Notes under the pieces: model-generated
Databases searched by the model: none
What the model saw: the letters and a program-made list of their open reading frames with translations, nothing else
What the model was told of the DNA's origin: nothing
Translations under genes and position numbers: made by a program
Part shown: positions 1-43,658 of the stretch, piece by piece
Position numbering within the stretch: position 1 is the stretch's first letter
Layout: each line of letters opens with the position of its first letter
Assembly (NCBI GenBank): GCA_029261965.1
Contig: JAJDAH010000015.1
Location: forward strand, 1-43,658
From: Polyangiaceae bacterium
GTDB taxonomy: Bacteria > Myxococcota_A > Polyangia > Polyangiales > Polyangiaceae
Direction of reading: 5' to 3'
Length of the DNA stretch: 43,658 nt

Positions 1-1
1 C

Positions 2-1615
2 TCGACTGACGAAAACTTCACTGCCGAGGCCGTGCTCGCCGACAACCCGTTCACGGCGGCCGCCGCGGTTTCTCCTCTCCACCGTTTCCGCTCCACACGT
101 CGCGCGGCACCCAAGCCGTCGATGCCGTGGACTGACGAGACCGGTGGCTATGCCCTCGTCGAGAGTGGCCCCGCGCCTCGATCCGAAGAGGTCGAGCTCA
201 GCGGCGTCACCGCTGTCGAGGTTGCCGTTCTCTGGGGAGACACGGTGCTCGACGTTTCGCACCAGTCGCCGCCGAAGAGTTACTACGTCGGAGAAGAGCA
301 AGCTGGTGAGGGGTGGATCGACTATCTCGTGCCGGCCGAGCAGCTCGGTGCCACCCGCGCGCCGGTCGTTCTCAGCGACGAGACGGGCGTGAGCGTCGTC
401 ATTCCCGCGATGGCCGAAGGGTTCATCGAGGTGGACGGCGAGCGAAGGACCCTGGACGAAGCCCGTGCCCAGGCTGAACCCTGCGTCGAGCAAACCGGGG
501 CGAAACAACTCCGGCTAGCCGCAGGATCCCGCGCGCGGGTCGAGCTCGGGCAGTTGGCCTTCGTGGTTCGCGTGGTGGACGCCGGAAAGCCGACCAAGCG
601 CGGTCTGGCGGGCGTCATCGACAAGGCTGCTGTTGGCTACTTCGGTCTGAGCCTCGCTGCCGCCGCGGCGATCGTCGGTTCGATGGCTGCCTTCGTTCCG
701 CCCCTGGGTCTGACCATGGATGAAGGTCCGAACAAGGATCAGTTCTATCTGATGCAAGCGTTGCTCAATGCGTCCGCCGAGCGCGAGAAGGAGCTCGTGG
801 AGGACGACGCCGCGGACGATGCCAACCACGAAGGAGGCACCGGCGAGCGCGCAACCGGCGAAGAGGGCGCGATGGGCAAGAACACGAGCCCGAAGACCAA
901 CAACCACTACGCCATCAAGAAGACATCGGATGCGCCCGAACAGGTTTCCCGCGCGGAGGCCATTCGCCAGGCGGAGGAGTTCGGCATGATCGGGCTCTTG
1001 GCGACAATGAGTGGCGATGTGAACGCGGTGACGTCTCCCTTCGGTGGAGACATCGCCAACGGTCCACACGACGTGAACGCCGTGGGCGCCATGTTCGGTG
1101 ACGAGCCGGGTGAGAACTACGGTTATGGTGGTCTCGGTCTGAGCGGCATCGGCGAGTCAGGTGGCGGTCGCGGGTTCGGCATCGGGCTGGGCGACATCGG
1201 CACGATTGGCCACGGACGCGGCCTCGGACCGGGGCAAGGTTTTGGTGACAGCGTCGGCCGCCTGAGCGGGACCCGGAAGTCCAACGGCGCGCCGAAGATG
1301 CGTCCGGGCGTTACGACGGTCAGCGGTCGCCTGCCTCCGGAGATCATCCAGCGCATCGTTCGGCAGAACTTCGGTCGCTTTCGCATGTGCTACGAAAATG
1401 GCCTGCGCTCGAACCCCAACCTCGAAGGGCGTGTCGCGGTGCGTTTTCTCATCGACAGCACCGGCGCCGTCGCGAACGCAGGTAACGGTGGATCGGACTT
1501 GCCGGACACGGGAGTGGTCAGCTGTGTGGTCAGTGCGTTTTACGGCCTGAGCTTTCCGCCCCCGGAGAACGGTACGGTGACGGTCGTTTACCCGCTCTCG
1601 CTGCAGCCCGGTTGA
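2..1615 (+). CDS. AgmX/PglI C-terminal domain (TonB-like) envelope protein, 5' partial
   Basis: The frame is open from base 2, so the gene probably starts before the window; a GTG at 32 is the first in-frame start inside it. From that GTG the layout is: an N-terminal cytoplasmic domain of about 190 residues, one hydrophobic segment (around residues 200-228), a charged linker rich in Glu/Asp/Ala, a long Gly-rich stretch (around 370-420), and a C-terminal domain. The C-terminal domain begins PPEIIQRIVRQNFGRFRMCY and has the conserved pattern of the AgmX/PglI C-terminal family, with a Cys pair (MCYENG and VVSCVV). In myxobacteria such proteins belong to gliding or contractile envelope machineries and resemble TonB, crossing the periplasm from an inner-membrane anchor. 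The exact partner is not visible. A strong terminator follows directly. Confidence 0.8.
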   Translation, partial: STDENFTAEAVLADNPFTAAAAVSPLHRFRSTRRAAPKPSMPWTDETGGYALVESGPAPRSEEVELSGVTAVEVAVLWGDTVLDVSHQSPPKSYYVGEEQAGEGWIDYLVPAEQLGATRAPVVLSDETGVSVVIPAMAEGFIEVDGERRTLDEARAQAEPCVEQTGAKQLRLAAGSRARVELGQLAFVVRVVDAGKPTKRGLAGVIDKAAVGYFGLSLAAAAAIVGSMAAFVPPLGLTMDEGPNKDQFYLMQALLNASAEREKELVEDDAADDANHEGGTGERATGEEGAMGKNTSPKTNNHYAIKKTSDAPEQVSRAEAIRQAEEFGMIGLLATMSGDVNAVTSPFGGDIANGPHDVNAVGAMFGDEPGENYGYGGLGLSGIGESGGGRGFGIGLGDIGTIGHGRGLGPGQGFGDSVGRLSGTRKSNGAPKMRPGVTTVSGRLPPEIIQRIVRQNFGRFRMCYENGLRSNPNLEGRVAVRFLIDSTGAVANAGNGGSDLPDTGVVSCVVSAFYGLSFPPPENGTVTVVYPLSLQPG

Positions 1616-1649
1616 TCGGAGCTCTTCGCCGAGCGCCTCCCTGGCGCGG

Positions 1650-1684
1650 AAAGGGCACCCCACGTGGGTGCCCTTTCTTTTTTG
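1650..1684 (+). terminator. Rho-independent terminator after the AgmX-like gene
   Basis: An 11-bp perfect stem (1650-1660 AAAGGGCACCC pairing with 1666-1676) with a 5-nt loop is followed by CTTTTTTG at 1677-1684. It lies between convergent genes. On the minus strand only three T residues follow the stem, so it mainly serves the plus-strand gene. Confidence 0.9.
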
Positions 1685-1695
1685 TCCTCGTCATT

Positions 1696-3012
1696 CTACG
1701 GCGACTGCTGAAAGTCGTAGATGGACCCCAAGCACAAGAGGCCCGTCAGCTCGTCCAGCGCCGTTCGAACCTCGTCGAGCAGCGACACGTCGGACAAATC
1801 TCCGAGCGTGATCCGGTCGCGGTAGTGGCTTTCGATCCAGGTTTTCAACTCTCGGTGGAGCTCATCATCGAAAAACACTCTCGCATTCACCGCCGCTCGC
1901 TCCTCGTCGGTGAGTCGGACCCGTAGCCTCAAACACGCGGGTCCACCTCCATTGCCCATCGAAGCGTTGACGTCGATGAAGTGCACGGCGTCGATGAGAT
2001 TGCTCTCGGAAACGACGCGGTCGAGGTAGGACTTGGTGCGCGTGTTCTTTTGGGCTTCTGTCGGCGCGACGATCGCCATTTTTCCGGACGCAAGAGTCAC
2101 GAGCTGCGAGTTGAACGGATAGGCGGCGACGGCGTCCTCGACCGGTAGGTCGCGCTCGGTGACGCGCACGACGACGAGCTCGGATCCGAGCCGCCGCTCG
2201 AGCTCGGCGCACAATGCGTCGGGATCGGCGAACGCGAACTCGTGGAGGAGCAGCACGTTGTCGTTGCCGACGGCGAGCACGTCGGTGTGGAAAGCGCCGG
2301 CGTCTATTCCCCTCGGTGATTGTTGCCACACGAGCGCGCGCTCTCCGAGTTGGTGCAGGCGCGCCACCGCCTCGCTAGCTTCTCGTGATTGACGGGCGGG
2401 AAACTTCCGGGGGCCGGACTGGGCTCGCGCGTCGCGCCCCCAGCCGAACAGGTGTGTCGTCCCCGATGTCGAGCCGAGTCGCGTGTGATTGGCTGCGCCT
2501 TCGTCGCCAAAAAACGCCGGCACCGGGTCGTGCACCACGAAGTGCTGCCCGCTCCGAAAAATCGCCCGCAAGGCCGTCAGGGTGTTCGAAGCCTCGATGC
2601 TGCGGTGGAACATCGACGAGAGGTTCGCGACCGTCAGGTGCACGCGCCGGTCTGCCGTATCGCTCGACGGCGCTACGGTTGCGGCATTCGCGGTCCACAT
2701 CGCGGACGCGCTGCTCACCAGACGGAGCAAGTGAGCGTCCCCCTGCGCGGCCGCCGACAATACCGCGGCGTCGTCCCCGGAGAACCCGAGCATCCTCAGC
2801 GCACCGACGTCGGGTCGCGGCTCTGGCGGAAGCACGGCCTGGCCGATCCCGAGGCTCGACACGAAGCGCATCTTCTCGAGTCCTTGCAACGCGGCCGCGC
2901 GTGGATTGGCGACCTCCCCGGCGTGTTTGGCGCTGGCGAGGTTTCCGGGGCTCAAGCCCGCGTAGTTGTGTGTCGGGCCGGCGAGCCCGTCGAAGTTGAA
3001 TTCACGCACCAT
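1696..3012 (-). CDS. astB: N-succinylarginine dihydrolase (AstB-like)
   Basis: Cytoplasmic enzyme of the amidinotransferase/dihydrolase fold. AstB converts N2-succinylarginine to N2-succinylornithine, CO2 and ammonia in the AST arginine-degradation pathway. The protein (438 aa) begins MVREFNFDGLAGPTHNYAGL, very close to the AstB N-terminus, and ends LGSIYDFQQSP, like the family end. The expected catalytic residues are present: Glu171 in GDEGAANH, His242 in AGAFHTD and Cys360 in NGGGPACLRLR. The start at 3012 fits the family length; a GTG at 3033 would add seven residues, and neither has a clear Shine-Dalgarno sequence. It is the last gene of a TetR-PhyH-AstB operon, 52 nt after the dioxygenase. 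No other ast gene (astC, A, D, E) is in the window, so the true substrate here may differ from succinylarginine. Confidence 0.88.
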   Translation of the reverse strand: MVREFNFDGLAGPTHNYAGLSPGNLASAKHAGEVANPRAAALQGLEKMRFVSSLGIGQAVLPPEPRPDVGALRMLGFSGDDAAVLSAAAQGDAHLLRLVSSASAMWTANAATVAPSSDTADRRVHLTVANLSSMFHRSIEASNTLTALRAIFRSGQHFVVHDPVPAFFGDEGAANHTRLGSTSGTTHLFGWGRDARAQSGPRKFPARQSREASEAVARLHQLGERALVWQQSPRGIDAGAFHTDVLAVGNDNVLLLHEFAFADPDALCAELERRLGSELVVVRVTERDLPVEDAVAAYPFNSQLVTLASGKMAIVAPTEAQKNTRTKSYLDRVVSESNLIDAVHFIDVNASMGNGGGPACLRLRVRLTDEERAAVNARVFFDDELHRELKTWIESHYRDRITLGDLSDVSLLDEVRTALDELTGLLCLGSIYDFQQSP

Positions 3013-3064
3013 CGACGCGGGGGAGCCTACCACCCGGCAACGTGCGCCTCGCGAGTCGTCGAAA

Positions 3065-3973
3065 TCAGAGGACCCCGCGAGTCTGAAGTGCTTGCTTGAC
3101 CTCTCTCAGGGCGATCCCGAGGTAGTGGTAGAGCGGTGTGCGGCTGTGCTCGCCTTTGGGCTGGTACTCGTCGGTGAGGTACGGCACGTACATCGACCGG
3201 CGAAGACTGCGCGGCCCGGTGTGCGGGGATCCCTCGACGCGGTGCCAGAGTCGCCCGTCGTGCACGGTGAGATCTCCCGGCTCGGTTTCGACGGCGACCT
3301 CCTCTGGGTCTGGGGCGTGGCTCACGAAGTAGACTTTGCGGGAACACATCGACCAGAACCCTTGGGTATGGCTTCCCGGAATCAATCGGAGGCCGCCGTC
3401 TGCCTTCTTCACCCGGTCGAAGTGAATGCCGACGTTGAGCTGCTGCTTGGGCATGCGGAGGTAGAAAAGGTCCCTCAGGCCGTCGGTGTGCCAGCCGAGG
3501 CGTTGGTAGACGCTGCCGGGCACGTTGAGGTTGCGGTTGACGACGACGCCGTCCTTTTCTTCGTCGCCGACCCGGGTGTTTTTGCCGACGAGGCTCCGCA
3601 CCGGGGCGAAGCGATCGTCGCGCACGAAGTCGCGGATGTAGTCGGAGAAACACGACGTGAAGGGGAAGCGCTGAAGGAACGGCTTGCCGTCCGGTTTTCC
3701 TCGAAAAAGCGGGATCCCGTAGATCTCGGTGCGCCCTTCGGCGAACCAGCGGGCTTCGATGTCGTCGAGCTCCTTGGCGAGACGATCGATTTCTTCTTGG
3801 GACGCGACCTTCGCGAACACGAGGAAGCCGTGCTCGTCGAGGAACTCTTGCTGCTCGGTGGTGATGTGGTCACCGAGCTCGAAGCGGGTGTCGAGCGGCA
3901 AGTCCTTGCCACTGTGCTTGTTCGTGTCGGGGCGTGCGGTTTCTGAGGAGGCGGAGACAGCTTGAGCTTGCAT
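3065..3973 (-). CDS. Phytanoyl-CoA dioxygenase (PhyH)-family protein
   Basis: Predicted Fe(II)/2-oxoglutarate oxygenase of 302 aa. The double-stranded beta-helix metal triad is visible: HTD (His162, Asp164) in RLGWHTDGLRDL and distal His244 in HDGRLWHRV. Arg residues about 14 residues further on (PRSLRRSMYV) could bind 2-oxoglutarate. PhyH-family enzymes hydroxylate diverse small molecules, so the substrate cannot be read from sequence. The ATG at 3973 has AAGAAGG about 7 nt upstream. The gene lies between the TetR regulator (45 nt upstream) and the AstB-like enzyme (52 nt downstream), all in one direction. This suggests a TetR-controlled two-enzyme pathway acting on an arginine-like or acylated compound; that is inference. 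Confidence 0.85.
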   Translation of the reverse strand: MQAQAVSASSETARPDTNKHSGKDLPLDTRFELGDHITTEQQEFLDEHGFLVFAKVASQEEIDRLAKELDDIEARWFAEGRTEIYGIPLFRGKPDGKPFLQRFPFTSCFSDYIRDFVRDDRFAPVRSLVGKNTRVGDEEKDGVVVNRNLNVPGSVYQRLGWHTDGLRDLFYLRMPKQQLNVGIHFDRVKKADGGLRLIPGSHTQGFWSMCSRKVYFVSHAPDPEEVAVETEPGDLTVHDGRLWHRVEGSPHTGPRSLRRSMYVPYLTDEYQPKGEHSRTPLYHYLGIALREVKQALQTRGVL

Positions 3974-4018
3974 GGCGAGACCTTCTTTATTCGGGATAAC
4001 CGTGCGCCGGGTGAGGCG

Positions 4019-4654
4019 TCAGTGAATGGCGTGTGGGTTTGGTCGAGTGAGCAGGGCGAGCGCGGCTCGAACCAGGTGGTCTTCGGCGGCCTCGGGACTG
4101 TCGTCGGGGCTCGCACCCGTCAGGAGTGAAAGCTCCGTCGGAGAGCTCACCGCGTACCTCGCCACGAGAAACACCGTGCTCTGAAGCGGCAGGCGCAAAT
4201 CTCGAGGCGCACACCCGAGGTGCTTGGACAGCTCGACCGACGCGTAGTCCAAAAACGGCGCCTGGACCTCACGGCGACGCTTTTCGTCCAGCTCCCCCAC
4301 CTCGACGACCGATCTCATCAGCAGCCGCACGGCGGGTTGATGCGCGCGAGCGAAACGAAAGCCGGCTCGGATGGCCTGCTCGACGAAGGTGCCGAGCTCC
4401 GCTTCCTCTTCTATGGCGAAGCGCAGCTCCCTCTCGAGCTCGGCAAGATCGGCGTACATCGAGTTGATCGCGGCCTCGTACAGATCGTTTTTACTGCCGA
4501 AATAGTGATGAACCATGGCCAGGCTCACCCCGGCGCCTCGAGCGATCTCGCGGATCGACGCGCCGCCGAGGCCGTGATCCGAGAATAGACCGATGGCGCT
4601 CTCGAGAATGCGGCGCCTGGTGGCTTCCGCGTTGGCGTTGACCGGCCTACCCAT
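4019..4654 (-). CDS. TetR/AcrR-family transcriptional regulator
   Basis: The protein is 211 aa. Its N-terminal helix-turn-helix is canonical: RRRILESAIGLFSDHG, then ASIREIARGAGVS and MVHHYFGSKNDLY, which covers the usual TetR DNA-binding domain (about residues 10-60). The C-terminal ligand-binding half is divergent, as is normal. It heads the minus-strand operon with the PhyH-like and AstB-like enzymes, so it probably controls them, with a product or substrate of theirs as ligand. The start at 4654 has no classical Shine-Dalgarno; a -35/-10 pair ends 7 nt before the ATG, and a palindrome sits within the promoter spacer, which suggests autorepression of a leaderless mRNA. Confidence 0.93.
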   Translation of the reverse strand: MGRPVNANAEATRRRILESAIGLFSDHGLGGASIREIARGAGVSLAMVHHYFGSKNDLYEAAINSMYADLAELERELRFAIEEEAELGTFVEQAIRAGFRFARAHQPAVRLLMRSVVEVGELDEKRRREVQAPFLDYASVELSKHLGCAPRDLRLPLQSTVFLVARYAVSSPTELSLLTGASPDDSPEAAEDHLVRAALALLTRPNPHAIH

Positions 4655-4661
4655 CCCGCCG

Positions 4662-4690
4662 AAGATAATAAATCAAACGTATGATTACAA
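4662..4690 (-). promoter_or_regulatory. Promoter of the TetR-PhyH-AstB operon
   Basis: On the minus strand TTGTAA (4690-4685), a 17-bp spacer and TATCTT (4667-4662) form a sigma-70-like promoter. The -10 ends 7 nt before the ATG at 4654, so the transcript would start at or next to the start codon. The stretch is AT-rich against a GC-rich background. Confidence 0.65.
4671..4686. promoter_or_regulatory. Candidate TetR operator (16-bp imperfect palindrome)
   Basis: AATCAAACGTATGATT has 5-bp arms (AATCA/TGATT) around an ACGT core, with one mismatched pair. It lies inside the spacer of the tetR promoter and upstream of the divergent AlaX-like gene at 4751. Position and symmetry suit binding by the adjacent TetR protein; this is inferred, not shown. 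Confidence 0.6.
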
Positions 4691-4750
4691 ACGAAATCGA
4701 CCGACTCCGGGGCGGTGAAAGGGCCGAGGCGATATTCTCTAGCGCTCCTG

Positions 4751-5959
4751 ATGGCTGAAACCCGCCGCCTCTACTTCGAGGACCCCTTCATTCGGGAGTT
4801 TTCCGGCCGAGTCGTCTCCCGCGACGACGGCGCTGGCGGCGTGGCCGTCGTGCTCGATCAGACGGCGTTTTATCCTGAGGGAGGCGGTCAGCTGCCGGAC
4901 ACGGGCCAAATCGGCGAGGCCTCGGTGAACGACGTTCAGGTCGACGATGCCGGCGTCGTCCGACACGTGCTCGATGCTGAGGCGCCCGGCGAGCTTCCCG
5001 ACGTCGGCGCAGAGGTACGAGGGCTCGTTCATTGGCCGCGCCGGCGGACCCACATGGCGCTTCACACCGGCCAGCACATCGTGTCTCGCGCCCTCGTCGA
5101 TCTGCTCGGCGCCGAAACCGTTTCGTCGCGGCTCGGGGACAGCGTGTGCACCATCGATACGAAGCGACCGAAGCTTTCGGATGCCGACGCCGCTCGCGTG
5201 GAGCAGCTCGCCAACGACATCATCGATGATGACGTCGAGGTCCACGCTTTTTTTCCCGATCCCGGCGAGCTCGAAAAGCTCGAGCTCCGTCGGGCCCCGA
5301 AGGTCGAAGATCGCATCCGCGTCGTGCGCATAGGCGAGTTCGACGTCACGCCGTGCGGCGGCACCCATTGCACTCGAAGCTCACAAGTCGGTCTCGTTCG
5401 TGTGCTCGGTCTAGAGCGGTACAAGGGCGGGACTCGCATCACATTCGATGCTGGGCCCAGGGTGCGTCGGCTCCTGAGCGACGAATCGGCGCTCTTGCGG
5501 GAGCTCGGTCGAAAGTTCACGTGTGCCCCGGCCGAGGTTCCTCGGTCGATCGAGAAGCTCGAACGCGAGCTGGACGAAAGCCGCGCAGCCCTTGGCAAGA
5601 CGCGCTCGCGGATTGCCGATGGTGTGGCGAGTGAGCTCTTGGCGCGAGCGCGCGCCGCTGGACAGCAAAACGTCCTGGCCGAGCTCGACGAGCTCGGGCC
5701 GGACGAAGCACGCACCGTCGCCGCTCGCATTGCCACCGAGCCCGAGGCGGTCGCGCTCTTGGCGGTGCCGACCGAGGGAGGCACGCAGATCATCGCCATG
5801 CGGGGAGCGGCGAGCTCGTTCGATTGCGGAAAGTTTCTCAAACGTGCGGCGGCCATCGCGGGCGGGCGCGGCGGCGGGCGACCCGAGCGGGCCGAGGGCC
5901 GGGTGCCGGGCACCATCGATTGGAATGCCGTTGCGACCCAAGCGATGCGTGAGTCCTAG
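4751..5959 (+). CDS. AlaX-type alanyl-tRNA editing protein with DHHA1 domain
   Basis: The protein is 402 aa and resembles the C-terminal half of alanyl-tRNA synthetase, without an aminoacylation domain. N-terminal beta-barrel features (AFYPEGGGQLPDTG) are followed by the editing/SAD domain with both zinc motifs: HTGQH (His105, His109) and CGGTH (Cys202, His206). A coiled region (about 255-290) precedes a DHHA1-like end with GGRGGGRPERAEG. Long-form AlaX proteins hydrolyse mischarged Ser- or Gly-tRNA(Ala) in trans. The ATG at 4751 (MAETRRLYFE) fits the family N-terminus better than an upstream GTG at 4715. It is divergent from the TetR gene and followed by a convergent gene. Confidence 0.88.
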   Translation: MAETRRLYFEDPFIREFSGRVVSRDDGAGGVAVVLDQTAFYPEGGGQLPDTGQIGEASVNDVQVDDAGVVRHVLDAEAPGELPDVGAEVRGLVHWPRRRTHMALHTGQHIVSRALVDLLGAETVSSRLGDSVCTIDTKRPKLSDADAARVEQLANDIIDDDVEVHAFFPDPGELEKLELRRAPKVEDRIRVVRIGEFDVTPCGGTHCTRSSQVGLVRVLGLERYKGGTRITFDAGPRVRRLLSDESALLRELGRKFTCAPAEVPRSIEKLERELDESRAALGKTRSRIADGVASELLARARAAGQQNVLAELDELGPDEARTVAARIATEPEAVALLAVPTEGGTQIIAMRGAASSFDCGKFLKRAAAIAGGRGGGRPERAEGRVPGTIDWNAVATQAMRES

Positions 5960-5993
5960 GACAGAGTCCTGGACACCGCCGTTTCTACGGCTG

Positions 5994-6710
5994 CTAAAGC
6001 GTTTTCGTGTTGCGAGCGGCCTTGATCGCTCGGTCGATGGCGCTCGGGCTGAACCCCACGAGCATCTGACCCTCGACGTCGATCACCGGAATCGACGCCC
6101 CACGCTTGTTGATCTTCGCGAGCTTCGCCTGCATCTCTTTTCGGGCGATGTTGCTCTCTTCGATGTTCTTTTCGGTGACGGCCACGCCACGTTGAGACAA
6201 GTAGCGTTTGGCTTGATGGCACGGTTTGCACCAATCGGCGCCGTAGACGATGGCCCGAAGCTTCCCGGTGCTCGCCGTGGCGCTGCTCCCGGGTGGTGGC
6301 GCGGCGGAAGCCGGCGGCTTGAGCGCTTCGAGTCGAGCTTTTCGTCTGGACGCGCCGATCTCGTCCCATTGGGCACGGGTGAGTGTTTTTACGGCGTACT
6401 TCCCGTCGGGGTCCTTGTTCCGAAGATCCGCGACGTACAAGAGGTTGCCGGTGCCGTCTTCGCGTGTCGTGAGGACGACTCGCACCTGCTCGCGACGATC
6501 TTCGGGGACGTCGGAGATCTCTTGAACGACGTGAAACTCCCCAACCGGATCAACCCAAGTGAGCAGAAGATCGGAAGTGTCGTCGGTGAGCTCGAGCGCC
6601 GGCAGCTCCTGCACCGTCGGGGTCGACGGCGAGGCGCCGTCATCCGCCTCTTGTCGGCACCCCGAAGCGAGGACGGCCAGGAGGCCGACGATCAACACCC
6701 AGAGGCGCAT
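5994..6710 (-). CDS. Glutaredoxin/thioredoxin-like lipoprotein
   Basis: The N-terminus MRLWVLIVGLLAVLASGC is a lipoprotein signal with lipobox LASGC. A middle region of about 100 residues has no recognisable domain. The C-terminal 85 residues form a glutaredoxin-like domain with the redox motif CKPC in IVYGADWCKPCHQAK and the cis-Pro signature ASIPVIDV. It should be a membrane-anchored thiol-disulfide protein facing the periplasm. ATG 6710 gives the best signal peptide; an upstream start at 6740 would add ten residues. It lies 39 nt after pssA in the same direction, probably co-transcribed. The natural partner is unknown. Confidence 0.8.
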   Translation of the reverse strand: MRLWVLIVGLLAVLASGCRQEADDGASPSTPTVQELPALELTDDTSDLLLTWVDPVGEFHVVQEISDVPEDRREQVRVVLTTREDGTGNLLYVADLRNKDPDGKYAVKTLTRAQWDEIGASRRKARLEALKPPASAAPPPGSSATASTGKLRAIVYGADWCKPCHQAKRYLSQRGVAVTEKNIEESNIARKEMQAKLAKINKRGASIPVIDVEGQMLVGFSPSAIDRAIKAARNTKTL

Positions 6711-6749
6711 GTTCCCGAGGTTTTCGACGCGACGAAGCACGGCGGCCGG

Positions 6750-7589
6750 TCACCGACGCGTGAGTGACTCGCGTGTCTGACGTCGGCGCGCTCGCAGACG
6801 CTGGGTTTCCACGCGCAACGTCTCGATGAGGCCGATCACGACGTAGAAACCCGCCAGCCAGACGAGCACGAACTGAGGCTTGAGGACGCGGGCGATGAAG
6901 ACGCACGAGCCGATGGCAAATAGCACCATCAAGACGGTCGCGCTGTTGAGCTTGAGGTCCTTGAATGAGCGGAATTTGACGTTCGACACCATCAAGAGGC
7001 TCAGGCCGAGGGTCACGGCGAACATGACCCAGGTGTATTGAGGCGCTCCGAGGGCACCCCCGGCCGCGGTATTCGCCACGACGAGCGAAATGAGGATCCC
7101 AGCCGCCGCCGGCGTCGGCAGCCCGATGATGTACTTGCCTGGTTTGACGGGAGCGCCGCCCTCGCCGGAGCTCAGCACGTTGAAGCGGGCGAGTCGGATG
7201 GCCCCGCCGGCGACGAAAAGAAACGCCACCATCAACCCGAAGAATGGATCGCGGTGAAGCACCCACTGGTACATCAACAGAGCCGGCGCGACCCCGAAGG
7301 AAACGACGTCGGCTAGCGAATCGATTTGCAGGCCGAAGGCGCTCTGGGTCCTCGTCATTCGGGCCACGCGGCCGTCGAGCAGGTCGAACAGCATCGCGAA
7401 GATGAGCAGCACCGCGGCGCGGTTGAAGTCCTCGAGGGCGGCGTCGGGCTTGGCGCAGATGCGAATCGCGTTGAAGCCACAGAAAATTGCCGCCAGCGTG
7501 ATGAGGTTCGGCAGGACGAAGAGCGTCTTATGCAAGTCCACCCGTCGACGTCGACGTCGACGGCTTCGCTCGCTCCAGCGCATTCCCAT
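6750..7589 (-). CDS. pssA: CDP-diacylglycerol-serine O-phosphatidyltransferase
   Basis: Integral membrane enzyme that makes phosphatidylserine, the precursor of phosphatidylethanolamine, from CDP-diacylglycerol and serine. The CDP-alcohol phosphatidyltransferase signature DGx2ARx8Gx3Dx3D is intact (LLDGRVAR, then eight residues, then GLQIDSLAD). The start of the core, TLFVLPNLITLAAIFCGFNA, is typical of the type II PssA family, and several hydrophobic segments follow. The annotated start gives an Arg-rich N-terminus encoded by a 3x GTCGAC repeat (7544-7561). A GTG just after that repeat is a shorter alternative start. The glutaredoxin-like lipoprotein follows in the same operon. Confidence 0.9.
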   Translation of the reverse strand: MGMRWSERSRRRRRRRVDLHKTLFVLPNLITLAAIFCGFNAIRICAKPDAALEDFNRAAVLLIFAMLFDLLDGRVARMTRTQSAFGLQIDSLADVVSFGVAPALLMYQWVLHRDPFFGLMVAFLFVAGGAIRLARFNVLSSGEGGAPVKPGKYIIGLPTPAAAGILISLVVANTAAGGALGAPQYTWVMFAVTLGLSLLMVSNVKFRSFKDLKLNSATVLMVLFAIGSCVFIARVLKPQFVLVWLAGFYVVIGLIETLRVETQRLRARRRQTRESLTRR

Positions 7590-7709
7590 GAGTCGGTAAC
7601 CCTAGCTTTTGTGCCGCAATGCGTCCAGACCGCGTCAAAACAGGGGTATGCGCGTTCTCGTGCCAAAGAGGGGGAGGTAACTATTTAGGCCCGGCCGGCC
7701 CGTCCAACT

Positions 7710-7715
7710 TACGAT
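7710..7715 (+). promoter_or_regulatory. Candidate -10 box (TACGAT) of the CpoB-like gene
   Basis: TACGAT lies 9 nt before the ATG at 7725, with no Shine-Dalgarno between them. No good -35 is visible at 16-18 bp. It is one of eight similar start-proximal hexamers in the window. Confidence 0.4.
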
Positions 7716-7724
7716 CTGCTCGCG

Positions 7725-8525
7725 ATGCGTAGAAAGTTTCTCACCTCCAGGTTCGCTCTACTCGCCCTCCTCTTGTCCACAGGCTTTGCGTTCGGCTGTG
7801 GTGGCGAAAAGGACGCCATGAAGAAGCGGCTGGCTTCGATGACGGACGAGATCACCCGGCTGCAAGGGGACCACGACATGCTCGTGGATCGAGTGACGGG
7901 TCTAGAAGCGCAAGTCATTCGAAGTGAAGCAACGCGTGGTGCAGCCGCACCACGATCCGAGGCCGAGGAAGAGGAGTCGGGCCAAGTCGAACGTCCGCGA
8001 CTCAAAGTATTCCGCCTCGGTCCTGGGGGCGGGGCGGAGTCCGACGAGCGGGTCGAGCCGCGCGAGGAAGACGAGGGTCCACGACCGGTGCTGCGAGGCA
8101 GCGGCGACCGCATGCGAATAGAGGAGGTGCCGGCGAAACCGGGGAAGAAATCCGAAGCACCTCGAAACGACGCGGTAGGCGACTACCAAACGGCGTACTC
8201 ACTCGTGAAGAGCGGCGACTACGACGAGGCGGAGCTCGCTTTGACACGCTTCCTCGACCGATATCCGACGCATCCATATGCAGATAACGCTCTGTATTGG
8301 CGGGGCGAGTGCCACTACGCCCGGGGCGAGTACCCGAAAGCGGCGAACGATTTTCGGCAGGTATCGAAGCGATATCCTCACGGCAACAAGGTGCCCGATG
8401 CTCTGCTAAAATTGGGCTTCGCGCAGGTGAAGCGCGGGGCGGTGCACGCGGCGCGGGCAACCTTCTCCGAGCTGAGTCACAATTTCCCTACGGCCGACGC
8501 GACCCGTAGGATTCCGAGAATTTGA
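7725..8525 (+). CDS. CpoB/YbgF-like TPR lipoprotein
   Basis: The 266-aa protein has a lipoprotein signal (LLSTGFAFGCGG), a coiled-coil region (about residues 30-70, EITRLQGDHDMLVDRV), a low-complexity acidic linker, and C-terminal tetratricopeptide repeats starting DYQTAYSLVKSGDYDEAE and continuing through ADNALYWRGECHYARGEY. This coil-linker-TPR order is that of CpoB/YbgF, which coordinates peptidoglycan synthesis with Tol-Pal-driven outer-membrane constriction. No tol or pal genes are in the window, so the link rests on architecture only. It is followed after 7 nt by a LysM protein, which supports an envelope/cell-wall role. Confidence 0.78.
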   Translation: MRRKFLTSRFALLALLLSTGFAFGCGGEKDAMKKRLASMTDEITRLQGDHDMLVDRVTGLEAQVIRSEATRGAAAPRSEAEEEESGQVERPRLKVFRLGPGGGAESDERVEPREEDEGPRPVLRGSGDRMRIEEVPAKPGKKSEAPRNDAVGDYQTAYSLVKSGDYDEAELALTRFLDRYPTHPYADNALYWRGECHYARGEYPKAANDFRQVSKRYPHGNKVPDALLKLGFAQVKRGAVHAARATFSELSHNFPTADATRRIPRI

Positions 8526-8532
8526 GGGACCC

Positions 8533-9963
8533 ATGAACCGTTTCGAAAGCATCCAGTCGAAGGCTCGACGTCTTCCGTCGTTCGCTCTCGCCGCGGCGGC
8601 GATCGTTTTCAGCGTACCGGCTCTCGCCCAGGACACCGGTGGCAGCGACAGCGGTGGAGACGCCCCGCAGAGCGTCAACGTGCCGCAGGGCGGCGGCACC
8701 GGCGGCCCGACGACCATCACGTTCACCCCGGGCTCGAGCTCGACGACGACCACGACGACACCGCCGGTCGGTTACCCGGCGGCGGGCACCAATCTCGAAG
8801 GTCATCTTCCGTCGAGTTCACAGGCCGCCGTGAATCCACGAGATGGGTTCGACCTCGGCGGCAGGTCCGGCAACGGTGGATCCGCCGTGCGCGGCGACAA
8901 GAACGCTCAGTTCGTGATCACCGGGGATCGCAAGACCATCCCGAACGTGCACACCGTTCGTCGCGGCGACACCCTCTGGGATCTTTGCGCTCGCTACTAC
9001 GGCAATCCTTGGCGGTGGCCCAAGGTGTGGAGTTACAACCCGCAGGTTCAGAACCCGCATTGGATTTATCCAGGCGACCAGGTACGCATGCGGGCTGGCA
9101 CGTCCGCGGTGGCGATGCTCAGCCCGACCGGTGCGCCGCGAGGGTCGATGTCGCTCGGCGAGGGACAGATCGTCGACCGCCGACCACTCGTTCCGCCGAA
9201 CACGGTGTTCCTCCGCAATCGCGGTTACATCGATGACCCGAAAAACGACGTCTGGGGCGAGCTCGTCGGCGCCGTCGAGGACCAGATGCTGCTCAGTCAC
9301 GGCAACCACGTCTACCTGGTCATGCGCAAGGGCGTGTCGCTCCGCCTCGGCCAGATGCTGACGGTGTTTCGTGAGGTGCGCGCCGCCAAGCGCGTCAAGG
9401 GAGCCCGCAAGCAGAACGGCAAGATCGTTTCCTTCAAGGGGACCGTCAAAATCGATCAGTGGGATCCGCGCACCCGCGTGGCCCGCGGCAAGATCGTCGA
9501 GTCGCTCGACGTCATCGAACGCGGGGCCCGCGTCGGCCCAGTCGGTCGTCGTTTCGAGGTCGTTCCACCTCGACGAAACAGCGTCGACCTCAAAGCCCGC
9601 GTGCTGACGAGCATCTACCCGCACCAATACATCGGGCAGAACCAGGTCGCTTTCATCGACCGTGGCTCGGACGACGGTTTGCGGCCGGGCAATCGGCTGT
9701 TCATCGTCAAGAAAGGCGACACCTGGCGACGGTCCCTCAAGACCTCCACGGTGGTCGCTCGAACTCGCCTCCGCATGGACGATCCCGACGAGGTTCCCCA
9801 CGAGGTTACGCCGCTCCGTGGCGACGAGCGGGCGTTCCCGCAGGAAGTCGTCGGCGAGCTTCGCGTCATCCGCACCCGGAAGAAGAGTAGCCTGACGGTG
9901 GTCACCCGCTCGGACATCGAGATCCTCCCGGGCGACCGCGCCGTTTCCCGCAAGGGATACTAG
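8533..9963 (+). CDS. Exported LysM-domain protein
   Basis: The 476-aa protein starts with a classical signal peptide ending PALAQD. A Ser/Thr/Gly-rich linker is followed by one LysM domain around residues 138-185: HTVRRGDTLWDLCARYYGN, then WPKVWSYNPQ and WIYPGDQVRM. LysM domains bind N-acetylglucosamine in peptidoglycan. The rest (about 190-476) is a large region with two segments resembling each other (LSHGNHVYLV and ...QNQVAFIDRGS...GLRPGNRLFIV), conserved in proteobacterial LysM proteins of unknown function. GAGGGA precedes the ATG by 3 nt. It is in an operon with the CpoB-like gene, 7 nt upstream, so both probably work at the cell wall. Confidence 0.88.
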   Translation: MNRFESIQSKARRLPSFALAAAAIVFSVPALAQDTGGSDSGGDAPQSVNVPQGGGTGGPTTITFTPGSSSTTTTTTPPVGYPAAGTNLEGHLPSSSQAAVNPRDGFDLGGRSGNGGSAVRGDKNAQFVITGDRKTIPNVHTVRRGDTLWDLCARYYGNPWRWPKVWSYNPQVQNPHWIYPGDQVRMRAGTSAVAMLSPTGAPRGSMSLGEGQIVDRRPLVPPNTVFLRNRGYIDDPKNDVWGELVGAVEDQMLLSHGNHVYLVMRKGVSLRLGQMLTVFREVRAAKRVKGARKQNGKIVSFKGTVKIDQWDPRTRVARGKIVESLDVIERGARVGPVGRRFEVVPPRRNSVDLKARVLTSIYPHQYIGQNQVAFIDRGSDDGLRPGNRLFIVKKGDTWRRSLKTSTVVARTRLRMDDPDEVPHEVTPLRGDERAFPQEVVGELRVIRTRKKSSLTVVTRSDIEILPGDRAVSRKGY

Positions 9964-9965
9964 TT

Positions 9966-9986
9966 TGGTGGACCAGGAGTCCACCA
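9966..9986 (+). terminator. Stem-loop between convergent genes (weak terminator candidate)
   Basis: TGGTGGAC (9966-9973) pairs with GTCCACCA (9979-9986) around a 5-nt loop, just after the LysM stop codon. There is no T-tract, so it may be a factor-dependent terminator or an RNA-stabilising hairpin. Confidence 0.4.
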
Positions 9987-10080
9987 CACACTGGAAAGCA
10001 CCAGGACACGGATCCAGGGGACTAGTCTCGCGGAGGCAGGTCGCTGGCGGACCGCTCGCGGCGTCCCGACGTGCGAGTGG

Positions 10081-11049
10081 TCAGCCGATCTCGCAGACGT
10101 AGTTCTCGTTGTTGCTGCAGCTCCAGTCTCGCCAGGTTCCGTTCGAGTTCATGGCGCCGCAATCGAAGCTGTCTGGCTCGCCCGTGTTCCAGTTCTGGTA
10201 GGCGCCGAACGGATCGGTGCCGTCGAGCCATTCCCAGGTGCCGGGGGTCGACGTCCCGGACTCGTTTTTCTTGTTGATGCCGAGTAGCCATTGATTGAGG
10301 CCAGCTTCGTCGTTGATGAACTGCTGCTCCGCCGCGTCGTTGATGCTCGCGAGCTCTCCTCCGACGGCGCGGCACCTCGCCAGGGCGTCGTCCCAGTCGC
10401 GGTTGTTTCGGCAGAACCAATAGAGGTGGCCGCCGAAGGTCGCGCTGTCGCAGTTGCCATCCGGCGACATCGGGGTACCGCCCCCGGTGCCCCCACCACC
10501 CGCTGCGCCGCCGGTCGAGATCCCGCCTGTGCCGCCGGTGGCGACTCCACCCGTCCCACCGGTCCCGCCGGTCGCCGCGCCGCCAGCACCGCCGGTTGAG
10601 GTGCCGCCAGTTCCACCGGTGCCTGGCGCGCCGCCAGCCGCTGCCCCGGCGGCGCCACCCGCCCCACCAGATCCGGCACCAGCGCCGCCAGCCAGGCCTC
10701 CGGTTCCACCGCCCGTGCCGAGACCTCCAGCGCCGCTCGCGCCCGCGCCTCCGCCGGCTCCGCCTACTGCACCAGTCCCCCCGACCGCGCCGGTCCCCCC
10801 GACCGCGCCGGTCCCCCCGACGCCGCCGGTGCCACCAAGTGCGCCGCTGCCGCCAGCGCTCGTGCCGCCCCCAACCGACGTCGTGCCACCCGTGGCCGTA
10901 CCTCCGCCGACTGCCATTCCCCCGCCCGCGCCCGGTGTCCCTCCGAACCCGGTTCCGCCCGCGCCGAACCTGTTGTCGCCACCGCCTCCGCTCGCCGAGC
11001 AGCCGAGCCCCAGGACCGCGAAGTGCAGAATCACAATAGAGCGAGACAT
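10081..11049 (-). CDS. C-type lectin-domain lipoprotein with Gly/Ala/Thr-rich linker
   Basis: ATG 11049 gives MSRSIVILHFAVLGLGCSAS, with lipobox LGLGC. A linker of about 170 residues made almost only of Gly, Ala and Thr (GGTGG-type repeats) follows. The C-terminal 125 residues form a C-type lectin-like domain: GHLYWFCRNNRDWDDAL, QWLLGINKK, EWLDG, NWNTGEPDSFDC and WSCSNNENYVCE, with six Cys suited to three disulfides. EPD and WRD stand at the usual Ca/sugar-binding EPN and WND positions, so carbohydrate binding is uncertain. The protein is probably displayed on the cell surface at the end of a flexible stalk. It lies 121 nt downstream of the broken glycosyltransferase. Confidence 0.85.
   Translation of the reverse strand: MSRSIVILHFAVLGLGCSASGGGGDNRFGAGGTGFGGTPGAGGGMAVGGGTATGGTTSVGGGTSAGGSGALGGTGGVGGTGAVGGTGAVGGTGAVGGAGGGAGASGAGGLGTGGGTGGLAGGAGAGSGGAGGAAGAAAGGAPGTGGTGGTSTGGAGGAATGGTGGTGGVATGGTGGISTGGAAGGGGTGGGTPMSPDGNCDSATFGGHLYWFCRNNRDWDDALARCRAVGGELASINDAAEQQFINDEAGLNQWLLGINKKNESGTSTPGTWEWLDGTDPFGAYQNWNTGEPDSFDCGAMNSNGTWRDWSCSNNENYVCEIG
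10775..10828. repeat. 18-bp tandem repeat (three copies) in the lectin linker
   Basis: Two exact copies of an 18-bp unit (10775-10792, 10793-10810) and a third with one rearranged stretch (10811-10828) lie inside the lectin gene and encode GGTGAV-type hexapeptides. The surrounding 10450-10980 is imperfectly repetitive for the same reason. Such arrays change length easily by slippage. Confidence 0.85.
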
Positions 11050-11170
11050 CACAACGGACCGCAGCGGCACGCATGGATTGTCGCATCCGCGGGTGCCACC
11101 GACAACGGGGCACGCGGGTTTTTCGCGCACTTGGTGAGACACGCGCGTATTACGAGACGAGCTGAAGAGC

Positions 11171-12792
11171 TCAGCGCTGCGATCGCTTCGGCCCGTTGAC
11201 GCGATACAGCGTGAAGTCGATCGTCGAACGGCTCGGCGGGGTGTGTAGCGGAAGGTGGTATTCGCGAACCGGGACCGTCCGCGCGCTCACCTTTTCCAGG
11301 TCGAGCGTCTCATGCACGGCTCGGCAAGTCGGGGCAATGCCTTCACGCTCCGGCCCGAGGGCGTAACAGTTGAAGCCCTCGAAGTAGTAAGCGCATCGCT
11401 CCGGTGTTGCCGCGATCTCCCGCAGCACCTCGTCCGCTGGGCGAAGCTCGTCCGAGCTTTCGCGCAGCAGGGTCAGGCGAACCGGTTCATGCAGAGAGAG
11501 CTCGCCGGCAGGGTCGACGTACTCCCCGACGCGCGCGAAGCGATGGCCGCGGTAGCAGAAGCAAGAAGGGCGGGAGCAAATGAAGGTGGTATCGAGCCTG
11601 CAACTGCGGCGCGTCCGGCACCACGAAGCCGTGCGGCAAGAGAAAGAGAACGAACCAACCCATCAGGAACAGCGCCATTCGTCGAGCACCGGTCGCGGTC
11701 AGGCGGGCCGTGCCCACGATCGCCAAAAGCACGAGCAGCGGCGGCGTGAACCAAGGGTTCGTGACGGTCTTCAGCAGTGGATTGACGACCACGCGAGCCG
11801 CACCGATGAGGGTCTCGGTGCCGAGTGCCTGCCGCACGTCTCCGGAGTGATGTGTCGAAAGATGAAGCGCGACTACGGCGCCGCCGACGAGCAGCGTTGG
11901 GCCGAGCACCCACCCGACCGCGGCTCGATTTGGCCTCGGGCTCACCACGAATGGCATTCCTCCGAGCACGACGGCGAACAGGATGTTCAGAGGGCGCAGT
12001 GGCAGGCACAGAGAAAGAAAGAACAGCAAGCAGCCGACCGACCAGACTCGCCAGCCGCGGGACTCGGTCGTCAACACGTCGTGCGCTGCCGCCACGGCCA
12101 GCGCCGCGAGTGCGAGCGTCGGGATGAACATGACGTCGCTGTGCGAGAATCGGATGTGATGGGGAAGGAACGTCAGCAAGGCAGCGCAGACGAAACCGAG
12201 CTTTCGGTCGCCGAGCAGTTTGCTGGCCAACGGGTAGAAGCACAGGGGTGTCACCGAGGCGGCCAACCACGTGATCGACAAGGCCAAGTCCGCCCGAAAG
12301 ACGCGCAGGTGCGCCTCGTCGACGATCCACCTGAAAAACGGGGCCGTAGTAGAACCGGTCCGCCACCGCGGGGGCACGCGTGTAGATCCAAACGCTGAGT
12401 GGCAGCTCGGGGGCTGCAAACCAACGAATAGCCGCGGCGACGGGAACTAGCGTTGGAACACCGACCTTCGTCCAGGTCGGCGCCCCCCGCAGATCGCGCC
12501 AACTCAGCAGCGCGAGCGCAAAAAGGCTCGCGGCGAGCAGCACCACCCCGTCGGTCAGCGCGCCCGAAAGCGTCCAGGTCGGCGGCGGCGACGGGCGCCG
12601 AGTGACCGTCGCCGATTGCGGAATCGTCCAGATCGCACCCGTGTCGTTGGTGATGATGCGCTCTCGCACCGCCGCTTGAGCTTCTGTTGCGACCCCTTCC
12701 TGCTCCAGGATCGCCAGGCTCACGCTCTTCTGGCTCGCGTTGGGCGAGCGGCTCACGTGCTCGAGAGCGCCAGCAAGGAATTCGAAAGCCAC
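11171..12792 (-). pseudogene. Membrane glycosyltransferase (PMT/ArnT-like), interrupted by two frameshifts
   Basis: Three overlapping frames join into one protein of about 540 aa. The N-terminal frame runs 12792 to about 12340 and ends PAVADRFYYGP. The middle frame continues with FFRWIVDEAHLRVFRADLAL and about eight hydrophobic segments down to about 11560. The last frame continues RFARVGEYVDPAGELSLHEP to the stop at 11171. The first shift lies in the run CCCCGTTTTT (minus strand, around 12334-12345): removing one base restores GPFFRWIVDE. The second lies around 11520-11590, also one extra base. The multi-TM pattern and the soluble end are those of dolichyl-phosphate-mannose or undecaprenyl-phosphate-arabinose transferases (GT39/GT83-like). 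This may be sequencing error in homopolymers or a decaying gene. Confidence 0.65.
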
Positions 12793-12834
12793 TCCGCGTC
12801 GTTTGGTACGGAATTCGCTTCATCACGACTCGCC

Positions 12835-13602
12835 ATGAACGACTGTGCCAATTTGGGCCGCCCGCAAATCCCCGCGCCTCGCGCACCGAGGCCTGTTTTT
12901 GTCGCTGCGATCCTCCTCGTGCTCGCGGCGTCGCTGCCCACCGCCTGCGGAGGCGTCGCTCTCGAAAACGAATCCACCCGCGGGGACGCCGGACCCGATT
13001 CGCGCGGCGCGCCCGGGGGCTACGGAGGCGGGGGCGGAGGCGGAACCGCGGGCACGTCAGCTGGTGGCAGCGCCGGGACGCCGGCCATCGATGCCGGGTC
13101 GGGCTGCGTCGATTCGACTCTGCCGCCATGCGCTGCCGGATGCGGCTCGGATTGGTTCCCCGAAGTCGCCGAATGCCTCGGCGAAGAGTGGGTGTGTCCG
13201 GCCGGAACCATCAACCCGGCTGATTGCCCCAGCGGTACTTGCTGGGGCCCTCCGCTGCCCGGCGAAGTCTGCACTCAGGGCGGTTTCGAGTGTCGCCCGG
13301 ACCTCGACGATCTGCTCGCGTGCCCGGAGCTACTCTGCGCGACGTGTGACGGCTTCGGCGGCGCGGTCGACACCGTCGATTGCCACTGCGAATGCGACGA
13401 CATCGGCCAAGTGAGCTGCCTTCCGACGACGAACGCCCCGTGCGATCTCGTCGGGTCGCCTTGCCAGTGCTTCGCCCGCCCCGATTGCGAGGCCCTCAGT
13501 GACGACTGTTTGTGTGAATGCGACTACGATTGCCCCGGGGAGCTCCCGTGCGACTGTGACTGCGGCGGCGGCAACTACCTCGGCTGCGTCGCCGTGCAAT
13601 AG
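12835..13602 (+). CDS. Cys-rich lipoprotein of unknown function
   Basis: ATG 12835 gives a basic N-terminus and the lipobox LPTACGG (255 aa). An acidic/Gly-rich linker (about residues 40-75) leads to a C-terminal half extremely rich in cysteine, with pairs such as CHCECDD, CQCFARPDC, CLCECDYDC and CDCDCGGG. The spacing suggests several small disulfide-knotted modules, exposed on the cell surface or in the periplasm. I recognise no named family. The gene is divergent from the broken glycosyltransferase (42 bp between starts) and convergent with the crotonase. Confidence 0.75.
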   Translation: MNDCANLGRPQIPAPRAPRPVFVAAILLVLAASLPTACGGVALENESTRGDAGPDSRGAPGGYGGGGGGGTAGTSAGGSAGTPAIDAGSGCVDSTLPPCAAGCGSDWFPEVAECLGEEWVCPAGTINPADCPSGTCWGPPLPGEVCTQGGFECRPDLDDLLACPELLCATCDGFGGAVDTVDCHCECDDIGQVSCLPTTNAPCDLVGSPCQCFARPDCEALSDDCLCECDYDCPGELPCDCDCGGGNYLGCVAVQ

Positions 13603-13622
13603 AGCAGGCCGCATCCAGAGGT

Positions 13623-14324
13623 CTACGCCGCCGTCGTGTCTGCTGGAAACTCCTCGACGATGCCATCGCGCATTGCTTCGATCGCCGCCGCGCGGACTCT
13701 GAGCTTGGTGGCTCGGTGTGCGCCCATGTCGAGTTGGGTGAGCTGGCGGGCCTGCCCTGCCGCAGCGGTCTTCAGTTGCTCGCTCGCGACCACACGATCC
13801 AGAAACCCCGCGACCAAGGCTTCGTCCGGTGCGTAGAGCGTGCCGGTCGTCGTCGCGTGATTGAAGGAAGCGGGCGTGAGACGCTGGCGCGCGGCTTCGA
13901 TTCCGTAAATGGGGATCGTCATCCCGATGGCGACTTCGTTCAGGCCGATTTTGAACTGGCCGGCGGTTCCGAGGCGCACGTCGGCGGACAGCATCAAGAA
14001 CGCGCCCTGGGCGATGGCGTGGCCGTTACAGGCGACCACAACCGGAAGGGGGAAGGACAGGATTCGCAGGGTGAGTTCCCCGCCGGCGCGGATGGTGCGC
14101 ACGATTTCTTCGCGAGAGCTTCGAAACATGGCCATGTCGTAGCCGCCGGAGAACATGCGGTCCCGTCCGGTCAAGACGACGACAGCTTTGTCTCCTTCGG
14201 CGCGGTCGAAAGCGTCCGCCAACTCGTCCAGCATTGCGAGCGACATGACATTGGCTTTGCCGTCATCCATCGTGATCGTCGCGACGGAGTCGCGCAGCTC
14301 GTAGGTGACGAGGGGGTTGCTCAT
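13623..14324 (-). CDS. Enoyl-CoA hydratase/isomerase (crotonase) family protein
   Basis: The 233-aa protein has the crotonase core: ANVMSLAMLDELADAF, the oxyanion-hole region DRMFSGGYDM, and ACNGHAIAQGAFLMLSADVR. Of the two hydratase glutamates, one is present (GLNEVAIGM) while the other position, usually within GGGxELA, reads AQGAFLML and lacks Glu. The reaction may therefore be isomerisation, hydrolysis or another acyl-CoA chemistry rather than classical hydration. ATG 14324 has AAAGG about 8 nt upstream and removes an unlikely 55-residue extension. It stands alone, divergent from a DUF2378-like gene. Confidence 0.85.
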   Translation of the reverse strand: MSNPLVTYELRDSVATITMDDGKANVMSLAMLDELADAFDRAEGDKAVVVLTGRDRMFSGGYDMAMFRSSREEIVRTIRAGGELTLRILSFPLPVVVACNGHAIAQGAFLMLSADVRLGTAGQFKIGLNEVAIGMTIPIYGIEAARQRLTPASFNHATTTGTLYAPDEALVAGFLDRVVASEQLKTAAAGQARQLTQLDMGAHRATKLRVRAAAIEAMRDGIVEEFPADTTAA

Positions 14325-14442
14325 TTCTCGAACCTTTCGTTGTTCCGAATCTTGAACTGTCCAATGAGATGGGCGCCCTTCGAATTTGCAGTTTCGCATC
14401 GAACGAACGCATGCTGCTTTCGGTACCGTGAAATCTCCCGAA

Positions 14443-14461
14443 TTCGCGCAGACTTCGCGAA
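14443..14461. promoter_or_regulatory. Inverted repeat in the 198-bp divergent intergenic region
   Basis: TTCGCG (14443-14448) and CGCGAA (14456-14461) form an inverted repeat with a 7-nt spacer, between the crotonase start (14324) and the DUF2378-like start (14523). It could be an operator for either gene; it could also be chance in GC-rich DNA. Confidence 0.3.
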
Positions 14462-14522
14462 CCTTCCTCACGACGGCTCGCCAGCGCATTCCACCGATGG
14501 CCGGATCGCGGCGTGTGTGGTT

Positions 14523-15137
14523 ATGTTTGGCCCCGTGTCGACGACCGACATTCCGCCACCTTCAGGACGCTGGCCCGCCGTCCGAGTAAGTGCTGCGCGA
14601 GACATGATGGACTTCGTCGAGAAGTTCGATCCCGGTGCACGCGAACGGGCGTTGAGCCTCCTTCCGGCGGAGTCGCGAGAAGTCTACGAGTCGTCTCCCA
14701 GAAGCTCGTGGCTCTCGATCGAGCACGATCACTGGGTCGTGGACGGAATCTGCGAAACCTTCGGTGTCGAGCGCGCGGTGGCGTGCTGGCGTGCGAGCGT
14801 GCCGGATCTCGTCGACAAGCCGCTCCTCAAGAGTTTCGTTTCCGGAATGATGCGCGTCTTCGGGAGCAGTCGAACGCGCGTAGTCAGCCTCCTGCCCCGC
14901 GCCTGGGGCGCCGTGTATCGGGACTTCTGCACTCCCCGAGTGTCGCAGCATGCGAGCGGCGCCACCGTGACGTTCTACAACATTGCTCATCCCGTTTGGC
15001 AGTACCCGAACTACTTCAACTCGTGGCGCGGCGTCTGCGAGGGCATGCTCGACCTCGCAGAGCTCGAAGGTACCGTCGAGTTTCAACTCGAACGTGACCG
15101 TCGTCGTGCCGTTGCGGAGTTTAGCTGGTCGATCTGA
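14523..15137 (+). CDS. DUF2378/TIGR02265-like protein (copy 1)
   Basis: The 204-aa protein aligns end to end by eye with the products at 31275-31856 and 40100-40681: AARDMMDFVEKFDPGARERA at the N-terminus, then LLKSFVSGMMRVFGSSRTRV, then LPRAWGAVYRDFC, and a final beta-rich half. This layout matches the Myxococcus paralogous family TIGR02265/DUF2378, whose function is not established and whose fold may be related to V4R/heme-NO-binding domains. It is the most divergent of the three. ATG 14523 is used; GTG 14535 is equally possible, and a start at 14604 would cut into the conserved first helix. It is monocistronic by layout. Confidence 0.65.
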   Translation: MFGPVSTTDIPPPSGRWPAVRVSAARDMMDFVEKFDPGARERALSLLPAESREVYESSPRSSWLSIEHDHWVVDGICETFGVERAVACWRASVPDLVDKPLLKSFVSGMMRVFGSSRTRVVSLLPRAWGAVYRDFCTPRVSQHASGATVTFYNIAHPVWQYPNYFNSWRGVCEGMLDLAELEGTVEFQLERDRRRAVAEFSWSI

Positions 15138-15165
15138 GTGGCGCGCGGTAGCTGGGCCGATCTGC

Positions 15166-15171
15166 TAGGCT
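15166..15171 (+). promoter_or_regulatory. Candidate -10 box (TAGGCT) of the small lipoprotein gene
   Basis: TAGGCT lies 6 nt before the GTG at 15178, without a Shine-Dalgarno sequence, consistent with a leaderless transcript. No clear -35. Confidence 0.35.
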
Positions 15172-15177
15172 CCGCGC

Positions 15178-15510
15178 GTGTCGAGGTTTCGTTCGGCGAT
15201 AGGTTTCTTGCTGGCAAGTCCCCTGCTCGTGGCCTGCGGAGGCAACGACTGCGAAGCAGAAACGAACGTGCTCAACCGCTCGGGCGTGACCGTGGAGGTG
15301 ACCGCGTTCGTTCGGGACGACGACGGCGAACTCGAAGAGGAGCCGCTCGAGGAGCTCACGCTCCGCCCGTCCGAGGAGCGCAGGTTTTGCCAGCCGTCGG
15401 TGCAGGTCGAGGTGCAGTTCCCCGGGGGATCGATGGCGTCGGGCGAAGCCGCTTGCTTGATCATCTCGGAACGCGGCGTCCGGGCGGCTGCCGATTCCGA
15501 GTGTTTTTGA
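15178..15510 (+). CDS. Small lipoprotein of unknown function
   Basis: The 110-aa product starts at GTG 15178 and has the lipobox LLVACGG followed by NDCEAETNVLNRSGVTVEV. Its mature part is a short beta-rich, acidic domain with four Cys besides the lipobox Cys (DC, RFCQ, AACL and the penultimate SECF). I recognise no family. It lies between the DUF2378-like gene and a convergent membrane protein gene. Confidence 0.65.
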   Translation: MSRFRSAIGFLLASPLLVACGGNDCEAETNVLNRSGVTVEVTAFVRDDDGELEEEPLEELTLRPSEERRFCQPSVQVEVQFPGGSMASGEAACLIISERGVRAAADSECF

Positions 15511-15534
15511 GATACTGCCGCCCTCCCGGCTCGT

Positions 15535-16137
15535 TCAGACCAACGCGTTCGGGAGGAACATCGCGGAGAGAATCAGAAGCCAAAGCAGTGCGCCCAGAGC
15601 CATCCACGCGAAGTTGCCGGCATTGAGCTGACTGTTGGAATCCCCATCGGGATCGTCCGAGGCAACGTTCGCGGCTCTTTGAGCGATGACGAGGGGGTAG
15701 GCCATGCCGAGACCGATGACAAACGCCGCGGCGTCTATCCCACCGACGTCTTCCGGCCCCGACAGCCGACTGAGCACTTGCGAAGCGATGGAACCCACGA
15801 CGTAGATCGTCGCCATGTTGCTGGCGTTCCAATCGACGCGTCGACCGGCCCTCTCGGCGTCGGCATCCATGAAGCCGAAGAGCTTGTGCACGAAGAAAAT
15901 TGAAAAGCACGCGCGCCAGAACGGCGACAGGTTCTCGCGGGTCGCGGCGCGATAGTTGAGCCAGTTCTTGTAGAACCAATAGAACGCGTAAGCACCGAGC
16001 GTCGCGACGTACAGCATCAACGCCTTTTGCTGCGAAACGACGTAGTAGCGGGGGCCGTCTCCAGCGAGCGATGGTGGTGGCGCGTCGCTGTTGCTGGGGG
16101 GTCGGTAGGCGTCTTCGGTTTTCACATCGTCCGGCAT
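15535..16137 (-). CDS. Predicted membrane protein (DUF4234-like)
   Basis: The 200-aa protein starts at ATG 16137, with AGGGGA 3 nt upstream. A Pro/Ser-rich soluble head of about 45 residues is followed by four predicted membrane segments. The first, KALMLYVATLGAYAFYWFYK, matches the TxGxYxxYWFYKNW signature of small bacterial DUF4234-type membrane proteins. The others are near ATIYVVGSIASQVL, AAFVIGLGMAYPLVI and AWMALGALLWLLILSAMFL. Function unknown. It lies 43 nt downstream of the gene at 16181-16810, probably co-transcribed. Confidence 0.7.
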   Translation of the reverse strand: MPDDVKTEDAYRPPSNSDAPPPSLAGDGPRYYVVSQQKALMLYVATLGAYAFYWFYKNWLNYRAATRENLSPFWRACFSIFFVHKLFGFMDADAERAGRRVDWNASNMATIYVVGSIASQVLSRLSGPEDVGGIDAAAFVIGLGMAYPLVIAQRAANVASDDPDGDSNSQLNAGNFAWMALGALLWLLILSAMFLPNALV

Positions 16138-16180
16138 GCGTCCCCTGGGGTAGCTCGATCGATGCTCGAAGTCATGCGGC

Positions 16181-16810
16181 TCATCCCAAGCCGTCTGGTG
16201 AGTAAGCGAGCTCGACTCTGAGTCGCGTGTAGGTCTGGAACTTGTGATGCATGCGCAACAGCGCATCGAGGGCCTCGTCGGTTTTCATCTGGCGTTCCCT
16301 AGCGACCACGAGGGTGGCGGCGATCGCCGCGCCGGCATCCGGTGGATGAAAAACCGCGCCAGGCAAGATCGCGCACCCTTCGACGGAAGCCAGCACCCGT
16401 CCTTCGCAGATGGGCGTGGCCATTCGCTCGCTCGCGGTGGCGATGTCGCGACCGATGTCGTCCTTGTCGAGCAAGAGAAACGCGGCGCCGGACCACAAGT
16501 CGTGAGCGACGAGCGCGGACTCGGACTTCTCGAATCGAAAGACCCCGCGCTGAGCAGCGGCAAAACCCCGAGCGAGGTCCGCCTCCGCGGCGTCTTGCAT
16601 CGTATCGGCGATTGCACTCGCCAGCCCCCCGTGAACCAGGACGTCCTCCCAAGCCGCCGCGTCGCGCTCTCCGGCGTTCTCGTCATCGGCCTCGAAGCGA
16701 CCGCAGCGTTCGGCGAACTGGTTCCTCAACGTTCGAGCGCGCTCGTCGAACGGAGGTTGGGTCGCCCGCTCGAGCAGCTCGTCATAGACGGCACGGAGAA
16801 ACGGAGTCAT
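16181..16810 (-). CDS. Conserved hypothetical protein (209 aa)
   Basis: ATG 16810 gives MTPFLRAVYDELLERATQPP. The first half is helical and charged; the second (about residues 90-209, SALVAHDLWSGAAFLLLDKD, then EGCAILPGAVFHPPDAG) looks like a compact alpha/beta domain. No signal peptide or membrane segment is visible. I do not recognise a family. A GCGCAC-N7-GTGCGC hairpin (16822-16840) lies in its likely leader. It is divergent from the hem operon and upstream of the DUF4234-like gene. Confidence 0.6.
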   Translation of the reverse strand: MTPFLRAVYDELLERATQPPFDERARTLRNQFAERCGRFEADDENAGERDAAAWEDVLVHGGLASAIADTMQDAAEADLARGFAAAQRGVFRFEKSESALVAHDLWSGAAFLLLDKDDIGRDIATASERMATPICEGRVLASVEGCAILPGAVFHPPDAGAAIAATLVVARERQMKTDEALDALLRMHHKFQTYTRLRVELAYSPDGLG

Positions 16811-16947
16811 GGCGGCGGTTGGCGCACTCTTCGGGTGCGCTCCGGACGATAATGAAGTGCGAGCCAGGAATCGCACCGAGATTTCGCCGCCGTGGGTGCG
16901 AGGCTGCCTCTCTTGCGGACGAGGGCGGCGTTTTTGGGCCCAGCGTG

Positions 16948-16953
16948 TAGAAT
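16948..16953 (+). promoter_or_regulatory. Candidate -10 box (TAGAAT) of the hem-lpxK operon
   Basis: TAGAAT matches the -10 consensus at four to five positions and ends 7 nt before GTG 16961. There is no Shine-Dalgarno in between, so transcription may start at the start codon. The -35 region is not clear. Confidence 0.45.
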
Positions 16954-16960
16954 TCGCCCG

Positions 16961-17392
16961 GTGTCTCCGAACCGCGTTTTTTTCCCCAGCGGGGCCCTGG
17001 ACGAGTGGGTGCACGCCGACAGAATCGATCTTTCGGCTACGGAGTTCTCCATCAGAGCCGAGGGGAGACGCTACCGGATCATCGAAGCCGCGCGGGTGCT
17101 GGCCGAGGTCACCGGGGGCGAAGACGTCTACGACATCGTGGGAAAGGTAAAGACAGTCAACTTCCTCCACGAGCTCGGCGCCGAGCTCCTGGGCAGCTCG
17201 ATGATCATCGGAGACCTCGCGTTCGACGTCGTGCCGGGATTCATCGGGTCGCCCGTCGGCTCCTTCAGCGGGCACCTCGAGGACCCTGGTAGGAGCGCCG
17301 TGCTAGCTCGCGGCGAAGAGCTCCAGCTTCGAGACAAACCTCAAAGCGACGAGGAGTTGCTCGCGCAGCTGCTCATGCGAACTCTCGAGTAG
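16961..17392 (+). CDS. Unknown protein heading the hem-lpxK operon
   Basis: GTG 16961 gives a 144-aa protein, MSPNRVFFPSGALDEWVHAD and onward. It looks soluble, with two parts: a short beta-rich N-terminal part (RIDLSATEFSIRAEGRRYRI), then a helix and a Gly-rich beta part (LGAELLGSSMIIGDLAFDVV, IGSPVGSFSGHL). I do not recognise a named family. It ends 6 nt before the CcsA/HemX-like gene and is probably co-transcribed with hemA, hemC and lpxK, so a role in tetrapyrrole synthesis or its control is a reasonable guess. Confidence 0.72.
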   Translation: MSPNRVFFPSGALDEWVHADRIDLSATEFSIRAEGRRYRIIEAARVLAEVTGGEDVYDIVGKVKTVNFLHELGAELLGSSMIIGDLAFDVVPGFIGSPVGSFSGHLEDPGRSAVLARGEELQLRDKPQSDEELLAQLLMRTLE

Positions 17393-17398
17393 CGTGGG

Positions 17399-18214
17399 AT
17401 GAGCGCCATCGCCACCATCGCGTTCACCCTCGGCGTGGTCGCGTACTCCGCGTCGTCGACACTGTTTTTCGTGGATCTGGCCCGGAGAGAGGGTGCCCCT
17501 CAAGCGGCGAAATGGGCGCCGTGGGTGCTCGCTGCCGGTGCTGGGCTTCACGCGGCGCACGTCATCACCGCCAGCGCGACGTTGAACCGTTGGCCGTTCG
17601 ACTCGCTCCATTTCGCGCTGAGTCTTTCGGCGTTGATTGCAGTGAGCGTCTACCTGGCGCTCCGACAACGAGCGCGCATTCACGCGATTGGCGCGTTCGT
17701 GTCGCCATTGGCGCTCACCTTTCTGGTCGGCGCGCAGTTCGTCTCGGTTTCCGCACCGCCGACGACCATCCCGAGCACACTGTTGACGCTGCACGTCGCA
17801 GCGAACCTCTTGGGCATCGGATTTTTCATGCTCGCTGGGGGCGTGAGCGTTTTTTATCTGGTGCAAGAGCGCCGACTCAAACAGAAGCGCGTCATCGGTA
17901 CGGGCAAGCTCCCGCCGCTCGACTCGCTCGATACGACCGAGCACCGGCTGCTTCTGGCGGGCTTCCCACTGCTCACCCTGGGGATCGCCACCGGCGCGAT
18001 TTGGGCCCGACAGCTCGAAGCCGGCGGCGGAGTGGAAGTCGCCCGTGCGCTTTTGGCCTACGCGACCTGGCTCTTGGTGGCGGCAGTGCTCACCTTGCGC
18101 GCCGTGGCCGGCTGGCGCGGGAGGCGAGCCGCCTACGGGACGATCGCGGGCGTGGTCTGCGTGATGCTCGTGATCCTGGTTTATGTGGTCCGGCCTCACG
18201 GCGGTGCGCTGTGA
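17399..18214 (+). CDS. CcsA/HemX-like cytochrome c assembly-family membrane protein
   Basis: The 271-aa protein has about eight predicted membrane segments. GFPLLTLGIATGAIWARQ and the end RAVAGWRGRRAAYGTIAGV match the CcsA/CcmC family. The WWD-type haem-handling motif normally found between these two segments is missing; that stretch reads LEAGGGVEVARALLAYATW. This is the HemX-like form known next to hemA in some bacteria, where HemX affects glutamyl-tRNA reductase levels. The stop overlaps the hemA GTG by four bases (GTGA), so translation is probably coupled. Regulation of or assembly with HemA is more likely than haem ligation to cytochromes. Confidence 0.8.
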   Translation: MSAIATIAFTLGVVAYSASSTLFFVDLARREGAPQAAKWAPWVLAAGAGLHAAHVITASATLNRWPFDSLHFALSLSALIAVSVYLALRQRARIHAIGAFVSPLALTFLVGAQFVSVSAPPTTIPSTLLTLHVAANLLGIGFFMLAGGVSVFYLVQERRLKQKRVIGTGKLPPLDSLDTTEHRLLLAGFPLLTLGIATGAIWARQLEAGGGVEVARALLAYATWLLVAAVLTLRAVAGWRGRRAAYGTIAGVVCVMLVILVYVVRPHGGAL

Positions 18215-19602
18215 TAGTCGTCGTCGGGCTCTCGCACCGCAGCGCTTCGATCGCCGTGCGCGAGCGGTTGGCGTTGCCGCGGGAGGAAATCCCCGATGTT
18301 TTGGCGGAACTCGCAGCCCACGAAGCCGTTTCCGAGGCCTTGATGGTCTCGACGTGCAATCGAGTCGAGGTCGTTGCGACGGGCGCGGATCTGCACGCGG
18401 CTGCCGAAGCCGTGCGCTCGGTGCTCACCGCGCGGGCGCCCCCGGTGGCGAGGCACCTCTACGTGCACGAGGGAGCCGACGCCGTCAGGCATCTCTTTCG
18501 CGTCGCGTCCTCGCTCGATTCCCTCGTGCTCGGCGAGCCGCAGATCCTCGGCCAGGTCAAAGAGGCGTTCGAGGTCGCGCGCGCCGCGGGTAGCGTCGGC
18601 GCTGTGCTCAACGGGACGGTGCCGCGGGCGATCCGCACGGCGAAGCGAGTGCGGACACAAACGGCCATCGGTAGCGGACAGGTTTCGGTGCCGAGTGTCG
18701 CCGTCGACCTCGCGACTCAGATTTTCGCCGATCTGAAGGGACGGCGGGTCGCTCTCGTCGGCTCGGGGGAAATGGCCGAAGCGGTGGCGAGACTGCTTGC
18801 ACAGGCTGGTGCCAAGCTCTCGGTCATTGGGCGCAACGCTGATCGGGTCGCCGAGATCGCCGGCGCGCTCGGCGGCGAAGCTCGTGGGTGGCACGAACTC
18901 CGCGCCTGCGTCGCCGAGGTGGACGTCGTCGTCACGAGCACCAGCGCCCCGGCTCATGTCGTCGATTTCGACATGTTGAACGCCGTGAAACGGTCCCGCC
19001 GCGGTCGGAGCTTGTTTCTCATCGACCTGGCTGTCCCCCGCGACGTCGATCCACGGGTTGACTCGATCGACGGCGTTTTTCTCTACAACGTCGACGATTT
19101 TTCGAAGGTGGTTGCCGAGAGCGCGGCGGGCCGCCGACGCGAAGCCGAGCAGGCCGAGCAGATCGTTGCTCGCGAGGTTCTCGGCTACGATCGATGGGCG
19201 GAGGTTACTCAGCTCAAGCCGGCGATCGTCGCTCTCCGCGAGCGCTTTCAATCGGTAGTTCACGGCGAGGTCGAGAAGAGCCTCAAGACCAAGCTCAAAC
19301 ACCTCGGGGATTCGGACCGCGTTGCGCTCGGCAAAATGGCCGACGCGATTCTCAACAAGCTGCTGCACACCCCTACTCAGAGGCTGCGCGAACTGGCCAG
19401 CGAATCCGAAGATGCCGTTCAGTTGCTAGTCGAGCTGTTCGAGATCGATCCGGGCGCCGAGGCGAACCGCTCGGGTGAGCACGCGGCTTCGCCCGCCGAC
19501 CAGGCCTCTGAAGAGGACGAGGACAGCGCCGAAGGCGACGAGGATTTCGCCGACTCGAACGACGAGGAGGGCGAGCGAGCGCTCGGGACGGGTAGCCGTT
19601 GA
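18211..19602 (+). CDS. hemA: Glutamyl-tRNA reductase
   Basis: First committed enzyme of tetrapyrrole synthesis in C5-pathway bacteria; it reduces Glu-tRNA(Glu) to glutamate-1-semialdehyde with NADPH. The N-terminal catalytic domain has MIVVVGLSHRSA and the nucleophile Cys49 in MVSTCNRVE. SLVLGEPQILGQVKEAF follows, then the NADPH fold (VALVGSGEMAEAVARLL), then the helical dimerisation domain (HTPTQRLREL). GTG 18211 overlaps the previous stop. The last 45 or so residues are an unusual acidic tail (ASEEDEDSAEGDEDFADSND) beyond the normal end of the family. The stop overlaps the hemC start by four bases. Confidence 0.96.
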   Translation: MIVVVGLSHRSASIAVRERLALPREEIPDVLAELAAHEAVSEALMVSTCNRVEVVATGADLHAAAEAVRSVLTARAPPVARHLYVHEGADAVRHLFRVASSLDSLVLGEPQILGQVKEAFEVARAAGSVGAVLNGTVPRAIRTAKRVRTQTAIGSGQVSVPSVAVDLATQIFADLKGRRVALVGSGEMAEAVARLLAQAGAKLSVIGRNADRVAEIAGALGGEARGWHELRACVAEVDVVVTSTSAPAHVVDFDMLNAVKRSRRGRSLFLIDLAVPRDVDPRVDSIDGVFLYNVDDFSKVVAESAAGRRREAEQAEQIVAREVLGYDRWAEVTQLKPAIVALRERFQSVVHGEVEKSLKTKLKHLGDSDRVALGKMADAILNKLLHTPTQRLRELASESEDAVQLLVELFEIDPGAEANRSGEHAASPADQASEEDEDSAEGDEDFADSNDEEGERALGTGSR

Positions 19603-20504
19603 CCGAGATCGTCGTAGCGACTCGTCGCAGCAAGCTCGCACTGGCGCAGGCTCGGGCTTGGATTGCCGAACTCGGGCGTGCGAACCCAGGGCTCGAGGTC
19701 GCCGAGCTTCACGTCACCACCACCGGCGACAAGATCCAAGACCGAGCCCTCCGGGAGGTCGGGGGCAAGGCGCTGTTCATCAAAGAGATCGAAGAGGCGA
19801 TTCTCGACGGCCGTGCGCAGATCGCCGTGCACTCGATGAAAGACGTTCCCGCTGAGCTCGCGCCGGGGCTCGTCATCGGCTGCGTTCCCGCACGAGAGGA
19901 TCCCCGTGACGTGATCGTTTCTCGCGAGGGTTGTCGGTTCGAGGAGTTGCCGCCGGGCAGCACCGTCGGGACTTCGTCGCTCCGTCGAGAGGCGCTGCTC
20001 AGAGACTGGAGACCAGATCTGAAGCTGGTCCCGCTTCGGGGCAACGTCGATACCCGCCTCCGCAAGTGCGAGGAGGGGGAGATGGATGCGATCGTTTTGG
20101 CGTATGCAGGGCTTCGGCGACTCGGGTTGGGGGACCGAGCGACCGAAGTTCTCGACGTCGAGCGCATTATTCCAGCGGTGGGCCAGGGGGCCCTCGGCAT
20201 CGAGCGTCGCGACGGTGCCGAAGACGTCGCCGTTTTCTTGCGACCGCTCGCAGATCCGGAAACCACCATCGCTGTCGCTGCGGAACGCGGGGTCATGACG
20301 GCGGTGGAGGGCAGTTGCCAAGTGCCGGTGGCCGGTCACGCGGTGCGGCTAGATGGCAACTTGCTGCTCCGCGCGATGCTCGCCGACCCCGACGCAAAAA
20401 ACGTCCGGAAGCGAGAGGCGCGGACGTCGTGGCCAAAAACCGAGAAGGAGGCGCACCGCTTCGGCGTCGAACTCGGGCTCGAGCTCAAAGCAGCAGCTCG
20501 ATGA
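19599..20504 (+). CDS. hemC: Hydroxymethylbilane synthase (porphobilinogen deaminase)
   Basis: Cytoplasmic enzyme that polymerises four porphobilinogens to hydroxymethylbilane. The 301-aa protein has TTTGDKIQD, AVHSMKDVPAEL, VGTSSLRREALL, LRGNVDTRL and Cys240 in VEGSCQVPVAGHA, the attachment site of the dipyrromethane cofactor. Asp near position 80-90 (SMKDVP) is the catalytic one. The start is TTG 19599, overlapping the hemA stop (TTGA); no other start fits the conserved N-terminus TEIVVATRRSKLALAQA. It overlaps lpxK by ATGA. Confidence 0.96.
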   Translation: MTEIVVATRRSKLALAQARAWIAELGRANPGLEVAELHVTTTGDKIQDRALREVGGKALFIKEIEEAILDGRAQIAVHSMKDVPAELAPGLVIGCVPAREDPRDVIVSREGCRFEELPPGSTVGTSSLRREALLRDWRPDLKLVPLRGNVDTRLRKCEEGEMDAIVLAYAGLRRLGLGDRATEVLDVERIIPAVGQGALGIERRDGAEDVAVFLRPLADPETTIAVAAERGVMTAVEGSCQVPVAGHAVRLDGNLLLRAMLADPDAKNVRKREARTSWPKTEKEAHRFGVELGLELKAAAR

Positions 20505-21508
20505 TTCGCGCCTTCGTCTCTCGGCGCCTGGAAACCGGCGCGTACGATGGGCACCTGTCGCGCTACGTCGCGCGGGCCTGGGCGCAATTCAGCGAACCGG
20601 TTCGAAGCGTCGCTCTTCCGCCGAGATGCCGCGTCATCGGGGTGGGGGGAGCGACTCTCGGGGGCTCGGGTAAGACGCCGGTGGTCGCAGCGCTCGCCCG
20701 TGGGCTCGCTGGCGCCCGGAGTGGCGTGGTCGTCGTCGCGCACACCTACCTCGCGCGGTCGCGATCCCGTTTCGGCTCGAAGCAGCCGCCTCGACGCGTG
20801 CGAAGCGACGATTCGGCTCGGCAAGTGGGCGACGAAGCCGTGATGCTCGCGCGCTGGCTCGAGACGAGCGCCGTGCCGGTGGTGGTGGGGTCGAATCGAT
20901 CCGAGACGGTCGAGTTTGCTTCGTCTCTCGGCTCCCACATCATCGTGGACTCGCTCCTTCAAACCCGACCTCGGCGCTTGGCGCTGTCGATTCTTGCTGT
21001 CGATGTCGCCGCGCCGTGGGGATCCGGCGCTTGCCCACCGGCGGGCGATCTCCGAGCGCGTCGCGACTCTTTGCTCGCGGCGGCCGACGTCGTGCTCGCC
21101 AACGGCGATGGCGTCGAGCTGCCACCCGCCCACCGGCACAAGCTGCTCGCCTATCGACGCGTGCTCGCCCCACACGTTCGCTCGTTCTCGGGGTTGCTCC
21201 CGGTCCGAGAGGAAAAACTTTGCGATTGGCGTGTTCGGCGCTTCGGTTTGGCGCTCTCGATCGCACGACCCGACCGCGTGGTGTCGGCGCTCGACGGGCT
21301 CGGCCTTCGGCCGGCCTGCACGTGGACCGTGGCGGACCACGCCGATCCCACGCCCCCGCCGCGCCTCGCGGCGAGCGTGGAGGCCTGGCTCACGACGGCC
21401 AAGTGCGCACCGAAATTCGGTAAAATTGCCGGGGGAAAGCCACTTTTTGTCCTCGAAGAGCGCCTCGAGCTACCGCGCAGAATCCTCGAGCTCGCCGCGG
21501 CTCACTAG
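20501..21508 (+). CDS. lpxK: Tetraacyldisaccharide 4'-kinase
   Basis: Membrane-associated kinase of lipid A synthesis; it phosphorylates the 4'-position of tetraacyldisaccharide 1-phosphate. The 335-aa protein has the LpxK P-loop in VGGATLGGSGKTPVVAAL and the conserved RQVGDEAVMLARW. The usual SRGYG motif after the P-loop reads AHTYLARSR, so the family fit is clear but divergent. ATG 20501 overlaps the hemC stop (ATGA). Sitting at the end of a haem operon is unusual for lpxK. It implies that the host makes lipid A-type lipopolysaccharide. Confidence 0.85.
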   Translation: MIRAFVSRRLETGAYDGHLSRYVARAWAQFSEPVRSVALPPRCRVIGVGGATLGGSGKTPVVAALARGLAGARSGVVVVAHTYLARSRSRFGSKQPPRRVRSDDSARQVGDEAVMLARWLETSAVPVVVGSNRSETVEFASSLGSHIIVDSLLQTRPRRLALSILAVDVAAPWGSGACPPAGDLRARRDSLLAAADVVLANGDGVELPPAHRHKLLAYRRVLAPHVRSFSGLLPVREEKLCDWRVRRFGLALSIARPDRVVSALDGLGLRPACTWTVADHADPTPPPRLAASVEAWLTTAKCAPKFGKIAGGKPLFVLEERLELPRRILELAAAH

Positions 21509-21533
21509 CGGTGCCCACCGCACCCCAAGGTGG

Positions 21534-21539
21534 TAGAGT
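21534..21539 (+). promoter_or_regulatory. Candidate -10 box (TAGAGT) of the acidic-tailed lipoprotein gene
   Basis: TAGAGT ends 7 nt before ATG 21547 with no Shine-Dalgarno between, fitting a leaderless start. Confidence 0.4.
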
Positions 21540-21546
21540 CCGCCGC

Positions 21547-22170
21547 ATGTTTGGCGAAAATTCCGTCTTTAGGCCGTTGGCGGCGTTGGCCATGGCGCTG
21601 TCGCTCGTCATCACTGTCGGCTGTGGTGCTTCTCAAGCGAAGCCGGAGCAGCCCGTTCTCAAACCCGGCGACCTGCCCACCGAAGGCGAGTGGTCGGGCG
21701 TCTACTACAGCACCGTGGAGGGTTATCTCCACATCGCGAAGGACGGCAACGCGGTCCAAGGTCGTTGGCGAAAGAAGTCTGGCGAGGAGTGGGGCGAGCT
21801 GCACGGTGAGGTCGTTGGGGACCTGCTTCGCTACGAGTGGACGGCCCACATCATCGGTCAGGTCGGGCCGGGAGCGAAAAGAGGGGGTAAGGGCTACTTC
21901 CGCTACGTCGTTCCAAAAGGTGACGGCGTCGCACACGAGCTGCACGGCAGCTACGGCCTCGGTGACGACATGACCGCCACGAAGTGGGAAGCGGTCAAGC
22001 AGAAGAACCAGGTCCCCGATTTTGCCAGCGTCATGCCCGACGAGGTCGAAACTTCCGGCGGTCCCTCCGGTGGCTGGGACGAAGAAGAAGGCGGCGGAGA
22101 AGAAGAGGAAGAAGGCGGCGAGGACGAAGAGGGCGGCGACGACGAGGGCGATCCCCTCGACAACCCCTAG
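21547..22170 (+). CDS. Lipoprotein with acidic low-complexity tail
   Basis: ATG 21547 gives a signal with lipobox ITVGCGAS (207 aa). The mature domain, about residues 45-150 (GEWSGVYYSTVEGYLHIAKD, then GKGYFRYVVPKGDG), looks like a small beta-barrel with regular WxG/Y strand spacing. The last 45 residues are nearly all Glu, Gly and Asp. I recognise no family. It ends 25 nt before gcvPB but has its own start-proximal promoter element. Confidence 0.7.
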   Translation: MFGENSVFRPLAALAMALSLVITVGCGASQAKPEQPVLKPGDLPTEGEWSGVYYSTVEGYLHIAKDGNAVQGRWRKKSGEEWGELHGEVVGDLLRYEWTAHIIGQVGPGAKRGGKGYFRYVVPKGDGVAHELHGSYGLGDDMTATKWEAVKQKNQVPDFASVMPDEVETSGGPSGGWDEEEGGGEEEEEGGEDEEGGDDEGDPLDNP

Positions 22171-22195
22171 AGTTTCCCAGAGAGAGGAGAGTCGC

Positions 22196-23698
22196 TTGCC
22201 CGGTCAAGCCATCCCCGGAATTCAGTTCCGCGAGCCCCCGATCTTCGAACGAGGAGCACGGGGCAGAACTGGCGCTTCGCTGCCGCCACTCGACGTCCCC
22301 GACGTCGACGTTGCCGACGCGCTCGGTGCCTTGGCGCGGTCCCGTCCAGCAGGGCTGCCCGAAGTGAGCGAGCCCGAAGCCTTCAGACACTTCGTGCGAC
22401 TTTCCCAGTGGAACTTCTGCATCGACACGCAGTTTTATCCCCTCGGCTCGTGCACGATGAAGTTCAACCCCAAGGTGAACGAATGGGCGGCGCGGCTGCC
22501 GGGTTTTGCAGAACTCCACCCCATGACTCCGGAGCACCTGTCTCAGGGCGCTCTCGATCTGATGGTGCGGCTGCAAGACCTCTTGGCCGAGATCGTCGGC
22601 ATGGACGGGGTCAACTTGCAGCCCGCCGCCGGCGCTCAGGGCGAGCTCACCGGGTTGATGATGATCCGCGCCTACCACCATTCGCGCAATCGCAACCCCA
22701 AGAAGATATTCATCCCCGAGAGCGCTCACGGAACCAACCCCGCCAGCTGCACTCTGAACGGGTTCGATGCGGTTCCGTTTCCCGCTGGCGCCGACGGGAT
22801 CGTCGAGCCGGATGCGCTCGCTCGCGCTCTCGATGAAGCGAAAGACGACGTCGCGGGGTTGATGATCACCAACCCGAACACCGTCGGCCTGTTCGAAACT
22901 GCGATGCCGCGGCTGGCCGAACTCGTGCACGCCCGGGGCGGATTGGTCTACGGGGACGGCGCGAACATGAACGCCATCCTCGGCCGGGCGAGGCCCGGAG
23001 ACATGGGCGTCGACGTGATGCAGTTCAACCTGCACAAAACGTTCACCACACCCCACGGAGGCGGAGGCCCCGGAGCTGGCCCGGTGGCCTTCAAGAAAGT
23101 CCTCGAGCAGTTTCAGCCGACACCGGTCGTGCGTCGAGACGGTGACCGCTGTCGCATTTACGCTGACCGCCCGAACAGCGTCGGAAAGGTGCGGTCATTT
23201 CTCGGCAACGTCGGCATGTTCGTGCGCGCGTACACCTACATTCGCGAGCTGGGGAACCAGGGCCTGCGGGACGTGAGTGACATGGCGGTGCTCAACGCGA
23301 ACTACCTCGCGGCACGTCTCAAAGAGCACTACCCGCTCGCGTATCCGACAGCCGTCATGCACGAAGCCGTGTTCACCGACAAGGCGATCGAAAACGAGAC
23401 CGGAGTGAAGACTCTCGACATTGCCAAGCGGCTCATCGACTACGGGTTTCATCCGCCCACCGTCTATTTCCCGCTCGTCGTGCGCGGCGCGATGATGATC
23501 GAGCCGACCGAAACCGAGACCAAGCAGACCATCGACGATTTCGTCGACGCCATGGCGGCCATCAAGCGAGAGGCTCAGGAGTCCGCGGCTACCGTGAAGG
23601 ACGCTCCGACCCTTGCCCGCGTAGGACGCTTGGACGAGGCCCGCGCCGCGCGAAAACCCCATCTGCGATGGCGCCCGCCGGAAGATCCGTCGAAATGA
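22196..23698 (+). CDS. gcvPB: Glycine dehydrogenase (decarboxylating) subunit 2
   Basis: P-protein subunit of the glycine cleavage system; it decarboxylates glycine and passes the aminomethyl group to lipoyl-GcvH. The 500-aa protein matches the split-type GcvPB family: LGSCTMKFNPKVNE, AGAQGELTGLMMIRAYH, IPESAHGTNPAS, and the pyridoxal-phosphate Lys281 in QFNLHKTFTTPHGGGGPG. The start is TTG 22196, chosen because AGAGAGGAGA lies 5 nt upstream; the frame has no better start. The partner gcvPA and gcvT/gcvH are not in the window. The stop overlaps the next ATG (ATGA). Confidence 0.95.
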   Translation: MPGQAIPGIQFREPPIFERGARGRTGASLPPLDVPDVDVADALGALARSRPAGLPEVSEPEAFRHFVRLSQWNFCIDTQFYPLGSCTMKFNPKVNEWAARLPGFAELHPMTPEHLSQGALDLMVRLQDLLAEIVGMDGVNLQPAAGAQGELTGLMMIRAYHHSRNRNPKKIFIPESAHGTNPASCTLNGFDAVPFPAGADGIVEPDALARALDEAKDDVAGLMITNPNTVGLFETAMPRLAELVHARGGLVYGDGANMNAILGRARPGDMGVDVMQFNLHKTFTTPHGGGGPGAGPVAFKKVLEQFQPTPVVRRDGDRCRIYADRPNSVGKVRSFLGNVGMFVRAYTYIRELGNQGLRDVSDMAVLNANYLAARLKEHYPLAYPTAVMHEAVFTDKAIENETGVKTLDIAKRLIDYGFHPPTVYFPLVVRGAMMIEPTETETKQTIDDFVDAMAAIKREAQESAATVKDAPTLARVGRLDEARAARKPHLRWRPPEDPSK

Positions 23699-24003
23699 GC
23701 GTCTGCCGGCGGGTTCCTCTTCGAAGGCGCGCCGGGCGGGGGTTCGCCCTGGGAGCCGCACTTTTGGCCTTCGGCACGAGCGAACCGGAGGCGGAGGCGT
23801 TGAGCTGCGTCGGGGTCAACCAGGAATGGATGGATCTCGAGCTCGAGAGCGTCAGCCACGACGGTGTCGTGCAAAATAACCTGCCGGACTACGTCGCATG
23901 GACGGCAACCCTCCGGGCGGGCTTCGAAGCCGACGTCGTGATGTTCGAAGCCGTCGCCGGACAGAACGACTACTTCTCGGCGGAGTTCCGTGCAGATCGC
24001 TAG
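23695..24003 (+). CDS. Small exported protein downstream of gcvPB
   Basis: ATG 23695 overlaps the gcvPB stop, giving 102 aa. A basic start (MSVCRRVPLRRRAGRGF), a hydrophobic stretch and a likely cleavage near EAEAL form a signal peptide. The mature part of about 65 residues (SCVGVNQEWMDLELESVSHD) is acidic with one Cys. No known family. It overlaps the next gene by 14 nt, so the two are likely made together. Confidence 0.55.
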   Translation: MSVCRRVPLRRRAGRGFALGAALLAFGTSEPEAEALSCVGVNQEWMDLELESVSHDGVVQNNLPDYVAWTATLRAGFEADVVMFEAVAGQNDYFSAEFRADR

Positions 24004-24292
24004 GCTCGGTTTCGTCTTCTACGCCGGTGCCTTCGCGGGGCTCGGGTTGCTCTGTCAGGCGTGCGGCGGCGGGGGCGGCACCTGCGGCGAGCCCACTGAC
24101 GCACCGATCGACGCTGACAGCTACACCTCGACCGGTGGGCGGAGCGAGTCCACCGGACGAACGTTCCCCCACGGGACCTCTCCGAGCGTGCTGACGGTCG
24201 ATCGCGAAGCCGGCGTCGTTCGCATCGCCTTCGAGCGGAACGGGGTCGAGGTCGTCGAGGTCTGGCGGATCAAGCAGACCGGCGGACTCTAG
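23990..24292 (+). CDS. Small lipoprotein downstream of gcvPB
   Basis: GTG 23990 lies inside the end of the previous gene. The 100-aa product has lipobox LLCQACGGG and a short mature domain with VDREAGVVRIAFERNGVEVV, probably a small beta structure. No recognised family. It is the last gene of the gcvPB operon and faces the convergent DUF3089 gene across a stem-loop. Confidence 0.55.
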   Translation: MQIARLGFVFYAGAFAGLGLLCQACGGGGGTCGEPTDAPIDADSYTSTGGRSESTGRTFPHGTSPSVLTVDREAGVVRIAFERNGVEVVEVWRIKQTGGL

Positions 24293-24312
24293 CGAGGCGG
24301 GTGGGCCTCGCT
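24291..24312. terminator. Stem-loop between convergent genes
   Basis: AGCGAGGC (24291-24298) pairs with GCCTCGCT (24305-24312) around a 6-nt loop. It begins just at the stop codon of the small lipoprotein and lies about 20 nt past the end of the convergent gene. No T-tract on either side, so it is only a weak terminator candidate. Confidence 0.4.
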
Positions 24313-24332
24313 CGCCGTCCGTTCGCGAGATC

Positions 24333-25544
24333 TCAGTTCGCGCTCGAGAACCCTTCCCATTGCTTTCGCACCATGTCGAGGAGGTCGCCCATTGGCGTCT
24401 GCCAGTCGCTGGTGTGCATGCCGAAGCCCACCACCTCGGTGGCCAGCGCTCGATGCGGCAGCTCGGAGCGAACATCGCCAGGGTCCTGCTCCACGGTGAC
24501 CTCGAAGAAGTTGAATCCGTCTCGGCGAACGCAGTCGGCCCGGAAGGCGTTGCGAATCAGCACGAATGGCGTGGTGATGCCGTCGTAGATCCCACCCGTC
24601 GCCACGGGCCATATCGCTCCCTGCATCGACGTCGGATAGTAGCTGGCTCTCAATCGACCGCCGTTGCCGGCGAGCGCTCGAGGATCGGCGCACGCGGCCT
24701 GGACCATCGTGCCGTCGCTCAGGGTTTCGTCGCGGCCGTAGAGCGATATTGGAATGTCCGGCGGCGCACCTTCGGCGGGGAACGTGTTGTAGTGAACGAA
24801 GCATCCGCTCTGTCCCACGCTGGTGCAAAGGGGCACGTTGTCGAAGGTGCCGCCGACGTCTCGCCCCACCGGGACGGTGAGCCCGCCTCCGATGAGGAGT
24901 GCCGAAATCATCCTCGCGCGAAGCTGTTCGTTCGTGTCGATTTCCTCTTGCACGAGTCGAGTCAGATGGCGCGTGCCCTGGGAATGGCCGGCGAGCACGA
25001 ACGGCCGCCCCCCGTTGTCGTTCGCCATGTAGTGCTTGAACGCGTCGATCACGTCGGCGTAGGCCATCGGCATCAGCGCGTCGCGGTTGGCTACGGCGTT
25101 GAGCCCGACCTGGCGATAGAACGGAGCGTGAATTCGGCAGAGGCTGTTGAATCGCGCGATCTGACCGAGCAGAGGGTCGAGCTCGGTATTGGGTTCGCTG
25201 AAGTCCTCGTCCAGACCGTCGACCGGCTCGGTCGTGGGGTAGATGTAGAAGCAGTCGAATGCGGGATCTGGCGCGGGATCGTGAGTGACGAGCCGAAACG
25301 TGCCGTCGGCGAGCACCTCGGTCGCGTCGAGGTTTTTCGAGCAATGGTCGCCGTCTTTGCCTGGTCTACAAAACCAGCGCTCGTCGCCGAGGTAGCTCGA
25401 GCTGGAGTAGCCGGGGTAGAACTCGGGCACCGCCCCGCCCGATCCACCATCGCCCGCGGCGCCACCGGTCCCGCCACCGGCGGAGTTGCCGTCGCCGCAG
25501 CCGAGAGCGACGAGAGCCCCACAGAGAAACGCTCGGTTTTTCAT
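24333..25544 (-). CDS. DUF3089 alpha/beta-hydrolase lipoprotein
   Basis: ATG 25544 gives MKNRAFLCGALVALGCGDG with a lipobox (403 aa). A Gly-rich linker leads to an alpha/beta-hydrolase domain of the DUF3089 type: CFYIYPTTE near the start, the nucleophile elbow GHSQGT around residue 200, and a C-terminal His in FGMHTSDWQTP. The family is annotated as lysophospholipase- or esterase-like, but substrates are unknown. The lipobox suggests envelope anchoring. It is divergent from the DUF885 gene (98 bp between starts). Confidence 0.82.
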   Translation of the reverse strand: MKNRAFLCGALVALGCGDGNSAGGGTGGAAGDGGSGGAVPEFYPGYSSSSYLGDERWFCRPGKDGDHCSKNLDATEVLADGTFRLVTHDPAPDPAFDCFYIYPTTEPVDGLDEDFSEPNTELDPLLGQIARFNSLCRIHAPFYRQVGLNAVANRDALMPMAYADVIDAFKHYMANDNGGRPFVLAGHSQGTRHLTRLVQEEIDTNEQLRARMISALLIGGGLTVPVGRDVGGTFDNVPLCTSVGQSGCFVHYNTFPAEGAPPDIPISLYGRDETLSDGTMVQAACADPRALAGNGGRLRASYYPTSMQGAIWPVATGGIYDGITTPFVLIRNAFRADCVRRDGFNFFEVTVEQDPGDVRSELPHRALATEVVGFGMHTSDWQTPMGDLLDMVRKQWEGFSSAN

Positions 25545-25630
25545 GGCTGGCGGAAGGATGACTCGAAGGCACGGCACCGTCTAGCGACCCGATGGCGCGT
25601 GCGCGGCCACTCACCGAGGCGAGCTTGCAC

Positions 25631-25636
25631 TAACCT
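25631..25636 (+). promoter_or_regulatory. Candidate -10 box (TAACCT) of the DUF885 gene
   Basis: TAACCT ends 6 nt before ATG 25643; no Shine-Dalgarno is present, consistent with a leaderless transcript. No convincing -35. Confidence 0.35.
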
Positions 25637-25642
25637 CCGGTC

Positions 25643-27448
25643 ATGTTTCTGACCTTGCGGATAGCTCCTATCATTTTTGGGCTCGCCACCGCGTGCACGG
25701 CGCCGATGGCGGCGCCTCCGCCTGCCACGCCGCGCCCGCCAGCGGACCCCGTCCTCGGCGTCGCGGACACCCGCGCTGCAGAGTTTCAGCACGCCATCGA
25801 CGGCGCGATTGAAGCCGTGCTCGTCTCGAGCCCTGTCTGGGCGACGTTCGTCGGAGACCACCGGTTCGACGATCGATTCCCGGACATCTCGAAACGAGGA
25901 CAAGACCGAGCCGCCCGGGTTCTCAGCGAGCATGTCGACGGGCTGCGAGTATTGGCGGCGAGCGCCCCGGAACGCGCCTCCGCGGTCGAATGGGGGACGG
26001 ATACGCCGAAGCTCGATGCCGAGCTGTTGGCGGATCATCTCCAGGCTCGCGTGCTCAGTTCGGAGAGAGTGCGGACGCTCGGTCGTGACCCTTCCATCCT
26101 GCCGAGTCTCGTCGGCGCGGGCATGACCAGCCTCGTTTCTCACGATTACGCACCGAAATCTCAGCGTTTCCGCGCGTTGGTTGGTCGCCTCGAAGCCGTG
26201 CCGTCGCTCGCGAAGATCGCGCGGCGCAGGATCGTGAAACCGACGCGACCGGCGCTCGAGAATCTGGCCATCATCACTCCCGGTCTCGTCGGGAATCTGC
26301 GAGAGCAGTTGGCGAAGACACCCGCGAGCGCCCTTGGAGGAGATCCCTCGCTGGCGGGCCGCGTCGAAAAGGCGGCGATTCAGGCTGCCGATACGCTCGA
26401 AGCCTATGCGGCGGACGTCGCCGCGACCTACCCGGTCGAGGCGGCCACCGACGACCCCATCGGCCCGGAGCTCTGGGCCGAGCTCGCGAAGCTGAAGGAG
26501 GGGGTCGGCGAGTCGCCGGCGGAGATTCGGGCCATGGGGGAGGCGGAGCTCGAGCGGCTCGAGGGCGAGCTCCAGACGCTCATGAAGCGCACCGCCAAGC
26601 TGGGGGATTCTCCCGCGCAGTACTTCGCACGCTTGGGCGCCAGCGCTCCGGAGCCGGAGAAGCTGCTCGCTGTCTATCGGGACCTCAACGCCGGCTTGGA
26701 AAAATGGCTAAAATCGACGCCGTTCGTCACGATTCCGTGGGACCGGCTAGAGCTCGAGATTGTGCAAACGCCGCCCGAGCGGCGAGGCGTTTCGTTCGCG
26801 AGCATGAACGTGGCCGGGCCGCTGGAGCAGTCGCTGGCTTCGGCCCACTTCGAGGTGAACATCCCCGAGGCGTCGATGCCCGTGCCGAAGCGCGACGCGC
26901 TCCGGGCGTTTCACGCGCACGGCGCCATCGAGCTCATCAGCGTGCACGAAGCACTGCCCGGACACTATCTACAGTATCTGCACCTGCGGCAGCTACGTTC
27001 CAAGGTGCGAAAACTGTTCCGCTCCGCGACGACTGGCGAAGGGTGGGCGCACTACTGCGAACAAGCGGTTCTCGATGCGGGTTACACCGGCCAGGACGCG
27101 GACGTGACTCGCGCCTTCGCCATCCGCATGGCGCTCCAGCGAGCGATCCGCGTGATCGTCGACGTGGGCCAAAACGACGGGTCGCTGTCGATGGAAGAAG
27201 CCTCGAAGCTCCTCGAAAAAAGGGCGTTCTTGGCGCCATCCTCCGCCCGAATGGAGGCCCGCCGCGCGCTCGTCGCGCCAGTCAACATGTTCACCTACAC
27301 CTACGGCAAGCTGAGCATCGTTCGCCTCAAGAACCAGCTACAAGCGCGCGACGGCGACCAGTTCGACCTTCGCGCGTTTCACGACCGCGTGATTTCGCTC
27401 GGCTCGGTCCCCATCCGCAGGGTCGCGCCGCTCGCATTCGGGCTCTAG
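25643..27448 (+). CDS. DUF885 putative metallopeptidase lipoprotein
   Basis: The 601-aa protein starts with a lipoprotein signal (FGLATACTAP) and a Pro/Ala-rich linker. The remainder matches the DUF885 family from VSSPVWATFVGDHRFDDRFP to the C-terminus. The family metal-binding motif HEALPGHYLQ is intact around residue 435, and GEGWAHYCEQ downstream supplies a further Glu/His. The fold is related to M32/M3-like helical zinc peptidases. The substrate is unknown; a periplasmic or surface peptidase is likely. It converges on fabH with 15 bp between. Confidence 0.87.
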   Translation: MFLTLRIAPIIFGLATACTAPMAAPPPATPRPPADPVLGVADTRAAEFQHAIDGAIEAVLVSSPVWATFVGDHRFDDRFPDISKRGQDRAARVLSEHVDGLRVLAASAPERASAVEWGTDTPKLDAELLADHLQARVLSSERVRTLGRDPSILPSLVGAGMTSLVSHDYAPKSQRFRALVGRLEAVPSLAKIARRRIVKPTRPALENLAIITPGLVGNLREQLAKTPASALGGDPSLAGRVEKAAIQAADTLEAYAADVAATYPVEAATDDPIGPELWAELAKLKEGVGESPAEIRAMGEAELERLEGELQTLMKRTAKLGDSPAQYFARLGASAPEPEKLLAVYRDLNAGLEKWLKSTPFVTIPWDRLELEIVQTPPERRGVSFASMNVAGPLEQSLASAHFEVNIPEASMPVPKRDALRAFHAHGAIELISVHEALPGHYLQYLHLRQLRSKVRKLFRSATTGEGWAHYCEQAVLDAGYTGQDADVTRAFAIRMALQRAIRVIVDVGQNDGSLSMEEASKLLEKRAFLAPSSARMEARRALVAPVNMFTYTYGKLSIVRLKNQLQARDGDQFDLRAFHDRVISLGSVPIRRVAPLAFGL

Positions 27449-27463
27449 CCCGAAAAGCATCGA

Positions 27464-28495
27464 TCACCAGTCGACGATGGCTGCGCCCCAGGTGAAACCC
27501 GAGCCGAACGCGACCATCGCGACCTTCTTGCCCGGCACCAGTCGCCCGTCGCGCTCCGCCTCGGCGATGAGAATCGGGATCGTGGCTGCGGTCGTGTTCC
27601 CGTAGCGCTGGATGTTGTGCACCAAGCGATCTTCGGGGATGCCGACTTGGTCGGCGATGTACTGGTTGATGCGCATGTTCGCCTGGTGAAACAGGAACAA
27701 GTCGATGTCGTCACGGGTGAGCGAGAGGTCGTTGAACGCCTCCATCAGCACGCGGATCATGCGTTCGACGGCGTTTCGGAACACAAGCTTGCCGTCCATC
27801 GTGGCGAACATGTGGTCGGGCTGCGCTTGACCGACCCCTTCTTCGTTCTGCGGAATGAACGGTCGCTTCTTGATGTCCCAAACTTTCTGCGACAGCGCGT
27901 CGGCGAATCGTCCGTCGGCGCCCAAGTACCATCCACGAACCCCGCGGTCCTCCTCCGTCGCGCTGACGACCACGGCTCCGGCTCCGTCGCCGAACAGCGA
28001 GGACACGGTTCGGCCCCGCGTGGTCAGGTCCAACGCCGCTGAGTGGGTTTCTGCACCAACGACGAGCACGTGCTTGCAGTTTCCCGACTGCACCATCGAG
28101 CTCGCGGTCGCGAGACTGTAGAGGAACCCGGAACACTGGTTCCGAACGTCGAGGGCCGGCACGAACTTCGCTTGCTCGCCACTGCACAACCCCAGCTTCT
28201 CCTGGAGATAGACGCCGGATCCGGGAAAGGCGTGGTCAGGGGACAGCGTCGCGAAGATGATCATGTCCAGATCGGTCTTCGAGATCCCGGCTCGTTCGAT
28301 CGCCTGTTCGGCGGCTGGCACTGCCAGATCCGAGGTCGCCACGCCTTCGTCGGAGAAGCGCCGCTCTTCGATGCCGGTGCGCTTGACGATCCACTCGTGG
28401 GTGGTGTCGATGCCGTAAGTCTTGGCGAAGGTCTCGTTGTCGAGAACCCGTGGGGGAACGTAAAAACCGCTCCCGGAGATGAATGCGTTCGGCAA
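27464..28495 (-). CDS. fabH: Beta-ketoacyl-[ACP] synthase III
   Basis: Starts fatty-acid synthesis by condensing an acyl-CoA with malonyl-ACP. The 343-aa protein has the full Cys-His-Asn triad: Cys121 in VRNQCSGF, His270 in FLFHQANMRIN and Asn300 in RYGNTTAAT. The end GSGFTWGAAIVDW is typical. The start is uncertain: TTG 28495 has AGGAG 8 nt upstream and gives MPNAFISGSGFYVPP, while ATG 28516 would add seven residues without a clear ribosome site. The loop containing DIKKRPFIPQ is longer than in E. coli FabH, as in related enzymes using other primers. It stands alone, away from other fab genes. Confidence 0.93.
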   Translation of the reverse strand: MPNAFISGSGFYVPPRVLDNETFAKTYGIDTTHEWIVKRTGIEERRFSDEGVATSDLAVPAAEQAIERAGISKTDLDMIIFATLSPDHAFPGSGVYLQEKLGLCSGEQAKFVPALDVRNQCSGFLYSLATASSMVQSGNCKHVLVVGAETHSAALDLTTRGRTVSSLFGDGAGAVVVSATEEDRGVRGWYLGADGRFADALSQKVWDIKKRPFIPQNEEGVGQAQPDHMFATMDGKLVFRNAVERMIRVLMEAFNDLSLTRDDIDLFLFHQANMRINQYIADQVGIPEDRLVHNIQRYGNTTAATIPILIAEAERDGRLVPGKKVAMVAFGSGFTWGAAIVDW

Positions 28496-28613
28496 AGGGG
28501 GTGCTCCTGTGACCATCCGCCCCACGACCTTCGAGGGGAGACGCGAGCGTATCACGCCGATCTCCGGCGTGAACCGCTGGGCCAACGACGGTTCGTGAGC
28601 TAAAGAAGCGGGC

Positions 28614-29591
28614 ATGACCCCTCGTGTTTTGTTGCCAGCGTGTTTGGTGCTCGCGGTCGGCTGTAGCTCGTCCCCGGCGGTCGAGGATGGTTCCGACGCA
28701 GCTCCAGGGCCGAGCGACGTCGCGGCATCCGGCGAAATCACGACGCTGCAAATCGAGGTCGGCGAGCTCGTTTTCGATGCACGAGTGGCGGGGCCGATCG
28801 ACGGCGAGCCAGTATTTCTCCTGCACGGCTTTCCCCAGACGTCCTACGAATGGCGCTCGCAGCTGAGCGCGCTCGGCGAGGCGGGCTATCGCGCCATCGC
28901 CCCCGATCAGCGTGGTTACTCTCCCGGGGCCCGCCCCCCGAACGTCGAGGACTACGGCATCGTTTTCTTGGTTCAGGACGTGCTCGGGATGGCGGACGCC
29001 GTCGGCGTCGATCGCTTTCACATCGTCGGGCACGACTGGGGTGCTGCGGTCACCTGGGCGCTCGGTGTGTTTGCCCCCGATCGAGTCATCACAGTCAACG
29101 CCATCTCGGTGCCGCATCCCGATGCGTTCTCGCAGGTGCTTTCGGACCCGACGTCGTGTCAGTACAGCGCGTCAGCTTACTTCGACATCTTCGTTCAGCC
29201 CGATGCCGAGGACGCGTTTCTTGCAGACGACGCGGCGTTCTTCCGCGGCTTCTTCGCTGGTCTGCCACAGCATGCGATCGACGAGTACGTGCGCGCACTC
29301 GGGAGCAAAGAAGCGCTCGGGGCCGCGCTCAATTGGTACCGCGCGAACATTCGGGATCGAACGCCGGAAGGGGGCATGGTCGGACCGGTCACGAAACCGA
29401 CGTCCTTCATTTGGAGTGACGGAGACGTGGCGCTTTGTCGCGACGGCGCGGAGCTGACTGCAGGGTTCGTCGATGCGCCGTACCGGTTCGAGATCGTCGA
29501 AGGCGTCAGTCACTGGGTCCCGGATTTGGCGCCCGAAATAGTGAACGACGTGCTCGTCGACCACCTCAGCTCGTATCCCGACGACGGTTGA
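28614..29591 (+). CDS. Epoxide-hydrolase-like alpha/beta-hydrolase lipoprotein
   Basis: The 325-aa protein has lipobox LAVGCSSS and an alpha/beta-hydrolase domain. Motifs are HGFPQTSYEWRSQL (oxyanion region, HGxP) and the nucleophile elbow VGHDWGAAVT, with Asp as nucleophile, as in soluble epoxide hydrolases and haloalkane dehalogenases. The catalytic His is in VEGVSHWVPD; the acid is probably in FIWSDGDVALC. Two family members of this type are normally cytosolic, so the lipoprotein anchor is notable. The start region has TAAAGA 7 nt before the ATG. It converges on the DUF2141 gene, two bases away. Confidence 0.82.
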   Translation: MTPRVLLPACLVLAVGCSSSPAVEDGSDAAPGPSDVAASGEITTLQIEVGELVFDARVAGPIDGEPVFLLHGFPQTSYEWRSQLSALGEAGYRAIAPDQRGYSPGARPPNVEDYGIVFLVQDVLGMADAVGVDRFHIVGHDWGAAVTWALGVFAPDRVITVNAISVPHPDAFSQVLSDPTSCQYSASAYFDIFVQPDAEDAFLADDAAFFRGFFAGLPQHAIDEYVRALGSKEALGAALNWYRANIRDRTPEGGMVGPVTKPTSFIWSDGDVALCRDGAELTAGFVDAPYRFEIVEGVSHWVPDLAPEIVNDVLVDHLSSYPDDG

Positions 29592-29593
29592 GC

Positions 29594-30061
29594 CTACAAA
29601 TAGATCACTTTCAGCTTCTGTTTTACCTTCGCGCCAGCCACGGAAAACTTGGCGTCTTTCCACTTCGGTGGCCCAAGCGTTCCTTCGGCGTTGTTGGACG
29701 CGGCCACCCCCTCCTTGGGGATCCCGATCCAATTCGTATCGATCTTCCGGTTGCCGTTGGCGTCGTGAAACAGGACCGCCGCGTACTGACCCGGCGCGAT
29801 GTCTGCGAACGTCACGCTGGCCTTGCCACTCGAGATCTTCGAGTCACGGACGGCGATGCCGTTGGGCAGTTTCATGGGAAAGCCGTCCTTCTTGTCGAAG
29901 AGCACGACGATCATTTTGCCCTCGTCGCTTTTGAAACCTTTGGCCATGACGACGATGCTGCCGGTGGGTTTCTTCGCTTCGGCGGTGGGAGCACTCGCGG
30001 TAACGCTGGCGAGCGCAATCAGACCGGCGAGGGCCCCAATGAAGGTAGTGCGAGCGCGCAT
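29594..30061 (-). CDS. DUF2141 exported protein
   Basis: ATG 30061 follows GAGGAGG by 6 nt and gives a 155-aa protein with a signal peptide (FIGALAGLIALASVTASA, cleavage near AEA-KK). The mature 120 residues match DUF2141: GKMIVVLFDKKDGFP, then VTFADIAPGQYAAVLFHDAN and GNRKIDTNWIGIPKEGVAAS. This is a small beta-sandwich of the periplasm with unknown function. It is divergent from the SpoIIAA-like gene, 115 bp between starts. Confidence 0.87.
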   Translation of the reverse strand: MRARTTFIGALAGLIALASVTASAPTAEAKKPTGSIVVMAKGFKSDEGKMIVVLFDKKDGFPMKLPNGIAVRDSKISSGKASVTFADIAPGQYAAVLFHDANGNRKIDTNWIGIPKEGVAASNNAEGTLGPPKWKDAKFSVAGAKVKQKLKVIYL

Positions 30062-30176
30062 GGACATCCTCCTCGATGTGGCGACTCCTGAAGATAACAC
30101 GCTCAACGGGGACGCGCGGCGGGTAAGGCGCGTAACTGTGGACACCTGAGCGGCCCGGCGATAGTTCTTGCGAGCG

Positions 30177-30605
30177 ATGGCGGTGCCGATCGAAGCGCGG
30201 GCGTATGGACCTGACAGCACACCGGAAGAAATCGAGGCGCTCCGGGCGCGGGTCATCTACGACCCGGCGGGTTTCGTCGTCTACGACGAGATCCCGGTGT
30301 TCACGCCGTTTTCGCTCGGTGTGATGTTCGAAAAGGTCGCCGAGATCGAACGGGAACACGGCCTGAAAAACTACGCGATGTTCGTGGACTTGAGCGACAC
30401 TCACCCGCCGGACGCTGCGGCCCGGGACCGCGTGAGGGAGCTGTTGGAAGAGCGTTCGGAAGTCGCACGACTCGCGGTCTTCAGCGGCATGAACATGTTT
30501 CTGAATGTGGCCGTGAAGTTCGTCGCGTCGCGCTTCCTCAAGAACAAAAAGCTCGACATTTTCAAGTCGAGGGACCAGGCGCTGTTGGAGCTTCGTCGTG
30601 GGTGA
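30177..30605 (+). CDS. SpoIIAA-like (STAS-fold) protein 1
   Basis: The 142-aa protein has the layout of the short SpoIIAA-like/STAS-related family: a first strand (AGFVVYDEIPVF), a central strand (YAMFVDLSDTHPPDAAARD), a helix, a third strand (VARLAVFSGMNMFLNVAVKF) and a last helix with SRDQALLELR. Two other proteins here (39411-39845, 41840-42349) share this order and a hydrophobic helix after the third strand. The family is poorly defined functionally; some members bind lipids or act in partner switching. It overlaps the following RsbR-like gene by 8 nt, so both are probably translated together. Confidence 0.65.
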   Translation: MAVPIEARAYGPDSTPEEIEALRARVIYDPAGFVVYDEIPVFTPFSLGVMFEKVAEIEREHGLKNYAMFVDLSDTHPPDAAARDRVRELLEERSEVARLAVFSGMNMFLNVAVKFVASRFLKNKKLDIFKSRDQALLELRRG

Positions 30606-31278
30606 TCGCGAGCTGGATTCCGAGCAGATCGTCGCGCATCTGACCGAAATCATGGCAGGAGAGTGCGCGATCGACATCGACCGGCTGCAGACCGAAGGGT
30701 GGTCGACCGAATCGCTGGAAATCCTGACCGGCTTGCGGTTCTTGTTCGACGACCTGGCGTATCGAGACGGGCAGCGCGCGCAGGCGGAGGACGAAATCCG
30801 CCAATCCGCGGCGATGCTGGCTGACCAGAACACCCAGCTCGAGGCGAGTCAGAATGAAATGGCGGAGCTGGTCGAGCAGTTGTCGACGGTGGTCATCAAG
30901 ATCTCGCACCGCGTCATCATGATGCCCGTCATCGGAGGCATAGACGTTCGCCGCGCGTCGAGGATGACCGAGCGCCTGCTCGAAGGGATCGTGCGAGAGA
31001 AAGCCCGCTACGTGATTCTCGACATCACCGGCGTTCCTCACATCGACACCCACACCGCGGACCACTTCATGAAAATGGCGGAAACCGTCGAGATGCTCGG
31101 GGCCAGCTGCCTGGTTGCCGGCGTGCAACCCGCGGTGTCGAGCACGTTGGCCTCCCTCGAGACGGATCTCGACCGCATTCGGACGTGCGTGGACTGCGCC
31201 GAGGCCCTGGCTCTCTGCCAGCGGGAAATCGCGGTTGCCCAGGCGGCCCGTCAATCGGCCCGCGTCGCGAGAAAGTGA
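30598..31278 (+). CDS. RsbR-like STAS-domain stressosome protein 1
   Basis: The 226-aa protein has a helical N-terminal part (residues 1-55), a coiled coil (58-105) and a C-terminal STAS domain (105-205). Both threonines phosphorylated by RsbT in Bacillus RsbR are conserved: Thr144 in ILDITGVPHID and Thr183 in AVSSTLASL. The N-terminal domain has no globin, PAS or LOV motifs that I can recognise, so its signal is unknown. GTG 30598 lies within the end of the SpoIIAA-like gene, and the stop overlaps the next GTG (GTGA). A role as signal-sensing scaffold in a stressosome-type complex is inferred. Confidence 0.85.
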   Translation: MGDRELDSEQIVAHLTEIMAGECAIDIDRLQTEGWSTESLEILTGLRFLFDDLAYRDGQRAQAEDEIRQSAAMLADQNTQLEASQNEMAELVEQLSTVVIKISHRVIMMPVIGGIDVRRASRMTERLLEGIVREKARYVILDITGVPHIDTHTADHFMKMAETVEMLGASCLVAGVQPAVSSTLASLETDLDRIRTCVDCAEALALCQREIAVAQAARQSARVARK

Positions 31279-31856
31279 ACGCTGGGGTGGGGGAAGCTCA
31301 ATCGCACGGGGCGGTGCGTGGATACATCGTCAATTCGTTCGTCGAGTATCTCGTCGATCGTGTGCCGGACGGTCGTCAACGCTTGGAAGCGCGGCCGGAG
31401 CTGTGGAATGCTCTTCCGCTCGACGGCCCGAAGCACTGTCCGGCCGAGCTCTTCGCTTTGGCGCTCGATGCGGTGGCCAGTAGCGAGCCCGACCCGGAGG
31501 AGCGCTTTCGATTGTTGGTCCGCTGTGGAGAGTTCGCGGCGCAACAATCGCTCAACACATTCTTCCGACTGCTGATGAAGGTCATGACGGCCGGCCTGTT
31601 CGTTCGAAAGTTTCCGGACATGTGGCGGCGCGACTTCCTCATCGGTGAGGGTCACGCACGCACTCTCGAAAAGCAGCGGCTCGAGGTGACCTTGGAGGGA
31701 GTCGGCCAGCTGGAGATGCTCGTGCCGATCGGTCTTGGATGGATGAATCTCGCGTTCGCCGGGATGGGCTATGACAACGCGCGGATCCGGGTGCTCGAAC
31801 CCGCGGACGGAGCACTGTCAGGTCACCGAATTCGTTACGAAGTTGCCTGGGACTGA
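31275..31856 (+). CDS. DUF2378/TIGR02265-like protein (copy 2)
   Basis: GTG 31275 overlaps the RsbR-like stop and gives a 193-aa protein, exactly the length of the paralogue at 40100. The shared core is SLNTFFRLLMKVMTAGLFVR here and TNTFLRLLMRMMTPRIFANK there, followed by a Trp (DMWRRD, TIWSKD), LGWMNLAFAGMGYDN (here) versus LGWMRFGFTAMGCKN (there), and a C-terminal W-D. This fits the Myxococcus paralogous family TIGR02265/DUF2378. Co-translation with an RsbR-like STAS protein suggests a part in partner switching, not previously assigned as far as I know. Confidence 0.7.
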   Translation: MNAGVGEAQSHGAVRGYIVNSFVEYLVDRVPDGRQRLEARPELWNALPLDGPKHCPAELFALALDAVASSEPDPEERFRLLVRCGEFAAQQSLNTFFRLLMKVMTAGLFVRKFPDMWRRDFLIGEGHARTLEKQRLEVTLEGVGQLEMLVPIGLGWMNLAFAGMGYDNARIRVLEPADGALSGHRIRYEVAWD

Positions 31857-31934
31857 CGCACGGCAGCTGTCGAATAGGAGTCAATTCCGATCCGCAAAAG
31901 ATCCGGGGGGTTCTTGTCTCAAATCAGTCAGAAA

Positions 31935-31954
31935 ACTGCTTGATATGAAGCAGT
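31935..31954. promoter_or_regulatory. Palindrome, candidate enhancer-binding-protein site
   Basis: ACTGCTT (31935-31941) and AAGCAGT (31948-31954) form a perfect 7-bp inverted repeat with a 6-nt spacer, about 150 bp upstream of the -24 element of the sigma-54-type promoter. That is the usual distance for activator binding sites of sigma-54 promoters. It could also act as an RNA hairpin after the DUF2378-like gene. Confidence 0.4.
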
Positions 31955-32091
31955 CGGCGGATTCGGAAAATCCTGAGTGAATCCATTGGGTTTTGAGAAA
32001 ACTACAATTCCAGCACCCGAGAGGTGTCCATCCTCAGACAATTCGGCCCACTTCGGTAACGGCCGATCGCTTGAAATCTTTAACTTTTTGT

Positions 32092-32108
32092 TTGGCATGG
32101 ACTTCGCA
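32092..32108 (+). promoter_or_regulatory. Candidate sigma-54 (-24/-12) promoter
   Basis: TTGGCATGGACTTCGCA matches the consensus YTGGCACGRNNNTTGCW at all but two fixed positions. The essential GG (32094-32095) and GC (32106-32107) are present at the right spacing. Transcription would start near 32119, leaving a leader of about 28 nt that contains AAAGGTG before ATG 32147. Confidence 0.55.
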
Positions 32109-32146
32109 CTGCCTTGGACACGGTTTCTTCTCGAAAGGTGTCCAAG

Positions 32147-34198
32147 ATGTCTACTCGTCGCCGCTTCGTTCCCGCCGCTCTCGCAGGATTGCTCGCCGCC
32201 GCCATCGCTCCGACGGCGACCGCGCAGACCTTCACCGACATCGTTCCCGGCGGTGCGTCTGGCATCAACTACCAGCGGGTCGAGTCGACGGGCCTCCAGG
32301 CCATCATGAGCGGCATCGAAGCCCAAGGCGTCATCACCTTCGACGACGTGCCGGCGTTCCCGATGAAGCACAAGGGTGCTCCCGGCGTCGCCCTCTTGGA
32401 TTACGACGGTGACGGCGACTTGGACATCTACGTCACCAACGGCCCGGGCGCGGCAAACAGCCTCTATTCGAACCAGCTCGAGGAAACGGGAATCGTCAGT
32501 TTCGTCGACGTCGCGTTGGCCGCGGGAGTGGACGCCACGGCCCAGGACAGCACGGGGACATGCTTCGGCGATACGGACAACGACGGCGACCCCGACCTGA
32601 TGGTGCTCGGTCAAGAGCAGTCGCACCGGTTCTTCGAGAACAACGGCGACGGCACCTTCACCGACGTCACGGCGGCGAGCGACATCGGTGGTGGAAGCCT
32701 CGCCTCGACGAGCTGTTCGATGGGCGACGTCGACAACGACGGTCTGCTCGACATCGTCGTCAGCAATACCTTCCCCTGGCAGAACTTCATCCCGTGTTTC
32801 GTGGAGCCTTTCACGTTCGACCACGTGAACAATCTCTACGCGAACACCGGCGACAACACGTTCGCCGACGTGACGGGACCCTCGGGCATCACCAACGGCG
32901 GCCCGCCGAACGTCTCTTGGGCGACGGCGATGGTCGACTACGACCAAGACGGGGACATGGACGTCATGTTCGCCGACGACCAGTGCGCGATCCCGCCGGC
33001 AGAGTACGGCGGCATCGATCGAGGCTTCGTCCGCATCCACCAGAACGATGGTGCGGGTAACTTCACGGATGTCACGTTCCAGGCAGGGACCGCCCTCCAC
33101 GGCGGGTGGATGGGCTTGTCCTTCGCGGACTTCGACCACGATGGCACGGTGGACTTCCACGGCTCGAACTTCGGCGATTACCTGTTCGACGTCATGCCGA
33201 TGCCGAACCAGCCCGGCGACAACGAGAGCCGGTGGTTCTTCAACGACGGCAGTGGAGGATTCGTCGATTCGGAGGGGCCGGGCTTTCCCACCACGCCGTT
33301 CGGGTGGGGCACGTCGACGGCGGACTACGACAACGACGGCGACTTCGACATCTTCATGCACGGCGGTCTTCAGGTCGGACCGTTCCTCGAAGCGACGAAC
33401 CCCGGTGTCGTGTTGAACAACGACGGCGCTGGCAACTTCACGTACGACGCCAACGCGCTCGCCAACAGCGGCACGAACCACAGCCGCCGAGAGGTTCACG
33501 GCTTGGCCATGGGCGACCTCAATAACGACGGGTTCCCGGACTCGGTCTCCGTTGCGGCAAGGTTTTCTCCGGAGCCCATCCCGCTGGTGCCGCTCGCGCC
33601 GCTCGGTGGACCTTTCGACGCGACCGCGTTCTTCACCCCAGTGTGGATCCCGATCTTCGTCGACCCGATGCTCCCCCCGGAAATGTTCGTCTTCGCCGGC
33701 TTCCCGTTCCAGCAGGGCGGCCTCTCGGTGGAGATGAACGACGCCACGAACGGCAACCACTGGATCAAGATCAACACCGTGGGCACCGTCGGCATCACCA
33801 CCGGCGGCGCGGTGAACCGTGATGGCATCGGCGCCATTCTTTCGGTCACCCCCCGGAACGGCACCAAGAGCACCAAGCCGGTTCTCGGTGGCTCGAGCTA
33901 CGCCTCGCAGGACGCGCTGGAGACTGGCTTTGGTTTGGGCAGCGCGCACAAGGGCACCATCGACGTCCTGTGGCCCGGCGGAGTCCGAAACAGGCTCTAC
34001 AATGTGCGGAAGGACTCGACCGTCACGCTCCCGGAAATTCCCTGCAGCATCGATGCGGGAGGCAACCTCGGCCAGCACATCAAGTGCCTGCACAAGTCAC
34101 TGAAGGAGCTGCACGCCGCGGGAGTCATCAGCAGGCGAGAGAAGATCAAGCTGTTCGTGAGCAACATCCGCGGCTTCATCGACGAGCGCCACAACTAG
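32147..34198 (+). CDS. Exported FG-GAP/VCBS repeat protein with ASPIC/UnbV domain
   Basis: The 683-aa protein starts at ATG 32147 (AAAGGTG 7-8 nt upstream) with a signal peptide ending PTATAQT. The body has at least seven calcium-binding loops DxDxDGxxD, including DYDGDGDLDIYV, DTDNDGDPDLMV, DVDNDGLLDIVV, DYDQDGDMDVMF and DYDNDGDFDIFM, which implies an integrin-like beta-propeller of FG-GAP repeats. The C-terminal part (around residues 560-640) is an ASPIC/UnbV-like domain with NRDGIGAILSV and GSAHKGTIDVLWPGG. A short helical end follows. It is secreted or on the surface, and stabilised by calcium; the ligand is unknown. A terminator follows at 34225. Confidence 0.9.
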   Translation: MSTRRRFVPAALAGLLAAAIAPTATAQTFTDIVPGGASGINYQRVESTGLQAIMSGIEAQGVITFDDVPAFPMKHKGAPGVALLDYDGDGDLDIYVTNGPGAANSLYSNQLEETGIVSFVDVALAAGVDATAQDSTGTCFGDTDNDGDPDLMVLGQEQSHRFFENNGDGTFTDVTAASDIGGGSLASTSCSMGDVDNDGLLDIVVSNTFPWQNFIPCFVEPFTFDHVNNLYANTGDNTFADVTGPSGITNGGPPNVSWATAMVDYDQDGDMDVMFADDQCAIPPAEYGGIDRGFVRIHQNDGAGNFTDVTFQAGTALHGGWMGLSFADFDHDGTVDFHGSNFGDYLFDVMPMPNQPGDNESRWFFNDGSGGFVDSEGPGFPTTPFGWGTSTADYDNDGDFDIFMHGGLQVGPFLEATNPGVVLNNDGAGNFTYDANALANSGTNHSRREVHGLAMGDLNNDGFPDSVSVAARFSPEPIPLVPLAPLGGPFDATAFFTPVWIPIFVDPMLPPEMFVFAGFPFQQGGLSVEMNDATNGNHWIKINTVGTVGITTGGAVNRDGIGAILSVTPRNGTKSTKPVLGGSSYASQDALETGFGLGSAHKGTIDVLWPGGVRNRLYNVRKDSTVTLPEIPCSIDAGGNLGQHIKCLHKSLKELHAAGVISRREKIKLFVSNIRGFIDERHN

Positions 34199-34224
34199 TC
34201 ATTGCCAGGCCATTACGGTGGTCC

Positions 34225-34256
34225 AACGGCGCCCTTCAGGGCGCCGTTCGGTTTTT
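34225..34256 (+). terminator. Rho-independent terminator after the FG-GAP gene
   Basis: A perfect 10-bp stem, AACGGCGCCC (34225-34234) with GGGCGCCGTT (34239-34248), has a TTCA loop and is followed by CGGTTTTTG. It separates the gene from the convergent stressosome operon. Confidence 0.9.
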
Positions 34257-34322
34257 GTGGTGGGTCCGGTCCGACTCACGCAGAACCGCGCGAGCGGGGG
34301 AGCCAGGCGCCACGGCGTCGAC

Positions 34323-34976
34323 CTACCTTCTACGCTGCTCGCGCTGCTTGCGCACACAAGCTTTGAGCGCGTCGCGCAAGTTCCGGTGACTGTTGACGTC
34401 CTCCATCGTCGTCCCCAGATGAACCAGCGTTTGCGCAATGCTCGGGTTAATCCCGGACAGCACGCATTCGGCGCCGAGCAGACTCACGGCTTTGGCCATT
34501 CGGATGAAATGGTCGGCAGTCCGGGTATCCATCGCCTCGATGCCCGTGATGTCGATGATCACGAAGCGAGACTTGTGCTCGACGATGGCGTTGAGCAGCG
34601 CGTCGGTCATCTCGGCGCTCCGGCCGCTGTCGAGGGCGCCGACGACGGGCAGGCACACGATGTTGTCCCAGACCTGCATGATCGGCGTCGAAAGCTCGCG
34701 GATCGCCTCTCGCTGCTCTTCGATGGTGGAGAGCTTTTCTTCGAGCTGCTGCTGGTATTCCTGGCTGCGCGCGTGCGCTTCCTCGAGCACGTGGAGCATC
34801 TCGTTCAGGCCCGACGCCAGGGCTCCGAACGGATGATCGTCCGGAAGCTCAGTGTCGATCCGGACGGTGTAGTCGCCTGAGGCGACGTCCGACAGTGCCA
34901 TCAGTACGTCGGCCAGATTGCCGTAGAACTCGATCTCCGCCTCGCTCACTTTCGGCGATGTTTCTCCGGACGCCAT
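34323..34976 (-). CDS. RsbR-like STAS-domain stressosome protein 2
   Basis: The 217-aa protein has an N-terminal HAMP-like segment (around residues 15-65, GDYTVRIDTELPDDHPFGAL), a coiled coil (65-100) and a C-terminal STAS domain. Thr144 (VIIDITGIEAMD) and Thr183 (IAQTLVHLG) occupy the RsbT phosphorylation positions and have the same numbers as in the RsbR-like protein at 30598. The HAMP-like region without a membrane anchor may relay a conformational signal. ATG 34976 shares one base with the RsbS-like stop (TGATG), so translation is coupled. It is the last gene of the RsbT-X-S-R operon. Confidence 0.88.
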   Translation of the reverse strand: MASGETSPKVSEAEIEFYGNLADVLMALSDVASGDYTVRIDTELPDDHPFGALASGLNEMLHVLEEAHARSQEYQQQLEEKLSTIEEQREAIRELSTPIMQVWDNIVCLPVVGALDSGRSAEMTDALLNAIVEHKSRFVIIDITGIEAMDTRTADHFIRMAKAVSLLGAECVLSGINPSIAQTLVHLGTTMEDVNSHRNLRDALKACVRKQREQRRR

Positions 34977-35410
34977 CAGTTCGCCACCTCTCCAGTTTCG
35001 AGATCGTCGACCGTCGCGTCGAGATCGAGCTCGTCGTCGGGTCGCACGACGCGGAAGCCGAGCCAGTCGAGGGCCTCCTCGAGGTCCAGGGCCATGCGCA
35101 CGCCGCGCATCTCGACACCCATGGTTTGCAGTGTCATCGCGATCGCGGGGCTCATGCCACAAATGACCGTTCTGGTGCCCATCAGCTGAGCGGACGAGGC
35201 CAGATTCGACAGGGTTGCGCAGAGGTGACTGTCCACCATCCACAGACCAGTGATGTCGATGACGAGTCCGCGGGCGTCGCTGGTGCGCAGCCTCTCGAGA
35301 ACTTCCTCGCTGAGCCGGTCGGCTCGCTCGTCGGTCACATCCCCTTGCAGTGGAACCAAGAGTTGGTCCCAGAGCTTGATGATGGGGATGCGTTCGTACT
35401 GCTCTTCCAT
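34976..35410 (-). CDS. RsbS-like STAS antagonist protein
   Basis: The 144-aa protein is a single STAS domain with a C-terminal acidic tail (DDELDLDATVDDLETGE). Ser61 in WMVDSHLCATL aligns with the serine that RsbT phosphorylates in Bacillus RsbS, and PIIKLWDQLLVPLQGDV is the typical RsbS opening. Unlike Bacillus RsbS it also has the DITG threonine seen in RsbR. It lies 15 nt after the RsbX-like gene and shares a base with the RsbR-like gene. With RsbR it should form the stressosome core that holds the RsbT-like kinase. Confidence 0.88.
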   Translation of the reverse strand: MEEQYERIPIIKLWDQLLVPLQGDVTDERADRLSEEVLERLRTSDARGLVIDITGLWMVDSHLCATLSNLASSAQLMGTRTVICGMSPAIAMTLQTMGVEMRGVRMALDLEEALDWLGFRVVRPDDELDLDATVDDLETGEVAN

Positions 35411-35425
35411 GATTCCCCTTACTTC

Positions 35426-35992
35426 TCAGACCGCGAGATCGGCCACCAGGACGGTGGCGTCGTCGCGCGGGCTTCGAAACTCGTCCATCAGCGTGCGGCA
35501 GGCGTCCGCAGGTGAAAGCGCCCGAATGATATCCAGTTCCGACGCGAGGCCTAGTCCGTCCGAATACATGACGATTCGGGTAGAGACATCGAGCTCGCAC
35601 GTGAACAAGCGGAATTTTCGGACCTTGGCTCCCAGTATCCCCGGTGACAACAGCGCTGGAACGTTCGCGCCCAGGGATTTGACCTCGACATTGCCGACCC
35701 CGCAGCCTTCGAGGGTCGAGCCCTCGATTCGGCAGACCGTCGCAGCCGCGCCTCGTGTGCCCCGGAGGGCTTGGTGCACGTCTTCGAGCAGGCCCACGAC
35801 GGGAGAGCGTACCGGGACGCTATTGAGTACCTCGACGGCTGCATCCGCCGCGATGGCGGCTTGGCGGCCGTGCCCGAGGGCGTCGATGACGGCTATCAAC
35901 GCCGAGGCCCCGTCAATCCGGACGATGGCCGCGTCGCCATTGTGGTTTTCGCCTTCGTGCGGCACCGACAGTGCCTCGGCCACGAAAGTCAC
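35426..35992 (-). CDS. RsbX/SpoIIE-like PP2C phosphatase
   Basis: The 188-aa protein is a short PP2C-type (SpoIIE) phosphatase. Metal-binding positions include Asp20 (NHNGDAAIV), Asp37 in VIDALGHGRQAA (the DxxGHG motif) and the C-terminal SPRDDATVLVADL. The size and lack of sensor domains match RsbX, the feedback phosphatase that resets RsbR and RsbS. GTG 35992 overlaps the stop of the RsbT-like gene by four bases (GTGA). It probably dephosphorylates the STAS proteins encoded next to it. Confidence 0.87.
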   Translation of the reverse strand: MTFVAEALSVPHEGENHNGDAAIVRIDGASALIAVIDALGHGRQAAIAADAAVEVLNSVPVRSPVVGLLEDVHQALRGTRGAAATVCRIEGSTLEGCGVGNVEVKSLGANVPALLSPGILGAKVRKFRLFTCELDVSTRIVMYSDGLGLASELDIIRALSPADACRTLMDEFRSPRDDATVLVADLAV

Positions 35993-36630
35993 AAGACGAT
36001 CTCCACGCTGACGGTCGTGCCGTGGCGTCCGGTTTGGATGTCGAACTTGTCGGCAAGCCGCTTCGAGCCGACGATGCCGAGGCCCAGGCCAGTCTTGCTC
36101 CGGTACTTTCCGCTCAGGATCCGGGCGAGGTTGGGGATGCCTGGCCCGTCGTCGACGGCGACGATTCGGACCCGCGCCCGCCCGCCGGGAATGGGCGTCA
36201 CCTCCATGTGCCCCTGTTCGGCGTAGCTGACGATGTTTCTCGCCAGCTCACTCACCACCGTGGCGACCTTCTGGACGGAAAACGCATTCGCTCGCAGCTG
36301 CTCGCAGATTTGGCGTCCGGCGGCGCGGGCTTTGACGATGTCGCGCTCACCGTTGACCTGCACCTTGACGGCGGCCGGTGCCTGACCGGAGCTCGCGAGC
36401 CGGGTGAGCTCCTCCTCGAGCTGAGCCAGAGCGGCGGGATCGACGAAGAGCCGAGCCGCGCGTTGGATGTTACCGACTACCTGCGGGGCGGTCACGTCGT
36501 CCAGTTGGTCCCGCCTGAGATCGGCACGAGCGAGGGCTCGACTCAAGACGCCCTTGGCGTTGAGGGGAGACAAGTACCTCGACAAGACGTCGAGGATTTG
36601 CTCGTGCACGTCCTTGATTCCTTTGACCAT
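35989..36630 (-). CDS. RsbT-like serine kinase with an extra N-terminal domain
   Basis: The 213-aa protein has a C-terminal GHKL/HATPase domain of the anti-sigma/RsbT type: N box SELARNIVSYA (Glu128, Asn132), DDGPGIPN (160-167) and GLGLGIVGSKRLAD (181-194). In Bacillus, RsbT phosphorylates RsbS and RsbR, is released from the stressosome and then activates the downstream phosphatase. Here about 80 residues precede the kinase (VHEQILDVLSRYLSPLNAKG), a helical domain absent from the usual 130-aa RsbT and similar to an N-terminal domain seen in other proteins of this type that I cannot name. ATG 36630 shares one base with the FadL-type porin stop (TGATG). Confidence 0.87.
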   Translation of the reverse strand: MVKGIKDVHEQILDVLSRYLSPLNAKGVLSRALARADLRRDQLDDVTAPQVVGNIQRAARLFVDPAALAQLEEELTRLASSGQAPAAVKVQVNGERDIVKARAAGRQICEQLRANAFSVQKVATVVSELARNIVSYAEQGHMEVTPIPGGRARVRIVAVDDGPGIPNLARILSGKYRSKTGLGLGIVGSKRLADKFDIQTGRHGTTVSVEIVL

Positions 36631-38276
36631 CAGAACCTGAAAGCTGCGCCAACTGAAACGATGTCCCAGCGGGCGGTGTATTTGCCAGCGTTGATGACGG
36701 TGTCGGGGTCGCCGGTAGGCTCCACGGGGGTCAGCCGAGCCTCTTCTTCGGTGGCGACGATGGTCTTCTGGAAGAGGTGGGCGTAGCCCAGGGACAAATC
36801 GAAACTGCCAGCTCGGACGGTAGCGCCCGCGTGCACTCCCACCCTCTGCGCCGGGATGAAGTCGTTCTGAACGAAGGCGTCGGTGACGCCGTTGCTTTCG
36901 AAGGAAACTCCGGTGCGCACGGCCAGCACGTCCTGGATGACGTTGTAGTCACCGCCCACCCGCACGCCGAGCTGGTCGCGCCATTCGTGCGGAATCGAGA
37001 GATCCACGCTCGCGTCGACCGTGTTTGTCGTGGTTTCCGGCGGTACACCCGGCGCCGACGGCGGGGCCACGAAGGTGGTAGTCAGTGCCGCGTCGTCTCG
37101 CGGCCGCAGCCGCAGCGCGTCGACGCGGGAGTTGAGCTCGTAGACGACGTCGAGCTCGATGTCCCATATCTCCTCGGACAGCGGGTCACGGGAGCGGCCG
37201 TTGGCCTCCCGGCGCCGAGGTGCCCCCGAACGTTTGGCGCCGTATCGGATCCCCAGACTGATTTCCCATGGCATGGGAAACACGACTTCAGCGTTCTCAA
37301 ATCGGTTTTGGGTTGGAATCGTGCTGCCAACCTCCCCCGTGCCGAACTCGCCGAGCAAGAGGTCTACGTCGGCACTGGCCTCGATATCGTCGGACCAGCG
37401 GAAGGCCACGCCGATGTCGAGCTCCGGAGTGACGGCGGCGTGCACCGATGTGATGACTGCGGGCACAAATTTGTCCTTGAGGGCGATCGCGGTCCGGCCG
37501 TCGGTCATCGGCGTTTCGCTTCCGCTGGCTCGCGAATAGCTGAGCAGATCGAGCGACGCGAAGCCGGCTTGAAAGGCGGCCCCGACCCTCAGCCATGGCA
37601 ATACGCGCACTCCAGCGCCAATCGTCGGAAAGATGACGAATCCGTCCGACGCCAGGAGCATGTACCGAAGCGGGTTCGGCCGGTCCTCGCCGTTGACGCC
37701 GCGTACGATGCCGCTCTTTTTTCCCCAACGAAGGGACCCGGCCGTCACCGGCGCCAGGACCCCGGCGGCTATCGCGAACTCCGGCGTGATTTGTGTCGCG
37801 AAAATCAGGGCTGGGCCTGGTCCCGGGGGGCCTTCGTTGCAGACTTTCGGGAACGGCTCCCTCGCGTAACCCCCTTCACCCGGCAGCTCGTCAGCACTTC
37901 CGAACCGGCTCATGTCGCCGGTGGACGAAATGTTGTCGGTGTAGGTCCCGCTGCGCTGCACACACGCGTTGTAGAGCGCGAGATTGACGTTCAAGAGCAC
38001 TTGCGCCCCGTCGATGTCCGCCAGTGCCGCCGGGTTGTAGCGAAGGGCCATCGCGTCATCGGCCCGCGCCGTGAACGCGCCGGCTCGCCCGAGCGCTCTC
38101 GTTCCCGCGGAGGGGTATTCGAGCCCGCCAGCGTGCGCCGGCGCCGCGAGCAGGCTCGCGACTGCGGTCGCGGTCAGGCACGCGGTTGCGGCTCGGACTG
38201 CGGTTGCGGCTCGGGCTAGGGCCAGGGTCGTGGTCAGCCTCGAGCCGCGCCCCGGGTTGCGTTGAAGGGCGCACAT
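36630..38276 (-). CDS. FadL/OmpP1-family outer-membrane porin
   Basis: The 548-aa protein has a signal peptide ending APAHAGG and the FadL-type N-terminus: GGLEYPSAGTRALGRAGAFT, then ADDAMALRYNPAAL. Amphipathic beta strands follow to a C-terminal Phe (VSVGAAFRF), as needed for insertion by the BAM complex. FadL proteins admit hydrophobic molecules such as fatty acids or aromatics. ATG 38276 has GAGG about 8 nt upstream. The signal-peptide DNA (38161-38222) contains imperfect repeats of a GCGGTTGCGGCTCGG unit. The stop is fused to the RsbT-like start, placing a hydrophobic-molecule channel at the head of a stress-signalling operon. Confidence 0.9.
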   Translation of the reverse strand: MCALQRNPGRGSRLTTTLALARAATAVRAATACLTATAVASLLAAPAHAGGLEYPSAGTRALGRAGAFTARADDAMALRYNPAALADIDGAQVLLNVNLALYNACVQRSGTYTDNISSTGDMSRFGSADELPGEGGYAREPFPKVCNEGPPGPGPALIFATQITPEFAIAAGVLAPVTAGSLRWGKKSGIVRGVNGEDRPNPLRYMLLASDGFVIFPTIGAGVRVLPWLRVGAAFQAGFASLDLLSYSRASGSETPMTDGRTAIALKDKFVPAVITSVHAAVTPELDIGVAFRWSDDIEASADVDLLLGEFGTGEVGSTIPTQNRFENAEVVFPMPWEISLGIRYGAKRSGAPRRREANGRSRDPLSEEIWDIELDVVYELNSRVDALRLRPRDDAALTTTFVAPPSAPGVPPETTTNTVDASVDLSIPHEWRDQLGVRVGGDYNVIQDVLAVRTGVSFESNGVTDAFVQNDFIPAQRVGVHAGATVRAGSFDLSLGYAHLFQKTIVATEEEARLTPVEPTGDPDTVINAGKYTARWDIVSVGAAFRF

Positions 38277-38359
38277 TGGCCAGACCTCACATATTACTCC
38301 ACCGGTCCGCCAGCGGTGGGGTCCTTTTTCGAGGCGAAGGAGTTTTTGTTGTTTCTCGT

Positions 38360-38388
38360 TTGATGCCCGTGGCCGAGGCGGGTACCTT
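38360..38388 (+). promoter_or_regulatory. Promoter giving a likely leaderless transcript
   Basis: TTGATG (38360-38365), a 17-bp spacer and TACCTT (38383-38388) form a good sigma-70-type promoter. Transcription about 7 nt downstream would begin at GTG 38394 or ATG 38397. It is the clearest such case in the window. Confidence 0.65.
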
Positions 38389-38393
38389 GAGCG

Positions 38394-39395
38394 GTGATGC
38401 ACACCGAGAACATTGGCATTTGCAGTTGGGGAGCTCGGCTCATCGCGGTGGCCTTCGTCGCGGGCGCCATCGGCTGCTCGGGCGGCTCCTCCGATGACAA
38501 TGGCTCGGGCGGCACCGGCGGTGGCACGACCGGAACCGGGGGCTCGAGCGGGTCGGGAATGACGAAGCTCACCGAGCTGCCGTCTCAGAACACCGATTGT
38601 CCGGACACGAGCCCGCCGCCCACCGAGCAGTACGGGGCGTGCTGCATGAGGGCGCTCACCTCGTGCGAGGCGCCCGCGTTTCGCATATCGGCGATGAGCT
38701 TCACCAAGCCTGCGACGATGGCCGATCCGTTCATTGCCGGGATCATCGCCGAGTCGTTCGACGATGATCGGATGAACTGGGTGGTCGCGCTCGAAGGCGC
38801 GGAAGACGACGGGCCGCTCACGGTGACTACCGGTCACGCTGACCGCAACTCGGACGGCTCGTTCCAGTTCACGAGCGGTGCGGCGTCCGCGCCCGGCGAC
38901 CCCACGCGATGGGACCCGAGAACGGTTCCGGGTACGATTACCGGTGAGCAGTGGAGTAGCGAAGCCACCGATGAAACGGTGGCGGTCCCTGTTCTCAATC
39001 AGCAACGCGACGGGCACATGATCGAGATCCCGTTCCGGAGGCTCCGCTTCGAGACCGCGCAGCTGAGCGTCGGGCGCCAGTGCATCGGAGAGCGCCGCAT
39101 CACCTCGTTCACGACCGATGCTGGGTCGGTGCGAGCCTTTCTCGATGTCGACGAAACCATCGGGGCTCTGGTCATGATTACTCCAGCGCTACAGTTCACG
39201 CTGTGCTCGCTTCTCGCCGGAACCAATCCCATGGACTGCGCCGACGTTCCTCGATCGATGTGGCAGAAGCCGCCTGACTCCCTGTGCGACGGCACTGACT
39301 GCACGGAAGGTGGCTGCGATCCGGTTACGGAGTGCAACGCGTGGGCGCTCGAAGGCGGCTTCGGGGCGCAAGCGGTCGAGCTCGTTACCCCATAG
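38394..39395 (+). CDS. Lipoprotein with Gly/Thr-rich linker
   Basis: The start is GTG 38394 or ATG 38397 (333 or 332 aa). The signal ends with lipobox GAIGCSGG and is followed by a Gly/Ser/Thr linker. The mature domain (about 60-333) is rich in beta strands and has paired cysteines (YGACCMRALTSCE, CDGTDCTEGGCDPVTECN). No family is recognised. It is divergent from the FadL-porin operon (117 bp between starts), so shared regulation is possible. It ends 15 nt before a convergent gene. Confidence 0.7.
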   Translation: MMHTENIGICSWGARLIAVAFVAGAIGCSGGSSDDNGSGGTGGGTTGTGGSSGSGMTKLTELPSQNTDCPDTSPPPTEQYGACCMRALTSCEAPAFRISAMSFTKPATMADPFIAGIIAESFDDDRMNWVVALEGAEDDGPLTVTTGHADRNSDGSFQFTSGAASAPGDPTRWDPRTVPGTITGEQWSSEATDETVAVPVLNQQRDGHMIEIPFRRLRFETAQLSVGRQCIGERRITSFTTDAGSVRAFLDVDETIGALVMITPALQFTLCSLLAGTNPMDCADVPRSMWQKPPDSLCDGTDCTEGGCDPVTECNAWALEGGFGAQAVELVTP

Positions 39396-39410
39396 CTACC
39401 AACTCAGTCG

Positions 39411-39845
39411 TCACGGCGCTGGCGGAATCGATTGTTGGGCGCCGGGCAAGCTCTGTGCGAGCTCTTGCACCGCTCGGTAGGCGGCGTTGCGGTCTTCCTC
39501 GGCGACTCTTGCGTACGCCAGAGCCTCGTGCAGGTGCGATGGCGGGAACGCTTTGACCTTCGCGCCGAACCAGCTGACCGCGGTGACCGCGCCGCGAACC
39601 ACGGCCGCGCTCGTCAACACGGACGCCGAGGCGCCAGACTTCTTCATCAGGTCGATGGCGTCCGATCGCTGGCCGGCATCCAGGCTGCCGCCACCCGTGA
39701 CGATGAGGAATCCACGGAACTCCCCCATACGAGCGTGACAGTCGGCGATGAAGGCGCTCCATTCATCTGAGGAAGGGTCCTCGTCCGTATGAACGAGCAC
39801 GAGCAGGCGACCGACAAATCGGTGAGCCATGGTTCGGTTTTGCAT
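39411..39845 (-). CDS. SpoIIAA-like (STAS-fold) protein 2
   Basis: The 144-aa protein has the same strand/helix order as the products at 30177 and 41840: VGRLLVLVHTDEDPSSDEW, then FRGFLIVTGGGSLDAGQRSD, then ASVLTSAAVVRGAVTAVSWF, and a final helix (HLHEALAYARVAEED). The start is ATG 39845, or ATG 39830 five residues on. It follows the stop of a frameshifted small gene by one base (TGACATG), so the two were probably translated together. It is near the divergent DUF2378-like gene at 40100, repeating the SpoIIAA-like/DUF2378 pairing at 30177-31856. Confidence 0.6.
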   Translation of the reverse strand: MQNRTMAHRFVGRLLVLVHTDEDPSSDEWSAFIADCHARMGEFRGFLIVTGGGSLDAGQRSDAIDLMKKSGASASVLTSAAVVRGAVTAVSWFGAKVKAFPPSHLHEALAYARVAEEDRNAAYRAVQELAQSLPGAQQSIPPAP

Positions 39846-39846
39846 G

Positions 39847-40049
39847 TCAGACCCGATATCCGAGCTTCAGAAGGATCGTCGCCGCCCGCGACATCGCTTT
39901 GGGCGGAGGGACGTTGAACCCGAGGGCGTCGACATTCGGTTCATCGTAGACAGGAGACAACAAATCGCGGTGCTCGTATCGCGCGGTTCGTAAATGAGTT
40001 TGGTGACGACTTTTTTCGCCATGCGAAGGGGGTCAGCGAGGAGATTCAT
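39847..40049 (-). pseudogene. Small gene with an apparent one-base frameshift
   Basis: ATG 40049 opens MNLLADPLRMAKKVVTKLIY, then the frame becomes nonsense. One base back, another frame reads YEHRDLLSPVYDEPNVDALG and ends NVPPPKAMSRAATILLKLGY, RV and a TGA at 39849-39847, with clear protein-like composition. Joined, they give about 66 residues. A single missing base between about 40020 and 39965 would explain it; A6 in GGCGAAAAAAGTC (minus strand) is a homopolymer nearby. Sequencing error, pseudogene or -1 frameshifting cannot be told apart here. The stop lies one base before the SpoIIAA-like gene. Confidence 0.5.
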
Positions 40050-40063
40050 GGGGGCAGACGACC

Positions 40064-40092
40064 TTGACCCACTCCGACATCCAACGTAGCTA
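40064..40092 (+). promoter_or_regulatory. Candidate promoter of DUF2378-like copy 3
   Basis: TTGACC (40064-40069, five of six with the -35 consensus), a 17-bp spacer and a weak TAGCTA (40087-40092) precede GTG 40100 by 7 nt. This makes the TTG at 40064 more likely a -35 than a start codon. Confidence 0.45.
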
Positions 40093-40099
40093 TTGTAGT

Positions 40100-40681
40100 G
40101 TGGCAGACGAAGCGACGGGGCTGAAGGGATACAACATCTTATCGGCCGTCGAGTATTTGAAACAGACCTACTCACCAGAGCAATACGAGCGTGCGCTCGC
40201 TACCCTGTCCGAGGATGTGCGTGACGCACTACCCGGCGTCAAGCAGTTCGAGTTCTACCCTCGAAGGTATTTCGGCGAGATCGTGGCCGCGACGGCGGGG
40301 CTCCACGAGGAGGAGGACGACCGGCACGCCGCCCTCGCATCACTCGGTGAAAATATCGCTCGGGGCGCGACTAATACGTTCCTCCGGTTGCTCATGCGAA
40401 TGATGACGCCGCGGATCTTCGCGAACAAGGCGCAAACCATCTGGTCCAAGGACCATCGCGGCGGGATCATCGAAGCTGATACGTCCAAGTTGGACCAGAA
40501 CGAGATGGTCGTCACCATCGGTGAGCTCGAGGGGTTCAAGCACATGAACGCGATTTCCCTTGGCTGGATGCGCTTTGGGTTCACCGCCATGGGGTGCAAG
40601 AACGTGCGTGCCGAGCTCGTCGAAGGCGGTCTCGAGCAAATCTCCCCGCCGAAGATCGCCATCAGAGTCAACTGGGACTGA
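40100..40681 (+). CDS. DUF2378/TIGR02265-like protein (copy 3)
   Basis: GTG 40100 gives a 193-aa protein starting MADEATGLKGYNILSAVEYL, the same length as copy 2. The start of the domain (GLKGYNILSAVEYLKQTYSP), TNTFLRLLMRMMTPRIF, the conserved W (QTIWSKDHRGG), SLGWMRFGFTAMGCKN and the final VNWD all align with copy 2 by eye. The family is known as a Myxococcus paralogous group (TIGR02265/DUF2378) of undetermined function. A TTG at 40064 would add twelve residues, but that codon looks like part of the promoter. The deiodinase-like gene follows after 55 nt. Confidence 0.72.
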   Translation: MADEATGLKGYNILSAVEYLKQTYSPEQYERALATLSEDVRDALPGVKQFEFYPRRYFGEIVAATAGLHEEEDDRHAALASLGENIARGATNTFLRLLMRMMTPRIFANKAQTIWSKDHRGGIIEADTSKLDQNEMVVTIGELEGFKHMNAISLGWMRFGFTAMGCKNVRAELVEGGLEQISPPKIAIRVNWD

Positions 40682-40736
40682 TACACTCTTGGTCGGAGTG
40701 TACCGCGCACCACCAACCGGTTCGTGTGCAGGGCTC

Positions 40737-41762
40737 ATGGACGTCCTGTTAGCTCATCCCTACGGGGTGGCGATGGCAGCCGGCTTCGGTTCGGCGGTGG
40801 TGCTCGAGTTGCTGTCGCGCTCGTGGAAGGACCCCGGATTCGTCAGTACGGTGTTTTTCGGAGTCGCGCTCGTTTTGCAGGCCGTGGTTGCGGCCTTCAT
40901 TCTGGCCCTCACGTTCTCGGGAAGAGTACTCGCGGTGTGGCCGGGCCTTTGGTTCGGTCAATGGGTGCTGCTCGGTCTTCTCACGTTTTGCTCGGGGTAC
41001 GGCGTTCGCAGTTTTTTCGCGTACGTACTTCGGAGTTCGCGCTCGCGCTCCTACAACTATCCCCACTTCATGTACGAGTACTACGTACCCGAGCCGTGCC
41101 CGGCGGAGACTCGCGCCGGAACGCGGATCGTCGACGTGTCGGTTCTCGATCTCGACGGCGAAGAGCGTTCGCTCTCCGCGCTCTATTCCCAGGGGCCCAT
41201 CGTCATCGAATTCGGCAGTATCTCGTGCCCCATTTTCACGTCTCGGCTGCAGGCCATGGACGTCCTGGCGGAAGAGTACGCCGATCATGCCCGGTTTTTT
41301 GTCATGTACACTCGCGAGGCTCACCCTGGTGCTCGCTTCCCTCCGATCGAGCATGTCGAACAGAAAATCGACCACGCCCGAGCGCTGACGAAGCGCGGCG
41401 CCCGAAGAAGTGTTCTCGTCGACGACGTCGACGGCGCGCTCCACCGCCGCTACGGGGGCTTCCCCAATTCGATTTTGATCGTCGGTACCGATGGGGTCAT
41501 CACACTTCGCATGGAGTGGAACGAGCCCCATCTCGTTCGGCGACACCTCGATCGTTTGCTGGAAAACGGGGGTGTCGGCGCGGGTCTCGACGCCGTGCAA
41601 ATCGACGGAAACATCGTCGAGCCGCCGCCGTATGTTGCGATGCGCGACCTCGCGAGAGCCGGCTGGTCGTCACTTGCCGACTTTCTCGTCGAGGCGCCCC
41701 GCCTGGTTCTTCCGCACGTATTGAGCAAGTTCGACCGCGGCGACGAGCCGCCGACGCCCTAA
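40737..41762 (+). CDS. Membrane-anchored iodothyronine-deiodinase-like protein
   Basis: The 341-aa protein has three predicted membrane segments (about residues 8-27, 37-60, 69-98), then a thioredoxin-fold domain. The stretch IEFGSISCPIFTSRLQAMDV with FFVMYTREAHPGAR matches the deiodinase family (FGSxxCPxF ... EAHP). Cys164 stands where vertebrate enzymes have selenocysteine and is encoded by TGC, so it is not a selenoprotein. The second half continues DVDGALHRRYGGFPNSILIV. Bacterial members are redox proteins of unknown substrate. It follows the DUF2378-like gene by 55 nt and precedes a SpoIIAA-like gene by 77 nt, all in one direction. Confidence 0.8.
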   Translation: MDVLLAHPYGVAMAAGFGSAVVLELLSRSWKDPGFVSTVFFGVALVLQAVVAAFILALTFSGRVLAVWPGLWFGQWVLLGLLTFCSGYGVRSFFAYVLRSSRSRSYNYPHFMYEYYVPEPCPAETRAGTRIVDVSVLDLDGEERSLSALYSQGPIVIEFGSISCPIFTSRLQAMDVLAEEYADHARFFVMYTREAHPGARFPPIEHVEQKIDHARALTKRGARRSVLVDDVDGALHRRYGGFPNSILIVGTDGVITLRMEWNEPHLVRRHLDRLLENGGVGAGLDAVQIDGNIVEPPPYVAMRDLARAGWSSLADFLVEAPRLVLPHVLSKFDRGDEPPTP

Positions 41763-41839
41763 ACCGCCGCCGGCTGGAGGCCGCTACGCAGTCAGCGGTT
41801 GCAACACCGCGCGACCCTTGATTGGATGCCAAGTCCGCC

Positions 41840-42349
41840 ATGTGCGCCGAAAGACTCAGTTCCTCGGATTCCTCCGAAGCGGAGTTGATCGACCAAGGCG
41901 CGCATCACCGGACAGTGGTGTGGGGCGCTGTCATCGTGTCAGCCTACAACGGTCAGGTCTCGGTCGATCTTGCGACTGCACTCGAGCGCGCAGTTGCTCA
42001 GCGGGCCCCGGAGAATGGACCCATTGGTCTCGTCATCCACGTCATCGAGGGCGCGGAACGCCCCGAGGGCGCGGTGCGAGACGCCTTCACGAGGATGATG
42101 TCCGCGGTCGACGACCGTGTTGCTGCTTGGGCCATCGTGTTCGAAGGCACAGGTTTTTGGGCGGCCGCCATGAGGGCCATTCAATCCGGCATTTTGCTGA
42201 CCGCGCGAATAAAGGCACCTGCGAAGGTTTGTCCCGATCCAGCCGGCGCGGCGACCTGGTTGCATCAGACTATGAGCAAGCCGCTCCCGGGCGGCGCCGG
42301 AGCGCTCCGTAAAATCATCGAAGCCAACCGCTTCGAGCTGGCGGGTTGA
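41840..42349 (+). CDS. SpoIIAA-like (STAS-fold) protein 3
   Basis: ATG 41840 gives 169 aa; a TTG at 41822 could add six. After a Ser-rich start of about 25 residues come strands and helices in the SpoIIAA-like order: HRTVVWGAVIVSAYNGQVSV, IGLVIHVIEGAERPEGAVRD, AAWAIVFEGTGFWAAAMRAI, and a last helix (PDPAGAATWLHQTM). The hydrophobic helix after the third strand is shared with the other two SpoIIAA-like proteins here. It is the last gene of a plus-strand series DUF2378-like, deiodinase-like, SpoIIAA-like, and converges on a lipoprotein gene. Confidence 0.62.
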   Translation: MCAERLSSSDSSEAELIDQGAHHRTVVWGAVIVSAYNGQVSVDLATALERAVAQRAPENGPIGLVIHVIEGAERPEGAVRDAFTRMMSAVDDRVAAWAIVFEGTGFWAAAMRAIQSGILLTARIKAPAKVCPDPAGAATWLHQTMSKPLPGGAGALRKIIEANRFELAG

Positions 42350-42437
42350 GCGGGCTCGTCACGATCTCGCGGCTCGAACCGCGCAGCGTCGTTGGCCCAA
42401 GGAGCGCCAGCCAGGCGCGTGGGCGACTTCATGCGGA

Positions 42438-43043
42438 CTATTCGGCGGCGGCGTCCCCCGATGCGGACGGTCCGGCGTCGGCTTCTTTCGGTGGCGCGCC
42501 ATCCGGGGTTGCGGCATCCAGCGCGGAGCCGCCCCCAACCCGTCGGTAGATGTACGACATTCCGCTGCCGAGCTCGAAGATCTCCAACTTCTCGCCGTCG
42601 GGCTCGACCTCGATGACCCAAACGACCCCTTGTGTTCCGACCCACACGTGCAGCCGGTAACGGTCGCCTTTCTTCTTCTTGAAGAGATGAGGCCGGATCT
42701 CCGTGGCGGGTCCTTCGGGTTTGTCGAGGCGCAGCCGAATCGCTCGACGGTCGATCGTCATCGTCGTCAGTTTGGTCACAGCGTCGGACAGCGCGATCGG
42801 CTGCTGCCTGCTAGAGCGCGCCTCGGCGCCTTTCCATTCGCCCAACAGGCCGTCGAGCGCCTTCGAGGCGTTTTCCTTGGGTATTGGCCCCTTCAGATTC
42901 GGACGCGGCTCGGTCACGATGCGGGTTGCGACGGCTGGAGCCGGGTCGATGTTCCGCCCCTCCGGCCGTGATTCGCACGACTCACATCCGGTCAAATAGA
43001 GGGCGAACGCGACAAGAAGCCAAAGGCGCGAGGGGTCGTTCAC
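42438..43043 (-). CDS. Lipoprotein of unknown function
   Basis: GTG 43043 gives 201 aa with the signal WLLVAFALYLTGCESC. The mature domain (about residues 45-165) is alpha/beta with many charged residues (FKKKKGDRYRLHVWVGTQGV, then EVEPDGEKLEIFELGSGMSY). A low-complexity Ala/Asp/Gly tail closes it. No family recognised. It starts 11 nt after the ferritin-like gene. TAGACT (43057-43052) overlaps that gene's stop codon and lies 8 nt before the GTG, so an internal leaderless promoter is possible. Confidence 0.68.
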   Translation of the reverse strand: MNDPSRLWLLVAFALYLTGCESCESRPEGRNIDPAPAVATRIVTEPRPNLKGPIPKENASKALDGLLGEWKGAEARSSRQQPIALSDAVTKLTTMTIDRRAIRLRLDKPEGPATEIRPHLFKKKKGDRYRLHVWVGTQGVVWVIEVEPDGEKLEIFELGSGMSYIYRRVGGGSALDAATPDGAPPKEADAGPSASGDAAAE

Positions 43044-43054
43044 GGGGCGGGAGT

Positions 43055-43658
43055 CTACAGCGGTGCCGCCGTGGCGAGCGAGCGAAACGTGGGGTCGATG
43101 ACCAAGCCCCACGCATCGTCTATCGCACCCCGGAGTCCCGCGGAGTCGAGCCTGCCGTAGCGACCGAGGCCGGTGGGACCTCGGCCGGAGGCTGAGCTCG
43201 GGCGCTCGGCTCGAAGTGCCGTGTCGAGCGCCTCGAACGCGGTGGGAACGCGAGTCAGAGCCCACGCCACGACTCGCCAAGCGAGCTCGGCGTGGCGGGT
43301 CTCGTCGTCGGCGATCCCGCGGAGCACATTCTTGATGACCGGATCTTCAGCCGACTCGCTTGCTCTCCGCGCGATCAGGGCGGCAACGGTCTCGCCGATG
43401 CAGCCTTCGCGCAGGGTGTTGCAGGCCACCTCCACGAGGGTGGCTCGTCTTTGCGGCAATGGGTCGAGTGGCCCCGGCCCACGACCGCGCTCGGCGTAAG
43501 CGTTCGCGATCGAAAAACAGGCTCGGGCGTGTCTTATTTCGTCGAGTGCCGCGCGGTGGGTGGCCTCGACCAGGTCGGCGGGCGCACCCACGGCCAGCAG
43601 CTCGAGACTCGCCCGCGCAAACGAGGCAACCGAAGCGTGCTCGAGCAGCGCATCCTCG
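43055..43658 (-). CDS. Ferritin-like di-iron domain protein, 5' partial
   Basis: The frame stays open to the window edge: codons upstream of a GTG at 43591 read EDALLEHASVASFARASLEL, clearly coding, so the gene starts outside. The helices carry the four-helix-bundle iron ligands: EHAS near the edge, LDEIRHARACF (ExxH), REGCIGETVAAL and DDETRHAELAWR (ExxH). This family of myxobacterial ferritin-like proteins often has an N-terminal extension or signal upstream that cannot be seen here. A role in iron or peroxide handling, or as an oxidase, is possible. The lipoprotein at 43043 follows. Confidence 0.83.
   Translation of the reverse strand, partial: EDALLEHASVASFARASLELLAVGAPADLVEATHRAALDEIRHARACFSIANAYAERGRGPGPLDPLPQRRATLVEVACNTLREGCIGETVAALIARRASESAEDPVIKNVLRGIADDETRHAELAWRVVAWALTRVPTAFEALDTALRAERPSSASGRGPTGLGRYGRLDSAGLRGAIDDAWGLVIDPTFRSLATAAPL

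Follow-up and report, generated by a model that had tools for sequence, protein, structure and literature searches.

The window analyzed, i.e., a 43,658-nucleotide stretch of Polyangiaceae bacterium DNA (contig JAJDAH010000015.1 of assembly GCA_029261965.1), encodes a minimal stressosome (RsbT, RsbX, RsbS and two RsbR proteins) together with D2378a and D2378b, proteins with a predicted H-NOX fold and without the haem ligand, which probably serve, usually as a separate chain, as the sensory subunit of RsbR. The gene identities, the predicted fold, the loss of the haem ligand, the conserved pairing of the genes of this family (D2378L) with RsbR genes and one fusion of the two were all established by computation. 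The first-pass annotation had proposed an undescribed signalling system; this holds for the DUF2378-like proteins only, owing to their link with RsbR, the fusion and the predicted H-NOX fold, whereas the core is a known rsbRSTX module.

Stressosome core

Four adjacent genes (34323-36630, reverse strand) make up a compact rsbT-X-S-R core with intergenic distances of -4 bp (T/X), 15 bp (X/S) and -1 bp (S/R2), and the second RsbR gene belongs to a three-gene operon, SAA1-RsbR1-D2378a (30177-31856, forward strand), whose genes overlap by 8 bp and then by 4 bp (Table 1). The Pfam families STAS, SpoIIE and HATPase_c_2 were all matched, and the earlier reading of the locus as stressosome-like partner-switching is correct for T-X-S-R2 and RsbR1. 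Compared with the chains of solved stressosomes, RsbS matched RsbS at E 6.2e-22, RsbR2 matched RsbR-type chains at up to E 6.4e-33 and RsbR1 matched RsbR at E 1.5e-21; since the RsbS and RsbR profiles cross-match, the two kinds of protein were distinguished by length and place. RsbT was aligned across almost its full length with 13 other matches, including the copy on contig C52 of the same genome.

Table 1. Features of the 12-kb span and the matches supporting their assignment.
Feature	Position	Strand	Assignment	Evidence
SAA1	30177..30605	+	family not recognized; in the rsbR1-D2378a operon	no Pfam/NCBIfam match
RsbR1	30598..31278	+	second RsbR	Pfam STAS E 1.3e-13
D2378a	31275..31856	+	predicted haem-less H-NOX-fold (DUF2378-like) protein	D2378L profile E 4.2e-54
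FG-GAP/UnbV gene	32147-34198		no evident part in the system	
RsbR2	34323..34976	-	short HAMP-like/coiled-coil N-terminus and STAS	Pfam STAS E 4.5e-16; HAMP E 0.002, below cut-off
RsbS	34976..35410	-	RsbS-like STAS scaffold, phosphosite Ser61	Pfam STAS E 7.1e-11
RsbX	35426..35992	-	RsbX-like SpoIIE/PP2C phosphatase	Pfam SpoIIE E 1.3e-7
RsbT	35989..36630	-	RsbT-like switch kinase (HATPase_c_2), N-terminal extension of ~80 aa	Pfam HATPase_c_2 E 4.5e-10
FadL-type porin	in 36630-39017		no evident part in the system	
D2378b	40100..40681	+	predicted haem-less H-NOX-fold (DUF2378-like) protein, Trp115 replaces the haem-ligating His	AlphaFold2 model
Deiodinase-like gene	40737-41762	+	T4_deiodinase (PF00837)	E 2.5e-12, 47.1 bits (cut-off 27)

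Phosphosites were located by alignment to the chains of solved stressosomes, with positions counted by hand and sites named according to PMC9237128. Ser61 of RsbS was aligned with Ser56 of Listeria innocua RsbS, a phosphorylatable Ser thus being present, and in both RsbR proteins Thr151 and Thr183 are the equivalents of Thr209 and Thr241. Thr175 itself is not kept in either RsbR in this alignment: its position is taken by Ser117, which is phosphorylatable, in RsbR2 (the V. vulnificus RsbR has a Ser there too, Ser199; PMC9237108) and by Val117 in RsbR1, which has no equivalent. Of the residues previously named as conserved phosphosites, Thr183 of both RsbR proteins and Ser61 of RsbS were therefore retained, whereas Thr144 was dropped, being the Thr of the DITG motif and no known site; it is Thr151 that matches a known one.

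The T-X-S-R core is not new: it belongs to the known rsbRSTX modules, described as widely conserved without sigB (PMC9237108), and putative RsbRST clusters were marked on the phosphatase tree of a myxobacterial survey (PMC2887360). The lack of sigma-B and RsbU noted for the window was borne out for the whole 96.4%-complete genome, in which no SigB/F/G protein scored over the cut-off (best 135.9 of 234.35 bits) and RsbU_N had no match at E <= 1; on these results a SigB cascade encoded outside the window was set aside. The SigB-controlling stressosome of Bacillales, in contrast, has both SigB and an RsbU with RsbU_N, neither of which was found here at the cut-offs applied. The minimal rsbRSTX module of Vibrio vulnificus and V. 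brasiliensis is similar to the one studied in that RsbR, RsbS, RsbT and RsbX are encoded together with conserved phosphosites, and in having no SigB over the cut-off and no RsbU_N match; assembly of RsbR and RsbS into a megadalton particle is putative here. The differences from the Vibrio module concern RsbT, with its N-terminal extension, the gene order T-X-S-R, and the presumed input part: Vibrio RsbR carries a haem globin, whereas the N-termini of RsbR1 and RsbR2 are merely short, that of RsbR2 being HAMP-like at a score below the cut-off, and a protein of its own, with the H-NOX fold, is the proposed sensor. Contig C52 of this genome bears a second T-X-S locus, which contains an extra small HATPase (L001:17154-17561, HATPase_c_2 E 5.2e-11) and its own D2378-like gene adjoining an RsbR gene.

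Family and predicted fold of D2378a and D2378b

The family link of these two proteins, designated DUF2378-like in the first-pass annotation, was supported by profile-profile comparison (99.9% for D2378L with the broader DUF2378-like set), though neither protein reaches a curated cut-off: D2378b scored 15.4-15.7 of 22.2 bits with DUF2378 (PF09536) and 12.5 of 25 bits with TIGR02265, and D2378a had no match with Pfam or TIGR02265. Despite clear kinship with the DUF2378/TIGR02265 proteins of myxobacteria, D2378L stands apart, forming a separate branch in the tree (25 of 26 members, support 96/91), while one member (L084:15325-15891) groups with the broader family. DUF2378 is described as exclusive to myxobacteria and as having no known function; when two myxobacteria were exposed to the prey quorum signal HHQ, one member of the family increased in each (PMC9257966). 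Our analysis offers relatives of DUF2378 a probable fold and a role that can be tested.

The AlphaFold2 model of D2378b (pLDDT 90.7) was matched by VIA with Nostoc H-NOX (Z 15.9, 172 residues, 2.9 Å) and by Foldseek with an H-NOX protein (E 3.5e-5). H-NOX ranked first with both; the first match of another kind had Z 10.2, and the V4R/Bet3 (TRAPPC3) fold, giving the next best structural matches (Z ~10), is much more distant. Using hhalign, 26 D2378L sequences compared with 32 H-NOX sequences gave 78% (local) and 89.5% (global) over the full length, against 0.1-0.2% for the controls RsbT, X, S and R and the same result for HATPase as for RsbT; these do not amount to five independent controls, since a single set of proteins is gathered by both the RsbT and the HATPase profile and there is overlap between the RsbR and RsbS sets. 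The profiles of 21 broader DUF2378-like sequences and H-NOX agreed at 98-99%. Direct searches were nearly empty: PF07700 had no match in the genome of the window, the HNOB profile matched one of 22 D2378L sequences (E 0.0032) and no H-NOX was found by a profile search of PDB sequences, so the case for H-NOX relies on the model and on profile-profile comparison.

The haem-ligand column contains His in all 32 H-NOX (HNOB) sequences and in none of the 26 D2378L ones, where it is occupied by Trp (23), Phe (2) or Leu (1). The columns of YxSxR, which we take to be the haem-propionate motif of H-NOX, are well kept in HNOB (Y in 32, S in 31 and R in 29 of 32), and no YxSxR-like pattern was present in the aligned D2378L columns. 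Computation thus predicts that D2378L proteins share the fold of H-NOX sensors of gases such as nitric oxide (HNOB, PF07700) over their whole length and have lost the haem-binding residues. That they still hold haem or another porphyrin through a non-usual residue and act as gas sensors seems highly improbable: another His, following a Gly-Tyr/Phe motif, is common to 17 of the 26 members and could be such a residue in an H-NOX fold, and haem-based RsbR sensors are described in PMC4976288 and PMC9237108, but the replacement of the ligating His, the missing YxSxR equivalent and the absence of PF07700 matches in the genome all argue against it.

V4R was weakly matched by 4 of 10 broader DUF2378-like proteins scanned, and part of that broader family carries a C-terminal Cys-containing motif, which D2378L lacks. 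The V4R-like neighbours of D2378L at L092 and L093 reached 88.8-90.1% with H-NOX and were rejected as D2378L kin (only 8.3% local and 0% global with D2378L).

Pairing of D2378L genes with RsbR genes

Thirty D2378L copies were considered, defined by a cut-off (E <= 1.1e-13) that was picked after the list had been seen. The D2378L profile used to recognize the fusion was built on domain boundaries, which keeps RsbR sequences from being drawn in through the fused protein. At least 12 of the 30 lie within 1 kb of a STAS gene (0.07 copies expected), in at least 6 of 12 genera and at least 9 of 17 genomes, the nine being not independent because four belong to one genus. With the genome of the window left out, such a neighbour remains for at least 10 of 27 copies, spread over at least 8 of 16 genomes. 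Among the matches listed, 18 of the 30 copies are without a STAS within 1 kb, including six tandem copies on one 4.9-kb contig. RsbR/S, RsbT/HATPase and RsbX are the commonest neighbour families within 6 kb, by counts that are lower bounds (the RsbR genes of L080, L081, L084 and L086 were left out).

An RsbR gene was found within 1.5 kb at 9 of 19 D2378L loci, whereas none of the 23 loci of the broader DUF2378-like set had one. Duplicate entries (L104 = L051, L109 = L065) were removed from these counts, and L062, the same place as L105, was counted as broader; the 23 include L043-L045, whose matches are weak (E 0.002 to 0.08) and whose DUF2378-like status is unconfirmed. Among the loci compared, the stressosome pairing is confined to the D2378L branch. 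H-NOX genes differ from D2378L in this respect, 9 of 30 loci having instead a long HATPase frame resembling a histidine kinase; the HATPase of L061, a histidine kinase beside an H-NOX gene, was left out of the stressosome count. Two further genomes (L036, L133) do have an H-NOX gene next to an RsbR-like one.

At ten places (L001, L075, L079, L080, L081, L084, L086, L091, L092 and L098) D2378L immediately precedes RsbR on the same strand; L098, from another taxonomic order, Haliangiales, is not among the 30 copies. The gene order T-X-S-D-R-W', where W' is the small HATPase often found near D2378L, occurs at L084 and L086. The same succession as in the gene pairs is seen in a fused protein of 389 aa (L093:8903-10072; D2378L at 9-181, STAS at 278-382), the single fusion found; its genome is a draft in 240 contigs. 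The window shows the reverse order for D2378a, which follows RsbR1, while D2378b shares an apparent operon with the deiodinase-like and SAA3 genes and the STAS closest to it is 4.7 kb away. At L078 and L090 the D2378L copies adjoin flavin monooxygenases, and no Rsb gene was found in the vicinity.

These data disfavour already the view that an ordinary rsbRSTX module merely has common DUF2378-like genes close to it through chance or local gene clustering. The described nature of the core (PMC9237108; PMC2887360), the DUF2378-like matches in 50 of 377 genomes of the phylum (E <= 1e-8) and the large SAA3-like family, devoid of Rsb neighbours in its best 30 loci, would fit it; it is nevertheless improbable, given pairing far above chance, the zero count in the broader loci, the fusion, and the occurrence of the pair both in operons within the window's own taxonomic order (L084, L086) and in a Haliangiales genome (L098).

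Proposed role of the H-NOX-fold proteins

We propose that the minimal stressosome works with D2378a and D2378b, which most likely are sensory heads of RsbR made from genes of their own. The head would change on receiving a signal (perhaps a partner protein, or a small hydrophobic compound bound in the pocket), and RsbR would relay this change along its short HAMP-like/coiled-coil N-terminus into the STAS core, altering phosphorylation by RsbT of Thr151 and Thr183 in RsbR and of Ser61 in RsbS; RsbT would then be freed to its target, and RsbX would reset the complex. The contact of D2378L with RsbR, the direction of signalling, the kind of ligand and the output are putative. The shortness of RsbR is no pointer to a missing head, because RsbR proteins with short N-termini are common away from D2378L too.

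Alternatively, D2378L may bind RsbR without being its input, as an assembly factor, an antagonist or an output adaptor catching RsbT or the kinase W'. Its gene does lie inside the T-X-S-D-R-W' operons and often near W', the haem ligand is lost, and no ligand is known. Sensing is, however, the usual job of the H-NOX fold, and the adjacency of H-NOX and RsbR-like genes in two other genomes likewise makes this alternative unlikely. The lone fusion also speaks against it, having D2378L N-terminal to RsbR, in the place that sensor domains take in other RsbR proteins (PMC4976288, PMC9237108).

With D2378L as the sensory subunit, its fold and its role would jointly point to a reuse of H-NOX domains as haem-free sensors. 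To our knowledge, the signals sensed by most stressosomes are not known; the candidate sensor here is a separate soluble protein of ~190 aa, and the input is consequently testable by adding or omitting one protein. More tentatively, the Polyangia stressosome could possess exchangeable in-trans sensors docking on short RsbR proteins, the tandem arrays being plug-in heads and DUF2378 proteins H-NOX-derived ligand sensors; if so, one core would read many signals. Such sensors would be haem-less H-NOX-fold proteins, joined in certain genomes by true H-NOX or V4R-like ones.

Other neighbouring genes

Of the gene list given earlier for the 12-kb island, RsbT, RsbX, RsbS, both RsbR and the deiodinase-like protein stand, the last by a PF00837 score above the cut-off; the three SpoIIAA-like proteins found no confirmation in Pfam, SAA2 (16.7 bits) and SAA3 (13.9 bits) being below the PF11964 cut-off of 25 bits and SAA1 having no match. 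Synteny across relatives, whose absence was to refute the island, is conserved for the DUF2378-like/RsbR link with its one fusion and, in the genomes and loci compared, does not extend to SAA1, SAA3 or the deiodinase-like gene. The latter was set aside as a part of the system, since the loci of relatives that were compared held no further match to it at E <= 1e-8. SAA1 was rejected as a conserved part, with matches in only 3 of 177 genomes, its own included; its single-sequence model (pLDDT 51) was too poor for a fold search, and its membership in the system is uncertain.

SAA3 was likewise not accepted, as SAA3-like proteins are a wide family of paralogues, matched in 71 of 177 genomes and as many as 20 times in a single genome, with no RsbR, S, T or X gene within ~1.5 kb in any of the best 30 loci, a D2378-like gene being near in one of them, the window itself. 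A looser link of SAA3 to D2378L and RsbT may exist: an SAA3-like gene lies 1.3 kb from the D2378L gene at L083 and 4.5 kb from RsbT at L091.

Stressosome Genes of the Window

Gene calls and Pfam scans recovered a tight minus-strand operon, RsbT-RsbX-RsbS-RsbR2, with successive gaps of -4, 15 and -1 bp, and two plus-strand gene sets, the first of which contains overlaps of 8 bp (SAA1/RsbR1) and 4 bp (RsbR1/D2378a). The gene list of the first-pass annotation was therefore mostly right, except that the proteins which it named 'SpoIIAA-like' and 'DUF2378-like' all fall below curated cut-offs or give no hit. The FG-GAP/UnbV protein and the FadL-type porin encoded between the sets have no evident role in the system.

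Stressosome-related genes of the window and their neighbors
Feature	Position	Strand	Basis or remark
RsbT	35989-36630	-	gene call and Pfam
RsbX	35426-35992	-	gene call and Pfam
RsbS	34976-35410	-	gene call and Pfam
RsbR2	34323-34976	-	gene call and Pfam
SAA1	30177-30605	+	gene call
RsbR1	30598-31278	+	gene call and Pfam
D2378a	31275-31856	+	gene call
D2378b	40100-40681	+	first gene of second plus-strand set
Deiodinase-like protein	40737-41762	+	same set as D2378b
SAA3	41840-42349	+	same set as D2378b and deiodinase-like gene

RsbT carries an N-terminal extension of ~80 aa, which aligns in thirteen other matches, including the copy on contig C52 of the same genome. SAA3 does not reach the Pfam cut-off; proteins like it make up a large paralogous family in the order, with matches in 71 of 177 genomes and as many as 20 in a single genome.

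The stressosome core of the window is of an ordinary, known kind. A four-gene rsbRSTX module without sigB is described as widely conserved in PMC9237108, where eleven kinds of downstream partner are given for the globin-type modules studied; putative RsbRST clusters are marked on the SpoIIE-like phosphatase tree of PMC2887360, in which 71 anti-anti-sigma proteins were counted in Sorangium. The order RsbT-RsbX-RsbS-RsbR (T-X-S-R) recurs in relatives of the genome, often with W', a second small HATPase, none of which stands beside the window module. In genome G017 (L029:9601-14285) T-X-S-R is followed by W' and an FG-GAP/UnbV-like gene on the opposite strand; the window shares this arrangement except that at 34198-34323 W' is missing between RsbR2 and the FG-GAP gene. 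The window's own genome has a second such locus, L001 on contig C52, in which T, X, S and W' occupy 15528-17561; ~7 kb from them, a D2378-like gene (8213-8776) immediately precedes an RsbR (7507-8157). Neither SigB/F/G over cut-off nor RsbU_N was found in the genome (9.6 Mb, 480 contigs, 96.4% complete, the window being the entire contig C47), and to that extent the absence of sigma-B and RsbU noted earlier for the window holds beyond it.

Phosphorylation sites were mapped by alignment to solved stressosome proteins, with positions counted by hand and reference sites (Ser56, Thr175, Thr209, Thr241) as named in PMC9237128. Ser61 of RsbS aligned with Ser56, and Thr151 and Thr183 of both RsbR1 and RsbR2 with Thr209 and Thr241, while at the Thr175 position RsbR2 has Ser117 and RsbR1 has Val117. 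Among the sites proposed at first, RsbS Ser61 and RsbR Thr183 match known ones, whereas Thr144 is the Thr of a DITG motif.

Predicted Fold of D2378L and Loss of the Haem Ligand

D2378a and D2378b belong to a subfamily, D2378L. An AlphaFold2 model of D2378b, built on ten sequences taken from the window and related loci (pLDDT 90.7, pTM 0.85), retrieved H-NOX domains first with Foldseek and VIA-align (Z 15.9, 172 residues, 2.9 A, residues 8-193), the best match outside H-NOX being TRAPPC3 (Z 10.2). A model-independent comparison by hhalign, of 26 D2378L with 32 myxobacterial H-NOX sequences, gave 78% in local and 89.5% in global mode across the full length, versus 0.1-0.2% for the controls RsbT, RsbX, RsbS and RsbR, whose sets partly overlap; 21 broader DUF2378-like sequences gave 98-99% against H-NOX and at least 99.9% against D2378L. 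Among ten broader sequences scanned, one passed and one equaled the DUF2378 cut-off, four matched V4R weakly and none passed the TIGR02265 cut-off. Plain PF07700 and PDB sequence searches did not reveal H-NOX in the D2378-like family. From the model matches and profile comparisons, membership of the H-NOX/V4R superfamily is most likely for both DUF2378 and D2378L.

In the alignment, the haem-ligating His, present in all 32 H-NOX sequences, is replaced by Trp in 23 of the 26 D2378L and 18 of the 21 broader sequences, one of the latter retaining His, and the YxSxR columns of H-NOX are without counterpart in D2378L. As the proteins lack these haem-binding features, they are not classed as H-NOX, their predicted fold being H-NOX-like. 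The island had been proposed as an undescribed signaling system; its core is already known, while a haem-less H-NOX-fold partner of the stressosome is not described in the open-licence literature searched.

Association of D2378L with RsbR

Searching 183 genomes of the order with a profile built from the three D2378-like proteins of the window's genome gave 30 copies at E <= 1.1e-13, spread over 17 genomes and 12 genera. At least 12 of these copies lie within 1 kb of a STAS domain (random placement predicts 0.07), in at least 9 of the 17 genomes and at least 6 of the 12 genera; one genus accounts for four of the nine genomes. Since the window's own genome had drawn attention to this proximity, it was left out of a recount, and at least 10 of 27 copies and at least 8 of 16 genomes remained. 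The other 18 copies, without STAS within 1 kb among the matches listed, do not fit the pairing.

When every gene lying up to 6 kb from one of 26 D2378L members was clustered with no family preset, the commonest neighbors besides further D2378L copies were RsbR/S (10 loci), RsbT/HATPase (8) and RsbX (8), followed by a response-regulator/kinase-like group (6), flavin monooxygenases (4) and a family without Pfam name (4). Loci where D2378L directly precedes a same-strand RsbR are L001, L075, L079, L080, L081, L084, L086, L091, L092 and L098; the gene order, with D for D2378L, is T-X-S-D-R-W' in L084 and L086 and T-X-D-R in L098. In L093 the two are fused in one 389-aa protein (D2378L at residues 9-181, STAS at 278-382). 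As L098 comes from a Kofleriaceae assembly (order Haliangiales) and the window's order, with relatives including Labilithrix, is Polyangiales, the link spans more than one order. The synteny expected of the island in related genomes was thus borne out for the D2378-like/RsbR pairing, the L084 and L086 operons and the L098 locus included.

Broader DUF2378-like loci (23 after duplicate removal, three of them weak matches) served as the control. RsbR was found within ~1.5 kb in 9 of 19 D2378L loci, versus RsbR/S/T/X in none of the 23 (Fisher 2e-4); without the window's own genome the counts were 7 of 16 and 0 of 17 (Fisher 3e-3). A branch of the tree with support 96/91 has 25 of the 26 D2378L members on one side.

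Proposed Role of D2378L

Vibrio stressosomes sense through a haem globin that forms the N-terminus of RsbR (PMC4976288, PMC9237108). The L093 fusion and the D-then-R gene order suggest that D2378L is the head domain of RsbR supplied as a separate chain; its contact with RsbR, signal direction, ligand and output are all points that we infer. The window's own RsbR1-D2378a pair, in reversed order, and D2378b, 4.7 kb from the nearest STAS, do not fit this model. RsbR1, RsbR2 and the D2378L-adjacent RsbRs have short N-termini (205-265 aa in total in 9 of 11 listed, the two proteins of 160-164 aa being probably RsbS), but short RsbRs are equally common away from D2378L, and shortness alone proves nothing. 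V4R domains are believed to have hydrophobic ligands and to act in signaling either in cis or in trans (PMC2253512), so by analogy a small hydrophobic molecule is a fair guess for the ligand. The quinolone signal HHQ raised one DUF2378 gene in each of two myxobacteria (PMC9257966).

Further Loci

Flavin monooxygenases lie near D2378L genes at L001:11443-15506, L078:3546-5297, L088:6342-7955 and L090:9862-13243, and a ~240-aa family in L001, L079, L080 and L083. Two members of the latter, when scanned, had no Pfam match over cut-off; we presume the family to be haem-oxygenase-like, as a guess. Both groups are perhaps makers of the signal.

H-NOX-type genes directly adjoin RsbR-like genes in L036:7006-8261 (G022:C37; HNOB E 1.5e-19) and L133 (G005:C15), the latter one of 30 H-NOX loci fetched. 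Two genomes (L092:7041-7637; L093:4776-5357 and 7014-7589) carry, adjoining RsbS or RsbX genes, a further V4R/H-NOX-like family (hhalign 88.8-90.1% versus H-NOX, at most 8.3% versus D2378L). At L102:2229-10555, which comes from a lake metagenome genome, a 2586-aa open frame is overlapped at its end by a D2378L gene, with no Rsb gene found in the fetched flanks. Six tandem D2378L genes occupy L085:292-4402 (G127:C1180) on a 4.9-kb contig with an HATPase gene at its end, and in L094:4829-7310 (G017:C501) a D2378L gene adjoins a kinase-like HATPase gene and a true H-NOX gene.
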